NCBI GenBank assembly: GCA_903927295.1
Contig: CAIYMN010000036.1
Span: 1 to 54,165, forward strand
DNA: 54,165 nucleotides
Reading direction: 5' to 3'
Source: an uncultured beta proteobacterium
Lineage (GTDB): Bacteria > Pseudomonadota > Gammaproteobacteria > Burkholderiales > Burkholderiaceae_C
Shown one piece after another: positions 1 through 54,165 of the stretch. A program made the position numbers and the translations under genes. Each line of letters begins with the position of its first letter. The stretch's first letter is position 1. Under the pieces are notes generated by a model, which was not told where the DNA came from, did not search any database, and saw nothing but the letters and a program-made list of their open reading frames with translations.

Positions 1-427
1 CGCCCTGCTTGTTCATGCTTTGCACAAAGCACTCGCGCGCCATCAAAAAGCCGCCGGTCAGGTTGGTGTTGATGACCGCCTCCCAGCCTTTGGCACTGAT
101 CGCCTCCAGCGGCGTCATGTACTGGCCACCTGCGTTGTTCACCAGACCATCAATGTGCCCATGACGCTCGACCACGGCGCTCACGGTTTGCTTGACCACT
201 TCTTCCTGACGGATGTCGCAGACATGGAAACTGGCAGCACCGCCGTCCTGCGTGATCTCGTCCACCACCGTCTGCAGGGTTTCAGCCTTGCGCCCGAGCA
301 ACACGGTGTGCGCACCGAGCGCCGCCAGCTCGTGTGCAACGCAGCGCCCGATGCCGGAGCCGCCACCCGTGATCAGCACCACCTTGCCGGCAAACAAGCC
401 GATCGCAAATACAGAACCGTAAGCCAT
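1..427 (-). CDS. SDR family oxidoreductase (partial, C-terminus beyond window)
   Basis: The frame opens at ATG (427) and runs off the left edge, giving 142 visible residues. It has the Rossmann motif TGGGSGIG at about residues 20-27 and NNAGGQY at about 95-101, both hallmarks of classical short-chain dehydrogenases. The NNAGGQY form and the following TNLTGGF segment resemble peroxisomal trans-2-enoyl-CoA reductase-like and citronellol-pathway SDRs, so an acyl-CoA or isoprenoid substrate is possible; that is inference. The YxxxK catalytic pair lies outside the window. The start overlaps the stop of the upstream TetR gene by one base (TGATG), so the two are probably translationally coupled and this may be the regulator's target gene. 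Confidence 0.85.
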   Translation of the reverse strand, partial: MAYGSVFAIGLFAGKVVLITGGGSGIGRCVAHELAALGAHTVLLGRKAETLQTVVDEITQDGGAASFHVCDIRQEEVVKQTVSAVVERHGHIDGLVNNAGGQYMTPLEAISAKGWEAVINTNLTGGFLMARECFVQSMNKQG

Positions 428-1077
428 CAGGACTCCTTCAAAAACAAGGCCATGGCGGCATCGGTCAACTGATCGACCGAGGCGCCCTTCTTTCTGTCAA
501 ACCACTGCACAGACCAGTTCAGCGCGCCCAGCATCAAGAGCCGTGAGAGTTTCACTGGCGCACTTAAATGGCCACTTGCATGCAAGGCCTCCAGTACCGG
601 TGTCCAGGCCGCCTCGTAGTCGACCTGCAGTTTGCCTAGCGACTTGCGCTGCTCTGAATTCAGGGACCGGTGTTCGTAGAGCATCACTGGGACAAAGTCA
701 TTGCCGGGCCCGAGCAGGGTATCAAAGTGGGCGCGGATCAACCTTCTGATTTGAAGCAGCGGTGTGCCGGAGCCACCGTCCTCCTGCAAGGCGTGGGTCT
801 GTCGCGCAATGGCCCGGTGCATTCCCTCTTCCATGACTGCACAAAGCAGGGCATCCTTGCTTTTGAAATGATAAAAGGGCGAGCCACTGTGCATGCCCAC
901 GGCAGCGGCAATGTCACGCGTGCTGGTGGCGTCAAAGCCCTGCACCCGAAACAGGCGGGCCGCGGCGGCGAGCAGCGCCTGGCGGCGATTGCCATCGTCG
1001 CGTTCGTCTTCGGTTTTGCGCGGGCGGCCGCGGGCTCGCTTCAAGGGATGCGGAATTGACAAGGCAGTTGCAATCAT
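427..1077 (-). CDS. TetR/AcrR family transcriptional regulator
   Basis: 216 residues. An Arg/Lys-rich N-terminal tail containing RGRPRK (AT-hook-like) precedes the helix-turn-helix at about residues 50-75 (TSTRDIAAAVGM, FYHFKSKDALL), the standard TetR DNA-binding domain. The rest is a ligand-binding helical domain whose effector cannot be read from sequence. The gene lies directly upstream of, and overlaps by one base, an SDR gene, which suggests local control. A good sigma-70-like promoter ends only a few bases before the ATG, so the transcript may be leaderless or nearly so. It is separated from the GST pair upstream by 131 bp. Confidence 0.88.
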   Translation of the reverse strand: MIATALSIPHPLKRARGRPRKTEDERDDGNRRQALLAAAARLFRVQGFDATSTRDIAAAVGMHSGSPFYHFKSKDALLCAVMEEGMHRAIARQTHALQEDGGSGTPLLQIRRLIRAHFDTLLGPGNDFVPVMLYEHRSLNSEQRKSLGKLQVDYEAAWTPVLEALHASGHLSAPVKLSRLLMLGALNWSVQWFDRKKGASVDQLTDAAMALFLKES

Positions 1078-1085
1078 GGCCTCGC

Positions 1086-1114
1086 AGCATACCCAAATTC
1101 ACTATTTTTGGCAA
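1086..1114 (-). promoter_or_regulatory. Predicted sigma-70 promoter of the TetR-SDR operon
   Basis: On the minus strand TTGCCA (1114-1109, -35) is followed after exactly 17 bases by TATGCT (1091-1086, -10). Transcription would begin near 1079, about two bases before the TetR ATG at 1077, which implies a leaderless or very short-leader mRNA. A small perfect inverted repeat, TGACC-TAAC-GGTCA (1150-1163), lies upstream and could be an operator. This is prediction from consensus only. Confidence 0.5.
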
Positions 1115-1208
1115 GCAATTGCTTTGTATAAATACCGAGGACCAGGCCATGACCTAACGGTCAGGTTTTCGTCGATAGCGCCATGGAATTTCGGACTAAT
1201 CTCCAACC

Positions 1209-1841
1209 TCAGAGCGACATTGACGGGCGTCTCGCCATCGACTCTCTCCAGCGTTGCAGGTTCGGATGCTGTTCGCCTGGCTTGACCCTGACGATGCGTG
1301 CAAAGTCAACTGCGACCACTGCAGTGATGTCGGCAACGCTCAATCGGTCGGTGGCGATGAAGTCCCTGCCCGCAAGTCGGTCGTTCAGCGTGACAAAGAA
1401 CTGCTGCAGCCTTGTTACGCCACGTTGCGCCAGTTCGGGAATCTGCTGGTAGTCCACCGGACCAGGAAGCGCCCGGTTCGCCATAGCCGGGGCGCTGTTG
1501 CGCAGCGCTTCGGCGACGGCCAGCAACCCTTCGAACTCGGCGCGCCAGTTCCAACTGGCGATTTCCGCCTTTTCGATCGGTGTGATGCCCAGGAGTGGCG
1601 GCTCCGGGTGGCGTGCCTCCAGGTAGGCAGTGATCGCAGCGTTGTCGGCCAGCACTGCACCCTCTTGCGTGCGCAGTGCGGGTACTGTGCACTGCGGATT
1701 GATCTTTCGGTAGGCGTCGCTCAGTTGCTCGGAGTTCCTCAGGTCTACCTGTACCGTCTCGTGGGCAACACCTTTTTCGGCCAGAAAAATCCGTGCACGG
1801 CGCGGGCTCGGAGCAGTGGCGCAGTCGTACAGCGTGATCAT
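1209..1841 (-). CDS. Glutathione S-transferase family protein
   Basis: 210 residues, normal length for a soluble GST. The N-terminal thioredoxin-like domain includes the cis-Pro element TVPAL (about 53-57) and the glutathione-contacting ADNAAITAYLE segment (about 66-76). The all-helical C-terminal domain contains SVADITAVVAVD, the usual N-capping box region. A Ser-rich SPRRARIF segment near the N-terminus fits a Ser- or Cys-type bacterial GST. Its ATG overlaps the stop of the preceding GST (yghU-like) by 4 bp (ATGA), so the two are co-translated. Substrate is unknown; detoxification of electrophiles formed in the neighbouring acyl-CoA/aromatic pathways is an inference. Confidence 0.88.
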   Translation of the reverse strand: MITLYDCATAPSPRRARIFLAEKGVAHETVQVDLRNSEQLSDAYRKINPQCTVPALRTQEGAVLADNAAITAYLEARHPEPPLLGITPIEKAEIASWNWRAEFEGLLAVAEALRNSAPAMANRALPGPVDYQQIPELAQRGVTRLQQFFVTLNDRLAGRDFIATDRLSVADITAVVAVDFARIVRVKPGEQHPNLQRWRESMARRPSMSL

Positions 1842-2710
1842 GATTTAACCAACTTGTCCTGCGTACTGGTTTCGAAGTCGCTGGCATCATGGCGTTCGTG
1901 CAATTGACTGCTCGGTTCGCCCACGACGCGGTTGACCATGCGACCGCGCTGAACAGCCGGCCGTTGGGCAATCTGGTTCGTCCAGCGCAAGACATTGGTA
2001 TACGCCTGAACCTGCAGAAATTCACCCGCTTCGTAGAGCTGGCCCTTGACCAGCGTACCGTACCAAGGCCAGACAGCGATGTCGGCAATGGTGTACTCGT
2101 CTCCTGCCAAATACGGGCTCTGGGCAAGACGACGGTCAAGCACGTCAAGCTGACGCTTGACCTCCATTGCATACCGATCAATCGCGTATTCGATCTTGAT
2201 TGGCGCATAGGCATAGAAATGGCCGAACCCTCCGCCAAGGAAAGGCGCACTGCCCATTTGCCAGAACAACCACGACAGGCATTCGGCGCGCTCGGCGCCA
2301 CTGGCAGGAAGAAAGGCACCGAACTTCTCGGCCAGGTAGATCAGGATCGCGCCTGACTCAAACACCCTTGTCGGTGCCGGTCCGCTGCGATCCAGCAACG
2401 CCGGAATCTTGGAGTTGGGATTGACCGAAACGAAGCCACTGCCAAACTGCTGTCCCTCGTTGATCCGGATCAGCCAGGCGTCGTACTCTGCGCCCATGTG
2501 CCCAGCTGCCAGCAACTCTTCGAGCATCACGGTGACCTTGACGCCGTTGGGCGTACCAAGCGAGTAGAGCTGAAGTGGATGGCGTCCCACTGGCAGTTCC
2601 TTTTCATGGGTCGGGCCGGCGGTCGGACGATTGATGTTGGCGAATCGGCCGCCGTTTTCCTTGCTGGCAGACCAGATCCTGGGTGGCGTGTAAGAGGATG
2701 AGTTGTCCAT
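1838..2710 (-). CDS. yghU: YghU-like glutathione S-transferase / GSH-disulfide reductase
   Basis: 290 residues, matching the nu-class YghU/YfcG group, which is longer than typical GSTs. The extended N-terminus (YTPPRIWSASKENGGRFANI) and the segments LYSLGTPNGVKVTVMLEEL and GSGFVSVNPNSKIPALLD are characteristic of YghU. In E. coli this protein binds two glutathiones and reduces disulfides. The C-terminal helical domain carries GDEYTIADIAVWPW. No good Shine-Dalgarno sequence precedes the ATG at 2710. The next GST overlaps its stop by 4 bp. The long non-coding side (2711-2809) shows no clear promoter. Confidence 0.9.
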   Translation of the reverse strand: MDNSSSYTPPRIWSASKENGGRFANINRPTAGPTHEKELPVGRHPLQLYSLGTPNGVKVTVMLEELLAAGHMGAEYDAWLIRINEGQQFGSGFVSVNPNSKIPALLDRSGPAPTRVFESGAILIYLAEKFGAFLPASGAERAECLSWLFWQMGSAPFLGGGFGHFYAYAPIKIEYAIDRYAMEVKRQLDVLDRRLAQSPYLAGDEYTIADIAVWPWYGTLVKGQLYEAGEFLQVQAYTNVLRWTNQIAQRPAVQRGRMVNRVVGEPSSQLHERHDASDFETSTQDKLVKS

Positions 2711-2809
2711 GAAGAAGGTTGTTTGTGGTGTTTCAGGTTTGCTTGATCAAGTTGCCATTCGCATCGAATGGCGCCAAGGAGCAGGTCGCTTCTGACGGCT
2801 CCCGGTGGA

Positions 2810-3658
2810 TCAATCAACGAAGAAATCAGGCAGGAAGTGTTTGGTTCCTGGCGTCACGGAATACTTTTCCAGGTCCGTGATGCCGTGCTCTGCCAGCACC
2901 TCATCGTCGATGTAGAAATTGCCGCTGATCGAACTGTCACGGGTCAGTATCAGGTACGCGGCGTCCGACAGAATTTCGGGTTTGCGGCACAAGGCAACGT
3001 CAACACCGGGGATCATTTGCATGGCCGCGGTAGCGATGGCGGTGCGTGGCCACAGGCTGTTGACGCCAATGCCGTATTTCTTGAACTCCCCGGCGTGACC
3101 GAGCGTGCACATGCTCATGCCGTACTTGGCCATGCTGTACGCCGTATGTCCCTGGAACCAGTGCGTCTTCATGGACAGTGGCGGCGACATGGTCAGCACC
3201 TGAGGGTTGCGTCCAGCAGCACCCGACTTCTTCAGCTCCGACAAACTGGCCATGGTGCACAGGTAAGTGCCACGGGCATTGATGCCGTTCATCAGGTCAA
3301 AGCGCTTCATCGGCGTGGCTTCCGTATTGGTCAGGCTGATGGCGCTGGCGTTGTTGACCAGAATGTCGATCCCGCCAAAGGTCGCTACCGCCTTGGCGAC
3401 GGCGGCAAAGACCGCCTCGTCATCGCGTATATCCACCGCCAGCGGCAATGCCGTGCCACCCGCAGCCTCCACCTCACTGGCCGCGCTGTAAATGGTGCCC
3501 GCCAGTTTGGGATTCGGATCCGTGGTCTTGGCGACGATGACGATATTGGCACCGTCCGCCGCTGCACGTTTGGCAATGGCCAGACCGATGCCGCGGGAGG
3601 CGCCCGTGATGAAAAGGGTTTTGCCCTTCAGTGTGTTGTTGGGCTGTGCTGTGTTCAT
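2810..3658 (-). CDS. SDR family oxidoreductase (HSDL2-like)
   Basis: 282 residues from the ATG at 3658, chosen because AAGGA lies nine bases upstream; an in-frame ATG at 3679 would overlap the upstream gene. The glycine motif TGASRGIGLAIAKRA is near residue 12. NNASAIS and the catalytic-type YSMAKYG follow. The pattern, including KTTDPNPKLAGTI and the late SGNFYIDDEVL, matches bacterial relatives of hydroxysteroid dehydrogenase-like protein 2, which are commonly linked to fatty-acid metabolism. The gene sits in a run of acyl-CoA-related genes with only 17 bp to the preceding dehydrogenase. Substrate is unknown. Confidence 0.87.
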   Translation of the reverse strand: MNTAQPNNTLKGKTLFITGASRGIGLAIAKRAAADGANIVIVAKTTDPNPKLAGTIYSAASEVEAAGGTALPLAVDIRDDEAVFAAVAKAVATFGGIDILVNNASAISLTNTEATPMKRFDLMNGINARGTYLCTMASLSELKKSGAAGRNPQVLTMSPPLSMKTHWFQGHTAYSMAKYGMSMCTLGHAGEFKKYGIGVNSLWPRTAIATAAMQMIPGVDVALCRKPEILSDAAYLILTRDSSISGNFYIDDEVLAEHGITDLEKYSVTPGTKHFLPDFFVD

Positions 3659-3675
3659 ATGCTGCTGTCCTTCAA

Positions 3676-4536
3676 TCAAAGTGGCCGTTGCCGCACAGCG
3701 TCGATGCCCAGCACGCTGGCGTCTTGTGCGCCATGCCCGGCGGCGATCAGCTGGTCCATCCGCTGTGCTACCAGGGGCAGTACCGCCATCGGGCGATCGC
3801 CCGCGGTCTCCAGCATCAGTCGCACGTCCTTGCGTGCCATCGTCAGTTCGAAGGTCGGCGCGAAATTGCCTTTGGCCATATTGGCGCCACGTATCGCAAT
3901 GGTTGAATTCAAGTCGATCAGACCAAACAGCTTGACGGCTTCCTCGCCGCTGACCTCGCTCGCCTGCGCCATCGTGAGCACGTCGGCCATCAGCGCTGAT
4001 ATGCCAATGATCATGGCGTTGCCGAACAGCTTCTTCACGGCGGCCAGATCGGTGCGCTCCCCGAAATACTCCAGGCGTGCCGTCATTCGGGCCAGATCCG
4101 CCTTGACGCTGTCAAACAGCGCTTGTGGCCCGGCCACCATCATCGAACCCTTCGCCGTGCGTGCAGCGGCCGGCCCCATGAAGACCGGGCAGTGCAGGTA
4201 CTTCACGCCCTGTGCGGCAAGTCGCGCGGCGCGGGCCGCCGTCAAGGCCGGCAGCGTCGTCGTGTGATCGATGATGACGGCGTCAGGCGCAAGGCCGGCA
4301 TGCGCAGCGGCCAGAACTTCATCGACGACGGCGTCATCCTTAAGTATGAGGTGAATGCGCGCAGCACCGCGGACCGCCTGGGCCGGTGTTGCTGCAGCAA
4401 TGACGCCGAATTGCCTGAGCGCAAGGACTTTGTCCGGTGAGCGATTCCACGCAGTAACCGTATCGCCGCGCCCTGCCGCTGCCTCCGCGAAAGCGGCGCC
4501 GAGCAGGCCGGTACCAAGAAATGCAATGTTTGACAT
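3676..4536 (-). CDS. NAD(P)-dependent 3-hydroxyisobutyrate dehydrogenase-like oxidoreductase
   Basis: 286 residues from ATG 4536, preceded by a GAGAG element; the longer open frame upstream overlaps the enoyl-CoA hydratase and is not expected to be used. The N-terminal Rossmann motif is FLGTGLLGAAFAEAAAGRG and the beta-hydroxyacid dehydrogenase signature region is replaced by a degenerate form. The substrate-binding GPAAARTAKGSMMVAG segment (about 122-137) and the catalytic-lysine helix AAVKKLFGNAMI (about 168-179) are present. Members oxidise 3-hydroxyacids or reduce semialdehydes. The context suggests a short-chain acid substrate, but this cannot be settled here. Confidence 0.85.
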   Translation of the reverse strand: MSNIAFLGTGLLGAAFAEAAAGRGDTVTAWNRSPDKVLALRQFGVIAAATPAQAVRGAARIHLILKDDAVVDEVLAAAHAGLAPDAVIIDHTTTLPALTAARAARLAAQGVKYLHCPVFMGPAAARTAKGSMMVAGPQALFDSVKADLARMTARLEYFGERTDLAAVKKLFGNAMIIGISALMADVLTMAQASEVSGEEAVKLFGLIDLNSTIAIRGANMAKGNFAPTFELTMARKDVRLMLETAGDRPMAVLPLVAQRMDQLIAAGHGAQDASVLGIDAVRQRPL

Positions 4537-4576
4537 GGGTGTGATCTCTCGATTCTTTGTGTGCTTGAAAAAGTAT

Positions 4577-5341
4577 TCAGGCTTTTGAAAAATCCGGCTT
4601 GTGCTTTTCCAGGAAAGCGGTGAAGGCTTCCCGCGCAGCCGGCTCCGTGAGGAGGCGCGCGAAGCTGACACCCTCCTCCTGCAGACGCTCGGCAACGATG
4701 GGGGCATGGCTCTTCTTCATCAGACGCTTGGTCTCGATCAGGGACAGCAATGGCTTGGCTGCCAGCTTGTGCGCCTGTCGCTGCGCCAGCGCCGAGGCTT
4801 CACTCGGTGGCACGATGCGACTGACGAGCCCCATCTCCAGTGCGGTTTCAGCGAGGAAAGGTTCGCCCAGAAGCAATGCCTCAGCAGCGCGCCCATAACC
4901 CATGAGTTGCGGCGCCAGATAGCTTGAGGCCGCCTCCGGACACAAACCAAGATTGACGAATGGCATCGAGAAGGCGGCATTGTCCCCAGCGTAAACCAGG
5001 TCACAGTGAAACAGCATTGTTGTCCCAATACCCACGGCGGGACCGCAAACAGCGGCGACCAGAGGTTTGGAAAAGATGCTGATGGCATGCAGGAACTGGA
5101 ACGCAGGGGACTCCTGCCCACTGGCCAATCGGTTCAGAAAATCGCCGATGTCGTTGCCGGCACAAAAGACGGTTTCATGGCCCTGCAACACGACGGCCCG
5201 CAGGCAAGCGTCGGCGTCGGCCTGCGCCAGTGCATCGGCCATGCCGGCGTACATGGCGCGTGTCAGGGAGTTCTTTTTGTCGAGTCGGTTCAGGGTAATG
5301 GTCAGGACACCGTCGGAACTATCTATAAGTAATTCATTCAT
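4577..5341 (-). CDS. Enoyl-CoA hydratase/isomerase family protein (ECI2-like)
   Basis: 254 residues, crotonase fold. The oxyanion-hole segments are VFCAGNDIGDFL and CGPAVGIGTTMLFHCD. The hydratase Glu that normally follows GGG is absent (the segment reads GIGTTM), while SMPFVNLGLCPEAASSYL provides one Glu in the position used by peroxisomal delta3,delta2-enoyl-CoA isomerases. I therefore favour an isomerase or a divergent hydratase. The gene is 12 bp downstream of the DsbA-fold isomerase and 40 bp upstream of the hydroxyacid dehydrogenase, so all are likely one transcript. Confidence 0.88.
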   Translation of the reverse strand: MNELLIDSSDGVLTITLNRLDKKNSLTRAMYAGMADALAQADADACLRAVVLQGHETVFCAGNDIGDFLNRLASGQESPAFQFLHAISIFSKPLVAAVCGPAVGIGTTMLFHCDLVYAGDNAAFSMPFVNLGLCPEAASSYLAPQLMGYGRAAEALLLGEPFLAETALEMGLVSRIVPPSEASALAQRQAHKLAAKPLLSLIETKRLMKKSHAPIVAERLQEEGVSFARLLTEPAAREAFTAFLEKHKPDFSKA

Positions 5342-5353
5342 GCTTTGTCTCGG

Positions 5354-5947
5354 TCAAGCGGTCAGTGCTTCGCGCACAAAGTCGAGTCTGTCCTGACCCC
5401 AGAACATCTGATCTCCAACAAAAAAAGTGGGGGCGCCAAAGATACCGCGTGCCACGGCAAGCTCGGTCTCGCTCTTGAGTTTGTCCTTGACAGCCTGCTC
5501 GCTGGCCAGTGCCAGCAAGGCCGGCGCGTCAAAGCCGGCGGCCTGCAACGCGGCGGCTACCGTTGCCGGGTCGTTCATGTTCCGGGCTTCGACCCAGATC
5601 GCGCGGAACACGGTGCCGCAATACTCCATGAAGCGTGGATCATTGCGCAGTTGCAAGCCAACGGCAATGCGCATCAGGGTGATGGTGTTGATGGGGAAGT
5701 ACGGATTGATCTTCAGTGGCACACCGTAGCGTTTGGCAAAGCGGGCAAAGTCGCTAAAGATGTATTTGCCCTTGGCCGGCACGCTGGCCGGCGAGTGATT
5801 GCCCGTGGCGACAAATACGCCGCCGAGCAACATCGGACGCCAGACCACCGCAGCGCCGGTCTGCGTCGCCAGCGTCGACAACTGGGTCGAAGCGAGGTAG
5901 GCAGCGGGGCTGCCGAAGTCAAAGTAGTACTCAACGGTCTTGCTCAT
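5354..5947 (-). CDS. 2-hydroxychromene-2-carboxylate isomerase family protein (DsbA fold)
   Basis: 197 residues from ATG 5947, which has GGAGA five bases upstream; an ATG four codons earlier lies within that ribosome-binding site region and is disfavoured. The DFGSPAAYLA segment near the N-terminus and GIFGAPTFFVGDQMFWGQDR near the C-terminus are diagnostic of the HCCA isomerase/kappa-GST group. These use glutathione to isomerise aromatic-degradation intermediates (naphthalene pathway), but many homologues have other, unknown roles. The co-location with two GSTs and acyl-CoA enzymes is consistent with a glutathione-dependent step. Confidence 0.88.
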   Translation of the reverse strand: MSKTVEYYFDFGSPAAYLASTQLSTLATQTGAAVVWRPMLLGGVFVATGNHSPASVPAKGKYIFSDFARFAKRYGVPLKINPYFPINTITLMRIAVGLQLRNDPRFMEYCGTVFRAIWVEARNMNDPATVAAALQAAGFDAPALLALASEQAVKDKLKSETELAVARGIFGAPTFFVGDQMFWGQDRLDFVREALTA

Positions 5948-5973
5948 TTTTTTCTCCATTCATCAACATCCTG

Positions 5974-6708
5974 TCAGAACTTTTCAAGCCAGGGGCGCAG
6001 ATCCAGCTCATGCGTCCAGGCGTCGCGCGGCTGGCAATGCAGCATCCAGTATTGGTCGGCAATGTGCTCCGGGTTCACGATGCCGTCCTGCGCCTTCTGG
6101 GCATAGCGATCCGGAAAATTATCGCGGATGAAAGCGGTGTCGATGGCGCCATCGATCACCACGTGCGCCACGTGCACACCCAGCGGTCCGAGCTCACGTG
6201 CCATGCTTTGCGCCAGCGCACGCAGCGCATGCTTGGCACCAGCAAATGCGGCAAAATTGGCGCTGCCACGCAGCGATGCGGTAGCACCTGTGAAGAGGAT
6301 GGTTTGCGCTCGCGCAGGACCGGCGCGAGCGACCATCCGATTGGCAACTTCGCGGCCATTGAGAAAACCGCCGAAGCAGGCCATCTCCCAAATCTTGAAA
6401 TACTTGCGCGCCGTCTCCTGAAGAATACTGCTGGGTGCGTTGGCGCCGATGTTGAATACCATCACCTCGATCGGCCCGATGGTCGATTCGATTTGCTCCA
6501 CCAGGGCCACCACCTCTTCTTCCTTGCGGGCATCGCTGGCAAAGCCATGTGCGGTGCCACCCTCGGCGCGAATGGCATCGAGCAGCGGCTGCAGCTTGTC
6601 CAGGCTGCGCCGGGTCACGCAGGCGGTGAAGCCTTCACGCGCAAATCGCCGGGCGATGGCGCCGCCCGTGGCATCGCCCGCACCGATGACGAGGGCTACT
6701 TTGTTCAT
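5974..6708 (-). CDS. SDR family oxidoreductase
   Basis: 244 residues from ATG 6708, where the Rossmann strand begins at once (MNKVALVIGAGDATGGAIA). The longer frame would translate the adjacent intergenic repeat and is rejected. The glycine motif is the variant GAGDATGG, the NNAG motif is replaced by NIGANAP, and the catalytic Ser/Tyr/Lys region reads TGATASLRGSANFAAFAGAKHAL, with Phe in place of Tyr in the YxxxK position. The missing Tyr suggests an altered or lost dehydrogenase activity, as seen in some atypical SDRs of acyl-CoA gene clusters. Function unknown. Confidence 0.82.
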   Translation of the reverse strand: MNKVALVIGAGDATGGAIARRFAREGFTACVTRRSLDKLQPLLDAIRAEGGTAHGFASDARKEEEVVALVEQIESTIGPIEVMVFNIGANAPSSILQETARKYFKIWEMACFGGFLNGREVANRMVARAGPARAQTILFTGATASLRGSANFAAFAGAKHALRALAQSMARELGPLGVHVAHVVIDGAIDTAFIRDNFPDRYAQKAQDGIVNPEHIADQYWMLHCQPRDAWTHELDLRPWLEKF

Positions 6709-6716
6709 CGGTACAA

Positions 6717-6790
6717 CGCCGGGCCGCCCCAATCTGGACTGCGCCCCCTCGGGGGGCAGCGACGACACGTCAGTGCGGGAGCGTGGGGGC
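6717..6790. repeat. G+C-rich Comamonadaceae-type intergenic repeat
   Basis: The whole 87-bp gap between two genes is filled by a G+C-rich element with a CCCCCTCGGGGGG hairpin core and flanking GCGTGGGGGC and GGGCCGCCCC blocks. I recall this pattern as recurring in many intergenic regions of Comamonadaceae genomes. It is immediately downstream of the thioesterase stop on the minus strand and could act as a weak transcription or mRNA-processing signal. Counting copies across a genome would confirm it. Confidence 0.6.
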
Positions 6791-6795
6791 ATGGT

Positions 6796-7617
6796 TCACT
6801 CTTTGTAATAGACGATCTGGCTCGTCGTTGCCAGCAGCAGGCCGGCTTCGCTCCACAACTGCGAAGTCTGATCGAAAAAGCCATTGCGAAATGTCTGTGC
6901 CCGCGCCTGACCAAGCAGGTGACCCGTGCCCGACTCCCTCAACTGAGTGCTATCGGCATGAAAATAGACAGTCATCGACACGGTACCAGCGGGAACGCGC
7001 AAAGCGCGGCGCAGATACACGCGTGGGTAGAAGATGTCGGCCATGGCAGAGAGCGAGCAGAAGTCGAGCACGCGCGGGGGGACGTCACGCATCCAGAGCT
7101 GCGACAGGCTGCCCTCACCACGCCCGTCCCAGTCGGTCGGAAACACCCCTTCGACAAAGCGCATGTCGTAGCGATGGACCCACTCAACGCCCGTCATCGG
7201 CTTTGCCTCCGTCAGACCGGCCGGGCGCGTCACGCCTGGCATCACTGTGTCTTCGCTGCCCCAGGTCGGACGTCGCACCGCCGTCAGCGCCGTGGCCGTC
7301 AGCATCACCTCGTGCACACCCGACGCGTTGGGCTGCGTCATTTCGATCGTCCAATGCTGGGTAGAGCGATTTGTGCGTTGCGCCGTGGCTTTGATTCTGA
7401 AGGCACCGGCGAGCAAGGCGCCTGCATAGTTCACCGTCAGGGAAACCGGCTCGCCCAGCAGCGCCGGATGCTGCAACACAGCGTTCAGGGCGGTGGCGGC
7501 AGTGACACCGCCGAACGGCCCGACCATGTTCCAGTAGGCCTCGGACGTACTGCCCTGATAGACGTCTGGTTCCAGCGGAGTGAGCTGCAGTGCGAGGTCA
7601 AACGGATGCTTGTTCAT
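6796..7617 (-). CDS. TesB-like acyl-CoA thioesterase family protein
   Basis: 273 residues from ATG 7617; the frame remains open upstream but encodes low-quality sequence overlapping the thiolase end. The sequence has two hot-dog-like halves: GPFGGVTAATALNAVL near residue 33 and a C-terminal half with LDFCSLSAMADIFYPRVYL and AGTVSMTVYFHAD. This is the arrangement of the acyl-CoA thioesterase 2-like double hot-dog family (4HBT_3). It would hydrolyse acyl-CoA to free acid and CoA in the cytosol, balancing flux through beta-oxidation. The final segment SQIVYYKE reaches the stop just before the repeat at 6717-6790. Confidence 0.85.
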   Translation of the reverse strand: MNKHPFDLALQLTPLEPDVYQGSTSEAYWNMVGPFGGVTAATALNAVLQHPALLGEPVSLTVNYAGALLAGAFRIKATAQRTNRSTQHWTIEMTQPNASGVHEVMLTATALTAVRRPTWGSEDTVMPGVTRPAGLTEAKPMTGVEWVHRYDMRFVEGVFPTDWDGRGEGSLSQLWMRDVPPRVLDFCSLSAMADIFYPRVYLRRALRVPAGTVSMTVYFHADSTQLRESGTGHLLGQARAQTFRNGFFDQTSQLWSEAGLLLATTSQIVYYKE

Positions 7618-7672
7618 CGCCACAGTATGCCCGCGACGCCATTTTGCTGCAGTCCGGTGCGTGACGCGCCCT

Positions 7673-8869
7673 TTAGACGCGCTCAAAAATTCCCGCTGCA
7701 CCTTGCCCCATGCCAACGCACATGGACACCATGCCGTAGCGCAGTTTGTTGCGGTGCAGGGCGTGGATGGCGGTAGCGGAACGGATGGCGCCCGTGGCAC
7801 CGAGCGGATGACCCAAGGCGATGGCACCGCCCATCGGATTCACCTTGGCCGGGTCCAGACCGAGCGTGTTGATGACGGCCAGCGATTGCGCTGCGAAGGC
7901 TTCGTTGAGTTCAATCCAGTCAATGTCGTCCTGCTTCAGGCCGGCGTAGCGTAGCGCCGCCGGAATCGCCTCGATCGGACCAATGCCCATGATGTGCGGC
8001 GGCACACCCTTGGCGGCAAAGCTGACGAAGCGAGCCAGCGGCTTCAAGCCAAATCGTTTGACTGCCGCTTCGCTGGCCAGAATCAGTGCGCCGGCGCCGT
8101 CCGAGGTTTGCGAACTGTTGCCCGCTGTGACTGAACCCCGCGCCGCAAACACCGTCTTGAGTTTGGCCAGACCTTCAAGCGTTGTGTCGGAGCGTGCGCC
8201 TTCGTCCAGACTGACTGTGCGGCGGGTCTCGATGACGCTCCCGCTTTGCAGGTCGGGCGAGCGGTCAATCACCTCAACCGGTGTGATTTCATTGCTGAAC
8301 TGACCTGCCGCCATGGCCGCCAGCGCGCGCTGGTGTGAAGCGACGGCAAACTCGTCCTGGGCTTGACGGCTGACTTTCCACTGTGTTGCAACCTTTTCAG
8401 CGGTCAGTCCCATGCCGTAGGCAATGCCGATGTTCTCGTCGTTGTTGAACATCGCCGGCGACAGCGAGGGCGCATTGCCCATCATGGGTACCATGCTCAT
8501 GCTCTCGACACCGGCGGCCATCATCACGTCGGCCTCACCGACACGAATGCGGTCAGCCGCCATTTGCACCGCAGACAGGCCGGAAGCGCAAAAACGGTTC
8601 ACCGTGATACCGCCTACACTGGTCGGCAGACCCGCCAGCACGGCGCCGATGCGCGCAATGTTGAGCCCCTGCTGGCCCTCGGGAATGGCACAACCACAGA
8701 TCAGGTCTTCAATGGCTTTCGGGTCCAGCCCCGGCACCTGCGCCAGCGCTGCCTGCAGGACGTTGACGAGCAAGGCATCGGGCCGCGTGTTGCGGAAATA
8801 GCCACGGTGCGAACGGCCAATCGGCGTACGGGTGGCGGCAACGATATAGGCTTCTTGAATTTGTTTCAT
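7673..8869 (-). CDS. Acetyl-CoA C-acyltransferase (thiolase)
   Basis: 398 residues from ATG 8869 (MKQIQEAYIV), the usual thiolase start; an in-frame start five codons upstream is less likely. The nucleophilic Cys is Cys94 in NRFCASGLSA. The His motif is GHPLGATGAIR and the second catalytic Cys lies in CVGMGQG near the C-terminus, so both active-site cysteines are intact. It would perform the last, thiolytic step of fatty-acid beta-oxidation, giving acetyl-CoA. It follows the FadN-type multifunctional enzyme by 71 bp, a gap that contains a palindromic repeat. The pair equals the FadN/FadA or FadB/FadA functional unit. Confidence 0.94.
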   Translation of the reverse strand: MKQIQEAYIVAATRTPIGRSHRGYFRNTRPDALLVNVLQAALAQVPGLDPKAIEDLICGCAIPEGQQGLNIARIGAVLAGLPTSVGGITVNRFCASGLSAVQMAADRIRVGEADVMMAAGVESMSMVPMMGNAPSLSPAMFNNDENIGIAYGMGLTAEKVATQWKVSRQAQDEFAVASHQRALAAMAAGQFSNEITPVEVIDRSPDLQSGSVIETRRTVSLDEGARSDTTLEGLAKLKTVFAARGSVTAGNSSQTSDGAGALILASEAAVKRFGLKPLARFVSFAAKGVPPHIMGIGPIEAIPAALRYAGLKQDDIDWIELNEAFAAQSLAVINTLGLDPAKVNPMGGAIALGHPLGATGAIRSATAIHALHRNKLRYGMVSMCVGMGQGAAGIFERV

Positions 8870-8890
8870 GGGAACTACTCTCAATCAGTT

Positions 8891-8931
8891 GGGGACAGAG
8901 CAAAATTGCTGCGCAATTCTTGGTCTGTCCC
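8891..8931. repeat. REP-like palindrome between thiolase and FadN-type gene
   Basis: An almost perfect 19-bp inverted repeat: the left arm GGGACAGAGCAAAATTGC (8892-8909) pairs with the complement of GCAATTCTTGGTCTGTCCC (8913-8931) across a 3-base loop. One base is bulged and one is mismatched. GGGACAGA-tipped hairpins of this sort are frequent in beta- and gammaproteobacteria and are often associated with REP-associated tyrosine transposases. In the mRNA it would form a stable hairpin between fadN-like and thiolase genes and could stabilise the upstream segment. Confidence 0.65.
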
Positions 8932-8940
8932 ACAAAGTTA

Positions 8941-11340
8941 TTAATTTCTCACTGGCTTACCGGTGGACATCATTCCCATGATGCGTTCCTGGGTCTTGGG
9001 GTGCGTCAGCAAAGAGCAGAATGCCTTGCGCTCCAGCGCCATCACGTACTCTTCTGTCACCAGACTGCCGGCGTCGACGTCACCGCCGCACACCACTTCG
9101 GCAATCAGCCCGGCAATGTGAAAATCGTGCGCGCTGACAAATCCGCCATCACGCATGTTCACCAACGACCCCTTGATCGTGGCAACGCCGCTTCGTCCGG
9201 CGACGGCGAACAGGCGCTTGTGCGGCGCCCGGTAACCGGACTTGAACATGGCCTTGGCCTCATTGATCGCGACAAACAGCAATTCATCCTTGTGCGCCAC
9301 GATCACGTCGCTATCGAGCACATAACCGAGTTTGCGTGACTCCAGTGCGCTGGTCCCGACTTTGGCCATGGCTGCTGAAGTAAAGCCTTCGGTCAGGAAG
9401 GGGAGCAAGTCCTTGCCGGTAGAGGCGGCCGCATTCTCGGCGGCGCGCCGCGCGATGTAAGTCAGCCCGCCAGCCCCGGGTACCAGACCGACACCGACTT
9501 CGACCAGGCCAATATAACTTTCCATGGCGACAACGCGCTTGGCCGAATAGACCGCCAGTTCGCAGCCTCCACCCAATGCCAGACCGCGCACCGCCGACAC
9601 CACGGGCACGTTGGCGTAACGCAGGCGGAGCATGGCTTGCTGCATCTCGGCCTCGGCGCCGTCGATCGCGGCAGCGCCACCGATCATGAAGGCCGGCAGC
9701 ATCGCTTGCAGATCGGCACCAGCCGAGAACATTTCGTCGCTCGACCAGACCACCAATCCCTGGTAGCCGGCCTCGGCCAGCTCAATGCCTTGCAGCAAGC
9801 CTTCAACCACGCCCGGGCTGATGGCGTGCATCTTGGTCTTGATGCTGGCAATCAGCACTTCATCGTCGAGCGTCCACAAACGGATGGCTTCATCCTCATG
9901 CAAGGTCTTGCCGGTGGTCTGCGCCGAGGGCGCGTTGGCGCCCAGCACGCTTTCCGGGAAGTGTTGGCGCGCATAGACCGGCAGGCTGCGTGGCGGCACA
10001 AATTGTCTGGTCGATGGGTTCCAGGAACCTTTCGGCGTGTGCACGCCGCCAGCGTCAGCCACTGGCCCTTGGAAGACCCAATCCGGCAGCGGCGCCTTGC
10101 ACAAGGCCTTGCCGGCGTCGATGTCTTCCTTGACCATGTTGGCCACCATCAGCCAGCCGGCTTCCTGCCACAACTCGAACGGGCCTTGCTTCATACCAAA
10201 GCCCCAGCGCATGCAATAGTCCACATCGCGCGCGTTGTCGGCAATCGATGCCAGATGCACTGCGCAGTAATGAAAACTGTTGCGCAGAATAGCCCACAGG
10301 AATTGCCCCTGCGCACCCTCGCTATTGCGCAGCAGTTGCAGGCGCTGTGCCGCAGGTTTTTTCAGCATGCGGGCGTAGACTTCATCGGCCTTCTGGCCGG
10401 CAGGGACGTACTCGCCTGACTCCAGTTCGAAGCGCATTACGTCGCGCCCGACCTTCTTGAAAAAGCCCGCCTTGGTCTTTTGCCCAAGGTTGCCCATTTC
10501 GAGCAAGGTCTTGAGCACTTCAGGGGTGGCAAAGCTCTCATAAAAAGGATCAACCTCGAGACTGAGCGTGTCCTGCAGGGTCTTGATGACATGGGCCATG
10601 GTGTCCAGCCCCACCACATCGGCAGTGCGGAAAGTGCCGGAACTGGCGCGACCAAGCTTCTTGCCGGTGAGGTCGTCCACCACGTCATAGCTGAGGCCAA
10701 AATTGGCCACTTCCTTCATGGTGGCGAGCATGCCGGCAATGCCAACGCGGTTGGCAATGAAATTGGGCGAGTCCTTGGCACGCACCACGCCTTTGCCCAG
10801 AACGCTGGTAACAAAGGTTTCCAGATCGTCCAGAATTTTCGGCTCGGTGGTCGGCGTGTTGATCAATTCCACCAGCATCATGTAACGTGGCGGATTGAAG
10901 AAATGGATGCCACAAAAACGTGGCTTGATTTCCTGCGGCAGGGCTTCACTCAGTTGCGTGATCGACAAGCCGGAGGTATTGGATGCAACGATGGCGTGCG
11001 GCGCCAGAAAGGGGGCAATTTTCCTGTACAGGTCGAGTTTCCAGTCCATGCGTTCGGCAATCGCTTCGATCACCAGATCGCAGTCCTTGAGCAGTTCCAG
11101 ATCCTCGTCATAGTTGGCCTGTCCGATCAGGGCAGCGTCGGCCGTGACCCCCAACGGCGAGGGCTTGAGTTTTTTCAAACCCTCGACGGCCTTGCTGACG
11201 ATGCTGTTTTTTGGTCCCTCCTTGGCGCTCAGGTCAAACAGGATGACCGGCACCTTGACGTTGACCAGGTGCGCTGCAATCTGCGCGCCCATCACCCCGG
11301 CACCCAGTACAGCAACTTTACGGACTTGGAATCGACTCAC
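8941..11340 (-). CDS. 3-hydroxyacyl-CoA dehydrogenase/enoyl-CoA hydratase (FadN-type)
   Basis: 799 residues, starting with GTG at 11340 behind AGGAG at six bases. The order is dehydrogenase first: NAD motif LGAGVMG at 12-18, HFFNPPRYMMLVEL around 155 with the catalytic His, then a second HAD C-terminal half. The crotonase domain follows from about 520, with SAGADLQAML, GLALGGGCELA and YIGLVEVGVGLVPGAGG carrying both hydratase glutamates. This order (HAD then ECH) matches B. subtilis FadN rather than E. coli FadB/FadJ. It catalyses hydration and NAD-dependent oxidation in beta-oxidation, passing 3-ketoacyl-CoA to the thiolase encoded next. Confidence 0.93.
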   Translation of the reverse strand: MSRFQVRKVAVLGAGVMGAQIAAHLVNVKVPVILFDLSAKEGPKNSIVSKAVEGLKKLKPSPLGVTADAALIGQANYDEDLELLKDCDLVIEAIAERMDWKLDLYRKIAPFLAPHAIVASNTSGLSITQLSEALPQEIKPRFCGIHFFNPPRYMMLVELINTPTTEPKILDDLETFVTSVLGKGVVRAKDSPNFIANRVGIAGMLATMKEVANFGLSYDVVDDLTGKKLGRASSGTFRTADVVGLDTMAHVIKTLQDTLSLEVDPFYESFATPEVLKTLLEMGNLGQKTKAGFFKKVGRDVMRFELESGEYVPAGQKADEVYARMLKKPAAQRLQLLRNSEGAQGQFLWAILRNSFHYCAVHLASIADNARDVDYCMRWGFGMKQGPFELWQEAGWLMVANMVKEDIDAGKALCKAPLPDWVFQGPVADAGGVHTPKGSWNPSTRQFVPPRSLPVYARQHFPESVLGANAPSAQTTGKTLHEDEAIRLWTLDDEVLIASIKTKMHAISPGVVEGLLQGIELAEAGYQGLVVWSSDEMFSAGADLQAMLPAFMIGGAAAIDGAEAEMQQAMLRLRYANVPVVSAVRGLALGGGCELAVYSAKRVVAMESYIGLVEVGVGLVPGAGGLTYIARRAAENAAASTGKDLLPFLTEGFTSAAMAKVGTSALESRKLGYVLDSDVIVAHKDELLFVAINEAKAMFKSGYRAPHKRLFAVAGRSGVATIKGSLVNMRDGGFVSAHDFHIAGLIAEVVCGGDVDAGSLVTEEYVMALERKAFCSLLTHPKTQERIMGMMSTGKPVRN

Positions 11341-11395
11341 AAAATACTCCTAAGCTGTTTTTCTCACACCGCCGCGGTCAAGGCCGGGACCGGTG

Positions 11396-11830
11396 TCACT
11401 CAACGCGATGCCAGACCTGGGTGCGGTAAATAAACCCGATGTACCCCCGCATCTCAAGGGTCTTGCCGCCATCAACTGGCTTCAATCTGGTCTTGTAGGT
11501 CTTGCCATTGTTCGGATCCAGAATCTCGCCACCGATCCACAATCCCTTGTCGTCTGCATCCTGACGGACGTTGCGGATGATGGTCATGCCCAGAACCGGC
11601 TTGTCCTTGCGCTCGTCGCTGCACTGATCGCATTTGGAATCCTGCTTGGCCGCGTCAAAGATCTTCTCGACCACGCCCGACAGCACGCCGCCCTTGTCCG
11701 TGATTCGCACCAGCGACTTTTCGGTCTTGCCATCATCATCGATGGTTTTCCAAAGGCCGACCGGTGTCATCTGCGCCATGGCCGAGGCCGACAGGATGCT
11801 GATTGCAAGTGCAATGATGAAACGAAACAT
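11396..11830 (-). CDS. DUF2147 family secreted protein
   Basis: 144 residues. An N-terminal signal peptide (MFRFIIALAISILSASAMA, cleavage probably after AMA-Q) directs it to the periplasm. The mature part begins PVGLWKTIDDDGKTEKSLVRI, typical of DUF2147, with a CDQCSDERKDKPVLGM segment holding two Cys that could form a disulfide, and ends with RTQVWHRVE. GGAG lies close upstream of the ATG. It sits between acyl-CoA dehydrogenase and FadN-type genes. Function of the family is not established; lipocalin-like ligand binding has been suggested from fold but I cannot test that here. Confidence 0.85.
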   Translation of the reverse strand: MFRFIIALAISILSASAMAQMTPVGLWKTIDDDGKTEKSLVRITDKGGVLSGVVEKIFDAAKQDSKCDQCSDERKDKPVLGMTIIRNVRQDADDKGLWIGGEILDPNNGKTYKTRLKPVDGGKTLEMRGYIGFIYRTQVWHRVE

Positions 11831-11871
11831 GGTGATCTCCTCTTTGTAGTTGAACGAACGAAAAAAACGCT

Positions 11872-13668
11872 TTACGCAAATGCCGCGTCGGTATCCATCA
11901 GCACCCTGCTGCCAGCCCTTGCGGTACGCATCAATGTAGCCGTTTCCGGGAACAATTTGGCGAAATAGAAGCGGGCTGTCTGCAGCTTTGCCAGATAGAA
12001 CTGATCGGTATTGCCGGAGGCAATCTGGCGCAGGGCCACTTGTGCCATGCGTGCCCAGAAGTAGCCAAAGACCAGGTGCCCGGCAACGCGCAGGTAATCC
12101 ACCGCAGCGGCTCCGACTTCGTCGGGATTCTGGAAACCCTTGAAACCGATCTCGGTCGTGAACTTGGTCATCTGCTCGCCCAGCACGGCGATCGGCGTGA
12201 TGAATTCAGCCATTTTTTCATTGACGCCTTCTTCCTCAACCAGTTTGGCGACCAACTTGCCAAACTTTCGCAGGGTGGCGCCGTTGTTGCCCAGAATCTT
12301 GCGCCCCAGCAAATCGAGCGACTGGACAGTGTTGGTGCCTTCGTAAATCATGTTGATGCGGGCATCGCGTACGAACTGCTCCATACCCCATTCCTTGATG
12401 AAGCCGTGACCCCCAAAGACCTGCAGGCAAGCCGAAGTCGCGGTCCAGCCGTTATCGGTGAGGAAAGCCTTGACGATAGGCGTCAGCATGGCCAGCAGTT
12501 CGCCAGAATCCTTCCGTACCTTTTCATCCGGGTGGTTGTGCTCTTTTTCGAGCAACATCGAGCTGAAGCACATCAGGGCGCGCCCACCCTCGGCGTAGGC
12601 CTTGGCGGTGAGCAGCATCTTGCGCACATCGGGATGGACGATGATGGGGTCGGCCGGTTTATCCTTGGCCTTGGGACCGGTCAGGGAGCGCATCTGGATG
12701 CGGTCCTTGGCATAGGCCAGCGCATTCTGGTAAGCCACTTCGGTCAAGCCGAGCGACTGGTTGCCAACACCCAGGCGCGCCGCGTTCATCATCACAAACA
12801 TGCCGTTCATGCCCTTGTTGGGTTGCCCGACCAGGGTGCCGACAGCGCCATCAAGAACCATCTGCGCAGTAGCGTTGCCATGGATGCCCATCTTGTGCTC
12901 CAGGCCGCCGCAGTAAATGCCGTTGCGCGCGCCCAGGGAGCCGTCCTTGTTGACCAGGAACTTGGGCACGATGAACAAACTGACACCTTTGATGCCGGGC
13001 GGCGCATCGGGCACGCGGGCCAGCACCAGATGGATGATGTTGGCTGTCATGTCCTGCTCACCGGCGCTGATGAAGATCTTGTTGCCGGTGAGTTTGTAGC
13101 TGCCATCGGCTTGCGGCTCAGCCTTGGTGCGCATCAGGCCCAGATCGGTGCCGCAGTGTGCTTCCGTAAGACACATGGTGCCGGTCCACTCGCCGCTAGT
13201 CATCTTGTGCAAATACGTCTGCTTTTGCTCTTCGGTGCCGTGGGTGAGCAGGGACGCGTAAGCGCCGTGGGTCAGGCCCGGGTACATGGTCCATGCCTGG
13301 TTGGCGCTGTTGAGCATCTCATAAAAGCACTGGTTGACGACCAGCGGCAGCCCCTGGCCACCAAATTCGGGCTCGCAGGCCAATGCAGCCCAACCGGCCT
13401 CAATGTACTGGGCATAAGCCTCTTTGAAGCCCTTTGGCGTCGTCACGGCGTGCGTGGCCTGGTCGATCGAACAACCCTCGGTATCACCGCTGACATTAAG
13501 CGGGAAGACAACCTCGGCGGCAAATTTTCCGCCCTCTTCGAGCACCGCATTGATGGTATCGGCATCGACGTCTGCATGTTTGGGGATCTGCTTGAAATCG
13601 TCGATCACATTGAGCACTTCGTGCATCACAAATTGCATGTCGCGCAGGGGCGGGGTATAGGAAGGCAT
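11872..13668 (-). CDS. Acyl-CoA dehydrogenase (large, C-terminal-extended type)
   Basis: 598 residues from ATG 13668 with AAAGGAGT seven bases upstream. The typical acyl-CoA dehydrogenase signatures are GEWTGTMCLTEAHCGTDLGL (FAD/substrate binding) and QVFGGHGFIKEWGMEQFVRD. The catalytic Glu is expected in MIYEGTNTVQ. The extra C-terminal domain, ending FPETATLMRTARAGSRVL, defines the about 600-residue group shared with DmdC and several FadE-like proteins. It would catalyse the first oxidation of beta-oxidation with electron transfer to ETF. It is five bases downstream of its TetR regulator and heads the fadN/thiolase gene row. Confidence 0.93.
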   Translation of the reverse strand: MPSYTPPLRDMQFVMHEVLNVIDDFKQIPKHADVDADTINAVLEEGGKFAAEVVFPLNVSGDTEGCSIDQATHAVTTPKGFKEAYAQYIEAGWAALACEPEFGGQGLPLVVNQCFYEMLNSANQAWTMYPGLTHGAYASLLTHGTEEQKQTYLHKMTSGEWTGTMCLTEAHCGTDLGLMRTKAEPQADGSYKLTGNKIFISAGEQDMTANIIHLVLARVPDAPPGIKGVSLFIVPKFLVNKDGSLGARNGIYCGGLEHKMGIHGNATAQMVLDGAVGTLVGQPNKGMNGMFVMMNAARLGVGNQSLGLTEVAYQNALAYAKDRIQMRSLTGPKAKDKPADPIIVHPDVRKMLLTAKAYAEGGRALMCFSSMLLEKEHNHPDEKVRKDSGELLAMLTPIVKAFLTDNGWTATSACLQVFGGHGFIKEWGMEQFVRDARINMIYEGTNTVQSLDLLGRKILGNNGATLRKFGKLVAKLVEEEGVNEKMAEFITPIAVLGEQMTKFTTEIGFKGFQNPDEVGAAAVDYLRVAGHLVFGYFWARMAQVALRQIASGNTDQFYLAKLQTARFYFAKLFPETATLMRTARAGSRVLMDTDAAFA

Positions 13669-13673
13669 GCTGA

Positions 13674-14387
13674 TTACTCCTTTGAACTGAAATTCGATTG
13701 CGTGGAAAGGGTCGGCACGCATGCGTTGGCTTTGCCATAGCGTGCCAGAATGTTTTCGAAGCCCTGGTTGGCATGCTTTATTGAGCGCGGATGCTTCAGA
13801 AAGCGCGCTTCATAGTGCAAGGCCAGGATCAGTCCGTGAATTTCAAAGGCCATCTGTTCTTCGTCCGCATCGGCATGGAGTTGCCCCTCTTCCTTGGCCT
13901 GCACCACGGCGCGGTACATGGCAGCAAGCCAGGTCTTGACGGAACTGGCCAGAGCTTCCCGAACCGGCCCCGGTCGATCATCAAATTCGACTGCACCGCT
14001 GATGAAGATGCAACCAGACTGGAGTTCGATGGTGACGCGCTTCATCCAGTTGGCAAACAGGGCGCGCACGCGAGGCAAGCCGCGCGCCTCGTCCATGGCG
14101 GGAAAGAAGACCTCATCGGAAAAACGTGCGTAGTACTCCCGAATAACAGATATTTGCAGTTCCTCACGCGATCCAAAATGGGCAAAGACGCCCGACTTGC
14201 TCATCTGTGTGACTTCGGCCAAAGCACCGATGCTCAAGCCTTCCAGCCCAATTTGAGCGGCCAGCCCAAGTGCGGCATCGACAATGGCCTGCTTGGTTTG
14301 TTGCCCTTTTTGCATGACGCGCCCGGCCCCGGAGGCGCTACGGCCCTTGCTTGGCGCGGCTCTGAGCCCAATTTTTGAAATATTCAT
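13674..14387 (-). CDS. TetR family regulator of the acyl-CoA dehydrogenase operon
   Basis: 237 residues from ATG 14387; a TTG four codons upstream is possible but has no better ribosome-binding site, and ATG 14315 would remove only a basic tail. The helix-turn-helix is LSIGALAEVTQMSKSGVFAHF (split here: LSIGALAEVTQ / MSKSGVFAHF) at about residues 52-72. The C-terminal part (TIELQSGCIFISGAVEFDDRPG) matches the TetR_C_6/YcdC-like domain. It is followed after five bases by the acyl-CoA dehydrogenase gene and preceded by a perfect 12-bp palindrome, so autoregulation of a fatty-acid oxidation operon by acyl-CoA is the likely scheme (inference). Confidence 0.88.
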   Translation of the reverse strand: MNISKIGLRAAPSKGRSASGAGRVMQKGQQTKQAIVDAALGLAAQIGLEGLSIGALAEVTQMSKSGVFAHFGSREELQISVIREYYARFSDEVFFPAMDEARGLPRVRALFANWMKRVTIELQSGCIFISGAVEFDDRPGPVREALASSVKTWLAAMYRAVVQAKEEGQLHADADEEQMAFEIHGLILALHYEARFLKHPRSIKHANQGFENILARYGKANACVPTLSTQSNFSSKE

Positions 14388-14403
14388 GCTGTTGAACAAA
14401 AAC

Positions 14404-14425
14404 GAACGATCGTTCTATTTTGCAA
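14404..14425 (-). promoter_or_regulatory. Palindromic operator in the promoter of the TetR-acyl-CoA dehydrogenase operon
   Basis: GAACGATCGTTC (14404-14415) is a perfect 12-bp palindrome. On the minus strand a TTGCAA -35-like hexamer (14425-14420) precedes it, so the palindrome occupies the -35/-10 spacer, the classic site for TetR repressors. The -10 is weak (TTTTTG or TTTTGT). A similar half-site, TGAACGAACG, lies near 11851-11860, upstream of the DUF2147 gene. Confidence 0.6.
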
Positions 14426-14526
14426 CAGTTTCGTGAAATCAGAACGACTGAACGCAGGATCTAGAGGTGATTTTCTAAGGACAGCGGGGGTTTACCCGCA
14501 CGGAACGGTCATCACGACCGCCTGGC

Positions 14527-15213
14527 TCAGAGCATCAGCGCCAGGCTGGCCTCCAGGTGCTCCGAAGGTCGCCGCTTGAAGCCCGATCTCGCAAAACGTT
14601 GCAAGCGCCCAACCACGAACGCGCTCAATACCGCCGCTCGGACCTGGGTATCGACGCTCGGTGTGGCCGAGCCGCTGACGTCGGCAACGCCGCGCAGGCT
14701 CTGTTTGAGGGCGGATTCGATCTTGTCAAAAAACTGGTTCATGCGCTGCTGCAAACGTTCGTTCTCAAATACCAGTGCATCGCCGACCATGACACGGGTC
14801 ATGCCCGGGTTCTTCTCGGCAAACTGAATCAACATGACGATGATCTTGGCCGCCTGACGAGACCCGCTCTGAGGATCCGGCGTCAGGTCTTGCAAGGCCG
14901 ACGCACTCTCCCGCTCAACAATCTGGTTAACCAACGAGAACACCGCGTGCTCGATAAAGTCGATCAGGCCCTCGAACATCTGCGCCTTGCTGGCAAAGTG
15001 GCGATACAGTGCAGCCTCGCTCACCTCCAGGCGTGCAGCCAGGGCAGCCGTTGTAATGCGCTCTGAGCCCGGGTGCTCCAGCATGGTTGCCAGCGTCTGC
15101 AAGATTTGCACTCGACGTTCGCCCGGGCGAGGTCGCTTGCGAATCACAGCGGCCTCCTGTTTTACCGAGGTGGCCTCAAGAGGGCTTGCTGCAGAGGATT
15201 CAAGGTCAGACAT
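14527..15213 (-). CDS. slmA: SlmA-like nucleoid occlusion factor (TetR family)
   Basis: 228 residues from ATG 15213; a TTG three codons upstream is weaker. The HTH region (ITTAALAARLEVSEAALYRH) and the following FASKAQMFEGLIDFIEHAVFS are strongly SlmA-like. SlmA binds SBS sites on the chromosome and blocks FtsZ ring assembly over the nucleoid. The C-terminal LQRFARSGFKRRPSEHLEASL is also typical. The neighbour argB is the normal partner of slmA genes in Burkholderiales, which supports the assignment. The 14416-14526 gap shows no other gene. Confidence 0.88.
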   Translation of the reverse strand: MSDLESSAASPLEATSVKQEAAVIRKRPRPGERRVQILQTLATMLEHPGSERITTAALAARLEVSEAALYRHFASKAQMFEGLIDFIEHAVFSLVNQIVERESASALQDLTPDPQSGSRQAAKIIVMLIQFAEKNPGMTRVMVGDALVFENERLQQRMNQFFDKIESALKQSLRGVADVSGSATPSVDTQVRAAVLSAFVVGRLQRFARSGFKRRPSEHLEASLALML

Positions 15214-15280
15214 GGTACTCAAGGCGGGATGATAAATTCATTCTCGCACAGGAGAGCCAAGGGTTTTCGCGGGGGCAGCG

Positions 15281-16171
15281 CTAATGGGAACGGATCATCG
15301 TGCCAAAAGCTTGATCGGTCAGAATCTCAAGCAGTAGAACATGCGGCACCCGACCATCGATGATGTGCACCGAGTTCACGCCACTCTTGGCGGCGTCCAG
15401 TGCTCCGCTGATTTTGGGAAGCATGCCGCCGCTGATAGTGCCATCAAGAAACAGGTCATCGATCTGCCGTGCGCTGAGATTGGTCAGCAAACTTCCGTCT
15501 TTGTCCAGGACGCCGCTGATGTTGGTCAACATGATCAATTTCTCGGCTTTCAGGACAGTGGCCAGTTTGGCTGCAACCACATCAGCGTTGATGTTGTAAC
15601 TCTCGTTGTCTTCACCAAACCCGATCGGACTGATCACAGGAATAAACGCATCATCCTGCAGGGCCTTGACGACACTTGGATCGATGCTCACGATGTCGCC
15701 CACCTGGCCCACATCGTGTTCCTTGCTGGGATCGTGGTTGTCTACCATTTTGAGTTTCTGGGCGCGAATCATCCCGCCATCACGCCCGGTCAGGCCTACC
15801 GCCTTGCCGCCGGCCTGATTGATCAGTCCAACAATGTCCTGTTGCACCTCGCCGGCCAAAACCCATTCGACCACTTCCATCGTTTCAGCGTCGGTAACAC
15901 GCATACCCTGAATGAACTCGCCCTTTTTCCCAAGGCGCTTGAGGGCTGTCTCAATCTGTGGGCCGCCACCATGCACCACCACGGGATTGATGCCCACCAG
16001 TTTGAGCAGAACGACGTCTTCGGCAAAGTCTGCCTGCAAGACGGGGTCGGTCATGGCGTTGCCGCCATACTTGATAACCATGGTCTTGCCATGGAACTTG
16101 CGAATATAGGGCAGTGCCTGCGCCAGTATTTCGGCCTTGTCGCGCGGGGGAATGTTGCTGACGTCAGTCAT
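15281..16171 (-). CDS. argB: Acetylglutamate kinase
   Basis: 296 residues from ATG 16171 with GAGGA five bases upstream. Amino-acid-kinase motifs are in order: VIKYGGNAM (about 32-40, phosphate-binding Lys), [14 protein letters not shown] (about 67), [15 protein letters not shown] (about 134), [19 protein letters not shown] and the late [18 protein letters not shown]. It phosphorylates N-acetyl-L-glutamate in arginine synthesis. The AAK fold and length match the hexameric, arginine-sensitive ArgB group, but feedback sensitivity is not proven. It sits between hns-like and slmA genes. Confidence 0.96.
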
Positions 16172-16179
16172 TGCCGTCC

Positions 16180-16545
16180 TCAACTCCGGACAGCAAAGTC
16201 GTCCTTCGTCTTTCCTTGTGCGATCAATGCAGCCAGCCAGCGAGGTGTCAAGCCGCGGCCACTCCAGGTTTCGCCATTAGGTCCACGATATTTCGCAGCA
16301 ACGACGGATGCGCTCTTCGCTTTCTTGATCGCTTTGCCTGGCGCGCCCTTACCCACTTTCGAAACTTTGGACTTGCCTTTGGTCGTGCGTACTTTTCCGA
16401 CCTGCAAGTCTTTCAAGGTAATACCGAAGGCCTGCATCTTGGCGAGAATGTCCTGCACTGTCGCAGCAAATTCCCGTGTTTTGATTTCTGCTGCCTGTTT
16501 TTGCAGTTTATCTATCTGATTCTGAATTTCAATCAGGTTACTCAT
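16180..16545 (-). CDS. H-NS family nucleoid-associated protein
   Basis: 121 residues from ATG 16545 ([19 protein letters not shown]). An upstream TTG is rejected because it has no family support. The N-terminus is a coiled-coil oligomerisation segment, a Lys/Ala-rich linker follows ([20 protein letters not shown]), and the C-terminal DNA-binding loop [20 protein letters not shown] is diagnostic of the Bordetella/Burkholderia H-NS group. It would silence A+T-rich or foreign DNA. It ends eight bases before the argB start and follows the long polysaccharide operon. Confidence 0.92.
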
Positions 16546-16616
16546 GTGCCACACCAATTCCTGTTAATAAGATACTCCCCGATTGCCCGGTATTCAGCAG
16601 GTCCTGCTTTTTTGGC

Positions 16617-17177
16617 TTAGTGGGCCACATTATCACGCATTATGACCTTGCGCATCGTCAGGAAAATAATATGAATATCAAACCAGAACGATCTGTTCTT
16701 GAAGTATTCAACATCCAGAGCTACCTTTTCCACGATCGGCAGTTCATCACGGCCGTTTATCTGGGCCCAGCCGGTCAATCCGGGTAACAGCACATCAATG
16801 CCTTTCTGGGTGCGCAGCTCAATCAAGTCATATTGATTGAACAAAGCTGGCCGTGGCCCGACGAAACTCATATCTCCGCGGATGATGCTCCACAACTGTG
16901 GCAATTCATCCAGACTGCTCTTGCGCAAAAAGCTGCCAACTGGCGTGATGCAGGCATGAGGTTTATCGAGTAAGTGAGTCGCCACTACTGGCGTACCGAA
17001 CCGCATGCTGCGAAATTTGGGCATGCTGAATATTCTATTGTTACGTCCGACTCGATCCGACCAGTACAGGATCGGACCTCTGGATGTGAGCCCGACCGCC
17101 AGTGCCAGCAGAGTCAGTGGCAACAGCAGCAGCGAGACGGCCAACAGCGCTAACAGCAGATCGAAAATGCGCTTCAT
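16617..17177 (-). CDS. Initiating sugar-phosphate transferase (bacterial sugar transferase family)
   Basis: 186 residues. One hydrophobic re-entrant segment at about 5-30 precedes the catalytic part with KFRSM, the DE motif [15 protein letters not shown] and [13 protein letters not shown]. These are the marks of small monotopic phosphoglycosyl transferases (PglC/WbpL-neighbour type) that load the first sugar-1-phosphate onto undecaprenyl phosphate in the inner membrane. It is the last gene of the polysaccharide operon, overlapping the upstream glycosyltransferase by 4 bp (ATGA). The size shows it lacks the long WcaJ-type N-terminal domain. The sugar is unknown. Confidence 0.93.
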
Positions 17178-18007
17178 GGTTTCCTCATCCGACCGTCGTC
17201 ACCATGGGTTTGAAGGAACTTCAGTTTCCAATATACTGGTGACAGGAAGTATCTCACGATACTTCTGACATGCCAAATCAAATACCTGAAATCACGATGA
17301 CTTTGACGCTGCGCATGATGTGTCACGCTCGCCGCTGTACATATTTCAACCTGATATCCCAGCAGTCTCAGCCTGGCACAAATGTCCACATCTTCGTAAT
17401 ATAAGAAATAGTGCTCGTCAAAACCGGCTAGTTGATTGAACACCCTGCTGGGAAACAGCATGAACATGCCTCCAATCCAATCCGGATAGACTGCATCGCA
17501 GTCAAGCAGATAGTCTTGCTGCCAGCCCAGACCAAGGAGTTTGCCCAGCAACTTCAGCGGACTTGGAAATCGACGCGCGGTTACCTCCAAATTACCGCCT
17601 TTGCCCTCGACCAGTGGCGCCACTGCGCCAACTGAAATATCTTCCAGACAGGCAAGCAGATTCCCGAAGGGCTCAGAACTGAATCGAATATCCGGATTGA
17701 TGACACAAAAATAGCGGCCACTGGCGTGAGTAAACGCCTGGTTGTGGTTGGCAGCAAAACCCTTGGGACGGGCGTTGCGGAGCACGATGATGGGGTAGGA
17801 GTATGTGCCCGGATCCAATGTCAGTGACTCGTCCAGATTGAGTGTCAGGATCACTTCGATTTGAACTGGTCGACAATGGCTTTCCAGCCCATTGAGCAGG
17901 TGCACCACCAGTCCCATCTGGGCGTGACTGACAACGGATATCGAGACATCCGCACTTGGTAGCTCAGGGCTTTCTGTCACTGACTCAAGGTCAGGAGGCA
18001 CAGTCAT
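17174..18007 (-). CDS. GT2 family glycosyltransferase
   Basis: 277 residues. N-terminal SISVVSHAQMGLVVHLLNGL is a GT-A fold beginning. NPDIRF is in the position of the metal-binding DxD region, and YYEDVDICARLRLLGYQVEI is the acceptor/catalytic segment seen in many rhamnosyltransferase-like GT2 enzymes. Overlaps of 4 bp occur at both ends, with the epimerase upstream and the sugar transferase downstream. Given the dTDP-rhamnose genes in the operon, a rhamnosyltransferase is plausible but not shown. Confidence 0.88.
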   Translation of the reverse strand: MTVPPDLESVTESPELPSADVSISVVSHAQMGLVVHLLNGLESHCRPVQIEVILTLNLDESLTLDPGTYSYPIIVLRNARPKGFAANHNQAFTHASGRYFCVINPDIRFSSEPFGNLLACLEDISVGAVAPLVEGKGGNLEVTARRFPSPLKLLGKLLGLGWQQDYLLDCDAVYPDWIGGMFMLFPSRVFNQLAGFDEHYFLYYEDVDICARLRLLGYQVEICTAASVTHHAQRQSHRDFRYLIWHVRSIVRYFLSPVYWKLKFLQTHGDDGRMRKP

Positions 18008-18963
18008 GGTTTGTCCACTCCCGCAACTGCTCTACGCAGACCTTCCTCCATTGAAACCTGGGGTTCCCAAGCAAGGAGTCGACGTGCCTTCGAGATGTCC
18101 ACGCGCAAGCTGCCACAGACGCGCTGTATGGCGTCACCTTTGCCAAGTGCTCTGCCAACGACCTGCAAGACGGACACCGGCACCGGCACCAGACGAGCCG
18201 GGACGCCAAAAGCCCGCGCCAGCCCACGGACCAGGTCGGGGCTGGATACATCCTGACCGTCACTTACAAGCAAGGTCGTGTTCGCCGCCTGTGGGTGGTC
18301 GATGCAAGTGGCAATGAAACTGACCAGGTTGTCCATCGCGACCATGCTTCGCAGGTTGTGCACGCAAGCCAAAGGCAAAGGCCAGCCCCGCTGCACGGCA
18401 CGCATCAGAGCGGCGAAATTGGCTCGGACGCCCGGTCCATAGACCAAAGGCGGACGGATGATGACGAGTTCGAGACCAGTCTGCACAGCAAACTGGTGCA
18501 GTGCCTCTTCGGCTTTCAACTTGGATTGTGCATATGCATTGTGCGGACGGGGTTGATCGGCCTCGGTGAAAGGTGTCGTGTTATCGGTTTGCACACCATT
18601 GACACCTATCGAACTAAGGAAGACAAAGCGCCGCACACCGGCCGCAACGGCCTGACGCGCCAATTCCAGTGTGACGAGCACGTTGACGCGCTCAAACTCG
18701 GCTGTTGAATTGGCGGCATCATCATTCAGGACATGCACGCGTGCGGCCGCATGTACCAGTGTGTCGACGCCTGCGAGTGCAGGGGTCCAATGCATTCTGG
18801 CCGTCAGATCACCGACCGGGAAATACTGCGCCCCCGGCACACGATGGCATGTCGCCGTGCGCGTCATCGCAATGACTTCACCTGCGTTGTGAGCCGCCAA
18901 ATGTCTTGTCAGCGCGTGTCCGACAAAGCCGGAAGCACCAGTGATTAAAACCCGCCTTGTCAT
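18004..18963 (-). CDS. NAD-dependent epimerase/dehydratase (WbpV/WreQ-like)
   Basis: 319 residues from ATG 18963 (MTRRVLITGASGFVGHALT), which overlaps the stop of the preceding glycosyltransferase by 4 bp. The GASGFVGHAL Rossmann motif, STAEFERVNVLVTLELA and the catalytic YAQSKLKAEEAL (YxxxK) place it among extended SDRs. The pairing with a glycosyltransferase and an initiating transferase resembles organisations in which a UDP-4-keto-6-deoxy-HexNAc reductase makes UDP-QuiNAc. This suggests, but does not prove, that it makes the first sugar of the repeat; UDP-glucose/GlcNAc 4-epimerase is the alternative. Confidence 0.82.
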   Translation of the reverse strand: MTRRVLITGASGFVGHALTRHLAAHNAGEVIAMTRTATCHRVPGAQYFPVGDLTARMHWTPALAGVDTLVHAAARVHVLNDDAANSTAEFERVNVLVTLELARQAVAAGVRRFVFLSSIGVNGVQTDNTTPFTEADQPRPHNAYAQSKLKAEEALHQFAVQTGLELVIIRPPLVYGPGVRANFAALMRAVQRGWPLPLACVHNLRSMVAMDNLVSFIATCIDHPQAANTTLLVSDGQDVSSPDLVRGLARAFGVPARLVPVPVSVLQVVGRALGKGDAIQRVCGSLRVDISKARRLLAWEPQVSMEEGLRRAVAGVDKP

Positions 18964-19895
18964 GCCCCATCTCCAGCAGCAGGTTTGAACACGGCCAAGA
19001 GCACGCAGGAAACAAAGAACCAGACCTGATCCAGGCGTTTGCGCCGGCAATGTCGAGCCTGCAAAGCGAGCCACAGATAGCCAAGGCGACCACGGCGCAA
19101 TCCTCGGTCTATCACCGGCAACGAGGAGGCGCCTACCAAACCCGCGACCAAGAGCGACTGTTCAAAACCATAACCGGACAGGACTTTGCCTGCGCGCAAT
19201 CGAAACGACTTCCAGCCTGAGTTGACACCGATCTGGTTGTGGGCATGTTGCCGATACTTCATGCTGGACCAGCTATCGATGACCCATCGGTAGTGATGTG
19301 TCCGGGCCAATGCGTAGGTCAGCCAGTCGTGGTAATCAATACGCAGCAACTGGTCGTTCGCATCTCCCACCAAGTCCTGAAGTGCCAATGCCAGGTCGCG
19401 CCGCAGCACATAGGTGCACCCGGGACCGGCAGACTCAAACAGGAAATCCCACTTCTTTTGCGGCCACGCCTTGTTGACTTGAGTTTCCTTGCCAGAGGGC
19501 CAAAATGCCGTGAAGTTGCTCGAATACCCGGCCGCCTCATGCTCCGTCATCACCAGGCAGGCACGCCACAATTTTCCGCGACACCAAATATCATCCTGAT
19601 CAGCAAAACTCAGATAGTCAAAACCGGTCAAATCCACATCACGCAACAGTCTGTAGAAGTTCGGTGCTGCAGCGCCAAAACGATGCCCTAATGGCAAAAG
19701 CGTCAGTCGAGGCTCGGTCCTGGACCACTGCAGCAGTCTGGCCTCGGTACCGTCTGCAGACTGGTCCACGCTGACAAACAACTGCAGATCAACGCCTGTC
19801 TGCTCAAGGATCGAATTGATTTGCGCAGTTACAAACTGAGCGCCGTTGTAGGCGGCAAGACAGACGGCAATGCGTGCCCTTGGTTCAGCCACCAT
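18960..19895 (-). CDS. GT2 family glycosyltransferase (rhamnosyltransferase-like)
   Basis: 311 residues. The N-terminal GT-A motif is AAYNGAQFVTAQINSIL and the metal-binding motif is SFADQDDIW. The DQDD form is common in rhamnosyl and alpha-linked transferases. The C-terminal hydrophobic segment VWFFVSCVLLAVF suggests membrane association. Its start lies three bases after the stop of the preceding transferase gene, and the downstream epimerase overlaps by 4 bp, so the block is co-translated. Acceptor and donor unknown. Confidence 0.88.
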   Translation of the reverse strand: MVAEPRARIAVCLAAYNGAQFVTAQINSILEQTGVDLQLFVSVDQSADGTEARLLQWSRTEPRLTLLPLGHRFGAAAPNFYRLLRDVDLTGFDYLSFADQDDIWCRGKLWRACLVMTEHEAAGYSSNFTAFWPSGKETQVNKAWPQKKWDFLFESAGPGCTYVLRRDLALALQDLVGDANDQLLRIDYHDWLTYALARTHHYRWVIDSWSSMKYRQHAHNQIGVNSGWKSFRLRAGKVLSGYGFEQSLLVAGLVGASSLPVIDRGLRRGRLGYLWLALQARHCRRKRLDQVWFFVSCVLLAVFKPAAGDGA

Positions 19896-19898
19896 GAG

Positions 19899-20723
19899 CT
19901 ACCGCCCGCCCCAGACACGCCAAAATACAAGAATACCCAATCGCCGCATGAACTTCAAAACGGAATACACCATCAACAAATACGCACCCGGCAAAGACAA
20001 GCTGCCAGTCGCGTGCAACACGCGATAGTTGTCGACGTCAGCCAGTGTCATTTGCCATATATTGGAACTGAGCCCTGCCGCTCCATAGGGTCTTTTGTAG
20101 GTCGCCGCCAGATCAACTCCCAGGCGAACGACCTTGCCACCGCCGTAAACCACCTGGAGCCACAACAGTCGGTCTTCCATATGGCGCTTATCAGAACAAA
20201 ACCTCTGACAGATATCGCGTCGAAGCATGACCGACGGTGTGATGAATCTATTTTCCATAAGCAGTGCCCACTTGTGGATATGCACTGTCAAACCATGAAC
20301 CAGCACCCACTCGGGTTTGCTGTCATGGGCTGCAAGTATCCTGTGCCCATGCCCAGAAAGAACCACATCAGGATGGTTTTCCATGTAGATCAGTTGAATT
20401 TCAATTTTTTCCGGATGCCATGCATCGTCGGCGTCGAGAAACGCAATATACGGTTGCGTCGCCACGGCCCATCCGGCATTACGGGCCGCTGCGGCACCCT
20501 GGTTATGCTCAAGCCGCAGCAAGGTGATCCACCCAGGATAAGCACCGGCCAACTCTTTGAGGATCGGCCAAGTCGCATCAGAACTGGCATCATCAACCAG
20601 AATCACCTCGAATGGCACTCTGGTCTGTCCAGCAATGGAGGAAACAGCTCGCCTGATCGAGACAGCGCAGTTAAAGCAGGGAACAAGGACCGTGACCGGA
20701 ACCTTGCCATCAACCAGGTTCAT
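19899..20723 (-). CDS. GT2 family glycosyltransferase
   Basis: 274 residues beginning MNLVDGKVPVTVLVPCFNCA, a GT-A donor-binding start. The DDASSDAT and FLDADDAW motifs represent the nucleotide- and metal-binding sites. The C-terminus has a hydrophobic stretch (YLLMVYSVLKFM). It lies 50 bp from the preceding glycosyltransferase, the widest gap in this part of the operon. No substrate can be named. Confidence 0.87.
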   Translation of the reverse strand: MNLVDGKVPVTVLVPCFNCAVSIRRAVSSIAGQTRVPFEVILVDDASSDATWPILKELAGAYPGWITLLRLEHNQGAAAARNAGWAVATQPYIAFLDADDAWHPEKIEIQLIYMENHPDVVLSGHGHRILAAHDSKPEWVLVHGLTVHIHKWALLMENRFITPSVMLRRDICQRFCSDKRHMEDRLLWLQVVYGGGKVVRLGVDLAATYKRPYGAAGLSSNIWQMTLADVDNYRVLHATGSLSLPGAYLLMVYSVLKFMRRLGILVFWRVWGGR

Positions 20724-20773
20724 GGGGAAGACATCCGTTCGATGAGTCGGTATTGAAGTAGATTGGGTAATTG

Positions 20774-21814
20774 CTAACCACGATCTGTCCCCGTGAACAA
20801 GGCCTTGGTCCTCTGGAAGAAATTGCTATCTGGTCGAATTCGCAAGCTACTCAATAGCCACAGCTTGATTCTGACGTCCATTGCGGACTTTGTCACATAG
20901 CGGGCATTCAATCGATGCCATCTACCGGAAGCGCCGCGGCATTGGGAAGCGATCCGGTAGTACAAGCGAGTCATATGCTCAAGAACCACGGTACGTGCCT
21001 CGCCCTGGCTCCTGTCCAGCAGATGCATGAACGCACTGTCGACCATATCCATATTCACCTCTGGCACGCAGGGTTCACGTATCTTCAGGACTTCATCGAT
21101 GAGGTCACGACGGAGTCGAAGCGAATCAAAAACAAATTCACCATAGCGGCGCCGGATGCGCTGGGTCAACTGTTGTTGACGCGAAGAATCCCGACTGGAA
21201 ATCTGGCCGGAGTGCTGTCGGTACATCAGCAGCACCTCCGGCACATTGGCCATCCGGCAATTCGATCGCGCCGCCCTCTCCCACAAGTCATAGTCTTCGC
21301 ACTTTTCCCATTGCCCGTCATACATCAGTTTCTGTGCCAGCGTCGTCTTGATCAAGACCGTCGGATGGGCAAACATGGTCCCGAATATCAATCCCATCTT
21401 GATCGCCTGATCGGACTGGGGATGCTGAAGTACACGGCGGTCCTGTGCTCCGAAAAACTTCACCCAACTGCCACAAATTTCGGCATCAGTATCCTCGACC
21501 CACTTGAGTTGCCTCGCGAAGCGATGCGGCAACGCGATGTCATCCGAATCCATGCGCGCAATCCACTGGCCGCGCGCCATCCTGATCCCTTCATTCAAGG
21601 TCTCGACCAGCCCCCTGTTTTCCCTGGAAACCAGAATGATCCGGGGATCACGGCAAAATTGTTGCAAAACCTCCATGGTTTGATCGGTGGATCCATCGTC
21701 AATGATGATGAATTCAAAATCCGTGAAAGTCTGACCGAGAATTGATTGGACAGCGGCTTCAAGATGACCCCCGCCATTAAACACCGGGAGCACCACGGAC
21801 AATCGCGGTGTCAT
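20774..21814 (-). CDS. GT2 family glycosyltransferase
   Basis: 346 residues. The start MTPRLSVVLPVFNGGGHLEA, IIDDGSTDQTMEVL and RMDSDDIALPHRFARQL are classic GT2 signatures with the DxD in MDSDD. The C-terminal 100 residues have no known motif that I can recognise. It is 22 bp downstream of the fucosyltransferase gene. The NRGLVETLNEGIR segment is typical of family members that extend capsule and O-antigen chains. Confidence 0.88.
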   Translation of the reverse strand: MTPRLSVVLPVFNGGGHLEAAVQSILGQTFTDFEFIIIDDGSTDQTMEVLQQFCRDPRIILVSRENRGLVETLNEGIRMARGQWIARMDSDDIALPHRFARQLKWVEDTDAEICGSWVKFFGAQDRRVLQHPQSDQAIKMGLIFGTMFAHPTVLIKTTLAQKLMYDGQWEKCEDYDLWERAARSNCRMANVPEVLLMYRQHSGQISSRDSSRQQQLTQRIRRRYGEFVFDSLRLRRDLIDEVLKIREPCVPEVNMDMVDSAFMHLLDRSQGEARTVVLEHMTRLYYRIASQCRGASGRWHRLNARYVTKSAMDVRIKLWLLSSLRIRPDSNFFQRTKALFTGTDRG

Positions 21815-21836
21815 GATTTGCCTGCCACTTTGACTG

Positions 21837-22715
21837 TCATAGTGACACCCAATCCTCAGGGATCAGATCGACGGTGCTGACAGCTTGCAGGAACCATCTC
21901 TTGGGAGCAAGCACAATCTTGTCGTCATTGGCATTGAGCCAGGCACCCCACCAACTGAATGAACTGTTGGCAATGATGTTGTGCTGACACAGACTCATCA
22001 GATACATGTCCTTGTAGCTCGACGCGCCACGGTTCTGGTCAATATACCGGGACGGAAAATCGATCTTGAGGTTTGCCCTTGCCCAGCCAATGTCATCCGA
22101 AAAAACAATGAATGAGGGCGTGGCCACCCGCTCCGATATATGCCTGATGGCAGCCTCATAGTAGGCAAGCGGGCAGACACCGTGTTTGGCATTGACACTG
22201 GGATCATTCACGTAGTCTCCGCGACGCAGGTGGACACTTACCGCATGGGACTGACTTATCTGTTTTGCAAGCGAGCTTTCATCCATGACCATCTGCGCCT
22301 GAAAACTGAAATCCTTGCGTATGACTGAAGCGTATTTTTCAAAATACTTCAGCGATTGCCAGTAACCCGTCAAATAGCAATCCAGCGGCACATTGTTCAG
22401 TTCTGACCAGTAGCCAAACGACGGCTCAACGACAAATCCGGGGCGTCGTACCCAGTTCATTCCGGGACGTCCGACAATCCGCCGAGCCAACGCTGGGTAC
22501 TGCCAGCCCAGCACACTGCGGACTTCGGCGTCGGTGGCGATATCGACTTGACAATCAAAAATCCGGTTGAGTTCAAATCCCTGGTGCAAGGGGTAATCCT
22601 TGAAACCTGATACGTCAAGGCGCAGAGGCTGCCCACGCGCCAGCGACAGGGCCCGCCCGGCTGCAAACTGGAACATCTGGTTGCCCAGTCCGCCAATGAT
22701 CTGCGAAATAATCAC
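21837..22715 (-). CDS. Alpha-1,2-fucosyltransferase (GT11)
   Basis: 292 residues, start GTG 22715 with no strong ribosome-binding site visible. The N-terminus IIGGLGNQMFQFAAGRALSL is the GT11 hallmark, followed by the conserved HLRRGDYV motif (about 161-168) that binds GDP-fucose, and the C-terminal SSFSWWGAWLN element. It would transfer L-fucose from GDP-fucose, made by the Gmd and Fcl encoded in the same operon, in an alpha-1,2 link. This makes the polysaccharide fucosylated. The role of the fucose (branch or backbone) is unknown. Confidence 0.93.
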   Translation of the reverse strand: MIISQIIGGLGNQMFQFAAGRALSLARGQPLRLDVSGFKDYPLHQGFELNRIFDCQVDIATDAEVRSVLGWQYPALARRIVGRPGMNWVRRPGFVVEPSFGYWSELNNVPLDCYLTGYWQSLKYFEKYASVIRKDFSFQAQMVMDESSLAKQISQSHAVSVHLRRGDYVNDPSVNAKHGVCPLAYYEAAIRHISERVATPSFIVFSDDIGWARANLKIDFPSRYIDQNRGASSYKDMYLMSLCQHNIIANSSFSWWGAWLNANDDKIVLAPKRWFLQAVSTVDLIPEDWVSL

Positions 22716-22727
22716 AACAGCGCCAGT

Positions 22728-23399
22728 TCACAGTCCGAGTCTGTTCACGAGCCGACCAAGCAGGCGACGCACGGTTCCCTTGCGCGTGATCAGCGAGACA
22801 GATGGTCGCATGACTGCCACGCTGTCGGCTATTTCGACAGGGAAAGGCTTTTCAAACTCCAGGCCCTCAAAAAACAAGGTCCGGTTCGCGGCACACAAAT
22901 CGTCCCAACCGGATTCAAGAGATTTGTGGAAGAAAGAGGTCACGGCAGAAAACTCATGAAACGTCGTGTCCTTCTTGGGCAAGTATTTCAACACGCGATT
23001 GAAGCTGTCGAATTTCATGAATTGCAGGTGAACATCAAAGTCGTACAGGTACTCATACGTTATCAGAGGGTATTCCAGATAACCTCGTCCACCGCCGACT
23101 CTGAATATTTCCTGCATGAATTGCGACGGATCCGCCACATGTTCGATTACGTGCGAGCAAATCACATAATCAAACTCTCCGTCTGAAAAAGGGAAGCTTC
23201 CGCCATCGTAATAATGAACCGGACGTGTACCCAGGGCGGCTTCGGTCAGTACACCACCGCGCTGCAATATTCTCTCCAGGTCATCCTGAAAATTCAACTC
23301 GAGAAATGCATCGCTGCGCGAATGGGGCAAGGCTCCAGGACCGATTTCCAGAACTTTGTCCTTGGCCCGAATCTGCGTGATCTTCTCCGGAAACAGCAT
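22728..23399 (-). CDS. Class I SAM-dependent methyltransferase
   Basis: 223 residues from ATG 23399, which is one base after the stop of the upstream methyltransferase; the longer open frame overlaps that gene. Motif I is VLEIGPGALPH (about 17-27) and the post-motif CSHVIEHVADPSQF marks a small-molecule or sugar O-methyltransferase-like fold. The C-terminus is basic (RRLLGRLVNRLGL). It is 12 bp from the fucosyltransferase start. It probably methylates a sugar of the polysaccharide or a terminal residue that stops chain growth. Confidence 0.85.
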   Translation of the reverse strand: MLFPEKITQIRAKDKVLEIGPGALPHSRSDAFLELNFQDDLERILQRGGVLTEAALGTRPVHYYDGGSFPFSDGEFDYVICSHVIEHVADPSQFMQEIFRVGGGRGYLEYPLITYEYLYDFDVHLQFMKFDSFNRVLKYLPKKDTTFHEFSAVTSFFHKSLESGWDDLCAANRTLFFEGLEFEKPFPVEIADSVAVMRPSVSLITRKGTVRRLLGRLVNRLGL

Positions 23400-23400
23400 G

Positions 23401-24120
23401 TCACTGCGATCCTGTCTTGACTGCAACGCAATGCCAGCCGAAGTATGCCACGTCTTGCGACTTTTGCGAGGCGCCACGCGCACCGAAATAGAGCCGGGCG
23501 ATCCACACAAGCAGGTAGGCCAGTGGCCAACACCAGTCCCCATAGCGGCGCGCCATACCCGGCAGCCTCCGGATTTCCTGCTTCAGATAGGAAAACCAGT
23601 CGCCGTTGGCAGTCAATTCCAGAATTTCGAAATTGCTCTGAGGCAAGTGATATTGATACCAATATCGGCTGAAGCCGGTGGCATAGTGGTGGGGAGCAAA
23701 GTGCACCAAGGAGGCAAAGGGCGCGGTCACAATGAGTCGGCCGCCAGGTCTGAGCAAGCGCGCAAACTCCTTGATCGCCTCCAAGGGATCCGGTAGATGC
23801 TCGAACACTTCGCTGCACAGGATGGCGTCAAAGGATGCATCGGGCTCCGGAACATTTACGATATCGCATACCAGATCAATCTGACTGGTATCCCAGGTCC
23901 CCGTCTGCAAGCCCTGCGCGTCCCCTTTGCCTTCATATTGACACACATCCTGTGACACATAGTTCAGATGGGAGCACAAAGCCTTGTTCTTCAACTCGCC
24001 GGCGCCAGCATCCAGTATTCGCCAGCCTGCAGGGACAGTCGCCAATGCCTGTGCAAGCCAGCGATCACGCCCTTCTTGATTGGGATCGGCGTCGCTTGTG
24101 CTTTTCAGTTTCCGGTTCAA
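23401..24120 (-). CDS. Class I SAM-dependent methyltransferase
   Basis: 239 residues starting at TTG 24120; AGAGG lies six bases upstream and no in-frame ATG is available, so the rare TTG is accepted. Motif I is RILDAGAGELKNKAL (about 35-49) and the acidic SEVFEHLPDPLEAI motif follows. The LRPGGRLIVTAPFASLVHF segment is the usual motif III/post III. A C-terminal hydrophobic region (WCWPLAYLLVWIARLYF) suggests a membrane tether. The next methyltransferase gene starts one base after its stop. Confidence 0.87.
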   Translation of the reverse strand: MNRKLKSTSDADPNQEGRDRWLAQALATVPAGWRILDAGAGELKNKALCSHLNYVSQDVCQYEGKGDAQGLQTGTWDTSQIDLVCDIVNVPEPDASFDAILCSEVFEHLPDPLEAIKEFARLLRPGGRLIVTAPFASLVHFAPHHYATGFSRYWYQYHLPQSNFEILELTANGDWFSYLKQEIRRLPGMARRYGDWCWPLAYLLVWIARLYFGARGASQKSQDVAYFGWHCVAVKTGSQ

Positions 24121-24130
24121 AGATGACCTC

Positions 24131-24874
24131 TCATTGCTTGACGAATGTAAAGATACCCAAAGCGTAGTCGAATCTGGCTAGTCTTTCCAGATCCTGGGCC
24201 GGATCGTCCGACTGCACCAGTGTGCGGCCAGACTGCACCCAGGCGAGATCCCTGAGCACCAGGGAAGATGAGGCTGCGAGTTGCACCAGTGCGCATGGCT
24301 CAAACACCCGATGTGCGTTGAATTCAACACATTCCCTACCGACGGGCACCGCCAGATAGAAGACGCCTCCGGATTGCAGCATTCTCGCCATATTGGCCAA
24401 TCCTGTCTTGTAACCCTGAGGGTCGACCGGATCACCGTATCGGCCGAGCCCAAAGTGCTCGAGTGCGTGCAAACTGGACAATGAATCGCAGTAGTCAAAG
24501 TAAGGTTCCGACAAACACGTGAGGTCTGCCTGTCTGAACTCAACGCCTGGGATCAGGGTTGACAGCGGTCGAATATCGAATACCTGGACTTCCCTGAAAG
24601 TCGCTATGTGTGCAACAAAGCCATCAACCCTGGAGCCGATGTCGACATGCACCTGTGGTCTGGCAAGGTAGATCTTGCGAGCCACATGTAAATCCTGCCA
24701 GAAATACTCATCCGTGGTCGAGCCACCTTCTTCGTACCAATCATGCAGACATGGACGAAAAGCCATCGTCCCCTTGTATTGCCTGCGAAATCTGGCCCAA
24801 TCGACAATGTAGCGAGGAACACCCCTGAGCGAGCGTCCCATCCGGCGGAAATTGAAGCCCAATTGAAGATTCAA
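24131..24874 (-). CDS. DUF268-family protein
   Basis: 247 residues from TTG 24874; the first ATG (24841) would delete 11 residues and neither start has a clear ribosome-binding site, so the exact start is uncertain. The segments HVDIGSRVDGFVAHIA, SLSSLHALEHFGLGRYGDP and PVGRECVEFNAHRVF are recognisable as DUF268, a methyltransferase-like fold seen in polysaccharide clusters. It follows the flippase gene by 16 bp. The biochemical role of DUF268 proteins is unknown to me; SAM binding is suggested by the fold only. Confidence 0.8.
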   Translation of the reverse strand: MNLQLGFNFRRMGRSLRGVPRYIVDWARFRRQYKGTMAFRPCLHDWYEEGGSTTDEYFWQDLHVARKIYLARPQVHVDIGSRVDGFVAHIATFREVQVFDIRPLSTLIPGVEFRQADLTCLSEPYFDYCDSLSSLHALEHFGLGRYGDPVDPQGYKTGLANMARMLQSGGVFYLAVPVGRECVEFNAHRVFEPCALVQLAASSSLVLRDLAWVQSGRTLVQSDDPAQDLERLARFDYALGIFTFVKQ

Positions 24875-24890
24875 TACCCAGAATAACCTG

Positions 24891-26174
24891 TCAAAAATTT
24901 TCTGCTCCCCGTTTCTTGTTGAGCCACTCGAGACTGAGAAGGAAGCCTATCAGATTGATCGTCAGCCAGCCAAACGCTGCGCCAACCGCGCCATACCATC
25001 CAACCAGAGACGGAATGATCACCACAGAGAGCAGGAGTGCCAACGCATTGACCTGAAACACCCTGTCAGTTCTCTGGTCTGCCAACCAGTTGAGGTAGCC
25101 CACATTGTAAAAAGCGTTCAGGGCACTGCCCACCAGCAGAATGGCCAGCAGCGGGTAAACCGCCTGCACCACCTCCGGATTTCTCAGCCAAGTCTGGAGC
25201 AACCACTTGCCGCTGACTGCAAAACTTACGGCCCCAAACCAGACCAGTATGGCAATCAGGCAAAACAATTTGATGCTCAGGACACGCAACCTCGCACGAT
25301 CACTCCTCAAATGAATGGCACGCGGCAGCACCGCCTGAATCAAAGGGTAAATCAACTGAAGCACACCCACCGCGAGCGCTGCCGCGATCGAGTAGTAGCC
25401 GAACACCTCGACACTGACCATCTTGCTGAGCACAATTTTGTCCATCTGCACCGTAAGCGCCCCCAACCAGGTCGCCCCCGACATCCACGCGACGGATCTC
25501 CAGACGGGCTCAATTTCACGCCTGTCCCACTGCAGTGCCGAGCGATCAACGTCCAGCGTTCTCCAAGCCAGCCGACCTCTGAGCATCGTCTCCAGAAACG
25601 CAGTGCAAACGTGCCAGATCAGATAGGCCAAAAGCGTTGGCCAACAATGAACAATAAGGACTGCGCCAGCGTGACGCAACAACGCGCCGCCCACGGTGAG
25701 ACCGTTCAACGGAATTTGCGCTTGCGCCCCCACCAGCAAGCTGCGGTACACGGAACCCGGGAACTGTGCAGCAAACAGCAACGCGGCCCCGCATACGGCC
25801 TGTGTTCCCATGGTCTGCGGCAAGTCTGCCAAATTCAGCCACTGCGCAGCAACCCTGTCAGCGCCCAGGAACGTGATACTGCCGACGCACAATCCGAACA
25901 GCCAGTAAATTCGCTCAAAACCAAACAATAGTGCGGCCGCGCTTTGCTTTCCTGTGACGTTCATGCCCAAGCGGACGGCGATTTCCCGAACAAGCGATTG
26001 ACTCATCCCCGCGTCCAGTAGTCCGAGGACTGCCTGCAGCATCACAATGAAACCAATCAGCCCGAATTGCTTTGGCCCCAACGCCCCAAGGTACCAGGGT
26101 AGTGCGAGAACTGGCGCCAGGGCCACCGCAGCGGCGCCCGCATAATTGGCGAGGATGGTTCTTCTCAAGGTCAT
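24891..26174 (-). CDS. Wzx-like polysaccharide flippase (MOP superfamily)
   Basis: 427 residues with about 12 predicted hydrophobic segments, among them PVLALPWYLGALGPKQFGLIG (cut as PVLALPWYLG / ALGPKQFGLIG) at the N-terminus and VNALALLLSVVIIPSLVGW near the C-terminus. The length and the start TLRRTILANYAG match oligosaccharide flippases of the MATE-related MOP family, which move undecaprenyl-linked repeat units across the inner membrane. It is the only export component seen: no Wzy polymerase, Wzz regulator or ABC exporter is in the window. It lies 34 bp after gmd. Confidence 0.85.
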   Translation of the reverse strand: MTLRRTILANYAGAAAVALAPVLALPWYLGALGPKQFGLIGFIVMLQAVLGLLDAGMSQSLVREIAVRLGMNVTGKQSAAALLFGFERIYWLFGLCVGSITFLGADRVAAQWLNLADLPQTMGTQAVCGAALLFAAQFPGSVYRSLLVGAQAQIPLNGLTVGGALLRHAGAVLIVHCWPTLLAYLIWHVCTAFLETMLRGRLAWRTLDVDRSALQWDRREIEPVWRSVAWMSGATWLGALTVQMDKIVLSKMVSVEVFGYYSIAAALAVGVLQLIYPLIQAVLPRAIHLRSDRARLRVLSIKLFCLIAILVWFGAVSFAVSGKWLLQTWLRNPEVVQAVYPLLAILLVGSALNAFYNVGYLNWLADQRTDRVFQVNALALLLSVVIIPSLVGWYGAVGAAFGWLTINLIGFLLSLEWLNKKRGAENF

Positions 26175-26208
26175 GCTTGAAGTTCAACAAGACCCATCCT
26201 CAAGAGCA

Positions 26209-27297
26209 TCATTCGATGCTTAGAGTGACGTTATAACCGTTGGACTTCAGCAAGGCGTTCTTCTTCGCTTCAGCCAAATCAACTGTAACCATCTCACTTA
26301 CCATCTCGTCGAGCGTGATCTCCGGCACCCAACCCAGCCTCTCCCTGGCTTTGGTCGGATCCCCCAGCAGTGTTTCAACTTCAGTCGGTCGGAAGTAGCG
26401 CGGATCAATGCGGATGACGGCCTTCTGGTCCCAATAGCCGACTTCGTTGACGCCATCTCCCTCCCAACGAATCAGCATTCCCAGTGCTGCGGCGGTCTTT
26501 TCGATGAACTGGCGCACGCTGTACTGCACACCAGTAGCAATCACAAAGTCCTCCGCCTTGTCCTGCTGCAGCATCAGCCATTGCATGCGCACATAGTCCT
26601 TGGCATGGCCCCAGTCGCGCAGGGCGTCAATATTGCCCATGAACAGACATTCTTCCAGGCCCTGGTTGATGTTGGCCAGGCCCCGGGTGATCTTGCGCGT
26701 GACGAAGGTCTCACCACGGCGTGGGCTCTCGTGGTTGAAGAGGATGCCATTGCAGGCATAAATGTCGTAGGCTTCGCGGTAGTTGACCGTGATCCAGTAG
26801 GCGTACATCTTGGCTACGGCGTACGGGCTGCGCGGGTAAAAAGGCGTTGTTTCTTTTTGCGGGGTTTCCTGCACCAGACCGAAGAGCTCAGACGTTGAGG
26901 CCTGGTAGAAGCGGGTTTTCTTCTCCAGTTTCAGGATGCGAATGGCCTCCAGAATGCGCAGACTGCCCAGCGCATCAACGTCGGCCGTGTATTCCGGACT
27001 CTCGAAGCTGACCGCCACGTGGGACTGGGCGCCGAGGTTGTAGATTTCATCGGGCTGCGTTTCCTGAATGATGCGAATCAGGTTGCTGGTGTCGGTGAGG
27101 TCGCCATAGTGCAACTTGAAATTGGCGTTCTCGATGTGCGGGTCCTGGTAGATGTGATCGACACGCTGGGTGTTGAAGGAACTGGCGCGGCGCTTGATGC
27201 CATGCACGATGTAGCCTTTTTCCAGCAGAAACTCGGCCAGGTAGGAGCCGTCCTGTCCCGTGATGCCGGTGATGAGCGCAGTTTTGCAAGTTTTCAT
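26209..27297 (-). CDS. gmd: GDP-mannose 4,6-dehydratase
   Basis: 362 residues from ATG 27297 ([20 protein letters not shown]), where ATGA overlaps the fcl stop by 4 bp. The NADP motif [10 protein letters not shown], the [15 protein letters not shown] segment and the catalytic [10 protein letters not shown] (YxxxK) match Gmd. It converts GDP-D-mannose to GDP-4-keto-6-deoxymannose, the first committed step to GDP-L-fucose. The upstream in-frame ATG would extend into fcl without homology. The product feeds Fcl and finally the GT11 fucosyltransferase in this operon. Confidence 0.95.
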
Positions 27298-28259
27298 AGT
27301 TTCTTCAAAAAATCCTGATACGCCAGTGACAATCCTCGAGTCAAATCCATAGTCGCACTCCACCCCATGGCATTGAGACGACTGCTGTCCATCAGCTTGC
27401 GCGGTGTTCCATCCGGCTTGCTGGGGTCGAAGTCAATGCTGCCAGTAAAGCCGATGGCCTGACCGACTGCCTGCGCGAGTTCGGCGATCGTGATATCAGA
27501 GCCGTAACCGACGTTGATCTGGCTTTGCATCGGCTGGGTCTGTTCCTCGTAGATGGCTTTGGGCAGATTCATCACGAACACACTGGCCGCTGCCATGTCA
27601 TCAACATAGAGAAATTCGCGCCTTGGCGTGCCACTACCCCAGATGGTGACGCCGGGAAGTTTGTCTGCCTTTGCCTCATGGAAACGCCGGATCAGTGCCG
27701 GGATGACGTGCGAATTCTCGGGGTGGTAGTTATCGCCCGGGCCATAGAGGTTGGTCGGCATGACACTGCGGTAGTCAACTTCGTGGCTGGCTCCATATTG
27801 GCGGTTGTAGCTTTCACACATCTTGATGCCGGCAATCTTGGCGATGGCGTAGGGCTCGTTGGTGGGCTCCAGCGGGCCAGTCTGCAAGGCGGATTCGCTC
27901 ATGGGCTGCGGAACCAGCTTGGGGTAGATGCAGCTTGATCCTAGAAACAGGAGTCGCTTGACACCGGCGCACCAGGCCTGGTGGATGACATTGGCCTGCA
28001 CCATCAGGTTCTGGTAGATGAATTCAGCCGGATAGGTGTTGTTGGCGTGGATGCCTCCAACCCTCGCAGCCGCCAGATAAACCTGGTCCGGTCTTTCAGC
28101 TTCAAAAAATGTCCGGACAGCGCTCTGATCGCACAGATCAAGTTCGCGATGGCTGCGCATCACCAGATTGTTCTGACCTTGCTGTTGCAAGGCTCGAACA
28201 ATGGCCGAGCCGACCATGCCCTGGTGTCCCGCAACGTATATCTTCTGTTGAACCAACAT
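27294..28259 (-). CDS. fcl: GDP-L-fucose synthase
   Basis: 321 residues from ATG 28259. The Rossmann motif is [18 protein letters not shown] and the catalytic [20 protein letters not shown] (YxxxK) follows, both diagnostic of the epimerase-reductase Fcl/WcaG. It makes GDP-L-fucose from the Gmd product. It lies seven bases from rfbC and overlaps gmd by 4 bp. Longer starts upstream overlap rfbC and are rejected. Confidence 0.95.
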
Positions 28260-28266
28260 GAACTGC

Positions 28267-28821
28267 TCAGTCCTCTCCAAACAGCGGCGCATCCGCCAGT
28301 GCCAAGCCGCTCTGATCTTTGGCCGATACGAGCGGAGAAGCGCCTGACAAGGGCCAGGCGACGGCCAGAGTTGGGTCGTCCCAGGCGATGCAGCGCTCAA
28401 ATTGAGGTGCATAGTAATCGGTCGTTTTGTAGAGAAAATCTGCCGATTCGCTCAGGGTCAGGAAGCCGTGCGCAAAACCGGGCGGCACCCACATCTGCCG
28501 ATTGTTCTGTTCCGACAATTCGGTACCGACCCATTTCCCAAAAGTTGCGGAAGACTTTCGCAGATCAACCGCCACGTCGAACACCGCACCACGCACGACC
28601 CGCACCAGTTTCCCCTGGGATTGCTCAATCTGATAATGCAGACCACGCAGTACACCCCTGGCGGAACGTGAATGATTGTCCTGTACAAAATTGACGCCAA
28701 GTCCACTCGCTTTTTGAAAGGCGTTCTGATTGAAACTCTCGAAGAAAAAACCGCGAACGTCACCAAAAACCCGGGGTTCAATGATGAGGACGTCGGCAAT
28801 CTCCGTAGTGATGATCTTCAT
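28267..28821 (-). CDS. rfbC: dTDP-4-dehydrorhamnose 3,5-epimerase
   Basis: 184 residues from ATG 28821 ([20 protein letters not shown]). The [17 protein letters not shown] (catalytic His) and [11 protein letters not shown] motifs are those of RmlC cupins. It epimerises C3 and C5 of dTDP-4-keto-6-deoxyglucose. The gene order rfbB-D-A-C is complete and contiguous, with 14 bp to rfbA. The longer frame overlaps rfbA and is not used. Confidence 0.96.
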
Positions 28822-28835
28822 GGCAGCTTCTGCAA

Positions 28836-29729
28836 TCAGGGTTCGTGGCGATGGCGTTCGTTGAGCAACCTCAACAGGTATTGACCGTAACCATTCTTGG
28901 CCAGCGGTTGTGCCAGCCTTTCCAGTTGCGCGTCGCCGATGAAACCGTTGCGCCAGGCAATTTCTTCGACGCACGCCACCTTCAGCCCCTGACGCCGCTC
29001 CAGGGTCGCAATGAACTGGCTGGCTTCCAGCAAACTGTCGTGTGTCCCGGTATCAAGCCAGGCGTATCCACGCTGCATGATTTGCACATTGAGCTTGCCT
29101 TGTTCCAGATAAGCCTGATTGACGGCTGTGATTTCCAGTTCGCCACGGGCGCTGGGTTTCACTGCTTTGGCTATGTCGACCACGCGAGCATCATAAAAAT
29201 ACAGGCCGGTGACGGCGTAGTTGCTTTTCGGTTTGAGGGGCTTTTCTTCAATGCTGCTGGCCCTGCCCTGGACGTCAAAAGCCACAACACCGTAACGCTC
29301 CGGATCCTGGACGTGATACGCAAATACCGTTGCGCCATCCATCTTTTTATCGGCACCTGCCAGCAAGGGGCCAAAGTCGTGACCGTAGAAAATGTTGTCC
29401 CCCAGTACCAGCGCACTAGGAGCATTCCCCAGAAATTGGTCGCCAATGATGAAAGCCTGCGCCAAGCCGTCCGGACTGGGCTGAACGGCATACTGAAGAT
29501 TCAGACCCCACTGCGAACCGTCGCCCAATAGCTGCTGAAAGCGCGGCGTGTCCTGCGGCGTGCTGATCACCAGAATGTCTCGTATGCCCGCGAGCATCAG
29601 GGTGCTCAAGGGGTAATAGATCATCGGCTTGTCGTACACCGGCAGCAGTTGCTTGCTCATCGCCAAAGTGGCAGGGTGCAAGCGTGTACCGGAGCCACCT
29701 GCCAGGATGATGCCTTTACGTTGTGTCAT
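28836..29729 (-). CDS. rfbA: Glucose-1-phosphate thymidylyltransferase
   Basis: 297 residues. The nucleotide-binding [20 protein letters not shown] and [20 protein letters not shown] segments and [10 protein letters not shown] are standard RmlA. It makes dTDP-glucose from dTTP and glucose-1-phosphate and starts the dTDP-L-rhamnose pathway. It ends just before the rfbC start and begins 15 bp downstream of rfbD. Length equals that of the large group-2-type RmlA (about 290-300 residues). Confidence 0.96.
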
Positions 29730-29744
29730 GTTCGGTCTTCCAGA

Positions 29745-30635
29745 CTAAAGCGTTTCGGCCAGCATGCGATTCACACCCTCTTGCCAGGATGGCAAATGCA
29801 GGTCAAAGGTCGTTTGCAGCTTGCGCGTATCCAGACGCGAGTTGTGCGGGCGCTGCGCGGCAGTCACGAAGGCACTGCTCGGCACTGCCAGCACTTCCGA
29901 CGCCTTCAATTGAAGGTCCGGTTGCAAGCGCTTGGCCTGCTCCAGCACGTGCTTTGCATAGCCCCACCAACTGGTCTCACCACTGGCCGCCAGGTGGTAA
30001 AGCCCGGCATCTGCGGGTCGACTCAATACCTGCCGCAGGGCATGCGCGGTCACGTCGGCCAACAGTTCAGCGCCGGTAGGGGCGCCGATCTGATCATCAA
30101 TGACGGTCAGACGGTCACGTTCCTGCGCCAGTCGCAACATGGTCGTGGCAAAGTTGCCACCGCGCGCCGCATAGACCCAACTGGTCCGGAAAATAAGATG
30201 TTGCTGGCAGGCCGCCTGAATCAGTTGCTCACCTTCGAACTTGGTCAGGCCATAGACGCTCAGCGGCGCCGGTGTGTCGTTCTCAGTCCAGGCCCGGCTG
30301 CCACTGCCGTCAAAGACATAGTCGGTGCTGTAATGCACGAACCAGGCACCAAGTCGCTGCGCCTCTTGCGCCAGCAATCCCGGCGCCGCAGCATTGAGCG
30401 TGCGAACCAGATCAGGCTCGCTCTCAGCCTTGTCCACAGCGGTGTGCGCGGCGGCGTTGACAATGATGTCTGGCTTGACGTCCCGAACGGTGGCAATCAA
30501 GGCTGTCGGGTCGCCGAAATTCCCGCAATAGTCGGTGCTGTCATGGTCCAAGGCAACGATGTCGCCCAGGGTTGCCAGGCTGCGCTGCAATTCCCAGCCG
30601 ACCTGCCCACCTTTGCCGAACAGAAGAATTTTCAT
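29745..30635 (-). CDS. rfbD: dTDP-4-dehydrorhamnose reductase
   Basis: 296 residues from ATG 30635, which overlaps the rfbB stop by 4 bp (ATGA). The NADPH motif [17 protein letters not shown], the [12 protein letters not shown] active-site strand and [11 protein letters not shown] (YxxxK) match RmlD. It reduces dTDP-4-keto-L-rhamnose to dTDP-L-rhamnose, the final step. Ten extra in-frame residues upstream lie inside rfbB and are rejected. Confidence 0.96.
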
Positions 30636-31696
30636 GACCGCCTGGTGTAGTTTGTCTGCACCCACTCGCGGTATGCGCCGCTCTGCACATGCGCCACCCA
30701 GTCAGGATTGTCGAGGTACCACTGCACCGTCTTGCGAATGCCGGAATCAAAGGTCTCGGCAGGCTTCCAACCCAGTTCCCTCTCGATCTTGCCGGCGTCA
30801 ATCGCATAGCGCCTGTCGTGGCCCGGGCGGTCCTGCACGTAGGTGACCTGCGTCTTGTAAAGCGCGCCATCGCTCCTGGGGCGCAATTCGTCCAGGAGCG
30901 AGCAGACGGTGTGCACAATCTCGATGTTGGGCTTCTCGTTCCAGCCGCCCACGTTATAGACTTCACCGACTTTGCCGGCCGCCAGTACCCGGCGAATGGC
31001 GCTGCAGTGATCCTTGACGTAGAGCCAGTCACGCACTTGCAGGCCATCACCATAAACCGGTAAGGGTTTGCCTGCCAGCGCGTTGACAATCAGCAGCGGG
31101 ATCAACTTTTCTGGGAAATGCAGCGGCCCGTAGTTATTGCTGCAGTTGGTCGTTAGAACCGGCAGCCCGTAGGTGTGCAACCAGGCACGCACCAGGTGAT
31201 CACTGGCAGCTTTGCTCGCAGAGTAGGGGCTGTTGGGCTCCAGCTTGTTGGTCTCGGTGAAAGCGGCATCGGTGGGTGACAGGCTGCCGTACACCTCGTC
31301 AGTCGAAACATGCAGGAACCGGAAATCTGCACGCTCACTCTCGGGCAAACCCTGCCAGTAGGAACGCACACTCTGCAGCAGGCGCATGGTGCCAACGACG
31401 TTGGTCTGGATGAAATCCTCCGGTCCATGGATGGAACGGTCTACATGACTCTCTGCCGCGAAATTGAGTACGGCGCGTGGCGCGTATTGCGTCAGCAACT
31501 TTTCCACCAGGCTCGAGTCACCAATGTCGCCTTTCACAAACACGTAACGGGAGTCGCCCTGCAGGCTGGCCAGATTTTCGGGATTACCGGCGTAAGTCAG
31601 TTTGTCCAGATTGAGGACAGGCTCATCCGTCTGACGCAACCAGTCGAGCACAAAGTTGGCGCCAATAAAGCCTGCCCCGCCAGTAACCAGAATCAT
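30632..31696 (-). CDS. rfbB: dTDP-glucose 4,6-dehydratase
   Basis: 354 residues from ATG 31696, preceded by a GGGGGGAAAC ribosome-binding region. [27 protein letters not shown] and [15 protein letters not shown] (YxxxK) are RmlB signatures. It converts dTDP-glucose to the 4-keto-6-deoxy intermediate. It is the first gene of the long polysaccharide operon. A rho-independent terminator of the upstream gene lies only 38 bp before its ATG, so the operon promoter is hard to place (see findings). Confidence 0.96.
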
Positions 31697-31734
31697 TGTT
31701 TCCCCCCGATTTGATCGGCAACCATCAAAAAAGC

Positions 31735-31757
31735 AAAAAAGGGCGCCCAAAGCGCCC
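31735..31757 (-). terminator. Rho-independent terminator after the fatty acyl reductase gene
   Basis: On the minus strand GGGCGC (31757-31752) and GCGCCC (31746-31741) form a perfect six-base-pair stem with loop TTTGG, followed by TTTTTT (31740-31735) and a further T-rich run. It lies 30 bp past the stop of the acyl reductase gene and before rfbB. The plus-strand reading lacks a T run, so it acts toward the left. It separates the storage-lipid cluster from the polysaccharide operon. Confidence 0.8.
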
Positions 31758-31786
31758 CCGGATTATCGCCCCTGGGCAAGCCTGGC

Positions 31787-33784
31787 TCAGAAGTGAATTC
31801 CCCTCATCATTTGCTGCAACGCAACCGCCTCGTGCGACAGCTGCTGCTTGACCGGCTTGTCCCCCGGCTTGGCGCCTTTTGCCGCACCGGAGTCCGGGAA
31901 CATGCGAAAACTCGTGTTCATTGCAATTTGTGCGACACGCGGTAACAAGGCATGCAGCAACTGCCCGGTGATGCCCAGCCGCGTGGCAACACGCACCGGC
32001 TTGAAGATGCAGGCTTGCGCGATCATGTCGGCTGCTTCTTCGGGAGCGAGCGTTGGCACGTTGTTGTACAGGCCAGTGGGTGCAATCATGGGCGTACGCA
32101 CGAGAGGCATGTTGATCGTGGTAAACGAAATGCCCTGGTCTGCGAACTCGCTGGAAGCACAGCGCGTCCAGGCGTCCAGCGCCGCTTTGGAAGCCACATA
32201 GGCGCTAAAACGCGGCGCATTGGTCAGGACACCAATCGAGCTGATATTGACGACATGACCCTTCTTGCGCGCCACCATGCCTGGCAGGAAACCCATGGTG
32301 ACACGCAAACAGCCAAAATAGTTCAGCTGCATCGTACGTTCATAGTCGTGGAACCGGTCATAGCTTGATTCAATGGCACGCCGGATCGAACGCCCTGCGT
32401 TGTTGATCAGGAAGTCCACGCCACCGTGGTCTGCAATCAGCTGCTTCACAAAGCGGTCACAGTCGGCGAGGTCGGCAATGTCGGCGGGGTAGGCCACGAA
32501 ACTGTAGCCCTTGTCCCGGGCCTGCTGGCAGGCTTCTTCCAGCTTGGCGGTGTCACGCCCGCAAATGATCGTGGTGGCGCCCGCTTCGGCAAACTTGTGC
32601 GCTGCCGCCAGCCCAATGCCGGAAGAGCCGCCGGTAATCAAGACCACCTTCCCGCCCACGGTACCGCGCAGCGACCTGTCAATGTGCAAATCCGGGTCAA
32701 GATGGCGTTCCCAGTAGTCCCAGAGCCGCCAGGCGTAATCCTTGAGGTTCGGGCAGACCACATCAGAACCTTTCAGCGCCGCCAACGTATCGCGGCAATC
32801 GAAGCGCGTCGGGTAATTGACAAAGGTAAGCATGTCTTGCGGCAGGCCCAGATCCTTCATGACCGCGTTTCGTACGCGGCGTACCGGCGCCAGCGCCATC
32901 AGCCCCTTGGTGACGCTGCGTGGAATGAAACCAAGCAGGGCGGCGTTGACAAAGAGATTCATCTTGGGTGCATGCGCCGCACGGCTGAAGATGTCCAGAA
33001 CATCGCCGACGCGGTATCCCACGGGATCGACCAGGTGGTAACACTTCTTGTCAATGTCCGCCTTGTGACTGATGGTATCGAGCGCATCCACCACAAAATC
33101 GACTGGCACGATGTTGATACGTCCACCCTCCAGTCCGATCGAGGGCAGCCACGGCGGCAGCAACTGGCGCATGCGCTGAATCAACTTGAAGAAATAGTAA
33201 GGACCGTCGATCTTGTCCATTTCCCCCGTGACACTGTCGCCCACGACCATGGCAGGGCGATAGACGGACCACGGCACACGGCATTCCAGGCGAACAATCT
33301 TCTCGCTTTCGTGCTTGGTCATGAAATAGGGGTGCTCGTAGTTCTCGGCTTCGTCAAACATGTCCTCGCGGAACACGCCCTCGTACAAGCCAGCGGCCGC
33401 GATCGAACTGACATGATGAAAATGCCCGGTGCCAATGAGCTTGGCCAGTTCCACGGTGTTGCGCGTGCCATCCACATTGACCGCAATCTGGCTTGCCTCA
33501 TCGGCGCCCAGATCGTAAACTGCCGCGAGGTGATAGAAGTGATCAATCTGACCTTTGAGCTTCTTCACGTCGTCAGCAGAAATCCCCAGCTTCTTTGAGG
33601 TCAGATCGCCAAACACCGGCACTGCACGCGTCGCGCCGGTGCTCCAGTACTTGCGCAAAGCCGCGACCTTGTCGTGACTCTCCTTGCGGATCAGGAAGTA
33701 GACGACCGAGCCCTTGCGCTCCAGCAGTTTCTTGACCAGCCGTTTTCCAATAAACCCGGTTGCACCGGTGACAAAGTACTGCAT
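31787..33784 (-). CDS. Two-domain fatty acyl-CoA/ACP reductase (alcohol-forming type)
   Basis: 665 residues from ATG 33784; GGAGG lies five bases upstream, and an ATG four codons earlier is inside that site. The N-terminal half is a NAD-binding-4/male-sterility domain: YFVTGATGFIGKRL (about 3-16), HHVSSIAAAGLYEG, and YFMTK (153-157) as YxxxK. The C-terminal half is a classical SDR: LITGGSSGIGLAAAHKFAEA (from about 382), NNAG (461-464), NISSIG and YVASK (529-533). This fusion and length match Marinobacter Maqu_2507-type fatty acyl reductases, which reduce acyl-CoA through aldehyde to alcohol; the C-half also resembles Acinetobacter Acr1. Its neighbours (phasin, WS/DGAT, acyl-CoA-binding protein) support wax-ester precursor formation. 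Confidence 0.82.
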   Translation of the reverse strand: MQYFVTGATGFIGKRLVKKLLERKGSVVYFLIRKESHDKVAALRKYWSTGATRAVPVFGDLTSKKLGISADDVKKLKGQIDHFYHLAAVYDLGADEASQIAVNVDGTRNTVELAKLIGTGHFHHVSSIAAAGLYEGVFREDMFDEAENYEHPYFMTKHESEKIVRLECRVPWSVYRPAMVVGDSVTGEMDKIDGPYYFFKLIQRMRQLLPPWLPSIGLEGGRINIVPVDFVVDALDTISHKADIDKKCYHLVDPVGYRVGDVLDIFSRAAHAPKMNLFVNAALLGFIPRSVTKGLMALAPVRRVRNAVMKDLGLPQDMLTFVNYPTRFDCRDTLAALKGSDVVCPNLKDYAWRLWDYWERHLDPDLHIDRSLRGTVGGKVVLITGGSSGIGLAAAHKFAEAGATTIICGRDTAKLEEACQQARDKGYSFVAYPADIADLADCDRFVKQLIADHGGVDFLINNAGRSIRRAIESSYDRFHDYERTMQLNYFGCLRVTMGFLPGMVARKKGHVVNISSIGVLTNAPRFSAYVASKAALDAWTRCASSEFADQGISFTTINMPLVRTPMIAPTGLYNNVPTLAPEEAADMIAQACIFKPVRVATRLGITGQLLHALLPRVAQIAMNTSFRMFPDSGAAKGAKPGDKPVKQQLSHEAVALQQMMRGIHF

Positions 33785-33965
33785 CAAAACCTCCATTTAG
33801 TTGGCACATTCTTGCCCAGATTTCACTTTCAGCCATTCAGCACAAACCCGTGGCCCGGTAGATTGCCCTCTCTAGCAATTTAGGAAGACCCACCTACACA
33901 GTGCCTCGACCTGCCCTTACAGTGAGTGCCATTATCCAAATTTATCAACCCGTCTGGAGTTTCCC

Positions 33966-34487
33966 ATGGTCACAAAGCTGAAAAAGTCAAATTCATCGAA
34001 GAACAGTTCCTCGCCGCTCAAGGGCTCGGTCAAGGACTCTGCTCAACAAATCTGGCAGGCTGGCCTGGGTGCTTTCACCAAAGCGCAAGCCGAGGGCACG
34101 AAAGCCATTGAAGCCCTGATCAAGGAAGGCGTCAGCATTCAACGCAAGACACAATCTGTCGCTGAAGAAAAGTTGTCTGAAGCGAGCAGCAAGATGTCAA
34201 GCATGGCGACAGACATTTCTTCCAAAGCCTCCGGTCAATGGGACAAACTGGAAAGCATTTTTGAAGATCGCGTGGCCAAGGCACTCAACAAACTGGGTGT
34301 TCCATCCGCCAAGGATGTCAGTGCCCTGATTGCCAGAATTGATGAATTGAACAAGAGCGTTCAAAAGCTTTCCGCCAAAGGCGCTGCCCCGAAAGCAGCC
34401 GCCAAGAAAGTGGTCAAGACCGCTGCCAAGCCGGCACTGAAGAAGGCAAGCAAACCGGCGGCGAAACGCGCCGCAGCGGTAGTTTGA
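33966..34487 (+). CDS. PhaF/PhaI-type phasin (granule-associated protein)
   Basis: 173 residues with GGAG nine bases before the ATG. A helical phasin domain occupies about 20-140 (QIWQAGLGAFTKAQAEGTKA and the amphipathic EDRVAKALNKLGVPSAKDVS). The C-terminal 35 residues are Ala/Lys/Pro repeats (AAKPALKKASKPAAKRAAA), a histone H1-like tail that in PhaF binds DNA and helps segregate granules. Family members coat polyhydroxyalkanoate granules. Here it is divergent from a fatty acyl reductase and 160 bp upstream of a lipase, which suggests a coat protein for neutral-lipid or PHA bodies. The sequence is followed by palindromes and a terminator. Confidence 0.87.
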   Translation: MVTKLKKSNSSKNSSSPLKGSVKDSAQQIWQAGLGAFTKAQAEGTKAIEALIKEGVSIQRKTQSVAEEKLSEASSKMSSMATDISSKASGQWDKLESIFEDRVAKALNKLGVPSAKDVSALIARIDELNKSVQKLSAKGAAPKAAAKKVVKTAAKPALKKASKPAAKRAAAVV

Positions 34488-34510
34488 TAGCCGGCTGTCG
34501 TGACATGATT

Positions 34511-34548
34511 CAAGGTACTGACAGTACCTGGTACGAAGAAGTACCTTG
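34511..34548. repeat. Nested GTAC palindromes downstream of the phasin gene
   Basis: CAAGGTACT (34511-34519) pairs perfectly with AGTACCTTG (34540-34548), and inside this lies the perfect palindrome GTACCTGGTAC (34524-34534); GGTACTG-A-CAGTACC (34514-34528) is an alternative perfect stem. Four GTAC cores occur in 38 bp, with a fifth in GGTACTTG at 34592. The structure could be an mRNA 3' hairpin of the phasin transcript or an operator array. Confidence 0.55.
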
Positions 34549-34559
34549 ATGAAAAATAT

Positions 34560-34585
34560 GGGTGCTTGTGCGCCCATTTTCTTTT
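34560..34585 (+). terminator. Likely rho-independent terminator of the phasin gene
   Basis: GGGTGC (34560-34565) and GCGCCC (34570-34575) form a six-pair stem with one G-U pair and the loop TTGT, followed by ATTTTCTTTT. It lies about 70 bp after the phasin stop and before the patatin gene, so the phasin and lipase are probably separate transcripts. Confidence 0.65.
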
Positions 34586-34595
34586 GCAATTGGTA

Positions 34596-34614
34596 CTTGT
34601 TGCATCGCAACAAG
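34596..34614. promoter_or_regulatory. Perfect inverted repeat upstream of the patatin-TetR operon
   Basis: CTTGTTGC-ATC-GCAACAAG is a perfect 8-bp inverted repeat with a 3-base spacer, 33 bp before the patatin ATG. Because the operon carries a TetR gene that overlaps the lipase gene, this is the best candidate operator for autoregulation. The patatin ATG has no clear Shine-Dalgarno sequence, and no confident -10/-35 pair was found. Confidence 0.5.
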
Positions 34615-34647
34615 CAGTGAGTTCGATCAGACATACACTTTGTTCTT

Positions 34648-35901
34648 ATGAAGCACAAACCATCACAGGCACCAAGAATTGCGCTGGCATTGTCAGGTGG
34701 CGGTCCACTAGGCGCCATTTACGAAATTGGCGCACTGTGTGCGTTGGAAGAGTCGCTCCACGGAATCGACTTCACGAAGTTGCAGCATTACGTTGGCGTT
34801 TCAGCGGGCGGCTTCATTGCTGCCGGCTTGGCCAACCGCATTACGCCGCGGGAATTGTGTTCCTTGTTCATAGAAAATGACAACCCGCTGGCTGAGACCT
34901 TCGACCCCTCCTGGCTGATGACGCCTGCTTATGGCGAGTTTGCGCGTCGCGGCATCATGCTGCCGGCCCTGCTGATCGCCGCCCTGTGGCAAGTCACCGC
35001 GGATCGCAAGCCGTTTACACAGGCGCTGCAGCACCTGGGGCCAAGCTTGCCTGCTGGCATTTTTTCCAGTGAGAAGATGCACATTCAACTGGAGCGTCTT
35101 TTCTCGCAGAAGGGCCGCAGCAATGACTTCCGCAAACTGAAAACCGAACTGACTTTGGTCGCCACCAATCTGGACAGTGGCGAGGCTGCTCCCTTTGGTC
35201 GTCCAGGGTGGGACCACATTCCAATTTCCAAAGCTGTCCAGGCCAGCGCCGCCCTGCCAGGGCTGTTTCCCCCTGTTGAAATTGATGACAACTATTACGT
35301 GGACGGTGCCCTGAAGAAGACTATGCACGCATCGGTTGCACTGGACCAGGGAATTGACCTGATGCTGTGCCTCAATCCGCTGGTGCCGTTTGACGCCACC
35401 GCACCACAGGTCGCCAAAGTCATGCGCCGCGGCCTTTCCGGAGACAAGCACCATATCCCGCGCATTGTGGACGGCGGACTGCCAGCCGTGTTGAGTCAGA
35501 CATTCCGCTCCCTCATTCACTCGCGCATGGTGCTGGGCATGAGACAGTACGAACACGCCTACCCAGACACCGACATCATCCTTATCGAGCCAGATCATCG
35601 CGACCCCGAACTGTATCTGGCCAACACCTTCAGCTACTCGCAGCGTCGTCGTCTGGCAGAACACGCTTACCAACAAACCCGACAATTGCTGCGTTCACGC
35701 AAGACCGGTCTGTCCGCCAAATTGTGGCGCCATGGCATAAGTTTGCGCCATGAGACACTGGACGATCCAAAGCGGCATTTGAGCCAGCCGGTTCCGGCCT
35801 CGACGCAGGTGGGACGGGCCATCGGAAAATTGCAGGAAATTATGGACGACCTGGGGCATACCGTGACGTCTGTGACGCATGCGAGATCGTCCTTATGGTG
35901 A
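34648..35901 (+). CDS. Patatin-like phospholipase
   Basis: 417 residues. The oxyanion-hole loop SGGGPLGAIYEIG (about 16-28), nucleophile motif GVSAGG (about 50-55, GxSxG) and the catalytic Asp in YVDGALKKT are all present, so a Ser-Asp catalytic dyad is intact. Patatin proteins hydrolyse acyl ester bonds of phospholipids or neutral lipids. The lipid cluster context suggests mobilisation of stored acylglycerol or wax ester, but a phospholipase role is equally allowed. No signal peptide is visible, so it is cytosolic. The TetR gene starts inside its last codons (7-bp overlap). Confidence 0.9.
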   Translation: MKHKPSQAPRIALALSGGGPLGAIYEIGALCALEESLHGIDFTKLQHYVGVSAGGFIAAGLANRITPRELCSLFIENDNPLAETFDPSWLMTPAYGEFARRGIMLPALLIAALWQVTADRKPFTQALQHLGPSLPAGIFSSEKMHIQLERLFSQKGRSNDFRKLKTELTLVATNLDSGEAAPFGRPGWDHIPISKAVQASAALPGLFPPVEIDDNYYVDGALKKTMHASVALDQGIDLMLCLNPLVPFDATAPQVAKVMRRGLSGDKHHIPRIVDGGLPAVLSQTFRSLIHSRMVLGMRQYEHAYPDTDIILIEPDHRDPELYLANTFSYSQRRRLAEHAYQQTRQLLRSRKTGLSAKLWRHGISLRHETLDDPKRHLSQPVPASTQVGRAIGKLQEIMDDLGHTVTSVTHARSSLW

Positions 35902-36557
35902 AGAAGGCACCCCGGCGCACCGCCGAGCGCATTCTGGAAGTAAGCCTTGAACTGTTCAATCGCTTTGGTGAGCCCAACGTTTCTACCACGCTGATTTCAG
36001 CCGAGTTGGGCATCAGCCCAGGCAACCTCTACTACCACTATCCTGCCAAAGACGAGCTAATCAACTCCCTGTTTGACCGCTACGAACGGGGCCTCAATGA
36101 GTTGTTGAACGCCAGCGACGGCGTGCGAGATGTCGAGGACGCATGGTTCTTCATGCACACCCTTTTTGAACTGATCTGGCAATACCGTTTCCTGTACCGG
36201 GATTTGAACGACCTGCTGAGCAAGAACCGGCGCCTTGAGACGCATTTTCAGGCGGTTCTGAAAAACAAGACCCGCGCGGTGAAGGCCTTGCTCGACAGCA
36301 TGAGTCGTTCAGGCGCCATTGCCATCGATTCGCGTGAAGTAGAGGCCACCGCCACCAGCATGGTGGTGGTATTGACGTACTGGTTGAGTTTTGAATATGT
36401 TCGCGATCCGCGCCGCGCACTCGAAACCGAAAACGCACAGTCAGCCCTGCTGCGAGGCGCGCATCATGTGTTGAACCTGCTGGTGCCGTATCTGGAACCG
36501 AGCCAGCGAAACCATTTGCTCAAATTGGCTGGCGCCTACAATAATGACGACAAGTAG
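35895..36557 (+). CDS. TetR/AcrR family regulator (lipid cluster)
   Basis: 220 residues. The HTH is STTLISAELGISPGNLYYHY at about 30-49, typical of TetR repressors; the ligand-binding domain has FFMHTLFELIWQYRFLYRDL, a pattern common in regulators bound to fatty-acid or PHA genes. ATG 35895 lies inside the patatin stop region, so the two are coupled. It probably controls the patatin-TetR-TPR operon through the palindrome at 34596-34614. The effector is unknown; long-chain acyl-CoA is a guess. Confidence 0.87.
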   Translation: MVKKAPRRTAERILEVSLELFNRFGEPNVSTTLISAELGISPGNLYYHYPAKDELINSLFDRYERGLNELLNASDGVRDVEDAWFFMHTLFELIWQYRFLYRDLNDLLSKNRRLETHFQAVLKNKTRAVKALLDSMSRSGAIAIDSREVEATATSMVVVLTYWLSFEYVRDPRRALETENAQSALLRGAHHVLNLLVPYLEPSQRNHLLKLAGAYNNDDK

Positions 36558-36580
36558 CCCACCAGGCACCGGAGACAAGC

Positions 36581-37354
36581 ATGGCCAACTGGACCGCCTT
36601 TCCCTATGCAGGCGAGTATGTCTTTGACGCTGCAAGTGTCAGGAAATACTGGTCCCGCTTGCACGCGGGCGACGCCGAGCCCCTGCCCACTGATGCCAAG
36701 GTCCTGCAAGCCTGGGCCCTGTTTCACAGCGGCGAATTCGAGAAAGCCATGGAGCTTGGTCTCAAGATTGGTGGCGCAGGCCTGGCTGTAGCCAACAAAT
36801 CTGCGTGCATTTACGCCACCTATCTGGAAAAGCAGGAAAAGACCAGGCTTGACCTTTACCAGGAAGTTGCACAACGCGCCGCTGCACAAGTGCAGGAAGA
36901 TCCAATGGATGCAAGCGCCCTGTACTGGCATGCCTACGCGTTGAGCCGCTATAGCCAGGGCATCAGCGTAGCCAAGGCCCTGGCGCAGGGGCTCGGCAGC
37001 AAGGTCAAAGGCTCACTCGAAGACGTGATCCGGTTGCGGCCGAATCACGCCGATGCCCATATTGCCCTGGGGACCTTTCATGCCGAAGTGATCGACAAGG
37101 TTGGTTCACTGATTGGCAGCATGACTTACGGCGCCAAGAAAGATACCGGGCTGGCCCTGTTGCAGCAAGCACTCAAATTGAACTTTGAGTCGACCATCGG
37201 CATGATTGAATATGCCAACGCCATGCTGATGCTTGAAGGCGACAGGATGATCAAGGAAGCGACCCGCCTTTACCAGCAAGCAGCCACCGCCAAACCGGTT
37301 GATGCCACAGAGCGTCTCGATATCGAATTGGCTAAAGGGGAACTGGACGACTGA
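36581..37354 (+). CDS. TPR-like conserved hypothetical protein
   Basis: 257 residues with GGAG six bases from the ATG. The sequence is mostly helical, with tetratricopeptide-like repeats: AKVLQAWALFHSGEFEKAME, DASALYWHAYALSRY, RLRPNHADAHIALGTFHAEV and LALLQQALKLNF. No catalytic motif or membrane segment is visible. It closes the patatin-TetR operon (23 bp after TetR) and faces the WS/DGAT gene convergently with a 3-bp gap. The position suggests a scaffold or adaptor for the lipid granule proteins, but the function is unknown. Confidence 0.8.
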   Translation: MANWTAFPYAGEYVFDAASVRKYWSRLHAGDAEPLPTDAKVLQAWALFHSGEFEKAMELGLKIGGAGLAVANKSACIYATYLEKQEKTRLDLYQEVAQRAAAQVQEDPMDASALYWHAYALSRYSQGISVAKALAQGLGSKVKGSLEDVIRLRPNHADAHIALGTFHAEVIDKVGSLIGSMTYGAKKDTGLALLQQALKLNFESTIGMIEYANAMLMLEGDRMIKEATRLYQQAATAKPVDATERLDIELAKGELDD

Positions 37355-37357
37355 GCC

Positions 37358-38944
37358 TCACTCGCTCCACGGCAGCATCAAGGTCACCATGGCCAGTTTG
37401 GCAAATTCCGGATCAAACTGATCAATGATTTTCTGCGGTTCCGGGCACAGCGTCGAATCGCTGATCACGCCAAACTGCACACCACCGCCATAGCTCAGTA
37501 TCGAGACGCCCAGACCGACGGTCCCTGACTGCGGCACCCAGAACAGGCTTTGCTCAAGGGTCGAACCACAAAATTGCAGTTTCTCGCGCGGCCCCGGAAC
37601 ATTGGTCATGACAGCAGTGGTCTTCTTGGAGAACAAGCTGAGCATGGCGTCCTGTGCCGGCTTGATCAGCAAGCCGGCCACGGACAGCAAGCCAAATGCC
37701 ATCAGGGGCTGCATGCTGCCCTTTAACTGGTTCATGCGGCGCCGTACTTCATACACGCGCTCGACCGGATTCTCTATGCCAATGGGCAAGACCACCGGTG
37801 CCAAGCCAAACCGGTTGCCCAATTTGTAAGCTTCCTCCAGGGGACGCAGATTCACGGGCACCATGGCCCGTATCTCCTTGCCCGCCACATCATCGCCAAA
37901 GGATTTCAGGTACTCGGCTATGGCGCCAGCGACGCAACTGAGCAAAATATCATTGATGGAGCAGTTCAGTGCACGACCCACGGCCTTGACTTCTTCCAGC
38001 GGAATCGGCTCACACCAGGCCACGCGCTTGCTCTGCCCCGGAATGCCCTTGAGGCGCGTCGGCGAGTCATCCGGCATCAACGCCAGGGCGGCTCCATCGC
38101 GCAGCACTTGATAGACCATCTTGGCCAACTCGACCGAACCAGCCACACCCTTTTCCATACCTCTTTGCGGGCCCATCATCATCCCCACGGCATTTACCGC
38201 GCCCTCACCCGCAGCCCCTAGCGCTTTCACCGTCACATCGGTGAACGGCTTGATCAGCGTGTCCATCAACCAGTCTTCAGCCCCCTCCAGACCGGCCGAA
38301 TGCGCTGTCTTGGGTTTGCGCTGAGGCGGCATGGCACCGCCGTCCACAAGCGACTGGGTGACAGAAATCAGTGCAATGCCATCGGCGATGCAGTGGTGGA
38401 TGCGAACCAGCAAGGCAGAGCCGCCCTGGTAATTTTCAACCAGGTGAAATTGCCACAGGGGATGATGCATGTCCAGCGGTTGCACGGCAAGTTCGGCCAG
38501 GCGGTCCTGCAAGGCCTGCTGCTCACGTCCCCTGGACTTGGCGCTGAGTTTCTCAACAACCACATGCCTCTTGATGTCAAAATCTTGGTCCGTAACCCAG
38601 GTAGCCCCGGCCGCGTCCTGCTGCACGCGCTGACCAAAGCGCGGATACTTGAGCAAGCGCTCCTCTATGCGCTCACAAACCGCCTTGTAGCTGACGCCCG
38701 GCCGCAGAATCCAGACGCCGACAATCATCATCAAATTGCTCGGTGAATCCATACGCAACCACGCGGTGTCAACCTTGCTCATGCGCTCGCCGGTCAGGCC
38801 TAAAGTCCCGCCGACCGCATCGCTAACATTCTTCTGGACCACGCGCGCAGCCCGGCGCACGGACTTTTGTGCCTTTCTTGCCGCGGGAAGCACGGAGTCA
38901 GTCACCGGTTGTGTGACGCTCCTGGCGTTAATTCGAGTAACCAT
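37358..38944 (-). CDS. Wax ester synthase/diacylglycerol acyltransferase (WS/DGAT)
   Basis: 528 residues from ATG 38944, with GGAG six bases upstream. The catalytic HHCIADG motif (183-189, HHxxxDG) is intact, as are the PLW motif in HPLWQFHLVE and the conserved NDILLS segment. It joins a fatty alcohol or diacylglycerol to acyl-CoA, making wax ester or triacylglycerol, at the inner membrane or lipid body. It has an N-terminal extension of about 50 basic residues compared with the usual 450-480 residues. It is divergent from an acyl-CoA-binding protein gene and near a fatty acyl reductase, which together provide both substrates. Confidence 0.93.
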   Translation of the reverse strand: MVTRINARSVTQPVTDSVLPAARKAQKSVRRAARVVQKNVSDAVGGTLGLTGERMSKVDTAWLRMDSPSNLMMIVGVWILRPGVSYKAVCERIEERLLKYPRFGQRVQQDAAGATWVTDQDFDIKRHVVVEKLSAKSRGREQQALQDRLAELAVQPLDMHHPLWQFHLVENYQGGSALLVRIHHCIADGIALISVTQSLVDGGAMPPQRKPKTAHSAGLEGAEDWLMDTLIKPFTDVTVKALGAAGEGAVNAVGMMMGPQRGMEKGVAGSVELAKMVYQVLRDGAALALMPDDSPTRLKGIPGQSKRVAWCEPIPLEEVKAVGRALNCSINDILLSCVAGAIAEYLKSFGDDVAGKEIRAMVPVNLRPLEEAYKLGNRFGLAPVVLPIGIENPVERVYEVRRRMNQLKGSMQPLMAFGLLSVAGLLIKPAQDAMLSLFSKKTTAVMTNVPGPREKLQFCGSTLEQSLFWVPQSGTVGLGVSILSYGGGVQFGVISDSTLCPEPQKIIDQFDPEFAKLAMVTLMLPWSE

Positions 38945-39081
38945 CAAGAACTCCAGATTCAAGAAACTATGACAAAAGACTGATTCTTCGGGAAGGCCCC
39001 CTATTTTGTGGCCAAAACCGAAAGTAAGATACTGCGCACATACCCCAACTGTGCTGGGTAACCACCTGATCCGGAGAAACC

Positions 39082-39336
39082 ATGTCTGATCTGCAAGCAA
39101 AATTCGACGCTGCCGTCGCCAATTCAAAGAAGCTCACGGAGCGCCCCGACAACGCTACGTTGCTCAAGATCTATGCCTTGTACAAGCAAGCCAGCACTGG
39201 CGACAATGCGGACAAGAAGCCTGGTTTCGGCGACATGGTGGGACGCGCCAAATGGGATGCCTGGAACGGTTTCAAGGGCACCAGCAACCAGGACGCGATG
39301 CAGCAGTACATCGACCTGATTGAATCGCTGAGCTGA
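39082..39336 (+). CDS. Acyl-CoA-binding protein
   Basis: 84 residues, GGAG in front of the ATG. The four-helix ACBP signature is clear: YALYKQASTGD (acyl-CoA pocket Tyr/Lys), RAKWDAWNGFKGTS and the terminal YIDLIESLS. ACBPs bind long-chain acyl-CoA with high affinity and buffer or deliver it. They are scattered in bacteria, so the position 137 bp divergent from a WS/DGAT is informative: it is likely the acyl-CoA supplier for that enzyme. It ends convergent with the PHA granule-region gene, with an inverted repeat covering the junction. Confidence 0.94.
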   Translation: MSDLQAKFDAAVANSKKLTERPDNATLLKIYALYKQASTGDNADKKPGFGDMVGRAKWDAWNGFKGTSNQDAMQQYIDLIESLS

Positions 39337-39340
39337 CAAT

Positions 39341-39378
39341 CCGACCGGGCCGTTACGACTTCTTTCTGACCCGGTCGG
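39341..39378. terminator. Possible bidirectional hairpin between convergent ACBP and PHA genes
   Basis: CCGACCGGG (39341-39349) and CCCGGTCGG (39370-39378) form a perfect nine-pair stem with a 20-base loop, spanning the gap between the ACBP stop (39336) and the PHA granule-region stop (39353). No T run follows on either strand, so it may be a processing or rho-dependent element rather than a classical terminator. Confidence 0.4.
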
Positions 39379-39682
39379 GTCTTGCGGTAGCGGCGACAGG
39401 CAGCATGTCATCGAGCATCTTCACGATCTCGCTCTCGATCCTGCCCTTGAAGGCACCAACCAGAAAGCCGAGTCTGGCCTTGAGTTCGAATCGGTCCTTG
39501 GTGACCGTCAGAGTGCCCTCCACGCCGGTCCGTACAAAACAGACTTCATCGGTACTCTTGCCCTCTTCGTAAGTGCAAGTCATGCTGAAATCTTTTTCGA
39601 CCTGTTCAGCCCATTGGAAGGCGAGTTTTCGTGCTGCCTGCAATCCCAATGTGTGATGGCGCAAGATGTGAAGATCGGCCAC
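39353..39682 (-). CDS. Polyhydroxyalkanoic acid system family protein (PHA granule region)
   Basis: 109 residues from a GTG at 39682, preceded by GGAGT at eight bases; the longer open frame upstream runs through the DUF1840 gene antisense and is rejected. The core HTLGLQAARKLAFQWAEQVE and the following GVEGTLTVTKDRFELKARLG match the PHA_gran_rgn (TIGR02610) family found in PHA gene regions. Its biochemical role is not defined. It supports the presence of PHA-type inclusion metabolism in this cluster. It starts only 12 bp from the divergent DUF1840 gene. Confidence 0.85.
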   Translation of the reverse strand: MADLHILRHHTLGLQAARKLAFQWAEQVEKDFSMTCTYEEGKSTDEVCFVRTGVEGTLTVTKDRFELKARLGFLVGAFKGRIESEIVKMLDDMLPVAATARPDRVRKKS

Positions 39683-39694
39683 TTGATTACTCCT

Positions 39695-40039
39695 ATGCTC
39701 TATAAATTCAAATCCAAAGTCACGGGCGACCTCATCATGCTGCAGCCCAACGGACGCCGAATGTTGGAGATCATCGGCAAAATCGACGACACCAGCAACG
39801 GCTGTGACGCCGACAAAGGCATCATCCTGCCGGAGCAAATGCCAGCTGCACTGGTAGCGTTGGCAGCGGCGGTTGCGCAGGAAGCTGCCGACAGAACAGC
39901 TGCCCTGGCGGATGCGCTCGCGCACCATCTGCCAGCACCGCGCTTTGAGGCCATCTCGTTGCGCCAGCGCGCCCTTCCCTTCATCGAGATGCTGCAACGC
40001 TGCGAAAAGGCTGGACACGCCATAGTCTGGGGCGTTTGA
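39695..40039 (+). CDS. DUF1840 family protein
   Basis: 114 residues from ATG 39695 (MLYKFKSKVTGDLIMLQPNG). The conserved blocks KGIILPEQMPAAL and the C-terminal ISLRQRALPFIEML, ending AIVWGV, are typical of DUF1840, a small betaproteobacterial family. It lacks a ribosome-binding site, because the bases upstream are the start and RBS of the divergent GTG-start PHA gene. A leaderless mRNA or overlapping promoters are implied. Function unknown. Confidence 0.85.
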   Translation: MLYKFKSKVTGDLIMLQPNGRRMLEIIGKIDDTSNGCDADKGIILPEQMPAALVALAAAVAQEAADRTAALADALAHHLPAPRFEAISLRQRALPFIEMLQRCEKAGHAIVWGV

Positions 40040-40050
40040 ACGAGCGGTCC

Positions 40051-41061
40051 TTAATCGACCCTGGCCCCGGAAGCCTTGACCACCGGCGCCCATTTCTTTA
40101 TTTCAGCGTCAATCAGGGCGGCAAACTCCTGCGGCGTATTGCCACTGGGAATGGCTCCTTGCGCCAACAACTTTTCCTTCATACTTGGCAGACTCAGTGC
40201 TTTAGCGGTTTCCTGCTGTAATCGCAGGACGATATCCGCTGGCGTACCTGCCGGCGCGAGCAAGCCAAACCAGCTGCTCGCCTCGTACCCCTTGAGCTTG
40301 GCTGCTTCCTCAATCGTCGGCAGGTCCGGCAAGGCGGCTGATCGCTGCGAACTTGTGACCGCAAACGCCTTGAGCTTGCCACCCTTGATCTGAGCCATGG
40401 ACGATGGCAGGTTGTCAAACATCACATCGACCGTACCCGAGACCATGCCCATCATGGCCGGGCCGGAACCGGTATAGGGAATGTGGGTCATGAACGTACC
40501 GGTCATCGTCTTGAACAATTCGCCCGCCAGGTGAATCGAAGTTCCGTTGCCACTGGAGGCCATGTTGAGTTGACCCGGATGCGCCTTCGCGTACTTGATA
40601 AAGTCCGGCACCGTATTGATACCCAAAGTCCTCGCCTTTTCCGCATTCATCACCATCACGTTGGGCACACCTGCCACCAGGGTGATGGGCGCGAAGTCTT
40701 TCTGCGGGTCGTAGGGCAGCCTGCTATAGAGCGCCTTGTTGATCCCATGCGTGCCAACGGTACCCATCAGCAAGGTGTAGCCATCAGGCGCAGCCTTGGC
40801 CACAATGTCAGCACCAAGGTTACCGCCAGCGCCCGCCCGATTGTCAACAAGGAAGGATTGCCCGAACACTTTGGACAGTTCGGGAGCCACGGCGCGGGCC
40901 AGAATGTCGGTCGTGCCGCCGGGCGCGAAGGGGACGACGATCCTGATCGGCTTGCTTGGCCAGGCAGTCTGTGCTGCGACATGACTGGCAACGCAGAGCA
41001 TGGCCAAGCCAGCCACCGCCGCAAACGAGCGGCGGGAAAAACCAGCGACAACTGAACTCAT
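40051..41061 (-). CDS. Bug family tripartite-tricarboxylate-type substrate-binding protein
   Basis: 336 residues from ATG 41061 with AGGAG six bases upstream. A Tat-like or Sec signal peptide ([20 protein letters not shown], ending VAAQ) is followed by [16 protein letters not shown], the standard Bug start, and the late [13 protein letters not shown]. Bug proteins are periplasmic receptors for carboxylates or aromatic acids, expanded in Bordetella and Comamonadaceae. No matching TctA/TctB membrane genes are present in the window, as is usual for orphan Bug genes. It is 52 bp downstream of the Crp/Fnr regulator. Confidence 0.9.
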
Positions 41062-41113
41062 TGAAATCTCCTTGTGTTTTGATCCGGACCGGACCTGATT
41101 CAACTCACCTCTA

Positions 41114-41839
41114 TTAAACAACGGGTTTGACCACAAAGACCGTGGCGCGCAAGGCCTGCAAGTCCAGAACCCTCAGTCCTCCATACTCAACTTTAATCGA
41201 CCCCTGTTCGGCCAAAGTGTTCAGCGCTTCATTGACACGCTGTCGCGACAGCCCCACCAGATACGCCAATTCCTGCTGCGTAATGCGCAGAACTTCGCCA
41301 ACGCCTGGATACAGGATCGGGTTGAAAAGTGCCGCCAGGCTGCGCGCGACCTGAATATCGGGGTTGTTCATCCGGTCGATCTCACGAGCCGCGATGAATT
41401 GACCAAGCCGCTCATTGAGCTGATTCATGACAAAGCGGTTGAATCCAATCGAATGGTCCAACAGCCAGTGAAAGGTATCCACATGCAGCCCAGCCACCAT
41501 ACTCTTGCGTAGTGCCTGAATGTTGTAGCGATAGCTTTCGCGCTTCAATGCCGTGCCCTCGCCAAACCAGCCGCCTGGCGGCACACCGGTGAAGGTCATG
41601 GTTTGACCCTCGGCGTTGTCACTGCTCATCTTTAGCAAGCCATCAATCACGCCAAACCAATACGTCACTGGGCGTCCCATTCGGCACACATAGTCACCCG
41701 GACTCGCGTCAGTGATCTTGAGATCTTCCACGGCACGGCCACGCTCAAAAGACGTCAGCAGATGAATCCATGGAATGGCGTCGAGTTCCACATTCGTCAA
41801 AGAGCGTCTGCGCTGATGCAGGGACTTGTCAAATTGCAT
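41114..41839 (-). CDS. Crp/Fnr family transcriptional regulator
   Basis: 241 residues from ATG 41839; the longer frame overlaps the divergent ligase gene. An N-terminal cyclic-nucleotide-binding-like beta roll ([20 protein letters not shown]) and a C-terminal winged HTH ([21 protein letters not shown]) are evident. No FNR-type N-terminal cysteine cluster is present, so it is not an oxygen sensor of the classic type. It is divergent from the ligase-transporter operon and likely binds the palindrome at 41909-41926. It precedes the Bug receptor gene on the same strand. Confidence 0.9.
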
Positions 41840-41908
41840 TGCTACCTGGCTTTCCTCCAGTGGGTGGCCCAAAAGTGCAGGGAAAACACCTACCCGGAAA
41901 TGTCGAGA

Positions 41909-41953
41909 TTGTCGTCCAAACGACAACTTGACGTCAAATGAATGTCTATTATT
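41909..41953 (+). promoter_or_regulatory. Candidate Crp/Fnr operator and class II promoter of the ligase/ABC operon
   Basis: TTGTCGT-CCAA-ACGACAA (41909-41926) is a perfect 7-bp inverted repeat. A TATTAT -10-like hexamer lies at 41948-41953, putting the transcription start near 41960 and the palindrome centre at about -42, exactly where class II Crp/Fnr activators sit. The -35 is poor (as expected for an activated promoter). The distance to the ligase ATG gives a 22-base leader. Confidence 0.6.
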
Positions 41954-41981
41954 CACCCCATTCGTATAGCTGGGCATCGGG

Positions 41982-43928
41982 ATGCAGACCACATTTCCTC
42001 AACTTCTTCTCAATCACGCCGCGCAACGGCCGACAGAGCCTGCCATGCGCGAGAAAGAGTACGGCATCTGGCAGGCGCTGACCTGGGCCGACCTGGCAAC
42101 GCTGGTGACTGAACTGGCTTGCGGTCTGCATCTGGCGGGCTTGCGTCGCCATGAGCACATGATCGTCATTGGCGCGAACCGACCCCGCCTGTACGCCACC
42201 ATGCTGGCCGTTCAATCGCTTGGAGCCATTCCCGTCCCGCTGTATCAGGATGCAGCGGCGCCCGAGTGCGTATTTCCCATCAACAACGCGGATGTGCGTT
42301 TCGCCTTTGCGGAAGATCAGGAGCAGGTCGACAAGTTGCTGGAGATCCGTGATGAATGTCCGCAGCTGAGTCACCTTTACTTTGACGATCCACGTGGTCT
42401 GCGCAACTACGATGAGCCTGGTCTCGCCTCGCTGGATGACCTGCTTGCCGCCGGCAAGGCCTTTGCTGCACAGAACCCCGGCTTTCTGCAGGCAGAAGTT
42501 GATCAAAGCAAGCCCACGGATGTGGCCGCCATGTTCTTTACGTCGGGCACGACAGGCAACCCGAAGGGAGTCGTGCATACCCACGACTCCTTGCTCAACC
42601 GGGCACGCGCCGGTGCCGAGTTTGACAAGTTGACCCATTCCGAGGACGTGCTGGCCTACCTGCCGCCAGCCTGGATCGGTCAAAATATTTTCAGCTATGC
42701 GCAGTGGCTCTCCTGCGGCTATGTTGTCAATTGCCCGGAGTCGGCAGCCACAGTGACGATCGATCTGAAAGAAGTCGGGCCCACCTACTATTTCGCACCG
42801 CCTCGGGTCTTTGAGGGCCTGCTCACCAGCGTCATGATCCGCATGGAAGATGCCGGCGCCCTGAAACGCCGCATGTTTCACTATTTCATGGGCGTTGCAC
42901 AACGCGTTGGACCCACGCGCATGGACGGCAAGCCCATCGGCCTCGCCAATTCGATTCTGTACGCTTTAGGCAATGCGCTTGTTTACGGGCCCTTGCGCAA
43001 CAACCTTGGCATGAGCCGGGTGCGGGTCGCCTACACCGCTGGTGAAGCCATCGGCCCGGACCTGTTCAGCTTCTACCGCTCCATCGGCATCAACCTCAAG
43101 CAACTCTACGGCTCCACCGAAACCGCCGTTTTCGTCTGTCTGCAACCCGATAACGAGGCGCGCGCCGACACCGTTGGCGTGCCCTGTGCCGGCGTCGAAA
43201 TCAAGGTGGCCGAGAACGGCGAGATTCTGGTCAAGTCACCCGGTTTGCTCAAAGAGTACTTCAAGAATCCGGCTGCGACGGCTGAAGTGCTGACGGCCGA
43301 TGGTTGGTACCACACCAGCGACGCCGGTTTTCTCGACGCCCATGGCCATCTGAAAATCATCGACCGCGTGAAAGATGTCGGGCGCATCAAGGGCGGCGCC
43401 AACGATGGTGCGATGTTTGCTCCCAAGTACGTCGAAAACAAACTCAAGTTCTTTCCCCACATCAAGGAAGTCGTGGCCTACGGCGATGGCCGCGAGAAGG
43501 TCTGCGTCATGATCAACATTGATTTTGACGCCGTCGGCAACTGGGCGGAGCGCCGCAATCTGCCCTATGCCGGCTATACCGATCTGGCGCAGAAGCCCGA
43601 GGTTTACCAGTTGATCAAGGAGTGCGTTGAAAAGGTCAACGCCGACCTCAGCGTGGACCTGCTGCTGGCCGGTTCGCAGGTCAGCCGCTTTCTGGTACTG
43701 CACAAGGAACTCGATGCTGACGACGGTGAGCTCACGCGAACCAACAAGGTTCGCCGTGGTTTCATTGCCGAAAAATACGATGTGCTGATCGACGCCCTCT
43801 ACGGCGGCAAGACCACGCAGTTCATCGAAACCCAGGTGAAATTTGAAGATGGCCGCACCGGCAGCGTCAGTGCCACACTGAAAATTGAAGACACCAAGAC
43901 CTTTGCACCGGTCAAAGCGGCTGCCTGA
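41982..43928 (+). CDS. AMP-dependent acyl-CoA synthetase/ligase
   Basis: 648 residues, typical of long-chain or aromatic acyl-CoA ligases. The ATP/AMP P-loop is AMFFTSGTTGNPKGVVHTH (about 183-201). YGSTETAV is the A5 motif, and the SDAGFLDAHGHLKIIDR segment is A7-A8, with KVRRGFI near the C-terminus. It activates a carboxylic acid as a CoA thioester. Its position directly before a Liv-type ABC transporter suggests that it activates the imported substrate. The exact acid is not determined; fatty or aryl acids are possible. Confidence 0.9.
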   Translation: MQTTFPQLLLNHAAQRPTEPAMREKEYGIWQALTWADLATLVTELACGLHLAGLRRHEHMIVIGANRPRLYATMLAVQSLGAIPVPLYQDAAAPECVFPINNADVRFAFAEDQEQVDKLLEIRDECPQLSHLYFDDPRGLRNYDEPGLASLDDLLAAGKAFAAQNPGFLQAEVDQSKPTDVAAMFFTSGTTGNPKGVVHTHDSLLNRARAGAEFDKLTHSEDVLAYLPPAWIGQNIFSYAQWLSCGYVVNCPESAATVTIDLKEVGPTYYFAPPRVFEGLLTSVMIRMEDAGALKRRMFHYFMGVAQRVGPTRMDGKPIGLANSILYALGNALVYGPLRNNLGMSRVRVAYTAGEAIGPDLFSFYRSIGINLKQLYGSTETAVFVCLQPDNEARADTVGVPCAGVEIKVAENGEILVKSPGLLKEYFKNPAATAEVLTADGWYHTSDAGFLDAHGHLKIIDRVKDVGRIKGGANDGAMFAPKYVENKLKFFPHIKEVVAYGDGREKVCVMINIDFDAVGNWAERRNLPYAGYTDLAQKPEVYQLIKECVEKVNADLSVDLLLAGSQVSRFLVLHKELDADDGELTRTNKVRRGFIAEKYDVLIDALYGGKTTQFIETQVKFEDGRTGSVSATLKIEDTKTFAPVKAAA

Positions 43929-43945
43929 ATACACGACTGAGAATC

Positions 43946-44731
43946 ATGGCAACAAAACAAATTGGCGACGTCGTTCTTGACGTCAACAACATTTCCCTGA
44001 GCTTCGGCGGCGTCAAGGCCTTGACCGACATCTCGTTCAATGTCCGTGAGCACGAAGTCCGGGCCATCATCGGCCCAAACGGTGCCGGCAAAAGTTCGAT
44101 GCTCAACTGCATCAACGGGGTCTACACACCACAGCAGGGTTCCATCACCTTTCGGGGCAAGGCCTTCAGCCACATGGACAGTCACCAGGTCGCCGTCATG
44201 GGGATCGGGCGCACTTTCCAGAATCTCGCCTTGTTCAAGGGCATGAGCGTGATCGACAACATCATGACCGGGCGCAATCTGAAGATCAAGAGTAATTTGC
44301 TGTGGCAGGCCCTGCGCATCGGCCCGGCGCAGCGCGAAGAAGAAATGCATCGCGAAGCGGTTGAGCACATCATCGACTTCCTGGAAATTCAGGCGCACCG
44401 CAAGACACCGGTCGGGCAATTGCCCTACGGACTGCAAAAACGCGTTGACCTGGGGCGCGCCCTGGCCATGGAGCCGCAGGTCTTGCTGCTCGATGAACCG
44501 ATGGCCGGCATGAACGTCGAAGAAAAGCAGGACATGTGCCGCTTTGTGCTCGATGTGAACGAAGAATTCGGCACCACCGTGGTCCTGATCGAACACGATA
44601 TGGGCGTCGTGATGGACATTTCAGATCGGGTCGTGGTGCTGGACTACGGCAAGAAGATTGGCGATGGCACGCCTGACGAAGTACGCAATAACGAAGAAGT
44701 GATCAGCGCCTATCTGGGCACCGGTCACTAA
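43946..44731 (+). CDS. livG: Branched-chain amino acid-type ABC transporter ATP-binding protein (LivG)
   Basis: 261 residues. Walker A is GPNGAGKSS (43-51), Walker B is VLLLDEPMAG, and the signature region is the degenerate LPYGLQKRVDLGRALA. The LivG-like extra segment around 78-120 (GIGRTFQNLALFKGMSVIDN) is present. It hydrolyses ATP to drive LivHM. It starts 17 bp after the ligase stop. The family often transports amino acids, but in operons with CoA ligases the substrate is commonly an aromatic or short-chain carboxylate. Confidence 0.93.
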   Translation: MATKQIGDVVLDVNNISLSFGGVKALTDISFNVREHEVRAIIGPNGAGKSSMLNCINGVYTPQQGSITFRGKAFSHMDSHQVAVMGIGRTFQNLALFKGMSVIDNIMTGRNLKIKSNLLWQALRIGPAQREEEMHREAVEHIIDFLEIQAHRKTPVGQLPYGLQKRVDLGRALAMEPQVLLLDEPMAGMNVEEKQDMCRFVLDVNEEFGTTVVLIEHDMGVVMDISDRVVVLDYGKKIGDGTPDEVRNNEEVISAYLGTGH

Positions 44732-44740
44732 GGACAACAT

Positions 44741-45670
44741 ATGGCATTCTTTCTTGAATCACTGCTGGGCGGCCTGATGGCCGGCATGCTTTACTCGCTG
44801 GTGGCGCTGGGCTTCGTGCTGATCTACAAGGCCTCTGGCGTCTTCAACTTCGCGCAGGGTGCGATGGTGCTGTTTGCGGCCTTGGCCATGGCGCGCTTTT
44901 CCGAATGGATTCCGCTGTGGACCGGAATGACCAATCCAATCGTCGCCAATCTGGCTGCCTTTGTCATTGCAGGCATCATCATGTTTGTCGTAGCCTGGCT
45001 GATCGAGCGACTCGCGCTGCGCCACCTGGTGAATCAGGAAGGCACCACGCTTTTGATGGCCACGCTGGGCATCAGCTACTTTCTCGACGGCATCGGACAA
45101 ACCATATTCGGTAGCGACATCTACAAGATTGACGTCGGCATGCCCAAAGAGCCCATCATGGCCTTCGAAAACCTGTTCGAGGGCGGCATACTGATCAACA
45201 AGGAAGACCTCTATGCGGCCCTGATCGCTGCAATTTTGGTGACCCTGCTGAGCGTGTTCTTCCAGAAAACCGCAACCGGTCGCGCACTGCGTGCGGTGGC
45301 CGATGATCATCAGGCAGCGCAAAGCATTGGCATTCCGCTGAACCGGATCTGGGTCATCGTCTGGTGCGTCGCGGGTGTGGTCGCCCTGGTCGCCGGCATG
45401 ATCTGGGGCAGCAAACTCGGCGTCCAGTTTTCACTCACCACCGTGGCACTGCGTGCTCTGCCTGTGGTGATTCTGGGTGGCCTGACCTCAGTGCCTGGCG
45501 CCATTATTGGTGGCCTCATCATCGGCGTCGGCGAAAAGCTGTCAGAAGTGTTTTTGGGACCTTATGTGGGCGGCGGTATTGAAATCTGGTTTGCCTACGT
45601 GTTGGCTCTGCTGTTCCTGCTGTTCCGGCCGCAAGGCCTGTTCGGCGAGAAGATCATTGACCGCGTCTGA
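44741..45670 (+). CDS. livH: ABC transporter permease (LivH)
   Basis: 309 residues with about eight hydrophobic helices. GFVLIYKASGVFNFAQGAMV near the N-terminus is the LivH signature, and AVADDHQAAQSIGIPLNRIW is the EAA-like cytoplasmic loop contacting the ATPase. It lies nine bases after livG. The ATG is immediately preceded by AGGACAACAT, a short ribosome-binding site. Confidence 0.93.
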   Translation: MAFFLESLLGGLMAGMLYSLVALGFVLIYKASGVFNFAQGAMVLFAALAMARFSEWIPLWTGMTNPIVANLAAFVIAGIIMFVVAWLIERLALRHLVNQEGTTLLMATLGISYFLDGIGQTIFGSDIYKIDVGMPKEPIMAFENLFEGGILINKEDLYAALIAAILVTLLSVFFQKTATGRALRAVADDHQAAQSIGIPLNRIWVIVWCVAGVVALVAGMIWGSKLGVQFSLTTVALRALPVVILGGLTSVPGAIIGGLIIGVGEKLSEVFLGPYVGGGIEIWFAYVLALLFLLFRPQGLFGEKIIDRV

Positions 45671-45693
45671 CCGCTCACAGGAAAAGAAACCTT

Positions 45694-46770
45694 ATGTTTT
45701 ACAGAGAAAACGGTCAATTCAAGACCAGCTATCGGACAGATCAGCAGATCTTCCCGATAACGCAGGATCGCTGGGCCATCCTGCTGATCATCGCCGCGGC
45801 CTTCATCGTGGTACCCATGCTCAGCAGCGGCTATATGTTCCGGGCCATTTTCATTCCCTTCCTGATCATGTCGCTGGCTGCTTTGGGCGTCAATATCCTG
45901 GTCGGTTACTGCGGACAGATTTCACTCGGGTCGGGCGCCTTCATGGCCGTCGGCGCCTACGCGGCCTTCAACTTCTTTGTCCGGGTTCCAGGCATGCCGC
46001 TGCTGGTAGCGCTGATTCTGGGTGGTCTGTGCGCCAGCGCTTTCGGCATCCTTTTTGGTCTACCCAGCCTGCGCGTCAAGGGTTTGTATCTGGCGGTTGC
46101 CACACTGGCAGCGCAGTTCTTCAGCGACTGGATGTTCTTGCGCATCAAATGGTTCACCAATGACGCGCCGTCGGGTTCGGTCTCGGTATCGGGCCTTCAG
46201 GTTCTGGGTATGGAAATTGAAAGCCCCACTTCCAAGTATCTCTTGTGCCTGACCATTCTGGTGGTACTGGCACTGCTGGCAAAAAACCTGGTGCGCTCAG
46301 CCATAGGGCGCGAGTGGATGGCCATTCGTGACATGGACGTGGCCGCAGCGGTGATTGGTATCCGCCCCATGTACGCCAAGCTCAGCGCTTTTGCCATCAG
46401 TTCCTTCATCATCGGCGTCGCCGGTGCCCTGTGGGGCTTTATCTACCTGGGCTCATGGGAGCCGGCTGCTTTCTCGGTTGATCTGTCATTCAAACTCCTG
46501 TTCATGGTCATCATCGGAGGCATGGGTTCCATCATGGGCGCCTTCTTTGGTGCCGGCTTCATCGTGATTCTGCCGATTGCGCTGAACCAGTTTCTGCCGC
46601 TGCTTGGAGACATGGTCGGCGTCCAGATTTCGACCGCAGGTATTTCACACACTGAATTGATCATCTTCGGCGCCCTGATCGTCTGGTTCCTGATTGTGGA
46701 GCCACACGGCCTGGCCAAGCTGTGGTCCATCGGCAAGCAGAAGCTGCGACTGTGGCCCTTCCCTCATTGA
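45694..46770 (+). CDS. livM: ABC transporter permease (LivM)
   Basis: 358 residues. Multiple hydrophobic spans, with the LivM landmarks ALGVNILVGYCGQISLGSGA and the cytoplasmic AIRDMDVAAAVIGIRPMYAK loop. It has an N-terminal soluble extension of about 20 residues (ENGQFKTSYRTDQQIFPI) and a Lys/Arg C-terminal end. It pairs with LivH to form the inner-membrane channel. It has AGGA upstream of the ATG. Confidence 0.93.
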   Translation: MFYRENGQFKTSYRTDQQIFPITQDRWAILLIIAAAFIVVPMLSSGYMFRAIFIPFLIMSLAALGVNILVGYCGQISLGSGAFMAVGAYAAFNFFVRVPGMPLLVALILGGLCASAFGILFGLPSLRVKGLYLAVATLAAQFFSDWMFLRIKWFTNDAPSGSVSVSGLQVLGMEIESPTSKYLLCLTILVVLALLAKNLVRSAIGREWMAIRDMDVAAAVIGIRPMYAKLSAFAISSFIIGVAGALWGFIYLGSWEPAAFSVDLSFKLLFMVIIGGMGSIMGAFFGAGFIVILPIALNQFLPLLGDMVGVQISTAGISHTELIIFGALIVWFLIVEPHGLAKLWSIGKQKLRLWPFPH

Positions 46771-46823
46771 GTTCTTTTTCGTTAACCCCAGCACCCAGCG
46801 TGCTACAAACCCAGGAGACAAGC

Positions 46824-48140
46824 ATGAAAATTAGAACGATTGCACTAGCGGCTCTGATCGCCTCTATCGGTTCCGTTGCCTATGCGCAACCCAAGGAGCA
46901 GTTCTTCCCGGCACTGCCCTATCGCACTGGCGCCTATGCACCCAACGGCGTGCCTTGGGCCAACGGTTACGCCGACTACCTGAAACTCGTCAACGCCCGC
47001 GGCGGCATCAACGGCGTGAAGATCAGTTACGAAGAGTGCGAAACCGCTTACGACACAGCGCGCGGCGTCGAGTGCTATGAACGCCTGAAGGGAAAGAATG
47101 GCGGTGCCACCGTGTTCCAGCCACTCTCCACCGGCATTACTTTCGCCCTGACCGAGAAGGCTCCCGGCGACAAGATACCCCTGATTACTGCGGGCTACGG
47201 CCGTAGCGAAAGTCAGGATGGCAACGTATTCAAGTGGAACTTCCCGCTGGTTGGCACTTATTGGCTGGCGGCCGACGTGCTGATTCAGGCCATAGGCAAG
47301 AAAGAAGGCGGCCTGGACAAACTCAAGGGCAAGAAGATCACACTGGTCTACCACGACAGTCCGTACGGCAAAGAGCCGATCGCCCTCTTGCAGGAGCGCG
47401 CCGCAATCCACGGTTTCAACCTGCAGTTGCTGCCGGTCACCGCACCAGGCGTTGACCAGAAAGCGACATGGTTGCAAATTCGTCAGGCCAAGCCTGACTA
47501 CGTTCTGCTGTGGGGTTGGGGTGTCATGAACTCCACCTCGCTGAAGGAAGCCCAAGCGACCGGCTATCCGCGCGAAAAGATGTACGGCGGCTGGTGGTCT
47601 GGCGCCGAACCTGATGTGAAAGATGTAGGCGAAGGTGCCAAGGGCTACAACGCGGTCACCTTCCAGCACGGCGCGCATCCGGAGTCCAAAGTGGCTCAGG
47701 ACATCCTGAAAGAGGTACATGGCAAGGGCCAGGGAACGGGTCCGAAGGAAGAGGTTGGCTCGGTACTCTACATGCGCGGCGCCCTGAGCGCGATGCTCGG
47801 CGTTGAAGGCGTGAAGCGCGCACAGGAGCGCTTCGGCAAAGGCAAATGGGTCAGCGGCGAACAGGCACGCTGGGGTCTTGAGAATTTGGCCCTGGACCAG
47901 AAGAAGCTCGACGCCTTGGGCTTTGCTGGCGTCATGCGCCCGGTCAGCACCTCCTGCGTGGATCATATGGGCGCCAACTGGGCACGCATCCACACCTGGG
48001 ATGGCAAGAAGTGGAACTTCAGCTCGGACTGGATGCAGGCTGATGAGCAAATCCTGAAGCCGCTGGTCAAGTCCACAGCCGCCAAGTACGGTGCCGACAA
48101 GAAGCTGGAAACACGCACAGTCGCGGATTGCCAGTCCTGA
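46824..48140 (+). CDS. ABC transporter substrate-binding protein (LivK-like)
   Basis: 438 residues from ATG 46824 with AGGAG seven bases upstream; an upstream in-frame ATG overlaps livM and is rejected. A Sec signal peptide (MKIRTIALAALIASIGSVAY, ending AQ) leads to a periplasmic-binding fold type I with YADYLKLVNARGGINGVKI and YGKEPIALLQERA. It captures the substrate outside the cell. It is followed by a 182-bp gap carrying a repeat before livF. Confidence 0.92.
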   Translation: MKIRTIALAALIASIGSVAYAQPKEQFFPALPYRTGAYAPNGVPWANGYADYLKLVNARGGINGVKISYEECETAYDTARGVECYERLKGKNGGATVFQPLSTGITFALTEKAPGDKIPLITAGYGRSESQDGNVFKWNFPLVGTYWLAADVLIQAIGKKEGGLDKLKGKKITLVYHDSPYGKEPIALLQERAAIHGFNLQLLPVTAPGVDQKATWLQIRQAKPDYVLLWGWGVMNSTSLKEAQATGYPREKMYGGWWSGAEPDVKDVGEGAKGYNAVTFQHGAHPESKVAQDILKEVHGKGQGTGPKEEVGSVLYMRGALSAMLGVEGVKRAQERFGKGKWVSGEQARWGLENLALDQKKLDALGFAGVMRPVSTSCVDHMGANWARIHTWDGKKWNFSSDWMQADEQILKPLVKSTAAKYGADKKLETRTVADCQS

Positions 48141-48154
48141 TCGATTTGTCATCC

Positions 48155-48275
48155 TGGCCCTCCGGGATGTCATGCCGGACCTGATCCGGCATCCATGGTG
48201 CAGGTGCAGTGGCACCTGTCTGGATTGCGGATCAAGTCCGCAATGACAAAGGGGAGGCTGGGGTGACAGTCCAAC
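48155..48275. repeat. Imperfect palindromic repeat element between livK-like and livF
   Basis: The gap contains two related palindromic arms, ATGCCGGACCTGATCCGGCA (48171-48190, one further T extends it) and ATTGCGGATCAAGTCCGCAA (48224-48243), flanked by TTGTCAT and ATGACAA and centred on GTGCAGGTGCAGTGGCACC. The reverse complement of the right arm resembles the left arm, so the whole is a large imperfect palindrome. Similar TCATTGCGGACTTGATCCGC sequences recur in many proteobacterial genomes as intergenic repeats. It may affect expression of livF. Confidence 0.6.
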
Positions 48276-48322
48276 CCGAAGCACTGCGCGCAGTGCTTCC
48301 GATTGGTAAAAGGTAAAACGCA

Positions 48323-49132
48323 ATGGAACCGACAAACATCGTTCTCAACGTCAACGGTATCGAGGTTATTTACAACCACGTGATCCTGGTGCTCAAAGGG
48401 GTCTCGCTCAATGTGCCCGAGGGCAAGATCGTCGCCATCCTGGGCGGCAATGGCGCGGGCAAGACAACCACATTGCGCGCCGTTTCCAACCTGCTGCAGG
48501 GCGAACGTGGAGAAGTCACCAAAGGTTCGATTGAGCTGCGCGGCGAGCGCATCGAAAACCTCTCGCCGTCGCAGCTGGTGCAGCGCGGCGTGGTGCAGGT
48601 TATGGAAGGGCGGCACTGCTTTGCCCACCTCACCATTGAAGAAAATCTGCTCACCGGTGGCTACACCCGCAAGAACAAGGCTGAGGTGGCGGCCAATCTG
48701 GAAAAGGTCTACACCTATTTCCCGCGCCTCAAGTTGAGGCGGACCAGTCAGGCCGCCTACACCTCGGGTGGCGAGCAGCAGATGTGTGCCATTGGCCGGG
48801 CTCTGATGGCCAACCCCAGCATGGTGCTGCTCGATGAGCCGTCGATGGGTCTGGCACCGCAGATCGTGCAGGAAGTATTCGAGATCGTGAGAGACCTGAA
48901 CCGCAAGGAAAAGGTCACTTTTCTGCTGGCAGAGCAAAACACCAACATGGCCCTGAAGTATGCCGATTACGGCTACATCATGGAGTCGGGCCGCGTCGTG
49001 ATGGATGGCATTGCCAGTGACCTCGCCAACAACGAGGACGTCAAGGAGTTCTACCTGGGTGTGGGCGGCGGCGAGCGCAAGAGTTTCAAGGATGTGAAGA
49101 GTTACAAACGGCGCAAGCGCTGGCTGGCTTGA
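48323..49132 (+). CDS. livF: ABC transporter ATP-binding protein (LivF)
   Basis: 269 residues. Walker A GGNGAGKTTT (41-50), signature TSGGEQQMCAIGRALM with the LSGG-like SGGEQ, and Walker B VLLDEPSMG are intact. It is the second ATPase of the Liv-type transporter. The C-terminal tail KSYKRRKRWLA is strongly basic. It is separated from livK by 182 bp, wider than the rest of the operon, which may give it its own promoter or an attenuated one. Confidence 0.93.
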   Translation: MEPTNIVLNVNGIEVIYNHVILVLKGVSLNVPEGKIVAILGGNGAGKTTTLRAVSNLLQGERGEVTKGSIELRGERIENLSPSQLVQRGVVQVMEGRHCFAHLTIEENLLTGGYTRKNKAEVAANLEKVYTYFPRLKLRRTSQAAYTSGGEQQMCAIGRALMANPSMVLLDEPSMGLAPQIVQEVFEIVRDLNRKEKVTFLLAEQNTNMALKYADYGYIMESGRVVMDGIASDLANNEDVKEFYLGVGGGERKSFKDVKSYKRRKRWLA

Positions 49133-49189
49133 ACAGGTTCATCCCATGCACTGGCGCTGTTGCTGCCGGTGCCTCATAGGAATAGCAAT

Positions 49190-50449
49190 ATGTCTGAACA
49201 TTACGACGCACTGGAAATCCGTGACAGTGCTGCGCGCGAAGCTGCCATGTTGGCCGCCTTGCCGCTCCAGGTGGCGCATGCCAAACAATCATCGGCAGCA
49301 CTGGCGCAACTCCTGAAAGACGTCAATCCGGCCCAGGTGACCAGCCGCCAGGCATTGGCCCATTTGCCCGTGATTCGCAAGCACGAACTGCTGGAGCGCC
49401 AGCAAGCGGGCCGGGCTGTTGCGGGTGGCGACGTGTTTGGTGGTTTCAGCGCGATCGGGTATGGCAAACACATGCCGCGGATCTTTGCCAGTCCGGGACC
49501 CATCTATGAACCCGAAGGCGCGGCCAGAGACTATTGGCGCATGGCGCGTGCCATTTTTGCCGCGGGTTTTCGGCCCGGCGAACTGATTCACAACTGCTTC
49601 AGCTACCACTTTGTACCGGCGGGGTCGATGATGGAGTCCGGTGCCCACGCGCTGGGCTGCACTGTCTTTGCCGGTGGCACCGGCCAGACCGAGCAACAGG
49701 TTCAGGCCATGGCGCAGCTGCGTCCGGCCGGCTACATTGGCACACCGAGTTTCCTGAAGATCATCCTGGACAAAGCTGCCGAAATGGGAGTCAGTCTGCC
49801 AAGTCTGACCAAAGCCATGTTCGGCGGCGAGGCGTTTCCGCCGTCACTGCGTGACTGGTTCGCCGAGCGCGGTGTTGCGGGTTACCAGTGCTACGCCACA
49901 GCCGACCTGGGTTCAATTGCCTACGAGACCAGCGCCCGCGAAGGCTTGGTCTTGGACGAGGATGTCATCCTTGAGATCGTGCGCCCTGGCACCGGCGACC
50001 CGGTCGCAGCTGGTGAAGTTGGTGAAGTCGTAGTGACGACGCTCAACCCGGACTACCCTCTGATCCGCTTTGGAACCGGTGATTTATCCGCTGTTCTGGC
50101 TGGTCCGTGTCCGAGCGGGCGCACCAACACGCGCATCAAGGGCTGGATGGGGCGTGCTGATCAGACCACCAAGATCCGGGGCATGTTTGTACACCCGGCG
50201 CAGGTTGCCGACATCGTCAAGCGCTTTCCCGAAGTGGCACGCGCCCGCCTTGTCGTCACGGGTGAAATGGCCAATGACGCCATGACACTGAAAGTCGAGA
50301 CCGCCTGCGGTGGCCCGGACGCACTGGCCGCCAAGATTGGCGAGGCGATTCGCGACGTAACCAAACTCCGCGGCGTGGTCGAATTCCTGCTGCCCGGAAG
50401 TCTGCCCAATGATGGCAAGGTGATCGAGGACGCACGCAGCTACAGCTGA
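49190..50449 (+). CDS. Phenylacetate-CoA ligase-like AMP-binding protein
   Basis: 419 residues from ATG 49190 with AGGAA upstream. The short length and sequence (NPAQVTSRQALAHLPVIRKH near the N-terminus, FSYHFVPAGSMMESGAHALG and GRADQTTKIRGMFVHPAQV) resemble the PaaK group of aryl-CoA ligases, shorter than classic acyl-CoA ligases. It would activate a small aromatic or short-chain acid. As the last gene in the operon, it complements the ligase at the operon head, which suggests two acid substrates or one for an intermediate. Confidence 0.87.
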   Translation: MSEHYDALEIRDSAAREAAMLAALPLQVAHAKQSSAALAQLLKDVNPAQVTSRQALAHLPVIRKHELLERQQAGRAVAGGDVFGGFSAIGYGKHMPRIFASPGPIYEPEGAARDYWRMARAIFAAGFRPGELIHNCFSYHFVPAGSMMESGAHALGCTVFAGGTGQTEQQVQAMAQLRPAGYIGTPSFLKIILDKAAEMGVSLPSLTKAMFGGEAFPPSLRDWFAERGVAGYQCYATADLGSIAYETSAREGLVLDEDVILEIVRPGTGDPVAAGEVGEVVVTTLNPDYPLIRFGTGDLSAVLAGPCPSGRTNTRIKGWMGRADQTTKIRGMFVHPAQVADIVKRFPEVARARLVVTGEMANDAMTLKVETACGGPDALAAKIGEAIRDVTKLRGVVEFLLPGSLPNDGKVIEDARSYS

Positions 50450-50468
50450 CGGCCTTCCGCGGCGAGGT

Positions 50469-50993
50469 TCATGGAACCAGTGAAAAGACGGACGCCGGAA
50501 CCGAAACACCCCGGATAAGCAGTCGATTGCGTGCTACGCACTCAAGGAGCGCGCCAGATTTGCGCGCCACACCTTCGCTGGGCCCATTGCCGACGGCGAC
50601 GACGATCTCAAGGCGATGCAGTGCCAGCGAGTCGAATGCGTACCGCGAGAGAGCTTGAACGCAGCGAGAGGCAACGTGCTGGCGCTGGCTGGATGACCTG
50701 ACCCAATAGCCAAGGTTGCAGATCGCGTGCTGCTTATTGATTTGATTCAGGCCGGCACCACCAAGAAGTTCGGTGCCATCTTCTGAAAAGATGCCAAACT
50801 CATAAGCGGTATGCGCTTCAAGTCCCTGGCGACAAATGGCAAACCAGTCCAGTGCGTCCTGGTCGGTGTAGTCAGCATGGCACCATGGCATCCATCGGCC
50901 AACAGTCTCCACCGATTCGCGAACGGCCCGCGTGAAAACGCCTGCATCGTGGTCTTCAAAGGGTCGCAACAACAAGCCCTGGCAAGTGATCAT
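50469..50993 (-). CDS. GNAT family N-acetyltransferase (RimJ/RimL-like)
   Basis: 174 residues from ATG 50993, where GAGGG is nine bases upstream; ATG 50999 leaves only three bases and is less likely. The start ITCQGLLLRPFEDHDA, the segment GGAGLNQINKQHAICNLGYW and the C-terminal RLEIVVAVGNGPSEGVARKS (acetyl-CoA loop, R/Q-x-x-G/A variant) match ribosomal-protein-Ala acetyltransferase-like GNATs. It could acetylate a protein N-terminus or a small molecule; substrate unknown. It converges with the PaaK-like gene. Confidence 0.87.
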   Translation of the reverse strand: MITCQGLLLRPFEDHDAGVFTRAVRESVETVGRWMPWCHADYTDQDALDWFAICRQGLEAHTAYEFGIFSEDGTELLGGAGLNQINKQHAICNLGYWVRSSSQRQHVASRCVQALSRYAFDSLALHRLEIVVAVGNGPSEGVARKSGALLECVARNRLLIRGVSVPASVFSLVP

Positions 50994-51007
50994 TGGCATA
51001 TGCCCTC

Positions 51008-52060
51008 TTACACGTCGGTGCGCGCTGTACCGGCAAAATTCAAGATGAAGTCGGGACCGAAAACCAGAGACGGCGTGCGATAACCTGGCTGCGCCGCGCC
51101 GCTGGCGGTTCGTTTTGCAATATCCCAGGCTGTCAGCGCGGTGAGTGCATAGCCCTCCACCGTGTCCAGGCGCGAAGTTGCGGTCTGGCCGGCAGCATTT
51201 CGTACCTGACCCCACAGGTGCGAGGAACCTCGTTGACGCTGCTCTGCATTGGGGCCGGCGGGTCCGCAGTCGATCTGCTTCTTCAGCAGGTTCTGCACCC
51301 AATTGGAGCCGATGACGGGACCAAGGTAGCGCGAAGCCCTGGCCATCCATCGCAGCGCCGCTGGTGCAGCCATGAAGACTTCAATATTTTGAATCCCCGT
51401 GGAAACCCATGCCGTGGAGACATCTCCCCACGGGATGCATAGGGTGAGAACCGGCCCCTTGCCAAAATCGATTTCACGAGTAGCCGAGGCAGAAGGCACT
51501 ACCAGCAACTTGCCATCGCGCCGAACCATTCCACCACGGTGCATGTTTTCGACCATGGTAGTCGCCGTCCCATGCGACGGCTGGCCAATGGCCTGAAAAG
51601 CAAGAGCCAAGGCGCTCGCATCCGGCAGCCGACGTTTCAGGTGTGCAGCAAGACAATCGCTGGGCACCACATCGAAACCGGTCCCGGGCATCAACATCAC
51701 TCCAGCCTTTCTGGCTTTGAGATCCATCAGGGCAAGTGCTTCGAAGACGTCAATTTCGCCCGTGATGTCAAGATAGTGAACCCCGGCCGCGATGCAAGCC
51801 TCGGCCATGACCCTGGCGGTGCGTGAAAACGGCCCTGCGCAATTGAGTACGACGGCGACTCCGGCCAGATTCTGTGCAAGCACTGCCGGGTCATCCAGCC
51901 CAAACACCCGACAGGCGAGCTGATGCTGCCTGGCAAGCGGCAGCAGTTTCTGTTCCGAGCGCCCGGCCAGAATCGGCTTGGCACCTTCGGTCAGCGCAAG
52001 CCCGATGATGAGTTCGGCTGTGTAGCCATTGGCACCGTAGATCAGAATGTTGTTGTTCAT
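51008..52060 (-). CDS. Saccharopine dehydrogenase-like NAD(P)-binding protein
   Basis: 350 residues. The Rossmann motif ILIYGANGYTAELIIGLAL opens the protein, and VVLNCAGPFSRTARVMAEAC is the usual second block. Members include trans-acting enoyl reductases of lipid synthesis (mycobacterial Rv2953-like) as well as unknown oxidoreductases. MPGTGFDVVPSDCLAAHLKR is also conserved in the group. No lysine-pathway neighbours are present, so lysine metabolism is unlikely. It is 8 bp upstream of the acetyltransferase. Confidence 0.82.
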   Translation of the reverse strand: MNNNILIYGANGYTAELIIGLALTEGAKPILAGRSEQKLLPLARQHQLACRVFGLDDPAVLAQNLAGVAVVLNCAGPFSRTARVMAEACIAAGVHYLDITGEIDVFEALALMDLKARKAGVMLMPGTGFDVVPSDCLAAHLKRRLPDASALALAFQAIGQPSHGTATTMVENMHRGGMVRRDGKLLVVPSASATREIDFGKGPVLTLCIPWGDVSTAWVSTGIQNIEVFMAAPAALRWMARASRYLGPVIGSNWVQNLLKKQIDCGPAGPNAEQRQRGSSHLWGQVRNAAGQTATSRLDTVEGYALTALTAWDIAKRTASGAAQPGYRTPSLVFGPDFILNFAGTARTDV

Positions 52061-52099
52061 ACCGCTGCCTCCTTGCAGTCACGAAAACCGAATTGTTCG

Positions 52100-52867
52100 T
52101 CAGGCTTTGGTAATGCGCAGTCCGGCGTCAAGCAGCAGAACCTCTCCAGTGGTCTTGGAGGCATCCACCCCAAGAAACCATGCGGCGGTCGCTACGTCTT
52201 CGGGTGAAACGACATCTGCCAGCGCTGCATGCGCCTTGTAGTTATCCACCATTGCCGCATACCGCGCCGCCCCATGACCTTCTCGCAGCCAAGGTGTATC
52301 CACCAGACCAGGCGCAATGGCATTCACCCGCACCTCCGGACCAAGCGAGCGGGCCAGGCCAACGGTCATGGCGTTGAGCGCACCCTTGGACGCCATGTAG
52401 GCGATTGATGAGCCAATGCCCATCATGGAAGCCACCGAAGATATGTTGACAATGCCCGCCCCCGGGTTACGCTTCAGCAGGTGCGCCAGTGCCCGCGTCA
52501 TCTGGTACGCACCAATGACGTTCACATCGTAAATGTTGTGAAAGTCAACGCCAGACAAACCATCCAGATCTTTCAGACCGACAAACCGGGTCGTGCCGGC
52601 ATTGTTGACAAGCACATCCACGCGCCCCCAACACGCCTCAACCTCTGCTGCCAGGCGACGACAGTCACCGTCATTTGCCACGTTGCACTTGACGAGCAAC
52701 ACCTGAACACCGAGCGCCCGGCACGCTTGGGCAACCGCTTCTGCCGGCGCCGCAGTTCTTGAGTAATTGATGACGACGTTCCAGCCCTTGCTGGCAAAAA
52801 GACGTGCCGTGGCCGCTCCGATGCCAGACGACGAGCCGGTAACTACGCAAACTTTGCTTGTACTCAT
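52100..52867 (-). CDS. SDR family oxidoreductase (FabG-like)
   Basis: 255 residues from ATG 52867 (MSTSKVCVVTGSSSGIGAAT), with TGAGG seven bases upstream. TGSSSGIG, NNAGTTRF and the catalytic SIAYMASKGALN (YxxxK) are all intact, so it is an active classical SDR. It resembles 3-oxoacyl-ACP reductases and related alcohol dehydrogenases. It is 39 bp upstream of the saccharopine dehydrogenase-like gene and forms its operon. Substrate unknown. Confidence 0.88.
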   Translation of the reverse strand: MSTSKVCVVTGSSSGIGAATARLFASKGWNVVINYSRTAAPAEAVAQACRALGVQVLLVKCNVANDGDCRRLAAEVEACWGRVDVLVNNAGTTRFVGLKDLDGLSGVDFHNIYDVNVIGAYQMTRALAHLLKRNPGAGIVNISSVASMMGIGSSIAYMASKGALNAMTVGLARSLGPEVRVNAIAPGLVDTPWLREGHGAARYAAMVDNYKAHAALADVVSPEDVATAAWFLGVDASKTTGEVLLLDAGLRITKA

Positions 52868-53344
52868 TGTTGGCCTCAGGTTCATTGGAAGAAGTGGATT
52901 TCCGGTCATCGCGAGGGACAGATTCTGCACCAGAAAAAGAAGCGGCCCTTTGGGGGCCGCTTTTTGCTAACGTGTTGCTAACAATGTCTTCAGTATGTAC
53001 CCTCATCGCGTTGGCAAGACGAGGCAGTGCGTCCTTTACTGGGCTCACCTCGGTAATGTTCATGGGATTAGAGCGCTGATCGAAACCTGAGCAGCCCCAC
53101 ATTCGGCATTCGTTTTTCGTTAGCGCCGATGTACACACACATCAACCTGATCGCAGCCGGAAGCACTATCGATGAGAATCGAGCAGGTGTGGATGTTGAG
53201 GCAATATAGCAATTCTTGAACTCACCACATTTTCGCGTCAGCGTCCCAAACGGGCACCTGCCATACTCCGCGAAGCCATCCACTTCCAAATATGCTACTT
53301 AAAGTCTGTAGATAGATAGTCTTCATCTGCCTATCGTTGAGGCC
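52868..53344. other. Gene-free region between the SDR and the XRE regulator
   Basis: 477 bp with no credible protein or tRNA gene; minus-strand open frames here (for example 53068-53289) lack any family signature or ribosome-binding site. It holds a strong hairpin at 52942-52960 and two copies of TTGCTAAC (52964-52971 and 52975-52982). Upstream of the XRE ATG, AGTCT occurs twice (53303-53322) next to GATAG repeats and a distal CTATC, which could be a controller-protein binding site. The segment may be the junction of an island or degenerate sequence. Confidence 0.5.
52942..52965. terminator. Bidirectional rho-independent-type terminator
   Basis: GCGGCCC (52942-52948) pairs with GGGCCGC (52954-52960) across loop TTTGG, with A-rich sequence on the left and TTTTT (52961-52965) on the right. 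It can terminate on the plus strand, and on the minus strand it is followed by TTCTTTTTC. No recognisable gene ends here, so it may be a relic of a lost gene or of an inserted element. Confidence 0.6.
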
Positions 53345-53605
53345 ATGAAAAAGTGGAAATCTTCTCCGGCCTCGATGCAGACGTCACTTGGAATCGCGAT
53401 TCGGCGGGAGCGGGTGCGAACCGGTTTGAGCCAAGAAGCCTTTGCAGGAGTTGTTGGGCTGCATCGAACGTACATTGGATCGGTAGAAAGAGGCGAGCGA
53501 AACGTTTCTTTCAAAAACTTGGCGTTGATCGCCGGGGCATTGGGCCAGTCAGCGTCGCAATTGGTCGCCGCAGCTGAACAAATCGACCATGGGGCAGCCA
53601 AATGA
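53345..53605 (+). CDS. XRE family helix-turn-helix regulator (restriction controller-like)
   Basis: 86 residues, the size of controller (C) proteins of restriction-modification systems. The HTH is IRRERVRTGLSQEAFAGVVG and the recognition part continues LHRTYIGSVERGERNVSFKN. The 4-bp ATGA overlap with the following restriction-endonuclease-like gene is the C-R gene arrangement known from C-protein systems. It would delay expression of the nuclease until methylation has occurred. The methyltransferase gene is not in the window. Confidence 0.88.
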   Translation: MKKWKSSPASMQTSLGIAIRRERVRTGLSQEAFAGVVGLHRTYIGSVERGERNVSFKNLALIAGALGQSASQLVAAAEQIDHGAAK

Positions 53606-54054
53606 CGCGGGCCACCACGGTGCCCGAACTTGCTGCGAAGTTAGCGGCGCTTCATTTCACCCAAGCGAAAGTCCAAATGCTTTCAGATATCGCTGATGCT
53701 TTAGTCAAACCAGTCGTCGTTCAGTCCCAATCCGAAGATCCGATTTTTGGGGATACCAAGTTTCACGATTACTTTTCCAACGTGCTCCTAGTGCATCACG
53801 CCACGAACGACGAAAAGTTCAAGAAGAAGGCCTTTGAATTTGCCTTCAGAGGCGCCTGCTTGGGACTAGGATACGACGCACGCATCACGGCGAATCCGAT
53901 GAATCCCGGTGCCGACGTCACTATCGGAACCTGTCGGTTTTCTTTGAAGACGGAAGCGGGAAGAAACATTTCTCGTGAGAACATGACTATCTCGAAACTG
54001 ATGGAAGCGCGTTGGATTCGGAACTGGTTGACGACAATTACCTTGGCCGGTTGA
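53602..54054 (+). pseudogene. Type II restriction endonuclease-like gene, truncated by an IS21-type element
   Basis: The first 141 codons look native; codons from 142 (54025) onward read into repeat DNA and end at a stop at 54052-54054. The ADVTIG and FSLKTEAG region (Asp105, Lys116) resembles the D...xK core of PD-(D/E)XK nucleases, and the MTISKLMEARWIRN segment is one I recall from type II enzymes. The full-length protein would probably be over 250 residues. It overlaps the controller gene by 4 bp. The loss of the C-terminal half makes the nuclease probably inactive. Confidence 0.7.
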
Positions 54055-54165
54055 CGACAACTATGTTGGCCGGTTAGAGGCCTTTACCGGGCGGGTCCGG
54101 GAGGCGGGGCTACCGTTGGACCTTCGAACACCAATCGAAGGTAGGCGGCATGCCCGGCAAGAGAA
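54025..54165 (+). mobile_element. Left end of an IS21-family insertion sequence (partial)
   Basis: From 54025 the sequence begins TG, the terminal dinucleotide of IS21 elements, followed by two 23-bp direct repeats (54026-54048 and 54049-54071) of the form GGTTGACGACAA, five variable bases, TTGGCC. Multiple terminal repeats of about 20 bp are known transposase-binding sites in IS21-like elements. A short open frame starting MPGKR at 54150 fits an IstA transposase. The right end and the target duplication are outside the window. Confidence 0.65.
54150..54165 (+). CDS. istA: Putative istA transposase start (partial)
   Basis: ATG 54150 is preceded by AAGGTAGGCGGC, a usable ribosome-binding site, and encodes MPGKR before the window ends. 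Many IS21-family IstA proteins start with MPGKR- or MPxxR-like residues. Five residues are too few for proof; the call depends on the terminal repeats just upstream. Confidence 0.45.

Follow-up and report, generated by a model that had tools for sequence, protein, structure and literature searches.

The pha locus for mcl-PHA in Pseudomonas (phaC1ZC2DFI) comprises a PhaF/PhaI-type phasin, a TetR regulator and a PHA_gran_rgn protein. The wax-ester genes of Marinobacter are not known to form a phasin-linked cluster, unlike those described here. For the Burkholderiales, the section of Galvan et al. 2023 (PMC10351704) on such clusters presents scaffolds carrying a WS/DGAT with an adjacent acyl-CoA-binding protein, a reductase sharing roughly 59% identity with MAQU_2507 and a PHA-system protein, and a phasin on a separate Burkholderiales scaffold. 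In the DNA stretch analysed in this study (54,165 nucleotides, in the following referred to as the window), comparable genes occur side by side at positions 31787-40039. This region is probably a wax-ester storage module, which would serve the making, handling and breakdown of energy reserves in a freshwater Rhodoferax-like bacterium.

Gene content of the region

All families named in the sequence-only reading, which had proposed a neutral-lipid storage module with a PHA-type granule coat, were found inside 31787-40039 by domain profile matches and motifs and, for the TPR-like protein, by structure prediction, and inspection of the motifs showed that the catalytic motifs of the module enzymes are intact. 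The first gene (31787-33796, minus strand) encodes a two-domain fatty acyl-CoA reductase of the MAQU_2507 type (FAR, 669 aa). Its match to NF005539 (1018.8 bits, cut-off 549; model name SDR family oxidoreductase only) covers residues 5-669 and is thus full-length, with two fused domains, NAD_binding_4 (PF07993) and adh_short (PF00106), and Rossmann and YxxxK motifs are both present. Reduction of acyl-CoA to the alcohol is predicted for this enzyme from these matches.

Divergently to FAR, a PhaF/PhaI-type phasin of 173 aa with an Ala/Lys-rich tail is encoded (33966-34487, plus strand; PF05597 162.5 bits, cut-off 28.8; TIGR01837 99.6 bits, cut-off 94.7), and its family membership predicts granule binding. 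On the same strand follow a patatin-like lipase (34648-35901, 417 aa; PF01734 105.3 bits) possessing the Ser-Asp dyad motifs GVSAG and YVDGA, and a TetR regulator (35895-36557, 220 aa), in which both the HTH (PF00440) and the C-terminal domain (PF13972) were matched. The next plus-strand gene (36581-37354) encodes a TPR-like helical protein of 257 aa. Every Pfam TPR match to this protein was below the cut-off; its AlphaFold model is all-helical (pLDDT 94.0), and the best of the modest matches in the PDB include TPR proteins, among them lipid-binding ones. Within the module, it possibly carries lipids.

The wax ester synthase/DGAT (WS/DGAT, 528 aa, minus strand) is located at 37358-38944; the open reading frame spans 37358-39127, and the methionine at 38944 is the likely start. 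It matched TIGR02946 with 357 bits (cut-off 309.95) and contains the motifs PLW and NDILL as well as the active site HHxxxDG in the form HHCIADG, a motif kept in 85 of 85 orthologs. Synthesis of wax esters or triacylglycerol is predicted. Divergently to it lies the gene of an acyl-CoA-binding protein (ACBP, 39082-39336, plus strand, 84 aa; PF00887 101.5 bits). A minus-strand reading frame at 39124-39411 was also considered as the ACBP and rejected, since it had no family match and the overlapping plus-strand gene matches PF00887. The region ends with a small PHA_gran_rgn protein (39353 to about 39682, minus strand; PF09650 91.5 bits, TIGR02610 47.4 bits), presumably starting with GTG, and a DUF1840 protein (about 39695-40039, plus strand, start likewise putative; PF08895 94.1 bits).

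Co-inheritance across the family

These genes form an inherited module and not a chance neighbourhood. Among 150 genomes of the family, in counts not adjusted for kinship, FAR and WS/DGAT were both present in 70 and both absent in 71, while FAR occurred alone in 3 and WS/DGAT alone in 6. The WS/DGAT set (n = 76) was obtained from 78 matches after G071 and G122, with identities of only 28-29%, were dropped as non-orthologs, and two WS fragments in G094 were counted as one range. A PF05597 phasin is found in all 73 FAR genomes, in 69 of them as the divergent neighbour of FAR at a distance of at most 1.5 kb, and the patatin ortholog, detected in 54 genomes, is accompanied by FAR or WS/DGAT in every one. 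The single neutral-lipid module proposed in the sequence-only reading is supported by this co-inheritance, and the gene order recurs in named isolates, in MAGs and in further genomes of the family. That unrelated genes became neighbours on a metagenome-assembled contig is therefore hardly credible: the assembly does consist of 400 contigs, and the halves of the module are separate in most genomes (FAR and WS/DGAT less than 10 kb apart in just 15 of the 70 genomes having both), but the recurring order and a co-occurrence far above chance refute this explanation.

In the tree of the phasins, which was built from 108 genomes (all 110 with a phasin except G071 and G125) and has good support for just 6 of its 105 inner branches, 13 changes of FAR were counted in comparison to a shuffled mean of 30.5. 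An independent-pairs test of co-occurrence had 3 usable pairs only. Outside the family, at class level, no phasin was seen near FAR in 8 of 10 loci, 5 of these lying on short stretches.

The nature of the stored product also has to be considered. WS/DGAT enzymes are bifunctional, a second WS/DGAT is encoded in the genome (contig C11), and six genomes keep WS/DGAT and the patatin without FAR. One of them is L132, whose assembly is 99% complete; it retains the phasin as well, and its product may therefore be triacylglycerol. If the enzyme made mainly triacylglycerol throughout, FAR would serve other purposes, e.g. excretion of fatty alcohols or membrane lipids. This appears clearly improbable, as 141 of the 150 genomes have either both FAR and WS/DGAT or neither, in accordance with joint gain or loss.

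The divergent FAR/phasin promoter

The region between FAR and the phasin (33797-33965) holds two copies of an inverted repeat, TAG-N10-CTA, at 33859-33874 and 33881-33896, which represent a predicted operator pair with a spacing of 22 bp. Of 89 intergenic regions between FAR and the phasin, 86 contain the repeat, compared with a mean of 2.45 after shuffling, and regions with two sites show a spacing of exactly 22 bp in 27 of 30 pairs, both counts referring to the regions from which the pattern was derived. In held-out regions, the operator was recognised in 310 of 356 cases, with results of the eight splits from 27/44 to 43/45. In the 35 regions termed phasin upstream, the stretch lacks FAR; a few of the genomes concerned have it on another contig. 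The second copy in its extended form occurs only once in the assembly of 4.1 Mb, and the bare 16-mer was found at three further places within the window. No sigma-70-like promoter was detected at 33700-34660.

Upstream of the TetR gene, TAG-N10-CTA was present in none of 103 regions, and in the promoters of WS/DGAT and ACBP it occurred in 10 of 79, largely in one lineage. The motif search, with three shuffles only as control, gave in general no motif common to the FAR/phasin and WS/ACBP promoters.

The protein binding to the TAG-N10-CTA pair is most likely the TetR regulator of the module, as its linkage suggests. It is present in 69 of the 70 genomes with FAR and WS/DGAT. In 56 of these it is linked to at least one of the two at a distance of up to 10 kb, namely to both in 14, to FAR alone in 17 and to WS/DGAT alone in 25, whereas in the remaining 13 it lies near neither; where the halves of the module are far apart, TetR thus mostly remains beside one of them. 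It was also found in 40 of the 71 genomes lacking both enzymes. A literature search yielded no description of an operator for PhaD. If TetR acts on the common promoter, possibly by sensing acyl-CoA, the supply of alcohol and the coat would be switched together. This tie of a phasin to wax-ester genes via a shared paired operator appears to be new.

Proposed storage system and comparison with known systems

In the proposed pathway, FAR would convert long-chain acyl-CoA to a fatty alcohol, which WS/DGAT would esterify with a second acyl-CoA to a wax ester, while ACBP might buffer the acyl-CoA pool. The hydrophobic body would be organised by the PhaF-type phasin together with the PHA_gran_rgn protein, and the patatin-like lipase would hydrolyse the wax ester for re-use.

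Alternatively, the phasin, TetR and the PHA_gran_rgn protein could be an accessory set for polyhydroxyalkanoate granules, which the wax-ester enzymes adjoin without any functional link to the coat. PF05597 is named after PHA granules, phaC is present in 148 of 150 genomes, and the phasin family also occurs in 37 of 77 FAR-less genomes, with the same TetR beside it in 30 of the 36 FAR-less loci examined; the phasin is consequently not exclusive to wax esters. Nevertheless, this explanation seems rather unlikely in view of the phasin in all FAR genomes, the divergent promoter with its conserved operator pair and the ordinary PHB phasin PF09361, which occurs separately in 148 of 150 genomes. In this assembly, the PHB machinery is located on contigs C309, C224 and C359, with the single phaC on C309, and a PHA synthase is absent from the cluster at 31787-40039. 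Genomes free of phaC were considered as a test of the phasin target, which was dropped due to the near-universal phaC.

The phasin is a putative, non-exclusive coat of wax bodies. More tentatively, and with slightly less than even confidence, we propose that Burkholderiales possess a regulated organelle system devoted to wax esters, existing beside an independent PHB system within one cell, in which a PhaF-type phasin was recruited as wax-body coat and is obligately paired with FAR via the divergent promoter and a helically phased operator pair under the module TetR, whereby the supply of alcohol would be matched to the droplet surface. If this is true, about half of the sampled family genomes possess a second carbon store besides PHB, the coat protein of which was borrowed from PHA biology, and Gram-negative bacteria offer a case in which a phasin acts on neutral lipid. 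The predicted operator would then be open to a binding assay, and FAR, phasin and operator pair could serve as a marker set for wax-ester potential in freshwater Burkholderiales.

Like the clusters reported by Galvan et al. 2023 (PMC10351704), the window combines WS/DGAT, ACBP, a MAQU_2507-like SDR and a PHA-system protein. The respective section of that paper names no patatin, TetR, TPR protein, divergent FAR/phasin pair or operator, all of which occur here, the operator as a prediction, and gives no count of conservation over family genomes as carried out in this study. The earlier description of the set as undescribed accordingly has to be narrowed: WS/DGAT, ACBP, reductase, PHA-system protein and phasin are already in print, and it holds for the patatin, TetR, TPR protein and operator in so far as that section leaves them unnamed. 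With the Marinobacter pathway (MAQU_2507 and WS/DGAT), the module shares the type of reductase and the predicted two-step chemistry, the identity to MAQU_2507 given above being the figure of Galvan et al. for related scaffolds. Storage granules and a coat protein are also provided by the family's PHB system (PhaC and the PF09361 phasin), the genes of which are located elsewhere in the genome and, in contrast to the module, are nearly universal. In comparison to the pha locus of Pseudomonas, with which it shares phasin, regulator and PHA_gran_rgn protein, the window lacks PHA synthase and depolymerase and contains the wax-ester enzymes instead.

Gene content and setting of the module

The module (31787-40039) comprises, over 8.3 kb, a two-domain fatty acyl-CoA reductase (FAR, -), a PhaF/PhaI-type phasin (+), a patatin (+), TetR (+), a TPR-like protein (+), the wax ester synthase WS/DGAT (-), the acyl-CoA-binding protein ACBP (+), PHA_gran_rgn (-) and DUF1840 (+). 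The gene set proposed by the sequence-only reading was borne out, with small corrections only, to ACBP (39082-39336, + strand) and to the start of WS/DGAT (near 38944, - strand). The enzymes of the window have unbroken catalytic motifs, as do almost all of their orthologs (HHxxxDG in 85/85 WS/DGAT; cofactor motifs of the two FAR domains in 86/88 and 88/88; GxSxG in 75/78 patatins). Directly 3' of the phasin gene lies a terminator-like hairpin with a T run (34558-34577), and the phasin may therefore be transcribed separately from the patatin-TetR-TPR genes.

For the TPR-like protein, a confident structure model had three top matches in the PDB: a sterol transporter of bacterial origin (7t1s; E 7.1e-5, TM 0.62), the TPR domain of PTPIP51 (7cc7), a protein with lipid binding, and a TPAT family transporter (8g52). 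Since TPR folds are alike among themselves, a role as lipid carrier is a weak lead from the modelled fold.

The left flank contains sugar-nucleotide and polysaccharide genes, with a polysaccharide exporter and dTDP-rhamnose-type and GDP-mannose-type sugar genes at 24891-31750; the rmlB homolog still adjoins FAR in many relatives. To the right, genes for a TctC protein, a Crp-type regulator, an AMP-binding enzyme and a branched-chain ABC transporter follow. Several lake MAGs likewise have, next to the module, the acyl-CoA ligase-like AMP-binding gene and the branched-chain-type transporter genes (41982-49132), a possible source of acyl or aromatic CoA.

The window is an entire contig of a 4.1 Mb assembly (400 contigs, 86.8% complete). 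A second WS/DGAT, with a higher PF03007 score (253 bits) than that of the window, is located on contig C11 (L001:1414-2916) of this assembly. It adjoins a DUF1254/DUF1214 protein, and the remaining module genes are absent from this short contig.

Co-inheritance and distribution

The proposed joint occurrence was confirmed in a fixed sample of 150 Burkholderiaceae_C genomes from 141 genera, in which 76 of 78 WS/DGAT matches were taken as orthologs. FAR and WS/DGAT were both present in 70 genomes and both absent from 71; nine possessed only one of them (WS/DGAT six, FAR three; Fisher p 1.6e-31, a statistic that ignores kinship). FAR was detected in 73 genomes, the PF05597 phasin in 110, patatin in 54 and TetR in 117; the PHA synthase gene phaC and the ordinary PHB phasin (PF09361) each occurred in 148. 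All 73 FAR genomes possess the PF05597 phasin, and in 69 both genes are divergent neighbours within 1.5 kb, with a median gap of 276 bp. Among the four remaining genomes, a divergent pair at 3.1 kb occurs in one, and the genes are on separate contigs in three. Patatin orthologs were found in 48 FAR genomes and all six WS-only genomes; the 71 genomes with neither enzyme have none. FAR lies within 10 kb of WS/DGAT in only 15 of the 70 genomes with both.

FAR appears to have been lost recently at one locus (L132, G027), where WS/DGAT, ACBP, patatin, TetR and phasin are kept and the interval from phasin to the rmlB homolog contains no FAR. In another (L115, G094), a row of several divergent WS/DGAT-like frames adjoins phasin, TetR and PHA_gran_rgn.

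The closest named WS/DGAT genes stem from uncultured betaproteobacterial and Comamonadaceae lake MAGs (≤95% identity), followed by Rhodoferax and Hydrogenophaga. When 70 loci retrieved via WS/DGAT were searched by tblastn, 67 had a match to ACBP, 66 to PHA_gran_rgn, 44 to TetR, 41 to TPR, 38 to patatin, 29 to phasin, 23 to DUF1840 and 21 to FAR; for the outer genes the counts are lower bounds, because many stretches end early. The gene order of the window recurs in Rhodoferax-like genomes; in Hydrogenophaga the phasin-patatin-TetR-TPR block is opposite in orientation, roughly 8 kb from WS/DGAT.

Across the class, FAR was present in 12 of 369 genomes, ten of them outside the family. Of their ten loci, L108 unites TetR, FAR, PHA_gran_rgn and phasin, and L106 has TetR and ACBP; in the other eight, FAR alone was recognised, and five of these eight are on stretches no longer than 15 kb. 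A MAG labelled Gammaproteobacteria (L098) carries FAR, WS/DGAT, TPR, phasin and patatin within 6.4 kb.

Predicted operator and linkage of TetR

An EM search of 89 FAR/phasin intergenic regions revealed an inverted repeat, with log-likelihoods of 456 and 469 for the two widths used; three shuffled controls per width gave 30 to 43. Its core, TAG-N10-CTA, occurs in 86 of the 89 regions (shuffled mean 2.45, maximum 7), and models built from half of the regions recognised 310 of 356 held-out cases. Among spacers of 6-18, 10 alone stands out (86); 18 gave 23, which we read as expected from two CTAG-containing copies 22 bp apart, and the rest gave at most 3. Two copies occur in 30 regions, exactly 22 bp apart in 27, and 10 of the 56 single-copy regions have a near-copy (5 of 6 letters) at 22 bp, with at most one at each other offset from 16 to 32. 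As 22 bp corresponds to two helical turns, this pairing suggests two dimers on the same DNA face. Symmetry is weak across the inner ten bases.

The window has its predicted copies at 33859 and at 33881. Across the whole assembly, the extended form has a single match, at 33879, and its backward control has none. The core was found upstream of none of the TetR (0/103), TPR (0/75), PHA_gran_rgn (0/84) and DUF1840 (0/30) genes and of 2/81 patatin genes. It occurs in 10 of 79 WS/ACBP regions (eight near-identical, two with the same sequence) and upstream of phasin in 17 of 35 loci without FAR. The divergent WS/ACBP regions have a distinct conserved element, GTAAGATAC (about 39022-39041 in the window), which is perhaps a promoter.

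TetR is the candidate binder. Among the 70 genomes with both enzymes, it has the two of them within 10 kb in 14, WS/DGAT only in 25, FAR only in 17 and neither in 13, and was not found in one; thus, it usually remains with one half when the halves separate. Of the 79 genomes that have FAR or WS/DGAT, 77 contain TetR, versus 40 of the 71 that have neither.

Proposed granule coat and known systems

In 30 of 36 fetched phasin loci without FAR, TetR adjoins the phasin; several also contain TPR, ACBP, PHA_gran_rgn or DUF1840, and most are devoid of WS/DGAT or patatin. A phasin-TetR skeleton thus exists without the lipid enzymes, which speaks against a coat for wax only. This pattern would arise by loss of the enzymes from a full module or by their addition to a granule set, and the phasin tree does not distinguish the two. 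A phasin has reportedly been directed to triacylglycerol inclusions in Rhodococcus.

Wax-ester storage is the best reading of the module. The sequence-only reading had regarded it as possibly undescribed, which is true of its regulation and coat alone: no description of the operator between FAR and phasin or of the link to TetR was found in the open-licence literature searched, and the enzyme core with a phasin nearby is already covered in PMC10351704. According to PMC5648520 and PMC2667194, a Zoogloea strain is without the wax-ester step and Rhodococcus RHA1 is without clear phasins.
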